In this document: one piece after another, positions 1 through 64,000 of the stretch | How the letters are laid out: each line of letters opens with the position of its first letter | Numbering within the stretch: the first letter of the stretch is position 1 | Program-made: the position numbers and the translations under genes | Source: Amyloporia xantha | Taxonomy: Eukaryota; Basidiomycota; Agaricomycetes; Polyporales; Adustoporiaceae | Assembly: GCA_036971615.1 (NCBI GenBank) | Contig: JAYKKR010000001.1 | Coordinates: forward strand, 2,852,001 to 2,916,000 | Direction: 5' to 3' | Length of the DNA stretch: 64,000 nucleotides | The notes under the pieces: model-generated | What the model was told of the DNA's origin: nothing | Seen by the model: only the letters and a program-made list of their open reading frames with translations | Databases searched by the model: none

Positions 1-949
1 CCACACCACCACCACTCTCTCTTTTGGAAGCTCGCAGCTCCCTCATAGCCCCTCGGACGAACACATTCGCACACGAGACGGCGCACCGTCTCGACTTACA
101 ACGTAATAAGTCAGGGAATGCTCGAGAAACGCGCAGACACTCACAGCCCGTGATGTCATATGAAATTCCTGGGCCTGCAACCAAGCCTTGAGCAGGAGGC
201 CCCGAGGCGGAGTCTTCACGGGTCGGTGGCGGCGAATAAGGTGGAGGAGATGCTCCAGCAGCCGCAGGAGCCGGCGAAGGCACAGATGGAGTTGGAGGTG
301 GAGGTGGAGGTGGAGAAGGAGACGGCGGAGGAGACGGCGGAGGAGGCGGCGGAGGAGGCGGCGGAGGAGGCGGAGGCGCAGTGGCTGAAGTCTGCGGCGG
401 TATTAGAGGCAGAGGACGACGGGGAAGCTGAATGTCTTCCCTGCCGCTGCGATACGAATGTCCGGTCAATTGGCCTCCAGTATGCTCACGAGGTGGAACA
501 TCCCTGGATCGTGCCTTACGAGCGTCGCTACCGGCTGCCGAAGAGACAGAATGGGTTTTAGAGGACGATCGGTTATGATACTCAACAGGCGTGTGGTTGT
601 TGCGATCAGTGGAAATCTCGGCCTTGAGAGTGGTAGGACGTGCATGAAGCACGCGCGGCCTGAAAACTGCGGTTGGACTCGATACAGGTACTCCGTGCGC
701 GTCATTGTCGGGTTGATTGGCGCCTGCAGTAAATTTGTTGACGGCTGCAACACGAGCCGTCGAATTTCCAACACTAGTGGCAGGACTGTCTGCCTTTGCC
801 GTGACTAGCAACGGTTGGGGACGCGTAGCATAGTTGATGGGCGGCGGATTAAGTAACTGAGCAGGGGAGTCTTGTGTCGGGAAAGCACCCGGGATATGAG
901 GATCCCCAAGCGACAACTTGCTTAAATCAGGGTACACGATGTCTCGCAT
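1..949 (-). CDS. Proline-rich protein of unknown function (partial, runs off left edge)
   Basis: A minus-strand frame is open from the ATG at 949 down to about 150 and probably continues past the window edge after an intron. A good donor (GTGAGT) lies near 148 on the minus strand. The protein is low complexity: a Ser/Thr/Asn-rich first half, then from about 390 down to 240 a nearly pure Pro run broken by Ser and Thr. No catalytic domain is visible. The same frame stays open about 65 nt upstream of 949 without another Met, so the true start may lie in an upstream exon. The Glu-rich and Arg-rich plus-strand frames over 160-561 are mirror images of this Pro-rich coding sequence. It is divergent from the gene at 1318. 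Function is unknown; a scaffold or RNA/actin-associated role would be a guess from composition only. Confidence 0.5.
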   Translation of the reverse strand, partial: MRDIVYPDLSKLSLGDPHIPGAFPTQDSPAQLLNPPPINYATRPQPLLVTAKADSPATSVGNSTARVAAVNKFTAGANQPDNDAHGVPVSSPTAVFRPRVLHARPTTLKAEISTDRNNHTPVEYHNRSSSKTHSVSSAAGSDARKARSRDVPPREHTGGQLTGHSYRSGREDIQLPRRPLPLIPPQTSATAPPPPPPPPPPPPPPSPPPSPSPPPPPPPTPSVPSPAPAAAGASPPPYSPPPTREDSASGPPAQGLVAGPGISYDITGCECLRVSRAFPDLLRCKSRRCAVSCANVFVRGAMRELRASKRESGGGV

Positions 950-1317
950 ACTACTACGCTGGACGGGCTGTGTGCTGCTCGCTGTGCGAGATGCTTGCGT
1001 AAGAAATCGAATAACATCAATTAATCATTTTGCCTACGTGGGTTGACACCGCGATCTTGACGATACGAGTCTTGCGGATAATGCATTTCGGTGGGACCGG
1101 AAGGGAAACTGAGAGAGGCGCGAGTGGAATGAGTGCGAGTGAGAGTGAAAGAAGGGGGAGGAAAGATCGGACCTCTGTTGACACGCTAATATATGTGAAT
1201 ACACGCTTTGATAACGAATCATCCTCGCGCTAGGAATAAGCGAGCTGCACTCTCGTCACACAGCGCCTTCTACCCAAAGACGCCGTGACTCGAATTTTCC
1301 ATTCACATACCTCTCAC
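950..1317. promoter_or_regulatory. Divergent intergenic promoter region
   Basis: This AT/GC-mixed spacer separates two divergent genes. A TATA-like TAATATATG lies at about 1188-1196, some 120 nt before the ATG at 1318. It holds no convincing ORF. Confidence 0.4.
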
Positions 1318-3560
1318 ATGCCCCGAAAAACGTGGACCACCGATGAGCAGACGGCCTGGCTCGAGCAACACATCGCTGAGTTCGTCAATAGTCAGCGTGC
1401 GGATACTTTGAGCAGCTTCTTCGCCTCGCTTCACAATGCTTGGTTCACGAAATGGCCGATTGAGGAGCCCGGGCCACAAGAGCTGGAGACAGCCAATGGT
1501 AGTGCTCAGGTCGTGGTGAATCCTAAAAAGGAGGCTCGCAAAAAGGTTAGTGTTCAGTGTCAAAGGAACCATGTTACAGGTGACTCACCCCCTTGCCTGT
1601 CCACAGCAAATAACCTGGTGGTTCTACAATCATACACGCGGCGCATCCTCGGGTACAGGAAAACGCGCCAATGCTCTCGATTTATCAAAGAAGAAGGCCC
1701 AGAAGTTGCATGCATACCAAGCTTACCTCAAGTTGTACAAGGGGAAGATAATGCCTGTCGTCAATTCGCGTTATATGCAGCACATGCGCGAGCAGGAGGA
1801 GACAGGCGAGCCTGTGACAGACCGATGGCGGTTTACACAGGACGTGGCAAAGGAGATGCTCGAGAACGAGACGACAGAGGTGAAGGGCGAAGTGGAGGCT
1901 GCGCGTACCGAGCCAGATCCAGAGGAAGTCCTTCGCGCGTTGGCGGAGAGCTCTCGTCACGGAGACGCGCCCCAGGCTGATATTGACGCGCAGAAAGCAG
2001 CCGTGTTACAAAGGTGATTACTGCACCATATCCACGGTTAGTGGGTGCTCATTGTCCTTAGAGCTATCGACACTATACCTAAGACCGTGCAAGACGCACT
2101 GAATGCGATAGAACTCCAGACAGGCTGGAAAGCGACGATCCTCCTCGGCGGACCGAATCCGCGGCTGGGCAACCTCACCTCATTGATGTATGTCCGGCAA
2201 TAGTTCGTCTTGACCTATTCAACTGACCCTTGCTTCAGCCTCCACACTGGGAAGACACTCGATCAGTCAGCTCAGTGGCCAGATACCATGGAGGATTGGA
2301 ATGACATCCAATCAGGATTCGACGCATTCATACAAAGATGTTTTCGTGAGTCAATCAAAGATATGATTAATAGGCAAACACGACTTACATGTTCATCAGC
2401 GTCAGATGTTATGGCTACTCTCAGTCTCCCCTCGACGAAACGACCTTCGCCCGATCGATCGTCTGAGGGCCCTGCAGGAGAAGGAAGTTCTGCGCGTGCC
2501 AGCGTCGAGGATATGGGCATCAAACAATCATCTGGGGATCTCGCTGAGAGCATCGTATCACCTGTTCGTTCGCCGGTCATGTTCGAGATCGATGAGTTCG
2601 ACAGAGAGCGCGAAGAGAACATACGTAAGATGAGGCAGTTGCTGGAAACGCTTGGGGTCGATGAGACTATGAGCGAGCTGCAAGGCAAGAAAGATATGCA
2701 GAAGCCGTCACCAAAGCACAAAGGAAAAGAGAGAGAGACCGTCCCAGAGACTTCAGATCGCCAGCTGCGATCCCAAGCAAGGTATGCATAGGTTGGAGCG
2801 CCCTTCTCGAGGTCACGTCTAACGACTTCCTGGTTTTCCCGCGCATCACAGTACAGTCCCGGAGACGTCTTCCTCCACCGTGAAAGACACTCCAGCTACC
2901 ACAGATACTCTCGCCAACCCTCCTGCTTTGCTTGACGTCGTGGCTCTAGTCCCTCCATCGACTTCCGCTACCGGCGCACTCGGGACGTCTTCCGCATCGG
3001 TCCTCGAAACGCTCGATGACCAGCAATCTGGAGTACCCGAATGGATGCAGGACGCTATTCAATACCTACTCAGCATCGACGGAGGAGACGAGTGGAAGAA
3101 TATTGTTTATACCTGGGTAAAATTCGAACGTCTCCTTAATTTCCCGGAGGGCCTCAGCAAGCAGAACAGGCTTTCTGCTAAGGGCCGCCCTGACGAGATG
3201 AAGTACTGGATCTCGCGTGCGCGGAAGTGGGATGGGATGCCGCAAATCCCTGTGGGCCGACTGCCGATGTATGTATCCATGTGGAAGAGCTGGTGGATTT
3301 CTCTCCAGCCGTCTTGGCGCAAGAAGTCCGGGGCTTGGCCCTTGGCTCGTAGGGATGAAGAAGACATTGTTGGGGATATGAAAAGCCTAATAGTGGGAGG
3401 TTCGAACGGTATATTTATTGTTATCATGACGGTTGCATGGTGGCTTTCGGTCGACGTACCAGCTGACCGGCTGCAGGAGCGCGCGGAAGCGGTGGATGAT
3501 TTGCATTGGGTGCTAACCACCATGGTGGAGATCCTCAAGGCACAGGGTGAAGCTGAGTAG
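1318..3560 (+). CDS. Conserved basidiomycete protein with a WFxN-type motif, unknown function (six exons)
   Basis: The splice model is 1318-1545, 1607-2013, 2062-2187, 2239-2345, 2400-2781, 2852-3560 (1959 nt, 652 aa). All junctions keep frame, and each intron has GT...AG and is 48-70 nt. The N-terminus begins MPRKTWTTDEQ, followed by a helical region and, at the exon 1/2 junction, ITWWFYNHTR, then a basic stretch. Around residue 215-250 is TGWKATILLGGPNP followed by HTGKT, a pattern I recognise from many uncharacterised Agaricomycete proteins. The middle is Ser-rich, and the C-terminal exon is Trp-rich with a hydrophobic stretch near 3405-3450. The WF-N motif loosely recalls a homeodomain recognition helix, but that is only a resemblance. 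The start was chosen because it is first in frame after the TATA-like site; an in-frame ATG at 1285 is possible. Intact, with no frameshift. Confidence 0.7.
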
Positions 3561-3643
3561 GTACTATGTAATCTACAGTAGTACTCTCCTGTCCCAAATT
3601 CTACAAATGCTACGAAAATGTGCTCGCCCAAATGCGGCAACAT

Positions 3644-3752
3644 CCCGAGCGCGCCGTCCATAACGAGCTGCCCGATTAAGGCAGCTGGCGGCTTAGATCA
3701 TCGCCTGAGGCGCCCGAGCGCGCCGTCCACAGCGCGCTGCCCGATTAGGCAG
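3644..3752. repeat. Two-copy GC-rich repeat (about 40 bp)
   Basis: The copies at 3644-3684 and 3713-3752 share CCCGAGCGCGCCGTCCA and a GCTGCCCGATTA tail, separated by 28 bp. Confidence 0.55.
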
Positions 3753-3864
3753 GTTTCCAGCCCACCCGGGGACCAGCCACGGCAGGCCGGGCTATCCACG
3801 GCACGGCTGGGGCAGAGTATTACAACGCTGGGCATGATTGTGTATTGTCAATGACCTAGCCTGA

Positions 3865-3942
3865 TTGTATTACAAGGCTTGTAAAACCCTGGCCAAGTTG
3901 TGCACAGAGCTAAGCCCAGGTACCAGGGCCTTTGTAATACAA
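3865..3942. repeat. Foldback inverted repeat next to the element A breakpoint
   Basis: TTGTATTACAAGGC at 3865-3878 is matched in inverted orientation by GCCTTTGTAATACAA at about 3928-3942, with CCTGG/CCAGG continuing the stem. A related GTATTACAA lies at about 3818. It could be a small MITE-like remnant or simply a hairpin. Confidence 0.5.
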
Positions 3943-3960
3943 TTTTGGATACCACAGGTG

Positions 3961-6468
3961 GCGCGAGGAAGATCGCGAAGCCAGCAGCATCCTTTCGGGT
4001 GTCGCAAATCGCATTTTCTCGCTTCGAGGAATTGATTCCCCATGATCAAGGAGAAGCCGCGCTAGTCATCGACTACGATGGGGTAACACCAAGTATTTCC
4101 TTCGTCTCTCCTATTGATTCCTCGACTCCGAACGCTGTTTCGTCTCTTTATCTCTCCGCATGTACCTCCGTCTCATCATATTTACAGTCTCTCTACGCTT
4201 CGGACAATACAGCTTCTAATGCCGCCCCGTTGAACGCTTCGACGTGGGCTTCGACTCTTCTATTCTCAGCTCCGTTCGCTTCGACTCCGCCCGCTCCCGT
4301 CCCGACGAAGTCCCTCTCTCAGTTCTCCAACTCGATTCTCCCCTTTCCTTCGACGACTTCGACTTCGCCATCTTCGACGCACAAGATACTCGCCGCGACG
4401 AAGAAGAAATACAAGCCTGTCGCTCTCAAGACCCGACCCGTCCTTGGTGCCGTCCCCGAACAGTTTCGCATACTTCGGGACATCAAGGGCGACCCTCTAT
4501 CCATCATGCCTAAGCTCTCGACCGACCCCCCGCCATTCAAGCCTACCGGTCGATACACCCTCGAACGCTTCGAAACTACCGAGAAGCTTCACGACGGCGA
4601 TTTCCTACTCCCCGACGAACGTCGAGTCCTCCATCACTTCATGTGCCTGCACAACGAAGCCTTCGCATGGACCGACGACGAGCGCGGATGCTTCAAGCCC
4701 GAGTATTTCCCTCCCGTCGATTTCCCCGTCGTTCCTTACACGCCCTGGGTGCAGAAGAATATCCCCATTCCGCCCGGGATCTACAACGAAGTCTGCGCGG
4801 TGATCAAGCGAAAGATCGCCGCCGGAGTCTACGAGCCTTCGAACTCGTCGTATCGATCGCGCTGGTTCTGTGTCGTAAAGAAGGACGGCAAATCGCTTCG
4901 ACTCGTTCATTCCCTCGAGCCCCTCAACGCAGTCACAATTCAACATTCCGGTGTACCGCCGACGCCCGAGTACCTCGCAGAACAATTCGGAGGAAGACCA
5001 TGCGGCGGCATGCTCGACCTCTACGTCGGCTACGACGAACGACTCATCGCGGAGTCTTCGAGAGACCTAACGACGTTCCAGACACCCTACGGAGCCATGC
5101 GGCTTGTGACGCTCCCGATGGGTTGGACGAACTCGGTCCCCATATTCCACGACGATGTCACCTACATCCTCCAGCCCGAGATCCCGCACGTCCACGGTAC
5201 CCTACGTCGACGACGTTCCCGTCAAAGGTCCCGAATCCGACTACGACGACGAACGGCTCCCTTCGAACCACGGCATTCGACGATTTGTGTGGGAGCATTT
5301 CGAGAACATGAACCGCGTCGTCACTCGAATGCGCTACGCAGGAGGTACCTTTTCCGGAGTAAAGAGCATCCTCATCGCTCGAGAAATCATGGTGGTAGGA
5401 CATCGCTGCACTCCTCAAGGACGACTTCCCGACGACTCTCGCGTCGCTTCGATACGCAACTGGGGCCCCTGCGCTACTCTATCCGACGTTCGAGCGTTCC
5501 TCGGAACCATCGGCGTCGTTCGAATCTTCATCCGCAACTTCGCTCACCGCGCCGACGCGCTCGTACGCCTCACGAGGAAGGACGTCGAGTTCGAGTTCGG
5601 TCCGGAGCAAATCGCGGCGCAGGAAGATCTCAAGGCCGCGCTACTCTCTTCCCCCGCCCTTCGAGCCATCAATTACGATTCCCCCTCCCCCGTTATCCTC
5701 GCCGTCGACACGTCTTTCATTGCAGTCGGATACCACCTGTGTCAATGCGATGAAGCCAACACCCGCATTCGATACTACAATCGTTTCGGCTCGATTACGC
5801 TCAACGATCACGAACGACGGTTTTCGCAACCCAAGCTCGAAATCTACGGCCTGTTTCGTGCGCTTCGATCCCTTCGACTCTACCTCATCGGCGTTCGGAA
5901 CCTCATCGTCGAAGTCGATGCACGGTACATCAAGGGTATGCTGAAGAATCCGGACATAGCCCCAAGCGCGAGTATTAACCGGTGGATCATATCTATTCTC
6001 ACATTCCATTTCACACTCGTCCACGTCCCCGGTACGATGCACGGCCCCGACGGCCTCTCTCGACGAACAGCCCAGCCCGGCGATGTCATCGAAGACGAGG
6101 TCGACGAAGAGTTCGACGATTGGATCGACCAGATGCATTCGTTCGTACACCAGATACAGCCCCTCCCATCCGTCCCTTCGCTTGCCGTCTTAACCAATGA
6201 CAGAGCCGAGGACGGCTCAGATTTCAATAAGGAGGAGGATAGCTACGAGCTAGTGCCTCGATCGGAGCAAGCGCAACTCGCCGACGCGAAGCTCGACGAC
6301 GTCCTCGAATTTCATCGAACATTAGCGAAGCCGGACGACATCTCCGACAGCGTCTACGAAGGGTTCATCAAGTATTGCATGCAGTTTTTCCTCGATAACG
6401 ACATCCTCTGGCGCAAAGACAGCCACGGCGCACACAAACTAGTCGTCAAGCCCGGCGATCGACTTTGA
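3961..6468 (+). pseudogene. Element A reverse transcriptase-RNase H, frameshifted
   Basis: The frame from 3961 to about 5192 encodes the RT N-terminal half (FCVVKKDGKSLRLVHSLEP, then TPYGAMRLVTLPMGWTNS). One extra C near 5192, compared with B, shifts the frame just before the catalytic YVDD (5202-5213). The sequence then continues in the frame of 5155-6468 through RT palm/thumb and a Ty3-type RNase H (AVDTS, KLEIYGL, VDARY). The frame ends at TGA 6466-6468, which also ends the same ORF in B. After it, reading continues in the same frame into integrase. No 5' LTR, gag or protease precedes it. Confidence 0.85.
6206..6237 (+). promoter_or_regulatory. Central polypurine-tract-like copy inside pol of element A
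   Basis: The 32-nt segment ending ATTTCAATAAGGAGGAG closely matches the segment just before the 3' LTR (9733-9764). The same duplication is in B. It encodes DFNKEED within pol. A second plus-strand priming site is an inference. Confidence 0.45.
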
Positions 6469-7655
6469 ATCCTTCGAGAATGCCACGACCGTACCGCGCA
6501 TCGAGGAATCTACGCGACGCGAGCCTTCGTCAACGAGCGATTTTGGTGGCCGTTCCACTACGCCGACATCGCTTGGTTCGTTCGATCGTGCCATATCTGC
6601 CAGTCTCGACAAGTTCGACAAATCCTCATCCCTCCGACCGTCGCAGTCCCAGCCCCGATCTTCGCGAAAATTCACATCGACACCATGCACATGCCTGCTT
6701 CCGGCGGATACAAGTACTTGGTACAAGGTAGATGCTCGCTCACGACTTACCCCGAGTTCCGAATGCTTCGAAAAGAGACAGCGAAAGCCCTCGCCGACTG
6801 GATCTTCGAAGACATCCTCTGTCGATGGGGCGCGCTCAGCGAGATCGTCACCGACAACGGTACGGCGTTCATCAAGGCGGCCGACTACCTTTCGAAGAAG
6901 TACCATATCAATCATATTCGAATCAGCGGGTACAATTCGAGAGCGAACGGTCTCGTCGAACGTCCGCACTTCAGCACACGGCAAGCTCTCTTCAAGACAG
7001 CCGACGGAGATGAGAAGAAGTGGTCCCAAGCTGCGTATTTCGTCTTTTGGTCCGAGCGCATCACGACTCGACGACGCATGGGCTGCTCACCCTACTTCGC
7101 TGTTACGGGCACCCATCCCCTCATTCCCCTCGACATCGTCGAAGCAACGTATCTCCAACCCCGCCAACCTCGATTCTTTCTACGACCGACCTCATCGCCC
7201 GAAGAGCCATCGCGCTCCAGAAACACGTCGAGCAAGTCACCGAACTCCATTCGAAGGTTTACGAAGCACGTCGAATGGCAGCAATTCGCTTCGAAAAGGA
7301 GCACGAACACTCGATCCAGGATTTCGACTTCAAACGCAGAGCTCTAGTACTCATACGCAACACGAAGATCGAGAAGTCCCTCAACCGCAAGATGCGCCCG
7401 CGATACCTAGGCCCCCTCATCGTTGTCTCGCGCAACAAGGGCGGCGCGTACATTGTGTGCGAGCTCGACGGTACAGTCCTTGATCGACCTATCGCAGCAT
7501 TCCGCGTCATTCCGTACTTCGCGCGCAAATCCATCCCAATTCCCGAAGATCTCGAAGATGTCTCGACAGAGCGCCTTCGAGAACTAGAACTATCGAATTC
7601 TCTCGGCGACGACGACGATGATGAAGTCGAAGAAGCCGAAGAACGCGACGAATAG
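6469..7655 (+). pseudogene. Element A integrase, one-base deletion
   Basis: In frame after the TGA comes an H2C2 zinc-binding region (CHDRTAH ... CHICQSRQ) and the integrase core: first Asp in KIHIDTMHMP, second in IVTDNGTAF, Glu in NSRANGLVERPH. A C is missing from the C run at about 7159-7162 relative to B, so the C-terminal part (EKSLNRKMRPRYLGPLIVV) is in another frame, ending at 7655 after an acidic tail. The core precedes the lesion. Confidence 0.85.
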
Positions 7656-8127
7656 AGGTTCTCCCCTTTTCTTACTTGTACAACACGATGCGTACTTTCC
7701 TCATTCCGTTTCTGCTCTCATGTTACGCTATATGCTTGATTTTCTCCTACGATTTAGATGTCCAATTGTACGATTACCTTCGATTCAACTCGAAAGTCGC
7801 GATATCGCTTCGACGTTCTTCGAACGCTTCGATTCGACCGTTGCGCGGAGGCTCACCTTAGACGAGTCCTCCTAGGCTGTGATGACAAACTGAGCCTATA
7901 TTTTCATTAACTCCATTCTTCTTGCGCTACGAACTTTTCGATTTCAGCCTCTATATCCTTCGATCATCTTACTACTCGCTTCGAACACGCTTATTTTCGT
8001 TTCTTTTCCTCTCAGTTCCCGCTAGGTTTCGTCTAGGCCATGCAGGCCACCTTTTCATTCACAAATACTCGACACGAAATTTACACAATATGGACTATCT
8101 ACGAAGGAGGCGGACCGCACGATTCAC
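7656..8127 (+). other. Element A region between pol and the antisense gene
   Basis: T-rich sequence on the pol strand with no coding potential. It is clearly related to B (34500-34953), but identity drops steadily toward the antisense gene. It would hold the 3' end and terminator of the convergent antisense transcript. Confidence 0.5.
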
Positions 8128-9526
8128 CTACTCGTCATCGGACACAGGCTCGAAATCCGCCCCCTTCAGCGCAGCTTCCTCCATCTGCTGCAGGTGAGTG
8201 TCGACGTCGCGAAGGACCTTCATACGCGTCTCGAGAAGGGCCCGTTCTTCCCGAATCGACCGGACAATGGCGCGCGAGTGTGGAGTCAGAGCCATCGAGT
8301 CGAGGTCATCTGTCTCAACGCCGAGTCGGCTACCACCGTCAAGCGGCAAGGCCAGCTTCGGCAGCAGCACTCGGCGACGTTTCGAACTCGTCGAACCAGC
8401 AGTCGAAGGACCCGGCGACGGCGGACGAGCTACACAGGCAATACGATTAGTCGAAACTTTACCTCCTCCATCGAAGACTTACTGCGTTTCTTCGAGCCCC
8501 CGCCGTTGCGAGCCTTTTTCGTCTTTCCGAGGACGTTCACCCCGTCGTAGTAACAGCCCTGGACCGTCTGCGTGCACTTCTCGCACGAGACCGACCCGGC
8601 GACCCACACGCACTCGACGGGCGCGCTACGGTATGCGACGCAGCGGTCGCACTACGGGCGAAGTGTCAGCACACGAACGACGGACAGGGACGACCGAGCT
8701 TACCTTCTGTCCTCCTTGCCGCTTCGCAAGGGCGATCGCGGCCCTCTCCGCCTCGACCATTGGCAGCGCCCGCTCGGCGGCCTTGGGAGTCTTCTACGAG
8801 CAAAGGGACAGAGTCAGTTTCGAGTTGAAGAAACAGGCGGAAACCAAGCGGACTTACCTCGAAGATCTCGATGACATCGTCATCGTCGATTGCGCGCTCC
8901 TTCCCCTTCGAACCTGCGGGCGCGGACTCTTCGACGAGTCCTTCGGCGGCTGCGATTCGCGCCAGCTCTTCGTCGGCGGCTTCCTGGTCACGGCGTTCCT
9001 GCTCGGCGGCCTTCTTCCTTCGATCATCGTCCTCTTCCTTCTTGCGGTGTTCGTCATCCAGGCGGCGAGCTTCGGCAGCTTGCTCACGTTTGCGAGCCTC
9101 CTCGAGGCGTCGTGCCTCCTCTTCGGCAAGGCGTTTTTCTTCGTCTGCGCGGCGTTTGAGGACCGCGTCGATTGCGCTGGCAAGGGCCGGCCAGTCGGGG
9201 CGAGCCCACCCCAACCACGACTCCACCGCACGTTCGGCGAGTTCACCGACAACCGTCGCGACGCGACCTTCGAGCTCGGCGTCCGTAATCGACCCAAGGG
9301 CCTTGCGATACGTATCCTAGAAAGCAATAAGACGACGGAGACTGCGAAGGGCTACATCACTTACCAGAAGCGGCACGACGTCCTGCGCCCATGCCTCGAA
9401 GACCTCTACGGCCTCCACGTTGGTCGGAGGGTTGTCGAGGGCCTTGACAAGTCGTTCCAGGGCGCATTGAGAACGCGAGGCGACGGCGGGAGTCGCAGAT
9501 CGAGGGGTCATCGAAGAAGCAGACAT
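8128..9526 (-). CDS. Antisense spliced gene in retroelement A: coiled-coil protein with cysteine cluster
   Basis: Five exons on the strand opposite pol. Exon 1 starts at ATG 9526 (MSASSMTPRSATPA). Exon 2 holds a Trp-rich helix (ESWLGWARPDWPALASAID) and a long Lys/Arg/Glu coiled coil. Exon 3 is short (KTPKAAERALP). Exon 4 has six cysteines spaced CX2CX9CX8CX2CX6C (starting CDRCVAYRS). Exon 5 begins in a basic RRR region and ends SDDE at 8128. A TATAAG box lies at 9614-9619, about 90 nt upstream. Exon number and order match B exactly, and all exons are open, yet protein identity to B is only moderate (about half by eye). The cysteine spacing resembles the fungal Zn2Cys6 type with a longer second spacer. 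Possibly a nuclear regulator of the element; function unknown. Confidence 0.7.
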
Positions 9527-9613
9527 GATGGAAGCAGCGAGTAGGTGAAGTGGTGCGGCGAGGTGGCGACGAAGGAACGATGGAATGGGGAAAATGAGGC
9601 TAAGTCCAGCCAG

Positions 9614-9619
9614 CTTATA
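9614..9619 (-). promoter_or_regulatory. TATA box of the antisense gene, element A
   Basis: TATAAG on the minus strand, about 90 nt upstream of the ATG at 9526. The same box and spacing occur in B (32956-32961). Confidence 0.5.
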
Positions 9620-9732
9620 TCCCCTTTTCGACCAGCGTTTAGCGCCGACCACGAGGCGTTCGAAACCGACACGGGTTGCCATGCCGCTTCGATCCATTCA
9701 CGATCATCACGCTTCTCGCATCACGTGGAGGA

Positions 9733-9765
9733 CCGAGGACAGTCCAAATTTCAATAAGGAGGAGA
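9733..9765 (+). promoter_or_regulatory. 3' polypurine tract of element A
   Basis: AATAAGGAGGAGA immediately precedes the LTR start TGATAGG at 9766, the expected position for plus-strand priming. Confidence 0.65.
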
Positions 9766-10875
9766 TGATAGGCGCCAAGCCCCTCTGGGCCCCGATACCG
9801 CTCTTTTCGGCAATCGCATCCCGCCCGGCACTTCGGCTCAACGCTCAAAGCCTTCGATTTCGTCTTCGACGCCCTTTGATGCTACGCACGTGACCCCCGA
9901 CGCTCAGTACCCTTCGACACTCTTCGACGTCTTCGACCGTTCGCTACGCTTGCTCGAAGCTCGGCGCGGTCGTTCCGATGTCTCGCCCTTAGATCCTAGG
10001 CCATCTCCCGCATTCGGCGGACAATGGTGCCACTCGACGCCGCTCGTACAGCGCATGCATCGCTTCGTGCCACACCGACGCGTCCGGTCTTTCCCGATTA
10101 GGTATCGAGCCTCGCGGCGTGCTTTCAACGACGGATATCGGTCCGAAGTGTCTCGTATGTTTCTCTTCATCTCCGCGTTCGGCATGATGTCATTCGACCG
10201 ATGGACTCGATACGTGCCACTCAGTGAGGCAAACTCGTGTAGGACAATGCAAAGCCACTCGTACTAGTGTGCCACTCTCGATAGTCGTAGTGTTCCGTCT
10301 CGTAGTATAAAATCTGTCGTAATTCTCTCTCAAATACAAGTTCCTTTTCCCCCTCGAGTTCAGAGCTCATAAGTCGAGTTCGCCCTGCGTCTAAGCCTTC
10401 TACTGCGTTCACCGTGTTACTTCGTCCGAAACCTCGTCACTGCGTCTATTCGTCGATACCGTCTCGACGAACCTTTGATCCTACGATCGCCTTCGATTAC
10501 CATCCTTCGGAAGAACTGCGTTGCGCCTCGAACCACATTCTAGCTAAGTCCTCCCTCTCGAAGCATTTCTATTCCTTCTACGATACATCGAAGCATTTCT
10601 ATTCCTTCTACGATACATCGAAGAGCTCTATCGAGCTTCGATTGTTTCTACCGATCCCCACTAACTACCCCCAGCCTCCGAGTAGCTTCGACGACGTGTC
10701 GAGCTACGTCGTAAGTTCCTCTAGCGTTCGTAGCCTCTTCAAAGGCGTTTCTCATGTTCCCTCGAACCGCGGGACACCTTGCTGCTAACTCCCCTCTCAC
10801 TAAGACTATAATCCGTCTCTCTAGTCCCTTTAGGTCGCACCCAGGTTAGGGGTTAGGGTTTCGTAGGTCGTATCA
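9766..10875 (+). repeat. 3' LTR of element A (about 1110 bp)
   Basis: Starts TGATAGGCGCC and ends GTCGTATCA (5-bp inverted TGATA/TATCA termini). It matches the B LTRs. It is longer partly because of a tandem duplication of about 30 bp at 10560-10620 (GCATTTCTATTCCTTCTACG unit) that is single in B. A telomere-like GGTTAGGGGTTAGGG sits near its end. Confidence 0.85.
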
Positions 10876-11183
10876 CCGGCCACCAATAGTTCCGCGATAC
10901 TAACTCGAGGGTCTTGGCCCGACCAGGGTGACCAGCTGCAGGCGCGTCGTGGTGGATTTTGACGATATCACACCGAAGCTCTGCATTTTTTGGGACATAG
11001 ACGCATCCTCGAAATAGCAGAAGTCCTTGCTCGGCATTCCACTCGGTGAAGTCACGCTGCAGGCGGGGCGGGCCTAGATTTTGAATCTTTTCCAAGGCAT
11101 CCGCCACCTCCCGGTCCTTGTCCGAACATTCACAAATGCGCTTCAGCAGCAATCGATCTGCCACAACTGCTGCATGCCCACGC
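10876..11183 (-). pseudogene. Element C integrase N-terminus, fragment between element A and the KDZ element
   Basis: The minus strand reads a Ty3/gypsy linker and H2C2 integrase start (LFRGCVYVPKN, KIHHDAPAAGHPGRAKTLEL, NYWWP). The element A LTR interrupts it at the WWP motif. On its other side it is contiguous, in frame, with the RNase H end of C at 29481 once the 18.3-kb element and one TSD copy are removed (join RGH-AAVVADRL). The rest of the integrase and C's expected 3' end are not found left of element A. Confidence 0.85.
11175..11183. repeat. Left target-site duplication of the KDZ element
   Basis: TGCCCACGC, repeated at 29472-29480. A single copy restores element C's reading frame. 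Confidence 0.85.
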
Positions 11184-11655
11184 GAGCCCATTCAGTCATT
11201 ATAGCCTACTCTATAGGGAGAGATATGGGTGAAATTTTTATTACTTAGTAAGGAGAGCGGACGTCGGCCGACGCCATCGCTATAGCCTGCAGTGCAGGGT
11301 CGGCCGAGAGGGTATAATATAGCCTGTAGATACGGCGCGGCCGAGTGCGCCATATTTCCGTAGTATATTCTCGCCTTCAAGTAGTGTCGGCCCAGGGCTA
11401 TAATATAGCCTTTAGATACGGCGCGGCCGAGTGCGCCATATTATCGTGGTCTATTCTCGCCTTGAAGTAGTGTCGGCCGAGGGCTATAATATAGCCTTTA
11501 GATACGGCGCGGCCGAGTGCGCCATATTTCTGCGGTATATTCTCGCCTTCAAGTAGTGTCGGCCGAGGGCTATAATATAGCCTGTAGACACGGCGCGGCC
11601 GACTGCGCCATATTATCGTGGTATATTCTCGCCTTGAAGTAGTATATTCCGCCCT
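11184..11655. repeat. Left terminal inverted repeat with 87-bp subterminal array
   Basis: The first ~130 bp match the reverse complement of the right end almost perfectly. Four 86-87-bp units follow, beginning near 11311, 11398, 11484 and 11570, each with TATAATATAGCC, GCGCGGCCGAGTGCGCC and a TATATTCTCGCC element. Confidence 0.9.
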
Positions 11656-13936
11656 ATTGTTTCCTTTTCTACGCTTTAATTATATGCATTTCAATAAATC
11701 TCATGCTGTATGTATAATAATAATAATGCCTCGCCATCCATTAGGCTTTGCAATCTGTCATTCATCACGACGTTTCGTGTGTGGTCAGGTCAGTGGTGTG
11801 ACTACAATTCAAAGCGCAAGGACTGATTGGCCATTTCCGACGGCTCCATACACCCCACCCAAGACACGCGCAGAGACAGGGCCATCTTACATGTGTCCTT
11901 CAAAGGATCCAGCTGTGTGGACCCTTTGTGGGACACAGATCCAATGGCCATCTCAAGCGGCAGCATCGCGCTATATTCTACCGCTATACATATTTCATGT
12001 ACGCTAAGGTCATTTGAACTGGATCTACCCACCTACCAGCATCTAATACATATTCTCGCCCAACCCAAGACACGCGCAGAGACTGGGCCATCTGATATGT
12101 GTCCTTCAAAGGATCCAGCTGTCTGGACCCTCTGCGGGACACAGATCCAATGGCCATCTCCAGCGGCAGCATGCGCTATGGAATCATGGCGCCACCATGT
12201 CCAGACGCGCTATGCAACCATGCGCCACGTACCTTGCCTGCCACATTGTGAGGCGTATGGCACGCAGGTGTTATGATGTGCTGGCGCTGTTGGACGGGGC
12301 CATTTCATCCTTGCTACCCTGGGTCACCCAGAGGAATCGAATCACCGTCCACGTTTTGAGAGTACCCCTGATGCTGATGGACAATTCAGCTGCATCCGGA
12401 GTACTCATGGCGCGGAAGGCAACTCGATTCCACTGGTGAACGTAGAGAGCAAGGAGTTAATGGGTTTATCCAACAGCGCCTTGCATGAATGAGTCAGACT
12501 CCAGACAGGAAGACTTGACTTATGTTCCTCCGAGCCGCATACCTGTGGCTCAGAAGGACATAAGTCAAATGGGCCTTGTCCGGCGGCGACGGGCGCCAGC
12601 AGGTGTTATGATGTGCTGGCGCTGTTGGACTGGGCCATTTCATCCTTGCTGCCCTGGGTCAGCCAGAGGAATCGAATCGCCGTCCACGTTTTGAGAGTAC
12701 CCCTGATGCTGATGGACAAATCAGCTGCATCCGGAGTACTCATGGCGCTGAGGGCAACTCGATTCCACTGGTGAACGTAGAGAGCAAGGAGTTAATGGGT
12801 TAATCCAACAGCGCCTTGCATGAATGAGTCAGACTCCAGACAGGAAGACTTGACTTATGTTCCTCCGAGCCGCATACCTGTGGCTCAGAAGGACATAAGT
12901 CAAATGGGCCTTGTCCGGCGGCGACGGGCGCCATCTGATGGCGAAGTGCATGCGCGCTCATGCTCGCTGTTGGGAGATGGCGCTATGGCTCGCCTGACAG
13001 GGCGCCTTCATCTATGGTCTTCAGAGCCGCATACCTGTGGCTCTGAGGGCCACAGACTGAAGTTGCGCTGTCCGGCGGCGACGGGCGCCATCTGATGGCG
13101 CCGTGCATGGCGCGCTTATGCTCACTGTTGGGAGATGGCGCTATGGCTCGCCAGACAGGGCGCCTTCATCTATGCTCTTCAGAGCCGCTTACCTGTGGCT
13201 CCGAAGGTCATAGAAGAAGGGGCCTCGTTCAGCGGCTATATGCGCCATCCGATGGCGCCGTGCATGGCGCGCTCATGCTCACTGTTGGGAGATGGCGCTA
13301 TGGCTCGCCAGACAGGGCGCCTTCATCTATGCTCTTCAGAGCCGCATACCTGTGGCTCCGAAGGTCATAGATGAAGCCGCCTCGTTCAGCGGCAATATGC
13401 GCCATCCGATGGCGCCGTGCATGGCGCGCGCAGGCGAGGCACATGGTGCGCAGCCGGCGTGATGTGCTGGCGTTCTCGACCTGCATGATTCCTCAATGCT
13501 ACCCTGGATGAATCGAATCGCCATCCAACCATTGTTGGATGGCCATCCGATTCAGCTGCTTGAATACCAAGGCCATTGAAGAATTGGCTGGCGCAGAAGG
13601 ACGTCATGCATTTATGCACTCACCGCGCAGACGAAACGGATACATACGCCACCTGAAAACACCCACCTTTGACATGGCGCGATGTCCAAAGAGCATGATT
13701 TGCTGGCGTCCTCGAGCTCGGCCATTCGTCAATGCTACCCCGAAGTTAAGCGTCTGAATCGCATCGCCATCCACATGATTGGATGGTAATGTGATTCAGC
13801 CGCTTAAATACAAGGTCCATTGAACAAATGGGAGACGCTGGGGACGTCATGCACTCGTGCTCATAAAGGCAGCGACAAGAAATACATACAGACGACGGCG
13901 AGATCCACCTACGACATGGCGCGCAGAGACCCGGTC
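11656..13936. repeat. Non-coding, internally repeated left shoulder of the KDZ element
   Basis: No gene is supported. Three repeat families lie in tandem: a ~115-bp unit twice (about 11856-11975 and 12062-12172, with CTTCAAAGGATCCAGCTGT); a ~335-bp unit twice (about 12264-12600 and 12595-12930, with GTTATGATGTGCTGGCGCTG); and a ~155-bp unit in about three to four copies (12945-13440, with GGGAGATGGCGCTATGGCTC). Short ORFs here follow the repeats and are not genes. Confidence 0.7.
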
Positions 13937-14689
13937 TCACTCCTCATCTGGCAACAGCACCTCTTTGAAGGCGTCCAACATCCTTGTGAGGTCGCCGGCA
14001 TCGCGATGGCGGCTCTCGGCGAAGCGGGTGACCAGGCGTTCGACGTCATCCAATCGATGGCTGACCGCTCTCATATTGCGGTAGTTGACTTGATAGGTGT
14101 CTCCGCGACGCTATGCGGCAATCGATGCAATTTATGTGAATGAATGTGTTGAAAAGGTGGGAGCGGGGTGGCGACTTACTCTGTCATGCAGTGGATACTT
14201 CCACCATGCTGGAAGGTGACTGGGAGGGTCGTCTGGCCAAGTCCACCACGCGGGCTCGGTTTCCGTGTGCAGCTTCTGTAGCTGCAAGGATGGCGGCGAG
14301 GCGAGCGGCGTGAACGGCTGTATCTCGAGGACGTGGATCCGTGGGACGGCCCCAAAGACGGTGGCGTCGCTGATCTTGCGGACGACGTCGGGGAGCTCGA
14401 CGTCGGTGACGCCGACGAGGGCGAGGCGGCCAAGGCAGTCGCGAAGGGCTTCCTGCTGAGCGTCAGAGCAGACACGTTGGGGAAGGCGAAGCTTACCATT
14501 TCCATGCGGAGGCCAATCTCCCACCGCGCCAAGGTGATGTCGGCCAGCCACCTTGTCTCTACCGGCGGCGACAGACATGATGGTCGCTAGCGCCTGCTCG
14601 CAGCGCCAGGCATAGTATGAGATCAGTCGGCGGTTGATAGCGATGAGGCTGGAGAGGGACTGTTCGCGATTCTTCAAGGCGAGAGCCAT
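13937..14689 (-). CDS. Small helical protein of unknown function, KDZ cargo (5' exon uncertain)
   Basis: Three pieces are visible on the minus strand. From ATG 14689 a helical segment begins MALALKNREQSLSS. A central part follows (ETRWLADITLARWEIG, then after a 41-nt intron EALRDCLGRLALVGVTDVEL and WWTWPDDPPSHLPAWWKYPL). The last exon, after a clear GTAAGT...TAG intron, reads RRGDTYQVNYRNM and ends LLPDEE at 13937. The junction into the last exon keeps frame. The first and central pieces are in different frames with no good intron between them, so either a one-base indel or a missed exon lies near 14570. No known domain. It is divergent from the transposase by about 275 bp, so the two may share a promoter. 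Confidence 0.5.
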
Positions 14690-14964
14690 TGCGCCGTGGG
14701 GTGAATGGGTTGGTAGGCCAAGGCGAAATGCAAGGCGAATTTGAGGAGTCGATGGTGGATCGGGTGATCGCCTCGAGGGAAGGTCATGGCGAAGATCCGT
14801 CGGAGATAAGCATCGGCCAAGTATCTGAAGGTGATCGCGTGGATATGATCCGTTGTTGATAAGGGATCAGGAGGCAGGGGCGTGAGAGATCGCCATTCAG
14901 TATGAAAAGGAAGCTGTCATGGATCACAATAAGCCAATTGTCATCTGTCCGCAGTGATACGGCC
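14690..14964. promoter_or_regulatory. Divergent promoter between small gene and KDZ transposase
   Basis: About 275 bp separate the two divergent start codons. Sequence alone suggests a shared regulatory region; no clear TATA box is assigned. Confidence 0.3.
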
Positions 14965-17900
14965 ATGGCCCGCACGAAGAAGCAACATGTCAGTGGCGAT
15001 GCGGTGTTCGTGCGTCGCGAAGAACGGCGAACTGCAAGAGGCGCCGTCACATACGTTCCCAAGGAAGCACCGCTACCGCGTGCGCATGTGCCGACAAGCG
15101 CATCAAGATCGCCGTCGAAATCCCCCTCTAAAGCCGCGTCTCATGACGCATATTCCGAACCCGTGCAGGAGCATGTGGTGTTTGACGATGTGATGCCGAT
15201 GAAGAGTCTGCACAAGGTGAGTACCGTTGCCTTATTTGGGTCGCTCAATGTCAACGCCGAAGGCGGGCAGTCGCAGAACGACTTTATGCGCGAATGGCTT
15301 CCACTTCGCGATGTGTATCTAAGCCACATCATCGAGCTAGAAGCTCCACCAGGTGAGAGACGATGCAGCAAATGCGCTGATGCGCATGGCGATTGGCGCT
15401 GCTTGGAATGCTTTGGGCGCCCCGTGTATTGCGAGGACTGCCTGCAGTTGACGCATCGCCGCATGCCGCTGCATCGGGTGGAGAAGTGGGCGGATGGGTT
15501 CTTCGAACCGGCGTGGCTTCGGGAGGTTGGGGTGCGGATGCATCTCGGGCATGATGGCGAACCATGTGTGGATGCGGAGTCCCCGATCACGCCGCTGGAT
15601 GGGGATGCTGATAGCGATGGCGAAGACGACGACGTGAGTGACGCCGGGGACAATGAAGAGGATGAAGAGCCAATCAAAGCGGACTCGACGGCGCCGCGAA
15701 GTCACTACGCATTTGACACTTTGACCATTGTAGATGTTACGGGGATGCATAGCCTGGACGTTGTGTGGTGTCGGTGCGATAACAGGCTCACTCGAGACCT
15801 GCAACTATTGGACATGGGCCTCTATCCTGGGAGCACCAAGCGGCCACGCACTGCGTTCACATTTCGGGTGTTGGATGATTTTTGCTTACCAACAAGGAGT
15901 GCAAAACCTCGGGGATGAATTACTACAGCAAGCTTCGACGTGTCACAAACTCCGCGTTCCCGCATTCAGTGCAGGTAAGCCGCTATGTGCATATGAAGCT
16001 GTTTTCGCCGTTGAGAAGGGGCTAGAACCGTTACAGAGAGCTTCTGCGGGTGTCCCGCCAATGGCGAAACCTCAAATACCGCAAATGGCATGGATATGGT
16101 CATGGCGCCTCCAACGCGATACCAGCTGGTGGCCTCGCTTTGGGGTGCCCGGCATGTCCCAAGCCTGGCGTGAATCTCGCTTCCGGATGGCGTGATGACC
16201 CCGTACAGTGAGCCATGTAAGACGTTTTTGGGCGGCATGTGTAACGCGATAGCAGATGGAAGTACATGAGGAGCATCGTAATGGACGGCAACTTTAGCGC
16301 GGAGCATCTCAAGATGCGTCGCCCAGAGGACGACGTCATTCTCAGCGATGGCGGCAGCTTTCATGGTGGGCGATGACACCTACAAGAAGCATCTCGCTGT
16401 CGCCATCGAGCATAAAGAGGTCCGTGATCGACTCCTAGTGGATGAACCGTTGGACGCTCATAGCCTATGTAGAAATCCTTCTGTCACGATCATCGCGCCG
16501 TCAACCAGGCGAATGCAGATCGCCATAACCTTGAAGCCACGGGGATTGGCGCCGCGGCCTGTGCGCGCCATGGGTTTTTCATGCCGCATGCGGTGGTTGA
16601 TTTCCAGAAAGGCGAGAGGTAAGTGGTTTGCTATTTCCTTTGTTCACTTACACCCGCCATCAGACAGATGAACATGGATTACGCGCTGAGCGAGGTCCTC
16701 GCCACCATGGCGGGTATCCAGGTGCTGCTGGTGATGTACGACATCATGTGTCAATACGGCATCAATCTCATGAAGCGGTTTGGGGAGAGTGAGTATTTGC
16801 ACATGCCGCCGAACGTGGAGATACGGCGCGGAATAGGCCTGTTTCATGTCCACGGCCATCAAGACACATGCTTTCCTCGCTACTCACCCAACTTCATTCC
16901 CGGTGCTGGTCAGATTGATGGCGAAGTGATTGAAACCCTTTGGGCGCCGTTGAATCTCATTTCGGGTAGCACACGCGGCATGACCACAGCACATAGAAAG
17001 GAAGTCATTGACGATCACATGAATGATTCCAATTGGAAGAAGTTGACCGGGATGGGTGGGCCAACCTTGACATTGGTGGAGAGGTTGATTGACTGTGGCT
17101 TCAACAGCGAACACCCTTGTTAGGAAATGGCGAAAGGCCAAAGCCGGCGCCACGGAGAGCGGGGATGTGTTGGAGTTCATTGAGAGATCGAGCACGGAGG
17201 AGCAGCTAGGAGAGTGGCGAGCCGCTGAGGGCGAGGCGCTCGCCATGCGTGACGCTAAAATCAGCGCGATGGATGTCTTTGACGTGCAGATGAGAAAGGG
17301 TGAGAGTGCACACTAGAGGGTACGGCCATGATTAATGATGTGGCGCAGCACCCACCCGGATGCAGATCCAACTTCAACTAACGCATAACGGAAACATCGC
17401 AACATCGCCATCAGGGCGTAGCTGCATGGATAGCCACGGGCATGAAGATTCAGGAATTGCAGTAGGTAGCGTCATTGAACATCGGGTGCCAAGCTCACAA
17501 CAGGTCTTAGGTTGGTCATTAGCCAACTGAAACGGAAGATGGGCCGGCATCCGCTGGTGGCGGACCGCCTTGCGCTGGAGGAGCGCCGTCAGCGCCTTCA
17601 GAAGCGTATAGTGACATTCGAGTCCAAAGCCGCTTCGTACATTCCACTTGTGGCCGAGCCCGATGGGGATGGCGCCTCAGAGGCTTATGACGGGTCTGAA
17701 TGGGATGCACTGGAGGAAGATGTCAATCCTCTTGATGAGATTTACACCGGTGAGATCGATTCTGGAATCCAGCCTGAGAGCGCCATCATTTCGCTTCCAT
17801 CGCAGCTTGGCTACGATGTTGTCGTGGCCAGCGGTTTAGAGGACATCGCTTCGGAGGAGTTGAGTTTGCGCATTGGGCAGGCCAATGACGCCCTTCATCA

Positions 17901-18528
17901 GATTCGCCTCGCCATTGGTTACAAGTCAGTGCTGTTTCGTACGGCGGTTCGTCATGCAAAGAGCCAGCGCCAAAAGCTCTGGTCCTGGGACGAGGTCATC
18001 TCCACGCAGAGGGCGGTGCTAGAGAACGTGCGCATTTACAGTCAAAGCCGCCACGCCATCCTCGCTCTGAATCCGACTGACGCCATCAAAGCGCGCTTCC
18101 GTGCCATTCAACATGATGACCTCAAGGCGATCACCGCGCTGCTGGACAACTCCATCCGAGGAACACGGCAGGACAAGTTGTCCTGGATATGGACCGTAGA
18201 CATCGAGGGCGATTCAACGCAGTCCAACTGGTTGACGGAGTGTGAGTGCGCTTGTGGTCCGTCCAATGCCCGCAATGCTGACTGCAGCGCGCCAGTGCAT
18301 CACGTCAACTGGTTCCGTGCAAAATCACGTAAGGATAGGTGGGCGGAGGAGTTTGTCATGGTCACGGCAGAGATGGCGTGGACGCAGGCGAGCTTCCATA
18401 ACAAGGCGAACCTATGGCGCTCCCGCCTCTATGGGCCTCCAGGTCATGTATGCTATGCGCGCCGTCAGGTCTCGCTGTGGACGCGCATGGCGGAGCATGC
18501 CGCTTCTCGCTTTAATACATGTGTGTGA
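14965..18528 (+). pseudogene. KDZ-family transposase with CxC2-type cysteine cluster (nine exons, three apparent frameshifts)
   Basis: Exons: 14965-15216, 15271-15974, 16026-16207, 16256-16419, 16473-16618, 16664-17055, 17108-17299, 17349-17461, 17511-18528. The N-terminus has the cysteine cluster (CSKCADAHGDWRCLECF, then CEDCLQLTH). The central KDZ core follows: TAFTFRVLDDF, MNYYSKLRRVTNSAFPH, IVMDGNFSAEHLKMRRPEDD, ATGIGAAACARHG, MYDIMCQY, GLFHVHGHQDTCFPRYSPNF, IDGEVIETLWAPLN, TAHRKEVIDDHMND. The C-terminal helical part includes VNWFRAKSRKDRWAEEF. Frame is lost at a T run (15879-15883, one T short), at 16359-16361 (one T extra) and near 17416 (one base extra). Every intron boundary otherwise joins conserved motifs, so decay is recent or the indels are sequencing errors. 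Start chosen at MARTKKQH. Convergent with TET/JBP, 74 bp apart. Confidence 0.88.
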
Positions 18529-18601
18529 TGGTTCGCCATTCACGACCCTACTAGATACACAAACATAGACTTGACACAAATACAGATCTGTGTATGCAAC
18601 C

Positions 18602-19861
18602 TTAAGTCCACTCCATCCAGTGCGGTGCCTTGACATTCATCGCGGCATGCACTGAGTCCCTCATAAAATAAGCGTAGCATATGCGCTCTCCATCGCATCT
18701 CTGAACGCCATGGCGCAGAAGCTTTCCGCAAAGCGCAACTACGCTACCCGCCTTGTAGTCTATAGCGATATTTGGACCATCCAGCTGCATTTCCAATGCG
18801 CCGTAGCTCCCTACCGTGGTGAGAAGGTCGAACCACTGCTTGCGCGAGTTTTTGTCGCGGTGTAGCGGCGTCTCGCGATTGCTGATGACCTGAACGCCAT
18901 TGAAGATCGAAGACCAAGCGCTTACTATTGCGGGATACTCCACTTCGCCAAGAAGCGACTCCATGCATGTATGTCCCGCAGCATACAGGTCGGGATGCAT
19001 GATGGACATCATGCCGGATAGGATGGCGGCTGATTCACGGATGGCGGTCAACCATCGCCATCCACTCTGGCCATCTTTATCGCGTAAGCTCGCCGAAGGC
19101 AGCATTGGGTCCAATGGGCCCTGGATGTATGCGCCGTCATTCGCCAGTCATCAGAGTTAAGGGATCGTCAGCGTACCGTGTGACCCAGCGCGTGCCATCC
19201 TGGAGACAGATTGACAGTCCCCGGAGGTGTGGTGCAGGTTGATCGATCGCGGAAATATGCTTCATGGTTTCGCCAACTGACCCCCGGGGCTTTACGCATC
19301 AGTTGTGTTGATAGGTGGGCCGTCGCCAATTGTATCTCCCTCTGCCGACACAGCGTAGTGAGCACGGTGCATGGCGGAAGATGAATGAGCCCACCTGGCG
19401 ATTCACATGAAGGACGCCCGGAAGCACCCATGCTAGGATGCGCGAGTGCTGGTCGAGGAGCACGCAGGGTTCATCTAGAACCACGGTGGTGTCTGGGAGG
19501 AGAGGCGGCCATTTAGTCTTGAGCTGCGCCTCCAGATTCACGTTCTGTCCGGTGTTGCCCACGCCTATAGCATCAGAATACCGGTCAATGTCCCAGGATA
19601 AGCGCACTACTTTCCGGTCAGCGCAGCATGAGTAGATGCCCACAGCATCCAAGAGTACACACCAGGTTTGATATATGCCTTTGCGAGCTGGTGCGCGATC
19701 TGGCTGCATTCGACGACGATATCGGCGCGGATATGTGTGGGAGGCTGTGGGTTTCTCAGTTGTCCGGCTGCATTCCGAAGCTTGTGTAGCCAAAACTGAA
19801 ACATATCGCGCATGCAAGCTGCCAATGTGTCGCTGAGCTCCAAGCCGCTGCCCGCTATCAT
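18602..19861 (-). CDS. TET/JBP-family 2-oxoglutarate/Fe(II) dioxygenase (intact, four exons)
   Basis: Exons 19861-19663, 19564-19395, 19341-19177, 19120-18602 sum to 1053 nt (350 aa) with no frame break. N-terminal helices are followed by NVNLEAQLKTKWPPLLPD, then SRILAWVLPGVL, NLSPGWHALGH and the dioxygenase core. The Fe(II) ligands appear as HRD in TPLHRDKNSR and the distal His in KLLRHGVQ; the 2-oxoglutarate-binding Arg is in GERICYAYFMRD. Families of this type oxidise 5-methylcytosine (TET) or thymine (JBP) in DNA; which base this one uses cannot be told from sequence. Fungal expansions of TET/JBP are known to associate with KDZ transposons, and here it sits tail-to-tail with the transposase. 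It is the only element gene besides the repeats with no apparent lesion. A further 5' exon upstream of 19861 is possible. Confidence 0.88.
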
Positions 19862-20309
19862 GGCTTACAGACGAGATGGATGGAGATACACGCCCCATCT
19901 CGCATTATTGCTCAATCTGCCATCTACTGACCATGCTGCAACAGCATGTCCATTAGCTTTGCACACTTGTTTGGTCGATCACATCGTTGAGCAAGCGCCG
20001 GCAAGATCAGGCCCAGCCGATCGGCAAGGCGTGATCCGGTGATCGAGGCGCGTCATTGGCATGTGGACCGCGATTCTCGACCACGGCGCCATTACGCCGG
20101 GGCCTCGGCCTGTGAGATGCCGCGCTCCGCCGGAGGGATGCCGGTCGGGTCTGCCCCGACATGGACGCTTGCAGTGTAAGAGAGATCAGCGGGGTTAGAA
20201 CAGGACGAAAGTATCACCGGAGGTCAGACACGTCTGGGCAAATGTTCAGTTGGGAGTGCCCAAGTGTCTGTCATCCTGAGAGCATCTCGGTCTGCTTGTT
20301 GTCCTCGCC
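19862..20309. promoter_or_regulatory. Divergent promoter region between TET/JBP and the HMG-like gene
   Basis: About 450 bp of GC-rich sequence between divergent starts. No supported ORF beyond a possible short 5' exon of the TET/JBP gene. Confidence 0.35.
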
Positions 20310-23300
20310 ATGGGAATAGCTATCCTGCAGGCATATCTAGACAAGATCCCAGAGCAAATAGAGCGATGGCGCAACACCAAAGGCACTGCGAGGGCACCCA
20401 TTGTCGATGAGGCTGTCAATATCCTCATGGAACAATTTGCAGAGCTGACAGATAAAAATGGCCTGAAAAAGGTCAAACCAACAGTTCATGGCATTGTCAT
20501 CTTCGTCATTCACACATTTCTATAGTCCCTGGGGACCTATTTCAGCAACCACTACCGAATCGTAGAACCCCAGGTGCCCATCCCTGGAACGAAAAACGGT
20601 CAGCGAGGGATATGTATCAAGAGGAGCACAAAACAGAGCTGCTAAGGGTGGCCAACGAAAGGACGGGAGGACGAGGTCTGGCCCACCAGGAGATAGGCGC
20701 ATACACCAAGGTAGTGAGCGAGTATTGGGGCAAACTGGATGAGGACGCAAAGGCGGACTACCAGATGAAGGCGGATGCGTTCAACAATGACGCCAAAGAG
20801 GTCAAGGCTGGATCTTCGGCGTGAGTGGGAGCGCGACCTTTGTGCTAAGTTAACGGCAGCTGATGGCGACGCAGGAAAGCGGACAAGGAGCTCATTCCGT
20901 TTCTGAGGAAATACGCTCGAGAGGCATACCGACGCCATGGTGTCAGGATCTTTACGTTGAGTAGCTACAAATCTCCTGATGGGAGAGTCGTCATTCAGGA
21001 GTGAGCAGGCAATTTGTATCGCCTCTCACCGCTCTGACCGCTTTTCACAGACACGACTTCAACGATGAGATGGAGAATGGAAAAGCCTTTTCCAAGGTGG
21101 ACGATTGGCACGCAGATACGATGGTCAAATGGGCCAAGTACAGCACAGAGGCATTTGATAGCAATCGCGAGGCGAGCGTTGACAACGGAGAGGGAACGTC
21201 TCGCGGCACACGGCGAGAGCTGCTGGTCGACGATGGCGGTCTCCCGTTGATACCGCCAATGGATGGCGAGGATGCGCCATCCCTGCCTGTGATGAAATCC
21301 ATGATCAGAGACTTTCTGTCTACTCACTACCGTAAGTCTTGATCCACACGGCGCTCACAAAGACGCTGATGGCGCCATAGAACGGGCTGCAGGAAGCGCC
21401 AAAGAGAAGTGCCCTTGGCGCGCGCTCAAAGTGCGTGGGGCTGAATTTATAGAAGCAGGAATGGTGCCAGACGGCTTCCAATTCGACGATCCGTCGCATA
21501 TGGTCAGGAAGGACATCATCGCGGTCCTGCATCATTGGAGAGCGGCGCAAGAGGCAAACAAGGGGCAGTGCGCGTTCCGCTTCAAGGCATACCTGAAGAG
21601 CAGGGGGACGAGGATTCGGAGCTAATCCCTGCTGTGTATGAGGCGGCGAGAGCACCCAAAGGCGCTAAAGGCAAGGCGGGCCCCAAAAAGAAGAAAAAGA
21701 AGGCGGTGAAAGACGGCAAGGGCAAAGGCGTGCAACGTCTCAGCACCGATGACGATAGCGCCGTGGACGACGACACCGAGCACGAGACTTTCAATCTGGA
21801 CATCGACGTCGGGTCAACTTCCGACGAAGATGATGACAGCGAAGATGCAAAAGGCGCCGCCCCCAATTGGGCGCTGCTTTCACGTAGACGGCGTCAGCAA
21901 TGGCTGGAGGCGGCATCGCCATCGCCAGAATTTCGCGTGATCGTGGACGCGCTGCCTCGCATGATGGTAGTAACTTCATTTTTCTCCGTAAACTAAGGCT
22001 TACCTTGCGAGTGATAGAGTGGGCTGAAGACGACAAAGCGGGCACCGGAAGGCGCCGACTGGGCGACCTGGCACAACCCACATCGACACTTGTCCTATAT
22101 GGTTCATCGCCACGCCCATGGGCTCGATCCAGTGCTGAAGTGGCTCGACTCGAAGCCTTATTTGAACAAGTCCGGCAGGCTGACAGGGGACGTCGGCATG
22201 ATTGAACAAGTGCTCCTCGTGATCGCCATGATAAGCCGCGATCTGACGGCGGCACAGTTCGCCTTCCAGGATCCCGACGCCCCGCCTTCGGACATTCCAC
22301 GCCATGTCAGCGAGAGCGCCATACCCTTCGCCGTGATTGCCCAGAGGCTCGACCCGCATGTATCATCGTTGTGCGCGCTGGTGAAGCAGGCACAATCTGT
22401 GCAAGGCGACGCGCCATCCATGGAAGGTAGCTCTGTCACCCGCAGTAGCACTGCGGCCGCGGCGCAGCCAACACCTTTGGAGGCCCCACCACCGGCGTTG
22501 AAATATGGTCCACCACCGCCCCACGTTCCCAGACAGGGGAAGCCATCACCTCGCCCTCCCATGATGCCCACTGGGAATCTCAACAAGGGTCCACCTCCCC
22601 CACTCCGCCCGAAGCCTCGCCATTTGCAAACCCTGCGGGCGGAACAGGAGCGTCGTACGCCGGACCCGCCAGCGGCATTGGCGAGGGAAGCCGCGCCAAT
22701 CCTCACATCCCCTAAGATAAGGCGATCGCGAGACGCGCATAATGGCCAAGTAGCTCAGCAATCCAGCTCGCCGTTGCCGGAACCTCTGCGAGGCACGCAA
22801 AAACATTCGCTTCCGTTTCCAGTCACAGGAAAACCGCCTCCAGCAAGGCCGCTAATGACCACGGGAAGATCGGTCTTTCCATCCATACCTAAGCGCGCCT
22901 TGGGTATGAGACCGCGTCCACAACTAGAAGAGAGACCGCCATCAATTGACGGCGCACCGCCTTCCTCGCCAATGGCGCCAGGGCGCGCACCACCATCCTC
23001 CCCCATCGCGCTCAATGACGCAACTGTCCGCCGCGGGAGTATGGATTTCTCCTCCTCTCCACCTATTGCGATGAATCAGCTCTCACCCGTTCGAGATATG
23101 AGGGGCCTACAGGTTCATTTCTCCGACCGTGAAAATCATGACAGTGAAGACGAGAGCGACGGCGAGGCCAATCGTGGTCCTTCTCCCTCACTTCCTGTGC
23201 CAAAGCGCAAGACACGCCAAACAGCTCGGCAGGCAAAGGAGATCAATATTCAGGCACTGCCAACGGCAGGCGGGTCCTCGATCACGGGTGCTCTCAACGA

Positions 23301-23589
23301 CATGAAGGTCGCCACCCACACTCGTCAGAAGACAAAAGCTAAGGAGGAAAAGTTGAAAAAGCGAAGTCACCGCGTGAGCGAAGAGGAGGAAGAGGAGGAG
23401 GAAGCAGAGAAACCACCCCAACCTCGTGAAAAGCGAAAAAAGGCGGGTCGCTCAAAGCGGGCTCTGGCGGAGACTTATAGTGATGGCGAGGAAGAGCAGG
23501 GCGAGCCTGCCCCCGCCATTCGTAGGTCATCGCGCAAGACAGGTAGGGGAGCTCAGCCCCGACCCACTAAAGCGCGTGGTCGCCGTTAG
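20310..23589 (+). CDS. HMG-like/proline-rich nuclear-type protein, KDZ cargo (one-base lesion)
   Basis: Spliced model: exon 1 20310-20471; exon 2 from 20546 (QPLPNRRTPG) through an HMG-like segment (RDMYQEEHKTELLRVA ... YTKVVSEYWGKLDEDAKADY) to about 20820; then exons reading ADKELIPFLRKYARE, HDFNDEMENGKAFSKVDDW, CPWRALKVRGAEFIEAG; an acidic/basic region with KKKKKK; and a final long exon (WATWHNPHRHLSYMVHRHAHG, a Pro-rich zone from about 22480, a basic C-terminus ending at 23589). The frame is lost in a G run at 21603-21607 (one G short) and is otherwise continuous. The EEHK...WGKL pattern resembles HMG-like modules common in Agaricomycete proteins, suggesting DNA binding. Function in the element is unknown. 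Convergent with the next gene (220 bp). Confidence 0.6.
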
Positions 23590-23808
23590 AATACTATTTC
23601 TCATGTACACTACCTCGCATTTAAATTCAATGGCGATGATTGAACTCAGCGCTGCGAAGGATGGCGATGGCGTGCCGCTCCCTGTGCAAGCCCCCGTGGC
23701 TCACTGTGATGCCGAGGGTGTTGCCGTCATCGCACTCTCAATCTTACTGGTCGCTGGAGAGTGTACACAATGCATTCGTTTGAAAGTACAGCGAAGTTAC
23801 AAAAAGAA
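23590..23808. terminator. Convergent 3' ends of two cargo genes
   Basis: About 220 bp between converging stop codons, presumed to hold both poly(A) regions. No distinct signal is assigned. Confidence 0.3.
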
Positions 23809-26581
23809 TTATCTAAGGCGAAGGGGAGGCATCTCGGCGTCCTCGACAGCGACGGGTGATGTTGCGGCATCAGGCTCTCGCTCCTCCGCGGCCACGCTCG
23901 CCATCTCGTCGTCGTCGATCTCCAAGGAGAAACGCCTGATTGAAGGTGTGGAGCCACCGGCGGGCGTCGACAGAGCTTCATTCGTGAAGTCCGATTGATC
24001 TCCTACAGAGCCACGCTCTGAGGTAGACCACGAAATGGGAGTGGCTCCCTCGTGAGCGCTGTCCATGATCGCCCTCGCCTTGCGCTGTCGTTGCGCGTCC
24101 TGTTCCGCCTTCTGCACGAGCTCCACCGACAGATGCGCCTTGTCCAATAGCGTCTCGGCCTCCGCGTCGTTGTGGCGAGCGACGTCACGGCGCACTGACT
24201 CAAACTGCGCGATGAGTCCCTGTAATCTCGCCTCACCTGCCTCAATGCCCGCCATCGCCTGCCGCGTCCTCTCGCTCTCATCGCGCACGTTGTCCATCAA
24301 GGTGTCCACGCGCACCTCCATGTTCGCGACTTGGGCACCAAGGCGATCCATCGCCATGTTCTCCTTGGCTGCGCGCAGATCGTCCTGCAGAACCGTGACC
24401 ATCTCCTCGAGCGCGGCGATGCGGCGACGGAGTCCTCAGAGCGCACATCTTGCAGAGTCTGCTCCGCGCCTTCCACTCTTGCCAGTAGGCCGCCAATCTG
24501 CCCCTCGGCGTTATCAATGCGCTCGGTCATGTTGACCTGCTGCCTGTTGATGGCGAGCAGTGACTGCTGGAAGTTGTCGACCATGCTACCGAAGCGGTCT
24601 TGCCACGCGGTCATTATGTTGATGTTCTTCTCGAGTCGGTGGCCTTGCTCAGTGAGGTACGCCGTAAATGGCTGGAAATGAGACAGCTCCTGGTCCTGCG
24701 CGTAGCGCCCTTCATCCATGGCGGTGGGGTCCTTGGAGAATCCTACGTAGTGGTGGTACTCGCCATGGTGGTCTGGCAGCCACACATTGACTTGGTCAGT
24801 TGATCGCGCCGTCCAGAAAGAGTGAAGCCGACTTACATTTTACCTCGCCAGGCCTGAGCCCAAGCCGCGCCGAGCGATCGCTCGAGCTGCTGGCCTCTGC
24901 CTCCTGGAGAGGACGGTCCGCGCGCTCCTTGCCCTTCCCTTTAGCCACCGCTGGAGGTGGCTTCCCAACCCACGCCTTCATCGAGCTGAGCGACGTCTTC
25001 GGGAGCGGCGCTATTGGGCGGGACGCAGCCGCATCGCTAGTCGCTGACGCCACCCGCAGCTGGCTGTCCACCTCCGCGTCGTCCTTCGCATCGACATCCG
25101 CGCTACCCGCCTTGCCATCGTCCTTTTCCCCTTCTTCTTCATCCACATCCATCTCATCGCTCGCCTTCGATTCCGAACCCTTCGCCGCCGCCTTGCCCCG
25201 CTTGCCTCTATCCTCCACAAACTCCTTCCTCTCCTCATCCCAGCGCGGTGGAGGAGGCTTGATGCCATTGGCGAGGCTGTTCTTGATGACGTCCTGATAC
25301 TTGCTTGCCAGGACTGCACCGTAGGGGCCCCTGATCGGATTGCCGCTCAGGTTGTGTGGCACGATCGAGCAGCCTATCTTGCGCTTCAGGCAGCGCATGC
25401 AACGCCGACCGTCCACGACAGCAAGCCTGCATTCAGCTTTGGCCTTGGCGCAATTTCCGCAAGGCATCGCCTGAAGGCATGTCAGTCAGCATCGCTTGCC
25501 GCGCATCTGGTAAACGTACTCACCGAGACAAATGTCTCCGTCTCCTCCATCTCCTCACTCTCGCCTTGAGCATCCTCGTCCATGTCGTCATCTTCGGGCG
25601 CCGGCGAGGCCTTCGCCTTTCCCTTTCCCTTCCCCGTCGACGATCCCGCCTTCGCCTTCGACCGCGTCTGCCTGGCGTCATCATCCTTGCCCGCAGGAGA
25701 CTTGCGCGATGAAGCCTTCTCATTCGTCTTCGACGTCGATGGCCCCGCCTTCGTCTTCATCCGCGGCTCAGACTTGCCGGCCGTCGTTTCCTCTCCTGCC
25801 GCTTTCGCAGTGGTGGTCTTGACTCCGCCCTTGGATGCCGCCTTAGTTCCCGGCCGTCGTTGCAGCCCCTCCGCGCCGTGGCTTCTTCGTTACTGGTGCA
25901 GCGATGACGACACCCTCATCGCCGTCCGTCGCTGGCGTCGTTCCCTTTGACCTTCTAGAGGCCGCCCCTGCGTCGTCATCCGCCCCCTTCTTCGCCACTT
26001 TCCCTCGACTCCCGCCCGCCTCTGCCTCCTCCGTCACCCCACTTGGCCCCGCAACTCCATCCCCACCCAGCGCAACCTCGCTCGTACGCTTGCGCAACAG
26101 CGCTGCTGAGCCGTTAGTGATGACGTGGCGTATGGTTTCGCAGTGCACTCACCTTTCCACCAAAGGTTGCCCCCGAGGTCTTCGGCAATGTAATCGCCAT
26201 GCCACACGTATTTGGAGAGGCCATGGCTTTGAATGGCGGGGTCGTCAACCTTGATGGCAGTCAAGTCCACTCCGCGCTTCTTGTGCGACGCCACCGTGTA
26301 TTGCGCCATGGCGCTGACCAACAGCGGCGGCACTTGTAATCCCTCGCGGTGTTTTCCCAGCGCCTTGATCTTCGCGAAGATCGATTGCTAGAGGTGCCAT
26401 TATACAGACTCAGCGCCACAGTGCTCACCCTGATTGTGTTACAATCACTTACCACTTCCTCCCAGAAGTTGCTCTCAAACACCTTGTACTTCGCGTCGCG
26501 CTTCCCGGGCAGAAACTTCAGCGCCTCTTCCAGGCGCACTGCGGCGATGATGATGTCGCTGTTGATGCTGGAGGCGGACAT
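23809..26581 (-). CDS. Zn2Cys6-like cysteine cluster and coiled-coil protein, KDZ cargo (two one-base lesions)
   Basis: Starts at ATG 26581 (MSASSINSDIIIAAVRLEEA). The next exon reads LLVSAMAQYTVASHKKRGVD and GLSKYVWHGDYIAEDLGG. A long Lys/Ala/Ser-rich disordered region follows, then a six-cysteine motif spaced CX2CX6CX9CX2CX6C (CGNCAKAKAEC ... CMRCLKRKIGC), which fits the fungal Zn(II)2Cys6 consensus. An acidic stretch (DEMDVDEEEG), then WLPDHHGEYHHYVGFSKDP and a long heptad-rich coiled coil end at 23809. Frame is lost near 25851 (extra A in GGGAAC) and near 24435; the rest joins with good introns. The module order (helix, cysteine cluster, coiled coil) recalls, in a different order, the antisense gene of retroelements A and B. 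Divergent from the gene at 26830. A DNA-binding regulator is plausible but not shown. Confidence 0.6.
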
Positions 26582-26829
26582 GGTGGTAGAAGCAAGCGAG
26601 ATGGGATTTGACAGCTGTGGTGATGGCGGTGGTGGTGGTGGTGGTGGTGGTGGTAGAAGAAGAGACGAAGTCAGACCCACGCGGTGCATCGCGTTGGTTG
26701 ATGGCGGGCGCCTGGCGGAAAGATCCGCGCCCGTTCGATCGGCACCGCACGTGTTGCGCTCATGGGTATATTAGATGCCTCTAGACGAACTTGGCACGTT
26801 TCCGCATTCCTTCCGCCTTGCTTTCAACC
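26582..26829. promoter_or_regulatory. Divergent promoter between Zn-cluster gene and Ser/Pro-repeat gene
   Basis: A 248-bp spacer between divergent starts. It contains a GGTGGTGGT simple repeat near 26630-26653. A GTATATTA TATA-like site at 26766-26773 lies about 60 nt before the ATG at 26830. Confidence 0.4.
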
Positions 26830-28538
26830 ATGTCGGAACACGCAGACGAGCTAGGTGAGCACATCATGTAGATATCCTCACGCCAACCTGCGCTCACTCC
26901 CCTCAGCTCGCCAAATACTAGACTTCGACTCCTCGCCCATCAGAGGTGATGCCCCTCGCCCTACCCTGGACTTCGAGTCCTCGCCCATCAGAGGGGATGT
27001 CCCTCGCCCAACTCTGGACTTCGACTCCTCGCCCATCAGAGGGGATGTTTCTCGCCCAATTCTGGATGTGGTGTCTTCGCCTTCGCCTTCGCCTTCACGC
27101 ACTCTGCCACCAGCGCGTACGCTTGGCGATTTGTCCGCATCGCCATCGCCATCCCCGCCGCCGCTCAACTTTCGCTTTGCTATGTCGCCAACGCCTGACC
27201 TTGCCAACGTTCAGGGGGATCTGCACAACGTAGCACTCCTCTCGATATGCCGCCACCGCCGTCCGCGCCTACTTCAAAAAGACGTGTGGACCTCGTCTTC
27301 CCCCAATTAACGTCCCCTCAACTACGTAGGCCCACAATGCAGTCGGCATCTTCCCAAGATATAGATCTCTTCCGTCCATCGCTCAACATTTCGCCCTCAC
27401 CGCCGAATACCTCGCTATCAAGACAACCGTTGGATTTCACCTCGCAATCGCGAATGCAGACCTCACCTTTTAGATCCGCCCTGGACCTTTCGCCATCGCA
27501 GGTAAACACCCCGTTGCACCGTCCACAGCTTGACCTGGAGGCATCTCCAGAGCGAGTGCACAGCGCCCAGCCTACCTTCGAGTCGCCTGTCCCTCATCGT
27601 GCACACCTCGACTTGTCGCCATCGCTGTCTCCAGTCCTCCAGCTCCGCGATCAGCTGGATCTCCCGGCCACTCCATCCCCAGGTATGTCCACACTCATGT
27701 TTTTAAACCTATTTCCTACTGACACTCCATTCCTCTACTATTGAAGATAGAGGCGCGCCTATGGATGGCGTCGTGGATGGCGGCGTGGACGGCGGCGTGG
27801 ACGGCGGGATGGACGGCGCACTTGATCACGACCTTGCGCATAGCCAAGATGGCGATGTTGACATGGCGGATGAGCGCCTCATCCAACTCAATCGCCAGGT
27901 ATTTTGCCTCGCTTTCTCTTGCCTTTGTGTTTGAATACTCATAGACAGTACCTTGACATTATAAATGAGGTGTTGGACGAGCACAACATACCCCGCGGTC
28001 CTCTGGTAAGTGAAAGCCCTCCATCGCCTTCATCGTCATGCTGATACCACTCCAGGACTTGGAGGCACACCGTCAGCGGCTCAGAGACCGTGGCCAGGAT
28101 CTCCCTCGTACCTTCGCCCTCGCTCCCATTCTGGATCACGACGAGGACATCATTGACTCAAGTAAGTACAGCGAAATTCACCCTTTCACCATACTTAAAT
28201 ATGCAAAGAATTGGAGAATCCATACTTTGATGATGGCAGAGGCCACTCCCCAATAGCGCCATGAACGCCATCGAGATTAAATTCGGTATGACACTGCGCT
28301 CGCAATTTGCCATTCGCTAAAGAAAACAATAGAAGGTTTTCCTCGCGGAAGCGAAGAAAACTTGATGTTCCTTCAAGCGCAATCCCTGAGCGAGAGGTTA
28401 CGACGTATAGAAGAGGACATCGACGTCGCCAACGCAATCTTGAAGCTGCACCAGCCCATCAAATCCTTGCTCACAGCCAAGCCACCGCAGGACGGGACCA
28501 CTGGGGTTGAAGCCATGATGTGGAATGGCGAGATATAA
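26830..28538 (+). CDS. Ser/Pro-repeat protein with C-terminal helix, KDZ cargo (one-base lesion)
   Basis: ATG 26830 (MSEHADEL), then a 52-nt intron. The second exon has four imperfect repeats of about 20 residues built on LDFDSSPIRGDVPRPT. It continues as a Ser/Pro-rich zone with repeated (L/F)DLSPS-like motifs (DLFRPSLNISPS, ALDLSPSQVN, HLDLSPSLSP). The frame is lost in a G run near 27213-27217 (one G short). Later exons encode a Gly/Asp repeat (GGVDGGVDGGMDG) and helical segments (YLDIINEVLDEHNIPRGPL, LMFLQAQSLSERLRRIEED), ending WNGEI at 28538. No enzyme domain is visible. The repeats may be phosphorylation-rich linkers. Rightmost cargo gene, 200 bp from the right subterminal array. Confidence 0.55.
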
Positions 28539-28734
28539 TTCGTTATACAGTATATACTCCGATGTCGTTGGCATCAAGGACAAAATGTAGTCACAGAATA
28601 TTGAGTTGCTTTACCAATATACGCGAACACATGACCTGGCGGCGCCGATACCGCGCCATGAAAATACCATCCCAGTGGGCATACCAGGCCCATAAGCGCG
28701 GCGCGCCATGATGCGCGATATGAATACCACTGCA
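28539..28734. other. Spacer between last cargo gene and right subterminal array
   Basis: About 200 bp with no ORF or repeat I can support; it presumably holds the 3' end of the Ser/Pro-repeat gene. Confidence 0.4.
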
Positions 28735-29471
28735 TCCACCATCGGCCGACGCTACTTGAAGGCGATAATATACCACGGAAATATGGCGCACTCGGCCGCG
28801 CCGTGTCTAAAGGCTATATTATAGCCCTCGGCCGACGCTACTGGAAGGCGATAATATACCACGGAAATATGGCGCACTCGGCCGCGCCATGTCTACAGGC
28901 TATATTATACCCTCTCGGCCGACACTACTTGAAGGCAATAATATACCACGGAAATATGGCGCACTCGGCCGCGCCATGTCTACAGGCTATATTATACCCT
29001 CTCGGCCGACACTACTTGAAGGCGATAATATACCACGGAAATATGGCGCACTCGGCCGCGCCGTGTCTAAAGGCTATATTATACCCTCTCGGCCGACACT
29101 ACTTGCAGGCGAGAATATACCACAGAAATATGGCGCACTCGGCCGCGCCGTGTCTACAGGCTATATTATACCCTCTCGGCCGACGCTACTTGAAGGCGAG
29201 AATATACTACGGAAATATGGCGCACTCGGCCGCGCCGTATCTAAAGGCTATATTATACCCTCTCGGCCGACGCTACTTGAAGGCGAGAATATACCAGGGA
29301 AATATGGCGCACTCGGCCGCGCCGTATCTACAGGCTATATTATACCGTCTCGGCCGACCCTGCACTGCAGGCTATAGCGATGGCGTCGGCCGACGTCCGC
29401 TCTCCTTACTAAGTAATAAAAATTTCACCCATATCTCTCCCTATAGAGTAGGCTATAGTGACTGTATGGTG
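28735..29471. repeat. Right terminal inverted repeat with seven-unit 87-bp array
   Basis: Units start about every 87 bp (TATATTATA at about 28811, 28900, 28985, 29072, 29159, 29246, 29333). The outer ~130 bp are the reverse complement of 11190-11320. Because 87 is divisible by three, a fortuitous 240-codon ORF runs through the array; it is not a gene. Confidence 0.9.
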
Positions 29472-29480
29472 TGCCCACGC
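29472..29480. repeat. Right target-site duplication of the KDZ element
   Basis: TGCCCACGC, identical to 11175-11183. Confidence 0.85.
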
Positions 29481-31739
29481 TGCGTGGAGGAAATGCGGAA
29501 CTGTTCCGGCTTCAGGACAATCTGATCCACGTTGTCATCGTCATCTCCAACCTGGAGGTCCGGGCGACGAGACAAGGCGTCAGCCTTTCCATTCGACTTG
29601 CCCGACTTGTGAGTGATAACGAAATCAAAGCGGGACAGATACAGAGCCCATCTCGCTTGTCGTCGCGTGAGATGCTGAGCCGTGCGCCAATACTCGAGGT
29701 TCTTATGATCCGAAAGGATCTCGAACGTGTTAGGACAACCCTCGAGGTAATGACCCCAGTCCTCCAAAGCTTCAATTATCGCTAGCATCTCCTTGTCGTA
29801 GATCTCGTAATTACGTTGGGCAGAATCCATGCCCCGAGATCGGTAAGCCACCGGATGCCACTTGCCATCTTCCTGCTTTTGCGAAAGTACGCCACCGGTT
29901 GCGTACCCAGAGGCATCCACCTCTAGCCGCGTTTCCCGGTCTTGGTCATACAGTGCTAAGACAGGTGTGGTGCTAAAGCAGCGTTTCAGCTCCTCAAATG
30001 CCGACTGCTCTTCCTCACCCCACTGCCAGGGTACATTCCCAGTTAGACGATCAAGGGGTTGCGTGATCTTTGCAAAATCCTTGATGAAGCGACGATAGAA
30101 GTTGGCAAACCCTCGGAACTTCTGGATGTCTTTAACATTCCGAGGGGGGGGCCACTCCATGACTCCGCGGATCTTTGCAGGATCCATCGCCACTTCACCA
30201 TTCCCTACGATCATGCCTAAGTAGTCTGTTTTAGGAACGTCCCACTCGCACTTCTCCGGTTTCAGAAAGAGGTCGTTTTTCTGGAGGCGACGTAATACTT
30301 CACGGGTGATTTTCTCATGCTCCAGCTTATCCGTAGAGAAGATGAGAATGTCATTGAGGTAGACCGTGAGTTTTCCTTCTGCAATGAGATCTCCGAAGAT
30401 GTCGTTCATCATTGCTTGGAAGGTCGCCAGAGAATTGGTGAGACCGAAGAACATAACCAATGGTTCGTACAACCCTCGATTAGTTACAAATGCAGCCTTC
30501 CATTCGTCTCCGAGTTTGATCCGTACGTTATTATACCCCCATCTGATGTCGAACTTTGTAAAGATTGAGGCGCCTTTGAGTTTGTCGACAAGTTCGGAGA
30601 TTAATGGCAGCGGGTAACGATTTTTGACCGTGATCTCGTTAAGCCGTCGGTAGTCCTGTACGGGTCGAAGTGATCCATCCTTCTTTTTGATGAAGAAGAA
30701 GGGAGAGGATATAGGTGACTTCGACTCCCGTATATAACCTTTGGCTAGCTGCTCCTTAAGGAACTTGTCTAACTCGCCTTGTTCGTTGTGCGACAGTGGG
30801 TATACCCTCGAATGGAACATTTTTGCGTCAGGAATCAGCTCTATAGCATGATCATAAGGCTTATGCTCCGGAAGTCGTTCCGAGGCTTCTTTGGAGAAAA
30901 CCTTCAAGAACTCATGAAACTTTTCCGGCACCATTTCCTCGACGCTTTGGACCTTCCGCTTCTTGTACTCTTCTTCAGCAAGGATTTGTGAATATGTATG
31001 TCCTGCTGCAACATACAGTTGTGGAGCACCAGGGAGGTTGACACCACGCTCCCAGGCTTCAAGAAGGTCGTCTTCGTCCCATTCGACCGTTGGATCCGAC
31101 TCTGGTTCCTCCTCAGGTGATACCTTACTACGTACCTTGCCCTTGGTTGACCATTTGGCTTTCCGCAAACGTTTCTGCGCCGTGGGCCTGTCCCCCGTAT
31201 CACGCGTAGCCGCTGCATGTTCCGTCTGGCCAACCTGTCGGGCTTGACACGCTTCAGGACACCTATCTAATTTGAACGAGCCACTCTCCCAATCGATGTT
31301 AGGATTATGCTCGCGAAGCCAATTGAGCCCGACTATGACGTCTTCAGGCCCGATGTCTGTTACCGTAAATACCATCTTCTCGATATGGTCTCCTATCTGC
31401 ATCTGTAGCACAGCTATGTCCGTGATGCTTCCGTTTTTGTTGAGCGATCCATCGATGTTATATAGTGGAATGGGGCGCCCCAACTTCCGTGTTCGTACGT
31501 TGTTCTCTTTTACGAACTGCTCGTGAATAAACTTCGTGGTGGCACCGCTGTCCACCATGGCGATTACGTCTTTCTGCCGTTTTTCGCCGATTATCCGTAC
31601 TGGAATATGAAAATGTTGCGAATCATGATCTATTTCATATATATTTGCAGATTGTAGTACAGAAAATCGATTCGAGGAGGGCCCAGCGCGCACGGCAGCG
31701 AGCGTGGACCGGATCAAAAACGCTCCTCCTTCAGCGCGC
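29481..31739 (-). pseudogene. Element C protease, reverse transcriptase and RNase H
   Basis: Open without a stop across the segment. The aspartic protease site is AMVDSGATTKFIHEQF. RT motifs are SPFFFIKKKDGSLRPVQDYR, TKFDIRWGYNNV and, at 30350-30361, YLND in place of the usual YLDD, removing one catalytic Asp. FLGLTNSPATF-type sequence reads FGLTNSLATF. RNase H shows LEVDASGYATGG, YEIYDKEMLAII and SDHKNLEYW, ending SGKSNGKADALSRRPD. A stop just inside the KDZ right end (29453) is not part of the element. Upstream it joins gag at 44072 after removing element B. Confidence 0.85.
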
Positions 31740-32809
31740 TGATACGACCTACGAAACCCTAACCCCTAACCTGGGTGCGACCTAAAGGGACTAGAGAGAC
31801 GGATTATAGTCTTAGTGAGAGGGGAGTTAGCAGCAAGGTGTCCCGCGGTTCGAGGGAACACGAGAAACGCCTTTGAAGAGGCTACGAACGCTAGAGGAAC
31901 TTACGACGTAGCTCGACACGTCGTCGAAGCTACTCGGAGGCTGGGGGTAGTTAGTGGGGATCGGTAGAAACAATCGAAGCTCGATAGAGCTCTTCGATGT
32001 ATCGTAGAAGGAATAGAAATGCTTCGAGAGGGAGGACTTAGCTAGAATGTGGTTCGAGGCGCAACGCAGTTCTTCGATGGTAATCGAAGGCGATCGTAGG
32101 ATCAAGGTTCGTCGAGACGGTATCGACGAATAGACGCAGTGACGAGGTTTCGGACGAAGTAACGCGGTGAACGCAGTAGAAGGCTTAGACGCAGGGCAAA
32201 CTCGACTTATGAGCTCTGAACTCGAGGGGAAAAGGAACTTGTATTTGAGAGAGAAATACGACATGTTTTATACTACGAAAGAGAACGCTACGACTATCGA
32301 GAGTGGCACACTAGTACGAGTGGCTTTGCATTGTCCTACACGAGTCCGCCTCACCGAGTGGCACGTATCGAGGCCATCGGTCGTGTGACGTCATGCCGAG
32401 TGCGGAGAAGAGAAACATACGAGACACTTCGGACCGATATCCGTCGTCGAAGGCACGCCGCGAGGTTCGATACCTAATCGGGAAAGACCGGACGCGTCGG
32501 TGTGGCACGAAGCGATGCACGCGTTGGTCGAGCGGCGTCGAGGGGCCCTATTGTTCGCCGAATGCGGAAGATGGTCCTGGATCTAAGGGCGAGGCCTCGG
32601 AACGACCGCGCCGAGCTTCGAGCAAGGATAGCGAATGGTCGAAGATGTCGAAGAGTGTCGAAGGGTACTGAGCGTCGGGGGTCACATGCGTAGCATCGAA
32701 GAACGTCGAAGGCGAAATCAAAGGCCTGGGTGACTGAGCCGAAGTGCCGGGCGGGATGCGATTGCCGAAAAGAGCTGTATCGGGGCCCAGAGGGGCTTGG
32801 CGCCTATCA
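31740..32809 (-). repeat. 3' LTR of element B (1070 bp)
   Basis: TGATA/TATCA termini; near-identical to 43000-44071. Confidence 0.92.
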
Positions 32810-32842
32810 TCTCCTCCTTATTGAAATTTGGACCGTCCTCGG
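32810..32842 (-). promoter_or_regulatory. 3' polypurine tract of element B
   Basis: On the minus strand AATAAGGAGGAGA abuts the 3' LTR. The surrounding ~32 nt recur inside pol at 36373-36404. Confidence 0.65.
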
Positions 32843-32955
32843 TCCTCCACGTGATGCGAGAAGCGTGATGATCGTAAGTGGATGGAAGCGGCATGGCAAC
32901 CCGTGTCGGTTTCGAACGCCTCGTGGTCGGCGCTAAACGCTGGTCGAGAAGGGGA

Positions 32956-32961
32956 TATAAG
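32956..32961 (+). promoter_or_regulatory. TATA box of the antisense gene, element B
   Basis: TATAAG about 90 nt upstream of ATG 33047; conserved in position in element A. Confidence 0.5.
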
Positions 32962-33046
32962 CTGGGTGGACTTAGCCTCATTTTCCCCAGTCCCTCGTTC
33001 CTTCTTCGCTCAACTCGCCACCTCTTGCATACTCGCTGCTTCGAAA

Positions 33047-34491
33047 ATGTCCGCTGCCTCTCGATCCGCCACTCCCGCCTCGACGTCTTCGCTCGTCAAC
33101 CGCCGCCTTGCCTCCCTGCTGCTGGTTCTCGATGCGCCGCCGGCCGCCGACGCGACTGCCGATGTGGTCGAAGAGTGGGCTCAAGACCTCTCGCCCCTCG
33201 TCGTAAGTTGTCCATTGTCTGGCTGTGTTCGTTACACTGACCGTGCGTTCGAATAGCTCGCCTATCGAAAGGCCCTTGGCGCCATTCGGGACGAGGAAAC
33301 GGAGATTCGTATCGCCGACACCGTCAAGCAGCTCGCCCAAAGGGCTTCGGAGTCGTGGGTTGACTGGGCGCGCGGTGATTGGCCCGAGCTCGCGACCGCT
33401 ATCGACGTCGAGCTGGCACGACGCGCCGAGGAACAAAAGCGCCTCGCCGAGGAGGAAGAACGTCGCGCCGAAGAAGCTCAGAAGCGTGCGAAGGCCGCCG
33501 AGGATTGTCGGCTCGAAGACGAGCGCCGTAAAAAGCAGGAAGACGCTGATCGTCTCCAACGCGCGGAAGACGAACGCCGTAAGAAGGCTGAAGAGGAGGA
33601 ACGTCGGGAGCAGGAAGCTGCCGATGAAGAATTGGCGAAGATCGCAGCGGCCGAAGGATTGATCGACGAGTCCACCGTCGTTGGCGCCGCGCCGGGTGGT
33701 TCGAAGGGCAAAGGCCGCGCGAAGCCGGACGATGAAGTCATCGAGTTGTCGGATGACCCGTCGTTGGTAGGCCTGTTCTCTCTTTGGTCGATCGATCGCT
33801 GATTTTCGGTGTAGAAGACGCCGCGTTCGCTCGAGCGTCCGCTCGCGATGACGGAGGCCGACATGGCCGCTGTTGCGCTCGCGAAGAGGCAGTCGGGACA
33901 AAAGGTAAGTGAGACTGGCCGCCGATATGTGCCGCTTGCTAACTTCGTTCTTGTAGTGCGATCGGTGCGCCGGCTACCGTTCGGCGCCGGTCGATTGTAT
34001 CTGGGTCGAAGGCTCGACATCGTGCGAAAGGTGCGCGCAGTCCCAGCAGGGCTGCTACTTCGACAAGGTCTCCGTTGTTGGGAAGACGAAGAAAACGCAC
34101 GGTGGGGGCGCGATGAAGAAACGTGGTAAGTGGCTCGTCGGAGGGTTTCTTCTCACCTAACACCATGTCAGGTCGTCAAGCTTCTCCTGGTCCTTCCCTC
34201 GCCGAATCGAGTGGATCGAAGAAGCGTCGAGTCGATGAGACTCCGCGCCCGTCGCTCCGGCTGCCGCTCGATGGGGCCAGCCGTCTTGGGCTTGAACAGG
34301 ACGACCTCGACGCGCTCGGCCTCGATGCCGAATCTCGGGGGATCATTCGCGTCATCCGCGAGGAGCGCGCTCTCATCGCTCGCCGTCGAGCGCTCCTACA
34401 CGATATGGACCTTGACCTCCAGGAGATGGAGAAGACCGCGCTTGCGAATGGAGGGATCGGGTTCGTCCGCGGGGCTGTCGACGAGGACTAG
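33047..34491 (+). CDS. Antisense spliced gene in retroelement B: coiled-coil protein with cysteine cluster
   Basis: Exons 33047-33202, 33257-33766, 33815-33904, 33957-34125, 34172-34491 (1245 nt, 414 aa). All junctions are GT...AG and in frame. N-terminus MSAASRSATPAST. Exon 2 carries ESWVDWARGDWPELATAID and a long charged coiled coil. Exon 3 contains MTEADMAAVALAKRQSGQK. Exon 4 starts with the cluster CX2CX9CX8CX2CX6C (CDRCAGYRSAPVDC ... CERCAQSQQGC). Exon 5 has a basic SKKRRVDE (nuclear-localisation-like) and RLPLDGASRLGLEQDDLDAL. The gene runs opposite to pol and has its own TATA box. It is intact in both copies despite sequence divergence, which argues for function. Possible roles: regulation of the element's transcription, integration targeting, or defence against host silencing; none is shown. 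Confidence 0.75.
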
Positions 34492-34953
34492 GCGATGTCG
34501 CAAGTCGTACTGTAGCGTAGTTATAATCGTGTCGTAGAATCTCGCGTATTTGGTCGAATCGAAAATGTGGCCGTTGGCCTAGACGAAAAACTGTGGGAAC
34601 TCAAAAAAAAAGGAAATAAGCGTGCTCGAAGCAGATAGTAACAAGATCGAGGGACATAGAAGCTAAAATCGAAAAGTTCGTAGTGAAAGAAAAATGGAGA
34701 AATGAAAAATATAGGCTCAGTTTGTCATCACAGCCTAGGAGGACTCTTCTAAGGTGAGCCTCCGCGCAACTGTCGAGTCGAAGCGTTCGAAGAACGTCGA
34801 AGCGATATCGCGACTTTCGAGTTGAATCGAAGTAATCGTACAATGGAGAATCTAGATCGTAGGAGAAAATCAAGCATATAGCGTAACATGAGAGCAGAAA
34901 CGGAGAGAAGAAAGTACGCATCATGTTGTACAAGTAAGAAAAGTGGAGAACCT
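34492..34953 (-). other. Element B region between integrase and antisense gene
   Basis: T-rich on the pol strand with no ORF of note; convergent 3' ends of pol and the antisense gene fall here. Confidence 0.5.
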
Positions 34954-36141
34954 CTATTCGTCGCGTTCTTCGGCTTCTTCGACTTCATCATCGTCGTCGT
35001 CGCCGAGAGAATTCGATAGTTCTAGTTCTCGAAGGCGCTCTGTCGAGACATCTTCGAGATCTTCGGGAATTGGGATGGATTTGCGCGCGAAGTACGGAAT
35101 GACGCGGAATGCTGCGATAGGTCGATCAAGGACTGTACCGTCGAGCTCGCACACAATGTACGCGCCGCCCTTGTTGCGCGAGACAACGATGAGGGGGCCT
35201 AGGTATCGCGGGCGCATCTTGCGGTTGAGGGACTTCTCGATCTTCGTGTTGCGTATGAGTACTAGAGCTCTGCGTTTGAAGTCGAAATCCTGGATCGAGT
35301 GTTCGTGCTCCTTTTCGAAGCGAATTGCTGCCATTCGACGTGCTTCGTAAACCTTCGAATGGAGTTCGGTGACTTGCTCGACGCGTTTCTGGAGCGCGAT
35401 GGCTCTTCGGGCGATGAGGTCGGTCGTAGAAAGAATCGAGGTTGGCGGGGGTTGGAGATACGTTGCTTCGACGATGTCGAGGGGAATGAGGGGATGGGTG
35501 CCCGTAACAGCGAAGTAGGGTGAGCAGCCCATGCGTCGTCGAGTCGTGATGCGCTCGGACCAAAAGACGAAATACGCAGCTTGGGACCACTTCTTCTCAT
35601 CTCCGTCGGCTGTCTTGAAGAGAGCTTGCCGTGTGCTGAAGTGCGGACGTTCGACGAGACCGTTCGCTCTCGAATTGTACCCGCTGATTCGAATATGATT
35701 GATATGGTACTTCTTCGAAAGGTAGTCGGCCGCCTTGATGAACGCCGTACCGTTGTCGGTGACGATCTCGCTGAGCGCGCCCCATCGACAGAGGATGTCT
35801 TCGAAGATCCAGTCGGCGAGGGCTTTCGCTGTCTCTTTTCGAAGCATTCGGAACTCGGGGTAAGTCGTGAGCGAGCATCTACCTTGTACCAAGTACTTGT
35901 ATCCGCCGGAAGCAGGCATGTGCATGGTGTCGATGTGAATTTTCGCGAAGATCGGGGCTGGGACTGCGACGGTCGGAGGGATGAGGATTTGTCGAACTTG
36001 TCGAGACTGGCAGATATGGCACGATCGAACGAACCAAGCGATGTCGGCGTAGTGGAACGGCCACCAAAATCGCTCGTTGACGAAGGCTCGCGTCGCGTAG
36101 ATTCCTCGATGCGCGGTACGGTCGTGGCATTCTCGAAGGAT
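34954..36141 (-). CDS. Element B integrase domain (in frame after a TGA)
   Basis: Directly after the TGA at 36142-36144 the same frame encodes the H2C2 zinc site (CHDRTAH, CHICQSRQ), the DDE core (KIHIDTMHMP, IVTDNGTAF, NGLVERPH) and a C-terminal region (KMRPRYLGPLIVV), ending in an acidic tail at 34954. Unlike copy A it has no indel. Expression would need readthrough of the TGA, reinitiation, or an ancestral sense codon. Confidence 0.85.
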   Translation of the reverse strand: MLRECHDRTAHRGIYATRAFVNERFWWPFHYADIAWFVRSCHICQSRQVRQILIPPTVAVPAPIFAKIHIDTMHMPASGGYKYLVQGRCSLTTYPEFRMLRKETAKALADWIFEDILCRWGALSEIVTDNGTAFIKAADYLSKKYHINHIRISGYNSRANGLVERPHFSTRQALFKTADGDEKKWSQAAYFVFWSERITTRRRMGCSPYFAVTGTHPLIPLDIVEATYLQPPPTSILSTTDLIARRAIALQKRVEQVTELHSKVYEARRMAAIRFEKEHEHSIQDFDFKRRALVLIRNTKIEKSLNRKMRPRYLGPLIVVSRNKGGAYIVCELDGTVLDRPIAAFRVIPYFARKSIPIPEDLEDVSTERLRELELSNSLGDDDDDEVEEAEERDE

Positions 36142-38640
36142 TCAAAGTCGATCGCCGGGCTTGACGACTAGTTTGTGTGCGCCGTGGCTGTCTTTGCGCC
36201 AGAGGATGTCGTTATCGAGGAAAAACTGCATGCAATACTTGATGAACCCTTCGTAGACGCTGTCGGAGATGTCGTCCGGCTTCGCTAATGTTCGATGAAA
36301 TTCGAGGACGTCGTCGAGCTTCGCGTCGGCGAGTTGCGCTTGCTCCGATCGAGGCACTAGCTCGTAGCTATCCTCCTCCTTATTGAAATCTGAGCCGTCC
36401 TCGGCTCTGTCATTGGTTAAGACGGCAAGCGAAGGGACGGATGGGAGGGGCTGTATCTGGTGTACGAACGAATGCATCTGGTCGATCCAATCGTCGAACT
36501 CTTCGTCGACCTCGTCTTCGATGACATCGCCGGGCTGGGCTGTTCGTCGAGAGAGGCCGTCGGGGCCGTGCATCGTACCGGGGACGTGGACGAGTGTGAA
36601 ATGGAATGTGAGAATAGATATGATCCACCGGTTAATACTCGCGCTTGGGGCTATGTCCGGATTCTTCAGCATACCCTTGATGTACCGTGCATCGACTTCG
36701 ACGATGAGGTTCCGAACGCCGATGAGGTAGAGTCGAAGGGATCGAAGCGCACGAAACAGGCCGTAGATTTCGAGCTTGGGTTGCGAAAACCGTCGTTCGT
36801 GATCGTTGAGCGTAATCGAGCCGAAACGATTGTAGTATCGAATGCGGGTGTTGGCTTCATCGCATTGACACAGGTGGTATCCGACTGCAATGAAAGACGT
36901 GTCGACGGCGAGGATAACGGGGGAGGGGGAATCGTAATTGATGGCTCGAAGGGCGGGGGAAGAGAGTAGCGCGGCCTTGAGATCTTCCTGCGCCGCGATT
37001 TGCTCCGGACCGAACTCGAACTCGACGTCCTTCCTCGTGAGGCGTACGAGCGCGTCGGCGCGGTGAGCGAAGTTGCGGATGAAGATTCGAACGACGCCGA
37101 TGGTTCCGAGGAACGCTCGAACGTCGGATAGAGTAGCGCAGGGGCCCCAGTTGCGTATCGAAGCGACGCGAGAGTCGTCGGGAAGTCGTCCTTGAGGAGT
37201 GCAGCGATGTCCTACCACCATGATTTCTCGAGCGATGAGGATGCTCTTTACTCCGGAAAAGGTACCTCCTGCGTAGCGCATTCGAGTGACGACGCGGTTC
37301 ATGTTCTCGAAATGCTCCCACACAAATCGTCGAATGCCGTGGTTCGAAGGGAGCCGTTCGTCGTCGTAGTCGGATTCGGGACCTTTGACGGGAACGTCGT
37401 CGACGTAGGGTACCGTGACGTGCGGGATCTCGGGCTGGAGGATGTAGGTGACATCGTCGTGGAATATGGGGACCGAGTTCGTCCAACCCATCGGGAGCGT
37501 CACAAGCCGCATGGGTCCGTAGGGTGTCTGGAACGTCGTTAGGTCTCTCGAAGACTCCGCGATGAGTCGTTCGTCGTAGCCGACGTAGAGGTCGAGCATG
37601 CCGCCGCATGGTCTTCCTCCGAATTGTTCTGCGAGGTACTCGGGCGTCGGCGGTACACCGGAATGTTGAATTGTGACTGCGTTGAGGGGCTCGAGTGAGT
37701 GAACGAGTCGAAGAGATTTACCGTCCTTCTTTACAACGCAGAACCACCGCGATCGATACGAAGAGTTCGATGGTTCGTAGACTCCGGCGGCGATCTTTCG
37801 TTTGATCACCGCGCAGACTTCGTTGTAGATCCCGGGCGGAATGGGGATATTCTTCTGCACCCAGGGCGTGTGAGGAACGACGGGGAAGTCGACGGGAGGG
37901 AAATACTCAGGCTTGAAGCATCCGCGCTCGTCGTCGGTCCATGCGAAGGCTTCGTTGTGCAGGCACATGAAGTGATGGAGGACTCGACGTTCGTCGGGGA
38001 GTAGGAAATCGCCGTCGTGAAGCTTCTCGGTAGTTTCGAAGCGTTCGAGGGTGTATCGACCGGTAGGCTTGAATGGCGGGGGGTCAGTCGAGAGCTTAGG
38101 CATGATGGATAGAGGGTCGCCCTTGATGTCCCGAAGTATGCGAAACTGTTCGGGGACGGCACCAAGGACGGGTCGGGTCTTGAGAGCGACAGGCTTGTAC
38201 TTCTTCTTCGTCGCGGCGAGTATCTTGTGCGTCGAAGGCGTCGAAGTCGAAGTCGTTGGAGGGAAAGGGAGAATTGAATTGGAAAACTGAGAAATGGACT
38301 TCTTCGGGACGGGAGCGGGCGGAGTCGAAGCGAACGGAGCTGAAAATAGAAGGGTCGAAGCCCACGTCGAAGTGTTCGACGGGGCGGCATTACCAGCTGT
38401 AGTGTCCGAAGCGTAAAGAGACTGCAAATATGATGAGACGGAGGTGCATGCGGAGAGATACAGAGACGAAACAGCGTTCGGAGTCGAGGAATCAATAGGA
38501 GAGACGAAGGAAATACTTGGTTTTACCCCATCGTAGTCGATGACTAGAGCGGCTTCTCCTTGATCATGGGGAATCAATTCCTCGAAGCGAGAAAATGCGG
38601 CTTGCGACACCCGAAAGGATGCTGCTGGCCTCGCGATCTT
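36142..38640 (-). CDS. Element B reverse transcriptase-RNase H
   Basis: The frame reads KIARPAASFRVSQ, then RT with FCVVKKDGKSLRLVHSLEP, TPYGPMRLVTLPMGWTNS and the catalytic YVDD (37396-37407), then RNase H (AVDTSFIAVG, KLEIYGLFRAL, VDARYIKGM), ending at TGA 36142-36144. The frame is open upstream to 38913, but that part overlaps the protease in the wrong frame, so the true start is probably near 38640 through a -1 shift from protease. Catalytic residues are intact. Confidence 0.85.
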   Translation of the reverse strand, partial: KIARPAASFRVSQAAFSRFEELIPHDQGEAALVIDYDGVKPSISFVSPIDSSTPNAVSSLYLSACTSVSSYLQSLYASDTTAGNAAPSNTSTWASTLLFSAPFASTPPAPVPKKSISQFSNSILPFPPTTSTSTPSTHKILAATKKKYKPVALKTRPVLGAVPEQFRILRDIKGDPLSIMPKLSTDPPPFKPTGRYTLERFETTEKLHDGDFLLPDERRVLHHFMCLHNEAFAWTDDERGCFKPEYFPPVDFPVVPHTPWVQKNIPIPPGIYNEVCAVIKRKIAAGVYEPSNSSYRSRWFCVVKKDGKSLRLVHSLEPLNAVTIQHSGVPPTPEYLAEQFGGRPCGGMLDLYVGYDERLIAESSRDLTTFQTPYGPMRLVTLPMGWTNSVPIFHDDVTYILQPEIPHVTVPYVDDVPVKGPESDYDDERLPSNHGIRRFVWEHFENMNRVVTRMRYAGGTFSGVKSILIAREIMVVGHRCTPQGRLPDDSRVASIRNWGPCATLSDVRAFLGTIGVVRIFIRNFAHRADALVRLTRKDVEFEFGPEQIAAQEDLKAALLSSPALRAINYDSPSPVILAVDTSFIAVGYHLCQCDEANTRIRYYNRFGSITLNDHERRFSQPKLEIYGLFRALRSLRLYLIGVRNLIVEVDARYIKGMLKNPDIAPSASINRWIISILTFHFTLVHVPGTMHGPDGLSRRTAQPGDVIEDEVDEEFDDWIDQMHSFVHQIQPLPSVPSLAVLTNDRAEDGSDFNKEEDSYELVPRSEQAQLADAKLDDVLEFHRTLAKPDDISDSVYEGFIKYCMQFFLDNDILWRKDSHGAHKLVVKPGDRL
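36373..36404 (-). promoter_or_regulatory. Central polypurine-tract-like copy inside pol of element B
   Basis: Same ATTTCAATAAGGAGGAG block as at the 3' polypurine tract; conserved at the same pol position in A (6206-6237). Confidence 0.45.
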
Positions 38641-38819
38641 CCTCGCGCGTACGTCGGAATCGTGACGGTTTCGCCGGTGTTCGGGCAGAGGATCGTGATC
38701 GTCTGGTTCTCGTCGGCGAAGTTCTTGACGACGCTCTGCGTGAGCACGTCGAAGGGTCGTCCGAGGAGAATGTCGTAGGCTGCATTTCGAATAACGTTGT
38801 AAGGAATGGGTACGCGCTA
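38574..38819 (-). pseudogene. Element B protease, C-terminal part
   Basis: Reads VPIPYNVIRNAAYDILLGRP, FDVLTQSVVKNFADENQT and TGETVTIPTYARG, the usual flap and end of this protease family, terminating at TGA 38574-38576 in a frame overlapping RT by about 65 nt. It is separated from its N-terminal half by the insertion at 38820-40290. Confidence 0.8.
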
Positions 38820-40290
38820 CCCTATGAACGGACGGTAGGGCAGGACGAGACAGTGGAACGAAGGAGAGGTGATCACGCGGGACAAGGGAGCTCGGCGGAA
38901 GCAAGCATCGCATTCGAACGGAACAGCTACAAGACGGAGCATGGCATTCGAATGGAACGACTACAGGACTGAACGTTAATCTACGGTCGACAAGTCGATG
39001 GGAGCGTCGGGCCCTTCCCCGCCGATGTCAGAGAACGAGCGGTGGCGCGGGGGACGATAAATAGTCTCCCGGTGGTAACGGAAATCCTCCTCCGCAGGGG
39101 TACGGGCCCGCGAGGGACCTCCCTCCCGACGTCCTCCCCTTCCTCCCAGAGCATGAGCGGCGACACGGATCGAGTGCTCTAAGTCTTCGAAAGCCCGCGG
39201 ATAGGGACGCATACGGTCCAGAGTGTCCGAGAACTGGCGGGCGATAAGTTCGAGCCGTTCCAAAGCCTCATCGGTACGTTCCTCGGTGACGCGGGGAGGG
39301 GTCCAGAAGGCTTCTTCCGTGTACAACGGGAGGGGAGGCGGAGTGCCAGCTTCGTCCCGCTGCGCATTAGAGCGGACCTCGTCGGGGCTCCAGGCGATCC
39401 CAGGATAAGGGACTGCACCGCGATGGCTCAGGGAGGAGCGGAAGATCGAGTCGATGTAGTGGACGAGCTCGCGGAGGGTAACGAAGGCAGTGAGCGGAGG
39501 GAGCGTGAGGTTCCCCGCGGCTATGGCTTGGGCTCGAGCCTCATAGGCGAGGGCGCTGCGGGACGGGACGTGAGGGGAAGGAAAGAGAAGTAAAGGAGAA
39601 GGTGGACAGACCAGCAGCCAGCGCACTCCGTGGGCCCAGGCAAGCCAAGCAGCCGGATCGGAAGGGCGGAATGAAGGCTCAACAACGCATTCAGCGCGAA
39701 GCACGTCTACGAGGAGGAGGTAGCGGCGGACGTGGAGGGAACCGATGGGGTCGGTGGGTTCGGCGGGCTCAGACATGGCGAATGAGGCGAAGGGAGGGAA
39801 GAGCGCGCGGAAGGAGGATAAGTGAGTCAGGGGAAGAGTCGGAGGGGAGGCAGCGGGAGGTAGCGGGAGGAAGCGGGAGGGAGAGTGACGTGGCAGCGCA
39901 CGCGGGACGAGGTATATAGGAGGAAGGGGGACGAGGCGGAAGGGGGAATCTACCATCTGGTACGAGCTGCGACTGGGACTTTGACTTTCACGCGACCGGG
40001 TTTTCTTGCTCAGCGGAGCTACACTGCGTTTTACTTCTACGAGAGGGCGAGCAAGCGGCTTGACCCATTTTACTGCGATTCGGGATATCTACTGCGTACT
40101 TAGGACTGCGACTGCGACTTGACTGGGATAGCACACATAGAGCGTCCCCCATATACCTACGAGTCTCTAGCTCAATCAATTCTTTTCTCTCTTGCTCATC
40201 CTCCGTGCCAGACGCTGCGAACGTCTTCACTCCCCTTCCCCTTCGACTCATTGATCTGTTCCTTCCAGGTGTGCTTATTGCACAGCGGGA
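38820..40290 (-). mobile_element. 1.47-kb insertion in element B protease carrying one ORF
   Basis: The protease reading stops after YLQAHVV (about 40292) and resumes at VPIPYNV (about 38812), so the segment between is foreign. It holds a TATATA (minus, about 39910), a 266-aa ORF, and a short repeated tail (two units with CCATTCGAATGCCATGCT-like sequence near 38890-38960). No LTRs, clear TIRs or poly(A) are seen. The duplication is unclear (GTAA/GTAG). Class unknown; possibly a non-autonomous retroelement. Confidence 0.6.
38976..39776 (-). CDS. ORF of the protease insertion, unknown function
   Basis: From ATG 39776 (MSEPAEPTDPIGSLHVRRYL) the ORF encodes 266 aa ending APIDLSTVD. The open frame extends upstream to 39956, but MSEP lies a typical distance from a TATATA at about 39910. 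The first half is mostly helical and hydrophobic (WLAWAHGVRWLLVCPPSP). The second contains LRELVHYIDSIFRSSLSH and SPDEVRSNAQRDEAGTP, followed by an Arg/Gly-rich tail. It loosely resembles small Gag-like or capsid-like fungal proteins, but I do not recognise a family. Confidence 0.5.
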   Translation of the reverse strand: MSEPAEPTDPIGSLHVRRYLLLVDVLRAECVVEPSFRPSDPAAWLAWAHGVRWLLVCPPSPLLLFPSPHVPSRSALAYEARAQAIAAGNLTLPPLTAFVTLRELVHYIDSIFRSSLSHRGAVPYPGIAWSPDEVRSNAQRDEAGTPPPLPLYTEEAFWTPPRVTEERTDEALERLELIARQFSDTLDRMRPYPRAFEDLEHSIRVAAHALGGRGGRREGGPSRARTPAEEDFRYHRETIYRPPRHRSFSDIGGEGPDAPIDLSTVD

Positions 40291-41327
40291 GGAGCACCAA
40301 GCCTTACAACGTGAGCCTGCAGATATAACACGATGTCACCGATGCGGAAGGGAACGTTTCGAATCAGCCCTAACGATCGGTCCACCTCGCCGTTCGCGGA
40401 CTGCATGTTCAGCTGGATTGTAGGATCGAAGAGAAGGTTGAGACCGAGGCAGATCTCTTCCGACATTGCGACGATTTGCGAGCCGGGATCGACGATGCAT
40501 TCGATCTGTTCCTTGTTGTCGATCAGAGCGATGATCGAACGAATTGCATTTGAATCGCGGGCGACAGTGAATTCTGCGGGATATTCGCCTTGGGGGACAT
40601 GCTTCAAGTACGTTTCGTAGGGGTCGGGGACGATCGTAGCACCGGGTTCCAGCGTCGCGCCCGAACACGAAAGCTGGTTGATCGAGATCACCTCGTCGTC
40701 GGCGACTTCTACGATGTGGGCTGACGCGACGGGTTCCGTCGAGACTCGCTTCGGGGTGACGGCGTCGCGGTACTTGGTTCGAACGTCCGGCGCGATCGAA
40801 AGAAGCTCTTCGGGGGTCAGCGTGACGAACTGCGACTTCATCGAACGCTGAAAGATCTCCTCGGCGAGCTTCGGCTGGATGATAGGGACGATGGTTTTGT
40901 ACGCTGGTTCCTTGCCCTTGTCGTTCGAGGGCTTCGGCGGTGTTGCGAAGTTTCGAACGTTCGGTGGGGCGTAGGTTGCGTCGCGAGCGTTGGCGAAAGG
41001 ATGTACTGGTGGTGCTGCGGGAGCGGACGTAGTAGTAGGTTGAGACGTGGATTGCGTAGGTGGCGAAGGAGATGGTGAGGGTGCTGCTGCTGGTATTGTC
41101 GGAGGCGGGGCCGTGCTTGTCGAAGTGCTCGAGGGTGCCGCCGCTTCCTTCGATGTACCCGATCCCGAGGCTTCCGCGTTCTTCGGGACTGCCGTTGTCG
41201 TAGGCTTCTTCCGCTGTAGAATCTCGACGCCGTCGAAGACCTCCCTTCGCTTCCGAAGCTGAAGGAGTTCTCGTTCTAGCGCCTCGATCCTTCCGCTGGT
41301 GTTGAGCGTGAACGTTTGTACGGTCGG
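40291..41327 (-). pseudogene. Element B spacer and aspartic protease N-terminal part
   Basis: In the same frame as gag, just after gag's TGA, the sequence reads LERELLQLRKRREVFDG, a Pro/Thr/Ser linker, QRSMKSQFVTLTPEELLS, and the protease site IECIVDPGSQIVAMSEEICL with NMQSANGEVDRSLGL. The catalytic triplet is DPG in place of DSG/DTG, as in some fungal relatives. It ends at the 1.47-kb insertion. Confidence 0.75.
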
Positions 41328-42392
41328 TCAGTCGTCGATCTCGAAGAGCATTGTCGGAGCGGCGGGTGCTGCAGGATTTCTTCGATGCCATTCGTATATT
41401 CGATCTCGTATTGTGAGACCAGGGATCGTTCGAGGGCAGAAGCTACCGTTCGGGAGGACGATCTTGCCTTCGGTGTTCCGCTTGCACTTGCCTTCCCGAA
41501 TGTCGATCGCCGCGAACTCGCAGGTGCCTACCCTGCAGCCACGATTGCCGCAGTAGTGGCATGTCTGCTCGGTTTCGCCGTTCTCGTGTACGTGGACGTG
41601 GGCGGCGGCTTGTTGTCTCGGGGCGGGGGCGTGGTTGTGCGTCGCATGCGTTGTCGGCTGAATGAGCGTTGCGATCGTCTTCGACAGACTTTCGATGATC
41701 ATCGAGATGTCTTCGGTTTTGATCATCCCGGGGGGTACCGTAGTCGAAGCGTTCGATGTCGAAGCAACAGACTGGGTAGCCGCTGTCGTAGGTGTGCTCG
41801 AAGTTCCGTGTAAAATGAAAGTAGCCGCAGCGTGAATCTCTGCCATGGTGTACGGGTCGTCGGCGTAGTGGTCGGGGTGTTTGAGATGGAGTCGGGTCTC
41901 GAGCCGCGTAAGCAACGCTGGCTGGAACCCTCGAAGGAATGCGCGGCTTTGTTCGATAGTCGAGAGTCTATTCTGTGCAATGAGGTGCTTCGTGATGGCC
42001 ATGAAATCGCGGTAGTAACAGCCTAGATCTGCCGCGTTGTGAATCCCGATACGAGCGCGCTCTCCGATGAGCTGATCCATGTCTGCCAGCGACCATTTTC
42101 TTGTATCGTCGGCGCCAGGATAGAGTGCTCGTACGTCTGCTTTCCATTCGTTGTAGCTCTTGTTTACATCGACGAAGGATTCGATGGTTTCCCACAAGTC
42201 GGCGACGTCGATCGAAGGGTACCGAATGGCCCACTGTTTCTTGGCCGCGTTGTCGGTAATCTGACACCGGGCGAACAACGCCTCGAGATCCTGGAAGTAA
42301 CGCCGAAGCGAACGGACTTCCGACGGGTCGAAGCTCGGTGCCGTCGAATGACCGCGCGGGGGCATCAACGGTGGGTTCGCGTTCTGACTCAT
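41328..42392 (-). CDS. Element B Gag with CCHC-like zinc finger
   Basis: MSQNANPPLMPPRG, a capsid-like helical region (RRYFQDLEALFARCQ, KKQWAIRYPSIDVADLWE, LHLKHPDHYADDPYT), a Thr/Ser linker, His-rich HVHVHENGETEQ, then CHYCGNRGCRVGTCEF and a C-terminus ending MLFEIDD-TGA. The frame stays open upstream for about 200 more codons to the primer-binding site without an ATG, so a longer product is possible through a non-AUG start or leader intron. The next frame downstream is the same, separated by one TGA followed by C. Confidence 0.8.
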   Translation of the reverse strand: MSQNANPPLMPPRGHSTAPSFDPSEVRSLRRYFQDLEALFARCQITDNAAKKQWAIRYPSIDVADLWETIESFVDVNKSYNEWKADVRALYPGADDTRKWSLADMDQLIGERARIGIHNAADLGCYYRDFMAITKHLIAQNRLSTIEQSRAFLRGFQPALLTRLETRLHLKHPDHYADDPYTMAEIHAAATFILHGTSSTPTTAATQSVASTSNASTTVPPGMIKTEDISMIIESLSKTIATLIQPTTHATHNHAPAPRQQAAAHVHVHENGETEQTCHYCGNRGCRVGTCEFAAIDIREGKCKRNTEGKIVLPNGSFCPRTIPGLTIRDRIYEWHRRNPAAPAAPTMLFEIDD

Positions 42393-42978
42393 GTTCGTAG
42401 CGTTAGAAGTAGGAGCTGGGTTCGAAGAGGACGCGGTAGAAGTCGAAGGATTCGTTGGTGCGAGCGGTGCGGGGTTGGAGTTCGAAGCTGCGTTCGAAGG
42501 TGCCGATGCTGGCTGAGGTGCCAGGTTGGACGTAGGTACGACTGGAAGTCGCGAAGAGGATGCGATGGATGGCTGAGCGTGGGCGCGAAAAGAAGACGGA
42601 GTCGGAAGTACGAGATTCGAAGTTGACGAGATGGGATCCTCGGGTTCGGGCGAAGATCCGGATTGATCGAAAAGATCGGGAGACGAAGTGGCGTAGTCGG
42701 AAGTAGTGAGGCCTAGAAGCTCGGGGGACGAAGTGCGTTCTTCGGAGGTCGACGGGATTGGTTCTTCATCGAAGTCGTCCTGGAGTTCTTGGTCGATCTC
42801 GTCTTCTTCGTCGCGGTCGAAGTTACCGGGAATTGTCGGAGAGGGAGTCGAGAGTGTTCGAGAGGAGCTGTCGAGGTTTTCGCTGGCGCTGCGACTAGCA
42901 GCCTCACGCGCTTGCGAGCGGGTGAGTACTGGAGACGTTTTCGGAAACCCGAAAGCGGCGAATTCTTGCCTGAAACCC

Positions 42979-42995
42979 CCTCGCGGTGGGCTCCA
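42979..42995 (-). promoter_or_regulatory. Primer-binding site of element B
   Basis: TGGAGCCCACCGCGAGG on the minus strand, four bases inside the 5' LTR; it begins TGG, complementary to a tRNA CCA end. The tRNA is not identified. Confidence 0.6.
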
Positions 42996-42999
42996 GAAA

Positions 43000-44071
43000 T
43001 GATACGACCTACGAAACCCTAACCCCTAACCTGGGTGCGACCTAAAGGGACTAGAGAGACGGATTATAGTCTTAGTGAGAGGGGAGTTAGCAGCAAGGTG
43101 TCCCGCGGTTCGAGGGAACACGAGAAACGCCTTTGAAGAGGCTACGAACGCTAGAGGAACTTACGACGTAGCTCGACACGTCGTCGAAGCTACTCGGAGG
43201 CTGGGGGTAGTTAGTGGGGATCGGTAGAAACAATCGAAGCTCGATAGAGCTCTTCGATGTATCGTAGAAGGAATAGAAATGCTTCGAGAGGGAGGACTTA
43301 GCTAGAATGTGGTTCGAGGCGCAACGCAGTTCTTCGATGGTAATCGAAGGCGATCGTAGGATCAAAGGTTCGTCGAGACGGTATCGACGAATAGACGCAG
43401 TGACGAGGTTTCGGACGAAGTAACGCGGTGAACGCAGTAGAAGGCTTAGACGCAGGGCAAACTCGACTTATGAGCTCTGAACTCGAGGGGGAAAAGGAAC
43501 TTGTATTTGAGAGAGAAATACGACATGTTTTATACTACGAAAGAGAACGCTACGACTATCGAGAGTGGCACACTAGTACGAGTGGCTTTGCATTGTCCTA
43601 CACGAGTCCGCCTCACCGAGTGGCACGTATCGAGGCCATCGGTCGTGTGACGTCATGCCGAGTGCGGAGAAGAGAAACATACGAGACACTTCGGACCGAT
43701 ATCCGTCGTCGAAGGCACGCCGCGAGGTTCGATACCTAATCGGGAAAGACCGGACGCGTCGGTGTGGCACGAAGCGATGCACGCGTTGGTCGAGCGGCGT
43801 CGAGGGGCCCTATTGTTCGCCGAATGCGGAAGATGGTCCTGGATCTAAGGGCGAGGCCTCGGAACGACCGCGCCGAGCTTCGAGCAAGGATAGCGAATGG
43901 TCGAAGATGTCGAAGAGTGTCGAAGGGTACTGAGCGTCGGGGGTCACATGCGTAGCATCGAAGAACGTCGAAGGCGAAATTGAAGGCCTGGGTGACTGAG
44001 CCGAAGTGCCGGGCGGGATGCGATTGCCGAAAAGAGCTGTATCGGGGCCCAGAGGGGCTTGGCGCCTATCA
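43000..44071 (-). repeat. 5' LTR of element B (1072 bp)
   Basis: TGATA/TATCA termini, near-identical to the 3' LTR; flanked by GCGC. Confidence 0.92.
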
Positions 44072-44365
44072 GCGCGATACTGCCCCAGCTCCTCCCGCAT
44101 GGACTTCACCTCATTGGCCAACGCAGACACAGATGCTAACATAGCCGAGAGATCTCCCGGTGTCTGCTGCACAACTTGTGCCTGTTCGGGCTGAGCGCTT
44201 GGCGTTGCTGCGCTTGCAGCAACCGTAGCTCGCACACCCTGGCGCGGAGTGTAAGGTTTGTCCTTGCAGGACGGACAGTCCTTCCGACGATACCCCGGCT
44301 TCCCACAACCGTAACAGGAGCCGTTGAACCTTCCATCACCAACAGCCGCAATAGTAGAAGAAGAA
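44072..44365 (-). pseudogene. Element C gag C-terminal part with altered zinc knuckle
   Basis: Reads STIAAVGDGRFNGSCYGCGK then PGYRRKDC: a CX2CX4HX4C knuckle with Tyr in place of His. Then QQTPGDLSAMLASVSALA and SMREELGQYRA at the B insertion. It joins the gag N-terminal part at 47346 across the 2.98-kb TIR element and protease at 31739 across element B. Confidence 0.8.
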
Positions 44366-47345
44366 CATCAGGAAAAACACTTTTTCTCTGGGGTAACCTA
44401 GGGTGCTCTGAGATATATGAGGTTTCCCAGAGTAACTCAGACTATCTCAGAGCATTTGAGGTTAACCTGAGTTGCTCTGAGTTGCTTTGAGATAATTCAA
44501 ATTTCTCAGAGCATCCTAGGCTAGCTTCTGTTTCTTTGAGCAACTCAAGCATATTTTTTAAATCTACAGCACATTATTTCTGAATAATATACAACAGCTA
44601 TGTTGTTCTACTATTTACTTTCATTCTCTTCACCTTCTATGCTTTATTAAGATGATTTACTTAAATATAGTATGTGAAGGTGATCTATCATACAAATGAT
44701 AATGGAGATATTGATTATGAGAAATGCACACTCACACAGAACAAACACAGAGCTGTTGGATAGCAGGGATCTAGTAGAGAGATAAAAAAGAATGATATAG
44801 ATATTGAATGGTATGAAAAGAGTGTAGATAAGCAGAAAGTAGACGGAGAAGTGAAAACATGATGTGTATACTCATTGCTGTGCTGCTTCAGTCATTCCCC
44901 TCTCCTTATCTCATTTCTACTCCATCTATCCACTAGCTCCTCTTTCCACTGACAGCTAACAGTCAAAAGTCAGAGATCAGAGGGTCAGAGATAAAACAGA
45001 AGAAGACGCATCTCAGAATTGAGAATCTTGACTCTGGTCAAGGAAATAGACTGAAACTGGATGGATTAGTGAGTAAAGGAGTATTAGATAGTTGGATAAT
45101 GTGATAGATCAGTGCAGGAATAGATAGAGAAGGATACATATGAAGAATAGGAGAATGAGGAGGAGGTCATTCAAAATGCGACCATAGAATGGAAACTGCT
45201 GGATGCGGACCCCACAATGTATATATCGTCTGAAAGCCTGTGATTAGGGCTTTCATTCTATCCAACAATCAGAGGAAACCGTCCATGGGTTCCTGAGATA
45301 TGGACAAGACGAAGGTTTTGGTGAAAAACAGCAATGGAAGACAAAGGAGTGGACGGATTTGGATGAGCAAGGGCTCATCTGGAAGGGCTTGACAATGCGA
45401 ATAGAATGGTATAAAAGCGAAAGGATAACTCACAATGGATCCCCAGTTATCCTCTGATCAAAACCTCAAAAAAGCGCCCATTCCATCTCCAACCCTCCAA
45501 CCCCTCCAAATCTCCTTCCAAACTCCACCCATCATGCTTAGACAGTCCTGAGACTATTCTCCAAGAATAGGAAATAAGAAAGAGAGAAGGATTACTCACA
45601 GAAATTCCTATATAGTGCAGAGCAGGCACAGAGCAACCGTCTGTGCTCACTGAAGTTCCAGTGGAAAAGAGATGCCCAAAAGCCATAGATACTGAGTCAG
45701 AGTCCCTAGTCAACAGTTTGTGAGATCCAAGACAGCAAAGAGCATAGATATAGGAAGGTAGCAGCAAGAAAGAATTGCTGAGGAGAAGTGCAAATACGTC
45801 TAAGTCCCTGCTGACCCTAATCCAGGGTTCCCAGTAATCTGTTGCTGTCTCTCTCACTGGTTCTTCCTCAGGTATGACGATGTGCTGGCAGGGCATATGA
45901 GTCACTGCTTATTGCGGCCACAGGTAAGTCTATATCTTCTTTTTATTCTCATCTGTATCTATGAATAACTGACACTGTTTCTATCTCTAATCACAATCCA
46001 AATCTCCGACATTGAAAGCTGGCTCTTGGCTGTCATCATACGATCAAAAAGTAAGGTAAGTCTATCTCTGACATTCTTGCCAGTTGACGTGTCCATTATA
46101 TATGACAGATGGCATGCACTTAGTTGCATAAATCATCTCGTCCCTTCTGAGGAGTTGTGATGAATGGTGAGTGGCTGTCTGAGGTTTTGATGAGAACATC
46201 TCTGACATGTAAGTCGTTATTTTCCTCCTCCATTTCTAAGCCAAACTAAAGAATTGTATCTATAGATGCTTGCCACAAGATGAACTGTAATTTTGATTAT
46301 GTCCATATCGTGTAAGTCATTCACTTCTATCTCCATTCCTTTGTTGACTCTTTGTTGATTCTTAGAGTATTATCACCTATGCCATTCGGCTTCAGTTTAC
46401 TGTGACAAGACGATTTATGTGAGTACTTTGTCTTGCTTCTTCAGCTAATTGGATTTTATCTGAATTCATCTGTTAGATTCTCATATATTTTGGCCACACT
46501 ACAGAATATTTTATAGATCTTGTGTACGTCTTTCAGCTTTGCATTTTATATTACTGTATACTGAGTAACAACATTAGTTTGGTGATATGGACATTTCTGT
46601 CTTGAGCTATTTCATTGTATGTAATTATTATGGCTGCTAGTATTAGATTATCTTTTGTGTGTATATTATTTGTGAATATACTGCTATGTTCTATTATAAA
46701 TACTGTAACCTTGAGAGTGCTCTGATACAAACTATAATGAGATGTGAGAGATGAAAAAAGACTACATAGGGTCATTTAAGAGCACTCTCAGGCTTCTTTC
46801 AGGTTACTCTGGGTTACTCTGAGAAAAAAATCTCATGTCAACTAAGTTTAAGAGCACTCTGGCTACTCTGAGTACTTTGAATACTCTGAAGTCTCTAGGA
46901 TGCTCTTGGATGCTCTTAGAGCAGCCTGGGACTAATATGGTTTTTCCTGATGTACTGAATAATAACATTAGTTTGGTAATGTGGAGATTTCTGTCTTGAG
47001 CTATCACATTGGATGTAATTATTATGGCTGCTAGTATTAGATTATCTTTAGTGTGTATATTATTTGCGAATATACTGCTATATTCTATTATAATACTGTA
47101 ACCTTGAGAGTGCTCTGATACAAACTATAATGAGGTGTGAGAGACGACAAAAGACTACATAGGGTCATCTAGGAGTACTCTCAGGCTACTCTCAGGTTAC
47201 TCTGGGTCACTCTGAGAAATAAATCTTATGTCAACTAAGTTTAAGAGCACTCTGGCTACTCTGAGTACTTTGAATACTCTGAAGTCTCTAGGATGCTCTT
47301 GGATGCTCTTAGAGCAGCCTGGGACTAATATGGTTTTTCCTGATG
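44366..47345. mobile_element. 2.98-kb AT-rich TIR element inserted in element C gag
   Basis: Ends are the inverted pair CATCAGGAAAAAC (44366-44378) and GTTTTTCCTGATG (47333-47345). Both subterminal regions are rich in CTCTGAG/CTCAGAG motifs. No transposase ORF is visible, so it is likely non-autonomous. Its composition (AT-rich) differs sharply from the surrounding retroelements. The last ~400 bp are duplicated in tandem (46553-46952 and 46953-47345), each copy ending with the same TIR. Target duplication is unclear because the site is a TTC repeat. Confidence 0.7.
45860..46540 (+). other. Array of intron-like modules without a long ORF
   Basis: At least five or six strong donors (GTAAGTCT near 45923, 46060; GTAAGTCG near 46209; GTAAGTCAT near 46312; GTGAGTAC near 46430) alternate with pyrimidine tracts ending in AG. 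This delimits putative exons of about 35-100 nt that have no shared open frame. It may be a degenerate multi-exon gene or a non-coding transcript. Confidence 0.4.
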
Positions 47346-48540
47346 AAGCGGCGGCTTGTTGGCGTCCCTGTGACGTACGAGCCCCACCACGAGCGAACAT
47401 ATTGAGATCTGGACGGCGCGCGCGGCTTATGTCCAGGATCTGTTCGACGGCGAGGACTCGTTTCTCGGCGCTGACCCAGTCATCGAAGGGCTCGAGCTCA
47501 ATTTTGCGGTAGATGCGCGAGGGGATACCGCTAAGGTACTTGTCACGGAGTTCTAGCTTTCCGTAGCCAGAACGGTCCGCCGGACCCTTGAATTGAGCAG
47601 AGAACTGTGCAGCAGTTCTCGAATCACGTAGATTTTGAGCACAGACTTTGGTCAGCTCGACTTGTGCTGCGGCGGCGTCGTCGAGATTGCCGAAGCGAGC
47701 AGTGAAGGCATCGGTGAAAGCCTTACGTGTGGCGAAAGGGGTTCGGCCAGCTACGTAGTCCGACAGGAAAGGAGTGCCCCATTCGCGGGCTTTTCCATCG
47801 AGAAGGCTGATCGCGACCTGAACCTGTAGCTTGACGGAAGCTAGGTCCGTATTGTAGTCGAGATATTCCGAGAGTTGGGCGAGGTATCTTTTACATTCCA
47901 CCACGCTCTCGCCATCGTAGCGTTGTGGAAGGAGAAGCTTCGCAATGCCTTTGTCTACAGCCATTACCGTCGCGGGGGAGGTCGTAGTTTGCTGCGAGGG
48001 CGGAGGCGGTGGTTGTTGCTGCGAAGCGGTCGTGTGACGCGGGGTAGGACGGGTGGTCTGACGGCCGCGCGGCGTGGATGACGAGGTGGTGGTGAGGGGT
48101 TGAGGTACGACAGGGACTGATGGCTGCGACGGAGGATGTACGGGCTCGGGCTGCGCAACTCCTTCTTGACTTGTCTCAACACGACGGGAGACCGGAGGAG
48201 TCGGGAGAGCAGAGGACTCTCCTCTTTCTTGATCCGAAGAGGCGACAGGGCGAGGGATGGAGGTGCCCGGAGTGGCAGGTCGGGATGGGACGGGAGTGAC
48301 GTGACGAGATCCTGAAGCGTACCGGCTGCGTGGTCCAAGAGGATGTTGTTCAGCGCGGCGGATGGGAACAAACTGTCCTCGAGTTCCAGTGTGTTCAGTG
48401 ATGGATCGAGGGAACCGGTTAGGGCACGGTTGCTGACGACAGTCGAACCAACCAGCTTCGTGAAGGGCACAATCACAAAGATCCTCGGTGTCGAAGGCGT
48501 GCTCTAGTCCGTGACAAGGGAGGGTTTCTCCGCTCGCCAC
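47346..48540 (-). pseudogene. Element C gag N-terminal part
   Basis: ATG 48540 (MASGETLPCHGLEHAF), a Pro/Ser/Thr-rich region, then a retrotransposon gag domain (YDGESVVECKRYLAQLSEYL, ISLLDGKAREWGTPFLSDYV, RKAFTDAFTARFGNLDD, FKGPADRSGYGKLELRDKYL), ending AAAS at the TIR-element insertion. The frame continues into 44365. The apparent extension to 47197 reads into the inserted element. Confidence 0.8.
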
Positions 48541-48946
48541 AATGGATGGAGGATGGGGAAGTGCGCGTACGTAAGAATGACCGTGGAACTAAAGGGTATA
48601 GTACGGCGCCCAAGAGATCCCCTAGCGGTTCGCAATTCACGTAGGACCCAATACAGCTTTTGACTATTATGCTGCAGGAATCTGCGCTACGCGTTGGTTA
48701 CCCAACAAGAAACGCCCACTGAAGTGCAGTTTCTGAAAGCTCGTTCCACTAGTGGTGGCGATGTGTCTACTATCTACTTATGGCTTTCTGGAGATGGCGT
48801 CACGAGCACCGGGTCCCCGCCTATTCCACAGTAAGGGTATTCTACGACGCGTAGTAGAGGTGCGCACCACCCAACCTATTGGAAGTGAAAGGGATATGAG
48901 AGTTCTTTTCGGTGAACGCCGGCAGCGATGGGGGGTTTCGACCTAA
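48541..48946 (-). other. Element C leader between LTR and gag
   Basis: No ORF. No TGG-type primer-binding site is obvious right after the LTR end (the following bases are TTAGGTCGAAACC). Confidence 0.4.
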
Positions 48947-49518
48947 TGTCGCGACTATGAGTCGAGCGACAGAGGATGAACAAACTATCAAGGGCTGAGG
49001 GCGTTCGACTAGGATCTTATCGAAGCGACGATGAGCAAAGCTCGAATCAGAGGCTAGGGACAAGATAAAATAGACGTAAGTAATGGTAAATATGTACAGG
49101 CAAGCTTGGCTTACCTAGGGACAAGAGGTCGAAACTGAGGTCCCCAGGCAGAGGCGTACTACTTATATACTACAAGAGTTCAGGGCAGGCTATCTACATG
49201 GTCTGTGCGCAGGTGGTCTGTGCGCAGCCTGAGTAAGCAGGCTGTGAGTCATAAGTGATGTCGTGAGCGGAGCCCAGCAGGGCCCGTGGTCGGCCGGCAC
49301 CGTGCTTAAGTAAACGTCCGTAAAGGGAAGGCGGGACGGAGTCCGTGGGAAGGGAACATGTGACCTGTAATGGTCGACGCGTCTAAGTCCATGAACAAGG
49401 AGCTTGCGATGTGTACAGTAGAATGGCCGTTCGAATAAGAGGGGAAAATAACGATGAGTAAAAGGAGAAAATCGTCCGTATATAGAAAGGAAGAAACGCT
49501 CGGTGTCAACTCGTGACA
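48947..49518 (-). repeat. 5' LTR of element C (572 bp)
   Basis: On the minus strand it runs TGTCACGAG...GTCGCGACA. It is closely similar to the inverted copy at 49856-50426. The base context just outside is CCAAT. Confidence 0.8.
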
Positions 49519-49855
49519 ATTGGGGATACAGCCCGTTCTATAATAATGGCAGAGCGATTGAGATATGTTATATTGACAGTCAAACGGCAAACACACGAGA
49601 TATCAAGAAGAAATTGAAGCGGTAAGAACAAATCTATCAGAATAGAAAGAGGAATACAGATGTACAGCGCAGAGACAAGTGATGCATTGGAGGCAATTAG
49701 GAGAGGCCACAGGCAGATCGCAACAGAGTACGCGTTCACTGGCATAAAGCATTGTAGCGCTAAGATGCCCGACAGGCATAACATTGGTAGGACGGCTCTC
49801 CCTGCAGAACAGCTGATGCTGTCTATCTAGCTTTCGTCCAACTCACGGTCTATTT
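49519..49855. other. Spacer between two inverted element C LTRs
   Basis: 337 bp without a gene or repeat I can identify; possibly former flanking DNA of element C. Confidence 0.4.
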
Positions 49856-50426
49856 TGTCACGAGTTGACATCGAGCGTTTCTTCCTTTCTATACGGACGA
49901 TTTTCTCCTTTTACTCATCGTTATTTTCCCCTCTTATTCGAACGGCCATTCTACTGTACACACAGCAAGCTCCCTGTTCATGGACTTAGACGCATCGACC
50001 ATTACAGGTCACATGTTCCCTTCCCACGGACTCCGTCCCGCCTTCCCTTTACGGACGTTTACTTAAGCACGGTGCCGGCTGACCTCGGGCCCCGCTGGGC
50101 TCCGCTCACGACATCACTTATGACTCATAGCCTGCTTACTCAGGCTGCGCACAGACCACCTGCGCACGGACCATGTAGATAGCCTGCCCTGAACTCTTGT
50201 AGTATATAAGTAGTACGCCTCTGCCTGGGGACTTCAGTTTCAACCTCTTGTCCCTAGGTAAGCCAAGCTTGCCTGTACATACTTACCCTTACTTACATCT
50301 ATTTTATCTTGTCCCTAGCCTCTGATTCGAGCTTTTGCTCATCGTCGCTTCGATAAGATCCTAGTTGAACGCCCTCAGCCCTTGTTAGTTTGTTCGTCCT
50401 CTGCCGCTCGACTCATAGTCGCGACA
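49856..50426 (+). repeat. Element C-type LTR in opposite orientation
   Basis: Runs TGTCACGAG...GTCGCGACA on the plus strand with scattered differences from 48947-49518. It is followed by CCAAT. No internal element sequence is attached. Confidence 0.8.
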
Positions 50427-50629
50427 CCAATGCAACCGTGCCACCTTCTTTGTGCTCTCATATTATATGCCAGGACTACTAATGTATTATTGGAGCTCGA
50501 GCTCTATAGTTATTCTTGTAATGCTTACATGTCTAATAGTGTTATAATGAATGTGTATATTGAATATTATCGCATGTAACACGAGTCATGTTGACTACTG
50601 ATCCACATGGAAAATGACACCGACACATC
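50427..50629. other. AT-rich spacer
   Basis: No coding signal is seen. Confidence 0.4.
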
Positions 50630-51010
50630 GGGGGAGTGGCGAGTGCAGGTGGCGGATGTCAGGGAGTAGCACATGCGCGTGGCGGGCGTCGGAGAGGAAT
50701 GAGCGGGCACGGCGGGGCAGCGGGGAGGAACAGGTGGTGGAGAGAGGCACGCGTGCGGCGGGCATCGGGGAGTAGCAAGCACAGGTGGTGGGCATCAGAG
50801 AGGAACGAGCGTGCACGGTGCGCGGCGGGAGGAATGAGCGTGCGTGGTGGGCATCGGGGAGTAGCGGGCATAATAAGCATCGGGGAGTAGACTATGATAG
50901 CGCGCACGGGTGGCGGGTGTCGGAGAGTGGCGAGCATGCACGGTGGGCAGCAGGGAGTAGCAGGCGGCGGGAGTAGCGAGCACGGGTAGCGGGCGTCGGG
51001 CGTCGGGGAC
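50630..51010. repeat. GC-rich degenerate minisatellite
   Basis: Irregular repeats of about 25-40 bp built on GTGGCGGGCATCGGGGAGTA with variants. Short ORFs on both strands here are repeat artefacts. Confidence 0.6.
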
Positions 51011-52218
51011 TACGTAGCAGATGGTAAGAGCGCCGGGTGGCTGACGTTATCTGGCGGCCAGATAGCCCCGACGGCCTTATCAGCGATGACAAAGCTTTTA
51101 TCAGTGATCTCGACTCTGAGTACTTGAATTGGCAGGAGTGGTAGCTATCTGGCGGTGGTACTGGCAGTGTGCGGGGACATACCAATCGAAGCTAATTAGC
51201 TTGCCACACCTCACGTGTATGCCAAGCTAATTAGCTATATTTACGGTGAGGTTGAGGTGAACGTTGCAGCATGCGTGGAAAGAAAAACCCATAAACAGGC
51301 TTTTGTCCAACGTACCTGATTATATAAGCATCCCCTCGTCCTTACGGACTCATAACCGATAGCAGAGCATATCGGAACTTCAATTTGCTCGATCCCAAAT
51401 GACCTGTCATTTGGTTATCAATTTGCAGACGGTGTATGATGCTTACCAATCAGCTCCACTCCACTGCATCCGCAATGTTTACCCGATCATGCGCCCGCTC
51501 GTGATTGGCTACGCGAGTGCACGCCGCCTTCTCATTGGCTGGGCCCTCTTCATGGAGTACAACACGTGATGCGCTCGCTGTCTATGTGACTGTGCCACGT
51601 GACGGACTCGCGTCGAGAATCCCTTGAGGGCGTGTCGTCGTCCTATGGTATGACGCATGTCCGCGCTATCAGCTCATTCATCGCGGCGCGCATGACTGCA
51701 ACTCGACCGCGGCATCACTCGCTCCAGGAGCGAATCGAGCAGGGGGAGAGTGTGCAAGACAGTGCGGCGGCGATGCATAGATAGTGAGGCCGTAAATACG
51801 TTACGGAGTTGAACTTTGTATGCGCGGGAATCGAAATTAATCGGCAAAAGTGTGTAGCTGAGTCGACCGTGTTCAAGGCCTCATGTGAGACCTAATGCAA
51901 TCATGGCTTGAGGTCATTTGGGCTCGGGCGGGCGGAGCAGCGCCATCTCAAACCAAGTCATATGAGCGTTATCACGTCTTAGCTGTCAGAGTCATGCTCA
52001 CGACCATGGTCACAATACTCGGGGAGCCGAGATTCCGTCTTGCATATCGCCCAACACGGTCATTTCGTTCAGCAATCCGAGAGGCGTAAGCGAACTATCT
52101 CAAAATCTCAACGTTCGTGTCAGAGCGCGACTTTGATTCTCATTCACTTTGAGAGCATCTCTCGCACCTGTCACATTCTGTCGAGGATTTCCTTGAAAGG
52201 ATATTGGATCAACCCTCT
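51011..52218. other. Intergenic region upstream of the lactate dehydrogenase gene
   Basis: No supported gene. Two copies of the palindrome AGCTAATTAGCT lie about 31 bp apart near 51191 and 51222. A TATATAA lies near 51322. Confidence 0.45.
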
Positions 52219-54500
52219 ATGATGGCCCAGAAGTGGACATTGCAGGAGATCGCACAGCACAATTCAGCAAGGTATTGCTTTTTTTTTGCATCGCGATCGT
52301 ATACATGTAACATTTCACGTCATTTCATCGTTTTTGGTGCGCGTCAGCTCTTGCTGGGTCATTATCAGCAACAAAGTCTATGACGTGACCAAATTCCTGC
52401 CGGTGAGTTTATATAAACCGATTGCGATTTCTTCACGGTTGTACCATCTGTGTCCCTCCATGGCCAGGAGCATCCAGGAGGGGCGAAGATCATCTTGAAG
52501 TATGCTGGTCGCGACGCAACCGCTGCCTACGAGCCAATCCATCCACCAGATGCATTAGACAAGAATCTGCCACCTCAGAAACATCTGGGTGACGTCGACA
52601 GCTCGGCAGCTCAGGTGCTTCAGAAGGAACGCGAGGCTCGAAAGAAGACCAAGGATGAAATTCGCATGGAGAAAGCACAAGCGAGGAAGCCTCCCATTAA
52701 CCAGATTCTGAGTTTGCGAGACATGGAGGTGAAGAAGCCGACCTATGATACTCTCTGAAAACTGTCTGACGTTTTGCACGCCAGCTTACTGCGCTGAAAG
52801 TGATATCTCACAAAGCTATGGCTTACTATTCATCTGCAGCTGATGATGAACTGAGTACGCCCATTGCATGATTTCTACCATCATTTACCTGAAACTATCG
52901 TACAGCAAATGCCGAGAATGCCCGCGCCTTCTCCCGTTTCTTCTTCCACCCGCGTGTACTCAGGCCAATATCCAATGTCGATCCTTCCACGACAATTTTG
53001 GGTATTAAGTCACCAATCCCTATAATGGTGAGCGGTGCAGCGCTGGCCAAATTGGGACACCCACTAGGTATGTCAGCATTCATCTGGGGGCTTGAGGCTA
53101 ATCAAGTATTTTACAGGCGAGGCGAACATCACCCGCGGCGCGGGCCGGACTAACATCATTCAAATGGTGTCCTCAAACGCTTCGCTGTCTCCGTCGCAAA
53201 TAGCTGCAGCCCGCCTGTCACCGTCTCAGCCGCTCTTCTTCCAGCTGTACAAGCATGGCGACAACAAGGTCGCCGAGCAGCGCGTGCGCGAGGTCGAGAA
53301 CCTGGGCTACAGAGCGATCTTCCTGACAGTCGACGCGCCTGTCTCAGGGAACCGCGAGCGCGATATTCGCGCCCCGTTCGAGCTTGAGGCGCAGGAGCGC
53401 GAGGCGGAGGTAACTGATCAGAAGACGGCCGGAGAGATGCCGCGTCAACCGGAAGATGCGGAGAAGGAACTAGAAGGCGAGGTCAATTTCTATGGGACTG
53501 CTGGCGCCCTGCTGCAGAACATGGACCTGAGCATGACGTTCAAGGAGGCAAGTCACCGTTTCAATGTACCCTCTACAGATATGAAATAACCAGCCGCAGA
53601 CTATACCTTGGCTAAGGACAGTAACGAAGCTTCCGATAGTTCTCAAAGGTAGTTTATTCAATAACAATCACGGACCATAACTGATGATGTCACAGGTATC
53701 CAGTGCGTGGCGGTGAGTCCACTGTGCAGCCATTGATGTTCACATTTGACGGGGTTCGGCAGGATGCAGTGCTTGCTATGGAGGCGGGCGTCGATGGCAT
53801 CTTGCTATCTAATCACGGTGGTAAGCTTGCCGTTATTTCAATTTTCTCTCGTTCTGAGCATATTCCTGTCCAGGCCGTCAATTAGAATAGTCAGTCGTGG
53901 CAGTAATCATTCTTCTGGCCCCAGAAGTCGATGCTGACTACTTTCTTTCAGTTCGTTGCCACCCCTGGAAGTCCTTTACAAAATTCGTCAGCAGCGGCCA
54001 GACGTATTCGACAGGCTAGAAGGTCGCGATTATCCCATTGTTACACACGGGCTGTGCTGATCTCCTGAAACAGTCTACATAGACGGCGGAGTGCGCCGGG
54101 GTACAGGTTGAGTCTTCTAGTCCTTTCTGATGTTCGTCCAGAATGTCTGACAACGTCTACAGACGTGCTGAAAGCCCTCTGTCTGGGAGCGAAGGCAGTA
54201 GGCATGGGAAGACCGTTCTTATACGCCCAAAGTGTACGGTCTCCGCCGACCCTATTGATCTCACTGACCAGATCGGCATCTAGGCATACGGCGAGGCGGG
54301 TGTCGTACAGGCAGTACGTATTATGCAGCGTGAGATTGTCCTGGGTATGCGTCTCTTGGGAGCCACAAACGTAAACGAGCTTATTCCGGAGATGGTAAGG
54401 ACTTCGTAACCCTCTGCCTTTCCGATTTCTAATTGCGGATCGCTTTGTAATTGTCTAGGTGGAAAGAGTGGATTGGCAACCGCTCCTTGCCAAACTATAG
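52219..54500 (+). CDS. CYB2: Cytochrome b2-type L-lactate dehydrogenase (FMN)
   Basis: ATG 52219 ([15 protein letters not shown]). The cytochrome b5-type heme domain has [11 protein letters not shown], the heme-ligand motif HPGG (exon from about 52467), [16 protein letters not shown] and a Lys-rich linker. The FMN domain follows: [93 protein letters not shown], the catalytic His in [32 protein letters not shown] and [13 protein letters not shown], ending [10 protein letters not shown] at 54500. About ten short introns are inferred, and every junction restores the family sequence with no frameshift. The family oxidises L-lactate (or related 2-hydroxy acids) to the keto acid and passes electrons to cytochrome c in the mitochondrial intermembrane space. 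No clear targeting peptide precedes the heme domain, so location is uncertain. Confidence 0.88.
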
Positions 54501-54839
54501 GCTGTGTACATTTTAGCAGTTGTATCTAAGAATCAATGTACCTAACCTACCGCACATATCTATCGCCGGATGATACTGGCAGCGGCGAGGCCACTGGTGC
54601 ATTTTTAGGGTTGTATAGAGTCAACGACGACCCTCTGGTAAGCGCCATGTGGCGATGGACAGGTGGATTCAAAGCTCGTGGAATTTCCGCACGTACAACA
54701 ATGAGTATCGCATCAAATAGAGCTACAAATAGTCTGGATGGCTGAGCAGGGAAGCATTGAGCGGAAAGACAGCGTGGTATGATACATGTCGATGTGGTTA
54801 TGTGGTTTGTGTCATGAAGGCTGTCCAGCATTGTCAGTT
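54501..54839. terminator. Convergent 3' region of CYB2-like and ADE8-like genes
   Basis: About 340 bp between converging stop codons; no gene is supported. Confidence 0.4.
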
Positions 54840-55611
54840 TCACATTAACAGGCCTCCAGGTATTTGACTGACGAAAATTGGAACTGCCTCCCGTAAGATT
54901 TTAGAAGTAGCTTGAACAAGGATCTCCCATTCGGTCTTGTGCAGTCTCTCTTCGAGCGCCTCGAGAGGTTCACCCTTGATGATCTCGACCTCCTTCACTA
55001 GCACAGGTTCGCCGCGATCGACTTCTTTCACTACCCGATGAACCATCACCCCGGTATGGGTGATCTCCCCCTTTTGGAAGGCTTCATACGCTCTCTCGAT
55101 AGCGCTCGCGCCGTCGAATGCACCTGGGAGGGCAGGATGCAGGTTGATCACCGGGATCGACTTTGCCACCTTTTCTTCGCCTTCCAGAACTCGATCGCCA
55201 TTCACCACGTCTAGGAATCCGTCACCCATAATATGCATCCAACCAGCTAGGACGACCAGGTCTGGCTTCTCCCTTATGACGAGCCTAGCCACCTCGACAT
55301 CATAGTCGTCTCGCGTTTTGCCAGGGTTCGCTTTCAGAAACGGCTGGAGGGCAATGTACGCGGTGCGAATGGGAGGATTTGCTTGCGCTGCACGAGTTAG
55401 ACCGTATGCCGCTTTCCGGTTGGATAGCACGAGGGTAATGCGAGTGTTTGGGAGGGAGGGAGTATTCTGAGCATCGATGAGGGCTTGAAGATTGGTACCT
55501 GGGGAATGGTGTCAACTGTGCGGCTGGTTTGAATTAAAATAGAGTATACGGACCTGAACCTGAGATGAGAACGACTATGCGTCTCTGCCCTGGAGGGCCC
55601 GCATCCGACAT
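54840..55611 (-). CDS. ADE8: Phosphoribosylglycinamide formyltransferase (GAR transformylase)
   Basis: Two exons, 55611-55554 and 55498-54840 (717 nt, 238 aa), joined in frame at ISGSG-TNLQALIDAQ, the conserved phosphate-binding start. Further motifs: LVLSNRKAAYGLTRA, PDLVVLAGWMHIMGDGFLD, the catalytic region NLHPALPGAFDG (His) and GVMVHRVVKEVDRGEPV (Asp). Length fits monofunctional fungal enzymes. It transfers a formyl group from 10-formyltetrahydrofolate to glycinamide ribonucleotide, step three of purine synthesis, in the cytosol. It is divergent from the membrane-protein gene at 56276. The Ile/Val/Leu stretch near the start is the first beta strand, not a signal peptide. Confidence 0.92.
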
Positions 55612-56275
55612 GAAGACAAGATGGGCTTCTTCCTCTCTAGAGTAAGTAGGTGCCGAAATGATTTCCTTCCTGCCACGTGCCGACACGAAAATCAATTAAT
55701 TTGCTGAAATTGATGGAGGCGCCGGACCGTCAGGGTTCGCGCCAGGGTCGGGTGATATGTCTTTGCATGCGCGCGCCGACGATGTCGAGTGGCCGGCCAT
55801 GCACCGTGGGTGACCTCTGTCAATGTTACCATCTTCACGGACCACTCATCCTGCAGCATGCTATCAGAAGAAGCCGTAAGTATCAGCATCAGAGATAGAT
55901 CCAGGTTGCGATGTTCAGAGGATAGACGCTTGTGTCCTGGAATTCCCTCTTCTTCCATTCCTCCATCCCCTTGTCGTCAAGGCTAAGTGGACAGGCGTAG
56001 TGCAGGGCCCTACTCACTTTCTCCGTTCATGTTCTTCTACGGTGCAGATCTTCATTTCCTGCCTGCCTGAGCCCAAGGCTTGACGACGTCACGTCCTTTT
56101 TCTGGTGCTGAGCCTGTGGACCGGACTTGGTTGCTCTCCAACGCTGTGATTGTATCTCAGCCCCTCTGGATCTCGCAGTGCTTCCTCAGCCGGACTGACT
56201 CGGCCTGCGCATACAAGCCAGCTGGTCTTTCTCTCTTTTGAATTTCTTTTTTTCCGGACGTACACACAACTGCAC
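55612..56275. promoter_or_regulatory. Divergent promoter between ADE8 and the membrane-protein gene
   Basis: 664 bp with no supported ORF. Pyrimidine-rich stretches (about 56225-56255) precede the ATG at 56276. Confidence 0.4.
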
Positions 56276-58903
56276 ATGGCTGGGGTAGCAGCCGCATTCC
56301 ACAGCTTGAGCGCAGACAATACTGTGAGTAGAGATCGTTCTCGCTTCAGCAATGTCTGGCCGTTAACTTGATTCTTGCAGGTCCAATACATCCTCGCTGA
56401 TGTCCCATTTTTTGCCACAGGTATACTGTCCTTAGGCGTGTTCACTTTCTTTGTCTTCATGAAACGTGCAGACAGGTAAGTCTCAGAATACTCGTTTACG
56501 CCATGACATGTTGACCGACCCCACAAGTCTCATATTCTGTCTCCATATGGCGGTGGTTGTCGCCTTCGTTTCCTCCATCCTTGACCTCGTCCAGATGCTC
56601 ATCCGAGGCTCCTTTGCGGTCGACAAAGACCTTGGACTGACTTCGGTCTCTGGGTTAATCATCGCACGTGAAGTGGGCTATTCCCTCTCGTTTGGATTAC
56701 GCTTCCTCTTCTTCTGGGGCTTTGTCGCCCGTCCTCCACCCGGCGAGGTCCTTTCCAGCAGCAACACGAAGCACAACGGTAGCTGGGGCCGCTGGGGCGT
56801 ATTCGGCATTATACTGGAGATGTTCACGTTGACTTTGACTCTGGTCGATCCTGTCCTTCAGATCTTGTATAGAAACATCAGTTCACTTCGACGGATCGGT
56901 CCTGTGTACGAAGTGGATTCCGCCATTCAAATCCTGCTTTCCGTGGTATTCATTTTGAAGCTACTTCTCAATTGTTGGGCAAAGATGCTGTCGAACACAG
57001 ACTCAGTGCCGACGGGGAGAACATTAGTTAGATATGTCGCCGTTATTGCCGCTCTTGTGCTCAGCGCCGTAATAGGCACCATCGATATCTTTATGTGTGA
57101 GTCTTCTTCAATAATTACAATTCAACATTGCTAAAAGTCACTCTGTCTTCGCAGTCGAGTTCACGGAAACAGTCCTTGGACGATTCTTGCAGGCTGTTGA
57201 ATTGTATATTCTCGTCGTTTATATGCTCACCGCCACCTTCTACGATCTGCGCCGCCCATCGTGGTGGTCCAAGCCGGAGACATCACCAGGTGACCAGAAA
57301 TCCTCGTTCCGCGACCATGCACGCCTAAACTCCGCAGATCAACCTATCCACATAACTGGCCCTGTGATATCGTCGCCAGACTTGTTTTCGGTTGTAGGTC
57401 GGGATTTAAACAGCGGTGGACGGCGACCGTCAATACGGGGCCAAGGATCTGCCGCCTCGCGACTCTCTTCGTGGCACTATATCCGCAGGATTTCGGATAT
57501 CATATCCGGCCGTGTTGTCGTGTCTGCGGAAATGGACAAGGATCCCATATGGAGCCAGGATAAGGCTGAAATGGGTTTCTCCCCGGACGATCGTACCAGT
57601 GGTGGCGGGCCTCGTGATTCCGCCATCGACCTTGTGTCCACCAAGTCATTCAACCAAAGCATCACGCAGGATCCACGGACTTCGACCTGGCAGGATCCCG
57701 TCTATACAACGGTGATAAAGCCTTCCGATACTTCCACACAGCCGTTGTTCTCTGGCGTTGTACGATATCTCAATCAGCCATACCAGAAAGTCCCAGATCC
57801 GATGCAAACCTCGAATTTACCCAAGTTGTCGATCCCTGCTCCTACGTATACTCGCAAGGCACCCTCAGATCCCCTCTATGCCCCTCCATCCCCTTCCGTG
57901 TATGAATCGCCTACAAACGAGACTCGCATCTCTGGCGTGGACGATATCATTCGCGACATCGCCAGTTACGACAATCAGTCTCTCCGCCCGTCAGTGAACG
58001 CTGACGCGGGGCGCCCGCGTTCGTCGCGTATCTCATACCTGATGCGCCAGCAGGCAGAGCTGGACAAGTCGATAGCCGCACTGCGGCTGCTTTCGCCGGA
58101 ACCACTCGGCGCCGAGGAAGGGATAACCCCGACCTCTAGTCCCGATCAGGGTGATACGAGGAGCGTCGCTCTGACGCGTTCTCAAAGCGACTTCTCTCTC
58201 AGCAGTTTCCCCGCGCCACCATGGGGGCGAGGGAGTACCGGAAGTGAGGCCACCACCCCCCCTCCCGTGCCCACCCTCGAAGAAGTGAATGCAAACGCTG
58301 TGAGGGAGCAAATCAATGTGGAGAACTCGTCTAGTATTGTGCCACCAGCATCGTCAATGACAGTCACTGTAACAGACGAGTATGGGCAGTACAATATCGA
58401 GAGTACATACCCAGGAGTAGACGTGGAGACTGCTTTGCTCAGCAGCAGGAGCCGTGTAAACTCTGGAGGAACCCAGTATGAGATCACATCTTTCATAGGC
58501 GGTAAGTGCGATAAATAAGGCTGTCACTAACCACGACCATCTAACATTAAATGTCCTTACAGGGCTGACCCGGCGGGATGAGAACGAGCCTAGCTCTTTC
58601 TCCTCATTATCTGTTCTCAGTTCTCCGGATGATGGACAGCCTAACCCTCGCAGATTAGTCGGACGGCAGGCTCCCGCAGACAGCTCTAGGCGTTCCGGGT
58701 CAATCCAGCGTTCGAGTGGGACGGATGAAGTGGTCATAAGCCCCGAGAGCTTTGAACGAACGGTCTCCGAAGCTGGATCACCTCCAAGACGAGCCTTCGT
58801 GACTGCCGACAGCCGCTTCAATAGACCCGTTGGTCTACCTCCGCGGCCTCGGTTGGTATCGAAAGATCCACTCACTCCTGTCTCTGAGGCCCCGTCGAGT
58901 TGA
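56276..58903 (+). CDS. Seven-membrane-segment protein with long Ser/Pro-rich cytoplasmic tail
   Basis: ATG 56276 (MAGVAAAFHSL). Short introns follow near 56324, 56475 and 57096 (the last joining DIFM-FEFTETVLG) and 58501. Seven hydrophobic segments are visible: VPFFATGILSLGVFTFFVF, FCLHMAVVVAFVSSILDL, REVGYSLSFGLRFLFFWGFV, GVFGIILEMFTLTLTLVD, IQILLSVVFILKLLLNCW, VAVIAALVLSAVIGTIDIF and LYILVVYMLTATFYDL, within about the first 260 residues. The remaining ~500 residues are Ser/Pro/Thr-rich and probably cytoplasmic, ending LTPVSEAPSS at 58903. The layout is GPCR-like, but I do not recognise a named receptor family, so ligand and partner are unknown. Confidence 0.75.
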
Positions 58904-59290
58904 TCGCTGCTTTCTTTTCGAAATGCGTGACATACGCCACTGCAAGGCCGGATTTTCTCAAGAGCAGTGCTGGTCGATATTGGACTTTCGTATTCTAACA
59001 TTGCGCTATCTTTATATTTCTGTACAAGGACTATCCTATGTAGCTGGTACTATTCCAGTAGCGCGCCTCTTCGTCTTTCCTCGCGCTCTCTGTCATTTTT
59101 TTCTCGCCAGAATGATCCCTGCTCTGTTGAAATCGCATGAAAACATACGCGTACACTCCCAGAAGCCGGATAGCGTATAATTCAACTTTGTACTTGTAGT
59201 CTTTAGTTCCCTAAAATCGAAGCCTCGACACGAACACGCGTCGTGGTTCACGATCCGCGTGACACGTATCCGCATGACGTCACGCGTCAG

Positions 59291-59296
59291 TATATA
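59291..59296 (+). promoter_or_regulatory. TATA box of the DnaJ gene
   Basis: TATATA about 55 nt upstream of ATG 59351. Confidence 0.5.
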
Positions 59297-59350
59297 GAGC
59301 CATCGTACTTTAGACTCTGCGCCGCAAGTGCACCATCCCTTTTGCTCACC

Positions 59351-60228
59351 ATGTCCACGTTCCCCGACTACTACGAGCTGCTCGGTGTGTCGCCAACGGC
59401 AACAGCAGAGGAAATCAGACATGCTTACAAGATACAGTCTCTCAAGTGTGTTCTTCGCCTGTCATGGAAAGACGTCTGTCTCTAATTCCTGCAGTTGTGC
59501 AGAACCCATCCTGACAGGTTGGCTAATGCTCCTCCGGCTGAGAAGAAGGCCGCAACAGAGCGCTTTCAGGTGCATCATATTCAGGCTCTTGAGATGAATC
59601 ATTGCTGACTTTGACACAGGCCGTAGCAGATGCATACTATGTCCTCTCTGATTCGACCAGAAGGAGAGAGTACGACTCACTGTACACATCCCGCCGACCC
59701 CAAGAAAAGACTGGTGAACCAAGTGCCTCCGCCAACTGGTTCTCCGCGTTTGCGAACATGTTTGGAGCGAGTACTGCAGGCGCTGGTGGCGCAGATTCGC
59801 CTGCTGGGGCGGCTGGGGAGAGGCCAGATGCAAACAATGTCTTCGCTGATGTCTTTGAAGAGGTTTGCTGCAAGTTTCGCATTTGTCTTGCTTCATACTA
59901 ACGTTGTTGACAGCTTCTGAGACCAGAAGTGGAGCGACATGCACCATGGTGGGCCTGGTTCGGTGCCATTTGCGGTGCAGGCCTCGGTTTTATCATTGCC
60001 AATATACCCGGGCTGATGTTTGGGGCCTATGCCGGTAATCGTCTGGGAGCGGTGAGAGACGCTAAAGGGAAGAGTGTCGCTGCTGTCTTCACCCAGCTCG
60101 GAGGCAGTCAGAAAGCAGAGGTAATTCGTGGACTCTCTTTAGGAAGCCTTAGCTGATCGGTTCTTTTTGACTAGATCCTACGTGCCTTGGCTGCAAAGGT
60201 ACTCGGCGCTGCTGCCGGTTCGTTTTGA
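59351..60228 (+). CDS. Small DnaJ-domain protein with C-terminal glycine-zipper segment
   Basis: ATG 59351 (MSTFPDYYELLGVSPTATAE). The J domain is completed across an intron that restores the HPD motif (QSLK-THPDRLANAPPAEKK), followed by AVADAYYVLSDSTRRREYD. A Ser/Ala/Gly linker is next, with FADVFEE, then a C-terminal hydrophobic Gly-rich segment (WFGAICGAGLGFIIANIP, GAYAGNRLGAVRDAKG), ending AAKVLGAAAGSF at 60228. J proteins stimulate Hsp70 ATPase through HPD. The Gly-rich segment suggests membrane attachment, as in other fungal J proteins of this build. Exact compartment unknown. Confidence 0.8.
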
Positions 60229-60551
60229 GTCTGACTTGTTGTGCACTTACTGTATATTCGCCCTATCCCATCGTTGCCTGCCTTTTGATACCTATATCAT
60301 TCCATGAATTGTAACATGATACTTTGTTGGAAGCCTTGTACGGAGCATATATAAGGATCGCTGGAGATGTGATCGTCGTGTGCAGTCCTGCCAAATCCGG
60401 ACATTGTCATATGCACCTCGAGGCGCGATCGGGAGCGTGTCTTGATACCCGAGCTGGCATCCCGTTCCTCTCAAAATCAACAAAGCCTTTTTGACTTTAT
60501 ATCTCAAGATTCTCAGCATAAGAGCTCTCTGGGGAAACATATGCCATTAGG
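60229..60551. other. Intergenic region
   Basis: No gene is supported. It carries the DnaJ 3' end and the promoter of the next gene; TATATAA lies near 60349. Confidence 0.4.
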
Positions 60552-62356
60552 ATGGTGGACCTCAGCAATCTACGCAGAAATCGGCGCCTGTCAAGCCGGG
60601 GAGCAGCTCTCCAAGGTGAATATCATGTCTTCGTCGCGGCGGGAGGCGGCGGTATGCAGAAGTAAAATTTGCACTGATCTCATATAACAATCTTCTATGA
60701 CTAGCTTCGCGAAGGGCCACGAGCGTGCCGGCGAGCAGCTCTAATAAACAGCGAGAATGGCTCGGTGAGTCTACTTCAATCATGGTACCTTGCATTGGGG
60801 AGTATAAACGATTGGACAGCGTCTGCTACAATAATGACAGCTGCCAAAGGCAGTGAGTATCTCACCATGTTGTCTCAGATACTGGCTTGACGCGCGCGTT
60901 GGTTAACGGAGAGACTTGTTAGATCCTTCCGCCTTGCCAACACTAGGCGAGATATCTCAAACATCGGGCTCGCGAGTATTGCGCCAACGTCATTGTGAGT
61001 TCTCTTCGGCTGATTTCAAGCTGCGATTGAGCTTCTTCCAGCGCAAATGACTCCTGGGTCAAGTCAGACAGGTGCACTTTCACCGCAAACGCCTCGCACG
61101 CCGAGGCCAAGGTCGAAGAGAAATACAGAAAATGAGCGGAAAATCGAAGCCTCTGCAGCACGACCGGGGCGTAAACGTGCGCGTACCACGTCTCCTTCGC
61201 CGAACTCCACGCAGAATGTCGCGCCTTCGAGAGCTGGTAAGAGCACAGCGCAGCGGGACATCGGACTATTGACCCCTGCGCCCTCCTCACAAAGTCGGTC
61301 TGTGTCAAACCTTTCGGGAACAAGCAGGAGGCCTGTATCCGGTGCCCACGCAGCCGCAAGAACAAAGGGCAAGGGGAAAGAGAAAGCTCTATCTCGCGCG
61401 GAAGACGAAGAGTCGGACTGTGATAATACGAGCGTGAGCTCTAAAGCGGAGTCGAGCAGACCGACCAAGCGCCGCCGTTTGGGGTCACCCTCTGCATCTG
61501 CGGACACTGTATTCGAGTCTTTTGCACTGACACATTCTGCGAACGATTCTCGGATGGTCATCGTGGACGAAGAAGACGACGAGGAGAGTCTGGAGCGCGA
61601 TTCTAGCTTCCACTTGCTGGATATACCTGAAGTCGCTATGTTGCCTTGGGTCCCTGCCGATCCCTCATCTCCTGTATGTAATGCGCCGAAATCGGCGAGC
61701 ATGTATGTTCCACCCGGCATATCACAGCTAATCGAGGGTACGTAGGACATCACGCCGCATGGGCCAATTGCTGACTGCTCGGTTATGTTATGCATTGGTT
61801 GCAGGCATGAAACATGCACTGAATTTGGAGAGCAAGGCCCGGCGTAAAGCGGAGGACCTCTACGCCGAGGAAGTGCAAAGACGCGTAGAGGCAGAGCGCG
61901 CCGCGACTGCCCTCGCGGAACAGAACATGGTGCTCGACGCAGAGACGCGCGTCTGGGCGAGGGCTGCGGCGGAGACCTTCGCGATGACGATAGCGTCGCA
62001 GATGTCTCAGTCCCAGACTGAGTTCGACTGGGGCGGTACCTCGCAGGAATCCGCGACGAGCACTGCGGTGGACCCTGATCTTTCACAGAACCCGACGATG
62101 TCGCAGCCGGATAGCACATTGCCGGCGGATCCGAAGGGCAAGGGCCGCATGCTGGCTCATCAGCTGAAGGGTCCTGCGGGTGCAGGTGAGGCTAGTGTGG
62201 GGTCATCAAACGTCCTTGAGCGTGCGGCGGGTCAGTACTGGTCGTTTTGACGTGTCGGCCCATGCCATGTCCTCATGTCTTGACTTTATTGTAGCGGTGC
62301 AGGAGTTCTTCCAACAGATGTGGCCATTACCTACGCGGGACGCTCCAGAGCTCTAA
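60552..62356 (+). CDS. Basic, Ser-rich protein with C-terminal coiled coil, unknown function
   Basis: ATG 60552 (MVDLSNLRRNRRLSSRG). Short exons join as ASRRATSVPASSSNKQREWL, then NPSALPTLGEISQTSGSRVL, then QMTPGSSQTGALSPQTPRTP. The main exon (61047-61739) is rich in SP/TP sites and basic clusters (RPGRKRARTTSPSP, RPTKRRRLGSPSA) with an acidic stretch (VDEEDDEESLERD). After an intron comes a heptad-like helix (LNLESKARRKAEDLYAEEVQ). The last exon ends QQMWPLPTRDAPEL at 62356. All joins are in frame. The nuclear-localisation-like clusters suggest a nuclear, cell-cycle-regulated protein, but no family is recognised. Confidence 0.65.
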
Positions 62357-62947
62357 TTCGACTTCTGCATTCCTCTTTGAAGAAGTCCACCTTGATTCTG
62401 TCGGTTGGACAACACCTAAAAGTACATTTCCCTGGTCATTCTTCCTACATATAATAATACCCGCTCAGCATTGCGCACAATACAAGATGTATTTTATGGA
62501 TGGATACAGATGCAGATCAATTGTCATTTTATACGAATATTGATACTATACGAATATTGATACCAATAGTTTGTGTTCATAGCCAGCCAAAACAACCAAG
62601 ATAAATGGAGCCAAGGAAAGGTATCGGGGACCGTTATCTCGATGAACACACATGAAAATATCCTTGGGATACACGATTACGTTACGCATTAAGTAGATGA
62701 AATAAAGAATAAGGCTTCGTGATAGGTATACACGCGCTCGGCAGTGAAAGGAAGAGGAATGGCGACGGTCTTTGGATATAGCACATTTGATTTCGATGGA
62801 TATGATGCAACAGGTATTCCTTGATAGCTTTCGTGATGATTTGTGCAGGAGACGGAATCGGTAAAGGCCCCAGAAGATGCGAGAAATGGAAATATGCATT
62901 TTTATCTCCCGCCCTGTGCATGCGCAGATGAAACAGGGTCGGAAGTG
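62357..62947. other. Convergent intergenic region
   Basis: AT-rich, with no supported gene; 3' ends of two converging genes. Confidence 0.4.
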
Positions 62948-64000
62948 TTAGTGCCAAAGCTCCCCAACTTGGCACTCGTCTATTGTGGGAACGTCAGCGC
63001 TGGCGTCTTCGGCAGTTCGGAGAGCTGCGTAGTCGTTCAGAGCGCCCGCGCCGTTCGCCATTGCCAGCGTTAACGCAGCAATGGCCTTTTCCGAGCGAGA
63101 GGCAGACGACGGCAGGTGCAGTGATTTGCTACTCGGATGTGGATCCATTGTGAAAGTGAATGGAGCAGAAGTGAACGGTGGCGGGTCATTGGGCTGGGAC
63201 AGTGGTCGAGAAAGCGGCAAGGACACGAGAGACGAGTTAGTGGAACTCGTGTATGTATGCGTCAGTGCGGGTGTGAATAAGGCGCCAGATTGCCGCAGGG
63301 CACCCTCGGGTTCCAACGGGGATAGATCTTCGTCATCGGAAGAGTATGCAGATGCGCCCGCGGAGGTAACAACGGGTGAGGAGCAGCGTTCGCTGCCTTC
63401 CGCGCTGGTCACGGGCGAGGGATGGACTGCGATTTCGGGCAGGTCGACATCCATCATTCCCATCGAGAGCGCGCGCCTCTTGTGAGAAGGACTCCGGATA
63501 TGGAAGTACGCCGATCCTGACGCAATGTCACCTGAGACAATCTCGACGTCGTCCTCATCATTCTCGGGAGCTGCGGCGTCGGTACCGGCGATGGAGCATG
63601 CGTTCTCATGATCATGCGGCATCGAGCGTCGCCAGTGTCTGCGCTGGGGATCGCGGTCGCGCACGTGTGGCGGGCTTGCGGACGAGCGCGACCTTGAATT
63701 CTCCCAGTCACGCATACGCCGCACCAGCCCCTCTCCGCCTTCCGCCACACTGCGCTGTAGCTCCCAGAACGCGTGAGAGCGCATCTGGTCTAGCTCTCCC
63801 GATGAGATTAGTTCCTCATCGTGGAACGGGGCGGGATTCGGGCGGGAATGTGTATGATGCGATGCGCGACGCTGTTTTCTGCGACTCCGCTCCGGGAAGA
63901 GATCGAACGCCGCAGATGTAGACGGGAGGCTTGACATGGGTGGCAGAGTGGACGTTGGCTCCTCCGGGTAGACGGAATCAAAGGAAGGGGTAAAGAGCTC
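62948..64000 (-). CDS. Ser-rich protein of unknown function (partial, runs off right edge)
   Basis: The minus-strand frame is open from the right edge to the stop at 62948. The first Met in the window is at 63937 (MSSLPSTSAAFDLFPERS), but 21 further in-frame codons precede it, so the true start is probably outside. Visible features: a basic RSRRKQRRASHH, SSGELDQMRSHAFWELQRSV, acidic APENDEDDVEIVSGD, many SP sites, and a C-terminal helix KAIAALTLAMANGAGALNDY, ending VGELWH. No known domain. Confidence 0.65.
   Translation of the reverse strand, partial: ELFTPSFDSVYPEEPTSTLPPMSSLPSTSAAFDLFPERSRRKQRRASHHTHSRPNPAPFHDEELISSGELDQMRSHAFWELQRSVAEGGEGLVRRMRDWENSRSRSSASPPHVRDRDPQRRHWRRSMPHDHENACSIAGTDAAAPENDEDDVEIVSGDIASGSAYFHIRSPSHKRRALSMGMMDVDLPEIAVHPSPVTSAEGSERCSSPVVTSAGASAYSSDDEDLSPLEPEGALRQSGALFTPALTHTYTSSTNSSLVSLPLSRPLSQPNDPPPFTSAPFTFTMDPHPSSKSLHLPSSASRSEKAIAALTLAMANGAGALNDYAALRTAEDASADVPTIDECQVGELWH

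Follow-up and report, generated by a model that had tools for sequence, protein, structure and literature searches.

The window, a 64,000-nucleotide stretch of DNA from Amyloporia xantha, contains an element of 18,290 bp (11184..29473, + strand) with the ends GAGCCC...GGTGTG. Taken together, our data are probably best explained by a recently multiplied six-gene TET+ Kyakuja-type transposon whose cargo genes have the roles proposed below. Such a KDZ transposon would move by cut and paste and would carry six co-adapted genes as a unit. The finding bears on why fungal transposons carry TET genes.

Limits, copies and class of the element

The sequence TGCCCACGC is present at both sides of the element (11175-11183 and 29472-29480), and the original prediction read it as a 9-bp target-site duplication. 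Comparison with other copies showed that this length was wrong. In family A, the ends GAGCCC...GGTGTG and a 7-bp duplication were found in 9/9 copies with both ends readable (the left tip was not readable in copies C55m and C12a), and the flanks matched over exactly 7 bp in six of the nine, over 9 bp in two, including the window copy, and over 10 bp in one. As the element always terminates on the right in ...GGTGTG, the duplication comprises 7 bp and not 9 bp (CCCACGC, 11177..11183 and 29474..29480, both unstranded). With this right end and a 7-bp duplication, the element therefore extends from 11184 to 29473, and the extra TG match in the window copy is due to chance. The expected single, precisely bounded mobile unit of about 18.3 kb is real, with its limits corrected in this way. 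B and C, two diverged families each represented by one copy, also have a 7-bp duplication.

The matching inverted ends noted originally are near-identical arms of 208 nt (97% identity; 11188..11395, + strand, and 29262..29469, - strand). Restoration of the frame of the host retroelement also held: when the insertion site was joined, one minus-strand frame was open across it, with 762 codons to one side of the junction and 110 to the other. A search for empty sites with a 300-bp joined query found the uninterrupted site elsewhere in the genome at 40 scored places (48 candidates) with 93-98% identity, and 39 of the 40 matches ran end to end.

Searching the same genome for further copies revealed many near-identical ones. 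The left unique flank gave 40 scored matches at 99-100% identity (75 candidates), and the right unique flank 40 at 97-100% (56 candidates). The window copy differed from 10 fetched family A copies by 0.28-0.63% substitutions. Among these 11 copies there were 99 sites with short indels, and per-copy scores of gene intactness are dominated by one-base indels. With dozens of near-identical, precisely bounded copies and empty sites in one genome, the element has multiplied recently in this fungus. All 10 fetched copies were collinear with the window element over the whole unit; the ends do not belong to a shorter element and the inner genes do not lie outside the repeated unit. A shorter core KDZ element, or genes that are neighbours by chance, was rejected on this collinearity. 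A segmental duplication, or a shorter KDZ element with unrelated genes beside it by chance, has next to no probability as an account of the 18 kb: nothing was found in its favor, and it is contradicted by the empty sites, the collinear copies and the 7-bp duplications, which differ in location from copy to copy. The pattern of the ends matched the genome 202 times, compared with 3 times for a reversed control. Five of 31 end pairs were only 3.4-6 kb apart, and these are probably short derivatives sharing the ends of the element. A fourth family, D, was located by coordinates only.

The element is provisionally assigned, by its KDZ transposase domain and 7-bp target-site duplication, to the TET+ Kyakuja-type KDZ transposons. 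Zisupton and Dileera have 8-bp duplications (PMC12730594), in contrast to the 7 bp found here. The termini are GA..TG in families A and B and CA..TC in family C. The original prediction regarded complete cargo elements of this kind as far less well described than the KDZ-TET/JBP association, a view that is unsupported as it stands: TET+ Kyakuja transposons with 7-bp duplications were published as complete elements in December 2025 (Kojima 2025, PMC12730594). They share with the present element a KDZ transposase, a CcTET-like TET with AG-type residues and the 7-bp duplication. Two TET+ Kyakuja families of L. bicolor are reported to lack inverted repeats and to have CA..TG termini, the latter not being given as group-defining in the accessible part of that paper (PMC12730594), whereas the element here has GA..TG termini, inverted arms of 208 nt, tandem repeats in subterminal position and a set of six genes. 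Neither HMG nor zinc nor subterminal occurs as a word in the accessible main text of the same source (PMC12730594). KDZ1 of Cryptococcus, another KDZ element, likewise has long inverted repeats, of 241 bp, but it is about 11 kb long with an 8-bp duplication, and a TET gene is not mentioned in the accessible part of its description (PMC12810828).

A PNAS study by Iyer et al. from 2014 reportedly found TET next to KDZ, along with further proteins, a divergent HMG domain among them. The present element is complete, with defined ends, and carries a Zn2Cys6-like gene, g1 and g6. Our literature search, which was limited in reach, found no published description with the full six-gene set and the end palindrome.

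Six genes kept together

The gene order is g1 (-), KDZ transposase (+), TET/JBP (-), HMG-box-like (+), Zn2Cys6-like (-) and g6 (+). A KDZ transposase, a TET/JBP gene and four further genes in one mobile unit, as originally proposed, were borne out, and families B and C have the same six genes in the same order as A.

The KDZ transposase gene (14965..18590, + strand, 3' end approximate) encodes a KDZ domain (PF18758, E 1.6e-31) with CxC2 (E 8.9e-21); a PDB search with a KDZ exon gave nothing useful. Near 15,880 a T run in the window copy is one base shorter, which shifts the frame relative to the transposases of families B and C. The shorter run is common to 5/11 copies. The transposase frame of the window copy thus appears shifted, possibly through assembly error given the 99 short indel sites, and intactness does not clearly extend to KDZ.

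The TET/JBP dioxygenase gene (18602..19861, - strand) was predicted to be intact, and its 352-aa model is open with no stop. The model aligns with CcTet chains at E about 1e-18, HRD included, and retains HRD...H...R, in which the downstream Arg is an active-site residue. In AG-type TET/JBP proteins, HxD and a downstream H are accompanied by Gly or Ser at CcTET position 331 and by Asp at position 337 (PMC12730594); the window copy has Ser and Asp at the equivalents of 331 and 337. The single copy of family B has HRN in place of HRD.

The other four genes are less well characterized. g1 (13937..14689, - strand) encodes about 227 aa with a conserved WW-x-WPD...WW motif and had no Pfam match. The HMG-box-like gene (20310..23586, + strand, exon model approximate) has a long low-complexity C-terminal part. 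Its protein matched Pfam HMG_box_2 below the cut-off (E 0.0036), and the top Foldseek hits of its model, at ranks 1-36, are proteins named or known as HMG-box proteins (probability up to 0.96). The fold thus favors the HMG-like call, but no E-value was better than 0.68. In Zn2Cys6 proteins the Cys spacing is C-x2-C-x6-C-x5-12-C-x2-C-x6-8-C. The Zn2Cys6-like gene (23809..26581, - strand, exon model approximate) encodes six Cys with this Gal4-type spacing in exon 24837-25470, invariant in 4/4 sequences, which argues for the predicted assignment, but there was no significant match in profile or fold searches. Further profile searches with the HMG-like and Zn2Cys6-like proteins gave weak hits only. 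By eye, the latter has a coiled-coil-like tail. g6 (26830..28535, + strand, exon model approximate) encodes a protein with SSPIRGD-type repeats and a C-terminal region that is conserved.

Between families A and B, dN/dS was 0.10 for TET, 0.13 for KDZ, 0.16 for HMG, 0.26 for g1 and 0.33 for the Zn gene, and the comparison of g6 was saturated. These ratios indicate that the five genes other than g6 are under purifying selection. The genome contains, among the matches listed, 79 TET loci above the Pfam cut-off. KDZ lies tail to tail with TET at 1.6-1.73 kb in 67/79, the Zn gene is upstream within 15 kb in 64/79, and both partners are present in 56/79. The HMG gene is within 6 kb in 64/79, in 61 of these at 2.3-2.5 kb. 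Partners are lacking, among the same listed matches, at 12 loci for KDZ, 15 for the Zn gene and 15 for HMG; co-occurrence of g6 with the other genes is known for A, B and C. Conservation of the gene set between families would fit a functional toolkit.

CpG transitions and probable methylation of the copies

In the window copy and 10 other copies, 96 of 144 singleton changes were CpG transitions, an 18-fold excess, and 28/98 shared changes were also CpG transitions (7.6-fold enriched). The contrast persisted at noncoding and synonymous sites, where CpG transitions made up 57/84 singleton vs 18/66 shared changes (p 1.3e-6). The transitions were strand-symmetric (50 and 46) with a mild NCG context bias (2.5-5.0%). 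Plain 5mC deamination fits this pattern better than RIP-like mutation, which was also considered. The host has four matches to C5-methyltransferase domains above cut-off.

The spectrum suggests that the element copies are probably methylated, and TET would therefore give incomplete protection. Since shared changes are CpG-enriched as well, the source lineages were not free of methylation. The CpG o/e was 1.02 in the element vs 1.26-1.59 in the 2-kb bins holding most of the flanking retroelement, so long-term protection is not visible. A retroelement control showed 10/31 CpG transitions, a 2.2-fold excess in a small sample. The larger excess in the element is not what efficient self-demethylation predicts, and the simple claim that TET shields copies from CpG loss is unsupported given this strong signature.

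It is rather unlikely, though by no means negligible, that the signal is an assembly artefact arising from methylated CpGs misread in long-read sequencing. The preponderance of singletons and the many one-base indels among copies would fit such misreading, as would the contribution of 37 of the 96 singleton transitions by one copy, C19. The retroelement in the same assembly, with only 10/31 in its small sample, argues against it, and misread CpGs would probably still mark methylated CpGs. The contrast between singleton and shared changes offers a first assay-free handle on lineages that are possibly less methylated.

End motifs and candidate roles of the cargo

Palindromes, ACGTCGGCCGACG on the left (11261..11273) and its counterpart on the right (29384..29396), both unstranded, lie at position 78 from their ends. 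In one copy from each of families A, B and C, all ends (6/6) have a CGGCCG palindrome at position 77-78. CGGCC-rich subterminal tandem repeats of 86 bp (11310..11643, + strand) and 87 bp (28740..29435, + strand) are present on the left and right. In the three families, the outer 1.5 kb contains CGGCC at densities of 33, 14 and 21 per kb, compared with 1.6-2.2 per kb inside, although counts within tandem repeats are not independent of one another.

In the proposed mechanism, the KDZ transposase would act on the GAGCCC/CACACC ends, and one or more of the putative DNA-binding proteins (Zn2Cys6-like, HMG-like) would recognize the CGGCC repeats. TET would sustain the expression of source copies by oxidizing 5-methylcytosine on the element; copies would still become methylated and lose CpGs. 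TET has likewise been proposed to let TET+ Kyakuja elements escape methylation (PMC12730594). A more specific version, self-addressed demethylation, is tentative and rather doubtful at present: Zn2Cys6-like and HMG-like proteins bound to CGGCC palindromes and repeats might recruit TET to the ends of their own element, so that methylation would stay lower in a few source copies and the others would be methylated and decay. The self-epigenetic system suggested originally is best regarded as hypothetical, as the strong CpG-transition signature points to probable methylation of the copies.

TET might instead act genome-wide on methylated DNA, with separate roles for the other cargo proteins, a reading with a substantial chance of being right, somewhat short of even. 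Oxidized 5mC is also found on retrotransposons of C. cinerea and L. bicolor, and AG-type TET has been speculated not to be target specific (PMC12730594); no CpG protection is visible in the element. Untargeted action accords poorly with two putative DNA-binding genes beside TET, each at 64/79 loci, and with the concentration of CGGCC motifs at the ends in three families.

TnpA of En/Spm is an accessory transposition protein and provides an analogue for another reading, to which we give similar, less than even, weight: the two putative DNA-binding proteins (HMG-like, Zn2Cys6-like) may, together with the subterminal repeats, be accessories of transposition, in synapsis and end recognition, unrelated to methylation. 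The CGGCC repeats could then serve transposition only. Motif density peaks at the ends, palindrome spacing is fixed, and the 5/31 closely spaced end pairs argue for a cis role in movement, but this reading does not explain why TET is retained, with a dN/dS of 0.10 and, in the window copy, with its active-site residues conserved.

Self-addressed demethylation, if true, would represent a fungal equivalent of the VANC anti-silencing of plants, one that carries its own enzyme. The near-identical copies, empty sites, two further families and shared end motif make the anti-silencing idea directly testable. VANDAL/VANC is a possible analogue in that a TE-encoded DNA-binding factor functions in anti-silencing (Hosaka 2017, PMC5735166), and the tandem repeats that contain its targets differ from one related family to the next (PMC5735166). 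VANDAL elements are plant elements and TET is not reported in the accessible part of that paper (PMC5735166), and the likeness is offered as a possible analogy only. In VANDAL/VANC the transposase is more conserved than the accessory protein, and the latter contains peptide repeats (PMC5735166), which may be compared with those of g6.

Element boundaries and insertion site

The genome comprises 46.8 Mb in 60 contigs, and the window lies on contig C1. The 9-mer TGCCCACGC at 11175 and 29472 encloses 18 kb with near-identical inverted ends, in agreement with the original prediction. The window element was compared with 10 other family A (near-identical) copies, picked among those found by end and flank searches of the same genome. 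All 10 are collinear with it as one unit; the 11 copies differ in repeat number, by a single gap of 34 bp and by small indels. Both ends are readable in nine family A copies, the window copy included; in copies C55m and C12a the left tip cannot be read. In all nine, the two ends read GAGCCC and GGTGTG and the duplication is 7 bp long. The single copies examined of the diverged families B and C are also flanked by 7-bp duplications; the B copy shares these ends, and the C copy has related ones with their order swapped. Therefore, the target-site duplication is 7 bp and the 9-bp duplication proposed originally is ruled out, which places the element at 11184–29473 (18,290 bp). Our analysis confirmed a TET+ Kyakuja-type transposon that has clear boundaries, has multiplied recently and carries a conserved load of six genes. 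Complete elements of the TET+ Kyakuja kind, whose duplications are 7 bp long, have already been defined (PMC12730594). A 335-bp direct duplication inside the element (12264–12898) is seemingly down to one unit in 7 of the 10 other copies.

When the flanks were joined over 300 bp, the uninterrupted site matched 40 scored genome places at 93–98%, 39 of them end to end. A minus-strand frame is open across the join, with 762 codons on one side and 110 on the other, so the host retroelement frame is restored as had been claimed. The open frame and the repeated empty site indicate insertion within the coding portion of a retroelement that is itself repeated.

Gene content and genomic arrangement

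Pfam recognizes CxC2, KDZ and Tet_JBP domains, the first two on the plus strand and the third on the minus. Gene models were built with a home-made splice model and by comparison with families B and C, and their exon borders are approximate. The six genes are, in order, g1 (−), KDZ transposase (+), TET (−), an HMG-box-like gene (+), a Zn2Cys6-like gene (Zn; −) and g6 (+). The prediction of KDZ, TET/JBP and four further genes in one unit thus held, and the set also occurs in families B and C. Family B keeps the order unchanged, with g6 recognized by its predicted C-terminus and 221 aligned codons. In family C (C22:165798-189605) all six are present, although g6 matches at just 27% across 63 codons, and an extra inverted Zn/g6 pair lies at the left end. 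Between A and B, with exon pieces lacking a match excluded, dN/dS was 0.10 for TET, 0.13 for KDZ, 0.16 for HMG, 0.26 for g1 and 0.33 for Zn; synonymous sites of g6 were saturated. The window copy of the transposase seems frameshifted near 15,880, where a shorter T run is common to 5 of the 11 copies. Since 64 of the 109 indel sites among these copies occur in a single copy, the frameshift may be either decay or assembly error.

TET matched at 128 places genome-wide, 79 of them above the Pfam cut-off. At these 79 loci, KDZ lies tail to tail at 1.6–1.73 kb in at least 67, a Zn-gene match lies upstream within 15 kb in at least 64, and both are found in at least 56. The HMG gene is divergent within 6 kb in 64, at 2.3–2.5 kb in 61 of those. 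These counts used 144 of 175 KDZ (among the matches listed), 101 of 123 Zn and 85 of 95 HMG matches, with second pieces of one gene dropped, and 41 of 49 sub-cut-off TET matches. Among the KDZ matches listed, 68 of 144 have no TET within 4 kb. Therefore, TET usually occurs with the module, and KDZ also occurs without TET. Element and TET copies tend to cluster, with at least three TET loci in 10 of 46 occupied 300-kb bins (for example C12 2.37–2.55 Mb, C34 2.2–2.44 Mb and C23 0.22–0.42 Mb, contigs that also carry copies elsewhere); their setting may be heterochromatin or a centromere. Homologues of g1 (~71% identity) are repeated on C16 (340–451 kb), C39 (57–138 kb) and C24, several of them about 12.4 and 15.6 kb apart. 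Judged by eye, the majority lack an adjoining TET locus over the cut-off, and another element family or an array are suggested as alternatives.

Escape from silencing has been proposed for TET+ Kyakuja elements (PMC12730594); HMG, zinc and subterminal features are absent from the main text of that paper, as far as available. A literature search for KDZ, HMG and TET together returned one paper, which is on a brown alga. The element has special value for its set of accessory genes and its end motif, through which the anti-silencing idea becomes a series of specific tests.

End palindrome and subterminal repeats

Both ends of a single copy from each of the three families carry ACGTCGGCCGACG at position 77–78 (six of six ends), and one end of family C has a single mismatch. 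The inverted repeats of A and B are almost identical, so that A/B versus C is the comparison that counts as independent. A genome search with a pattern joining end and palindrome over a free gap of 53–80 found 202 places, against 3 for the reversed control. Match length was 81 in 76 and 80 in 4 of the 80 matches used (about 100 listed; one of 76 bp and 19 without sequence excluded). CGGCC or GGCCG occurs 49, 21 and 32 times in the outer 1.5 kb of single copies of A, B and C, and is sparse inside (27, 30 and 49 in 16–22 kb). Full CGGCCG motifs are frequent in the A and C arrays, and B has just one per end. Tandem repeats are the reported targets of VANC (PMC5735166). Among the matches listed, 5 of 31 adjacent end pairs are only 3.4–6 kb apart (C1:3938219-3941591, C4:177025-181795, C12:2493323-2498760, C12:3977441-3983374 and C16:344428-348963). 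They carry the same end motif and palindrome and are probably non-autonomous derivatives. Outside the element, a 446-nt inverted repeat (97%) occupies 49037–49482 and 49890–50335, 407 nt apart.

TET protein and CpG transitions

The last TET exon aligns to CcTet chains (about 1e-18), and HRD as well as the His and Arg downstream of it line up; the family B copy has HRN. The window TET has Ser and Asp at the places of CcTET Gly331 and Asp337, as reported for Kyakuja TET (PMC12730594). Oxidised 5mC has been reported in two basidiomycetes (PMC8889193), and four C5-methyltransferase domains in this genome are above the cut-off.

In a 15.2-kb core of the 11 copies, 144 changes occur in one copy only and 98 are shared and biallelic. 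CpG transitions make up 96 of the 144 singletons versus 28 of the 98 shared changes (p 5.8e-9), an 18-fold and a 7.6-fold excess per site over other C-to-T changes. One copy, C19, is the source of 37 of the 96, and the contrast is kept at noncoding and synonymous sites (57/84 versus 18/66). As a control, 500 bp of the retroelement from 11 sequences gave 10/31 and a 2.2-fold ratio. Pairwise, CpG transitions were 22/44, 37/73, 48/98 and 59/96 of differences for four element pairs, and 13/81 (the pair in the window) and 62/324 for two retroelement pairs; two further pairs were excluded as too diverged. We read this signature as likely CpG methylation of element copies, and the singletons could partly be base-calling errors at methylated sites. 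CpG transitions are a smaller part of the shared changes, which are older and have been propagated, and this suggests less methylation in source lineages. Protection by TET is not demonstrated, because CpG o/e of the element is ordinary (1.02) and that of the flanking retroelement bins higher (1.26–1.59).

These bins (4001–10000 and 32001–44000) are also depleted in TG/CA; such high values would not be expected of a transposon where the genome has C5-methyltransferases. At 44001–46000, CpG o/e is 0.44 and GC is also low (0.44), which may mark an old repeat that has decayed at its CpGs.
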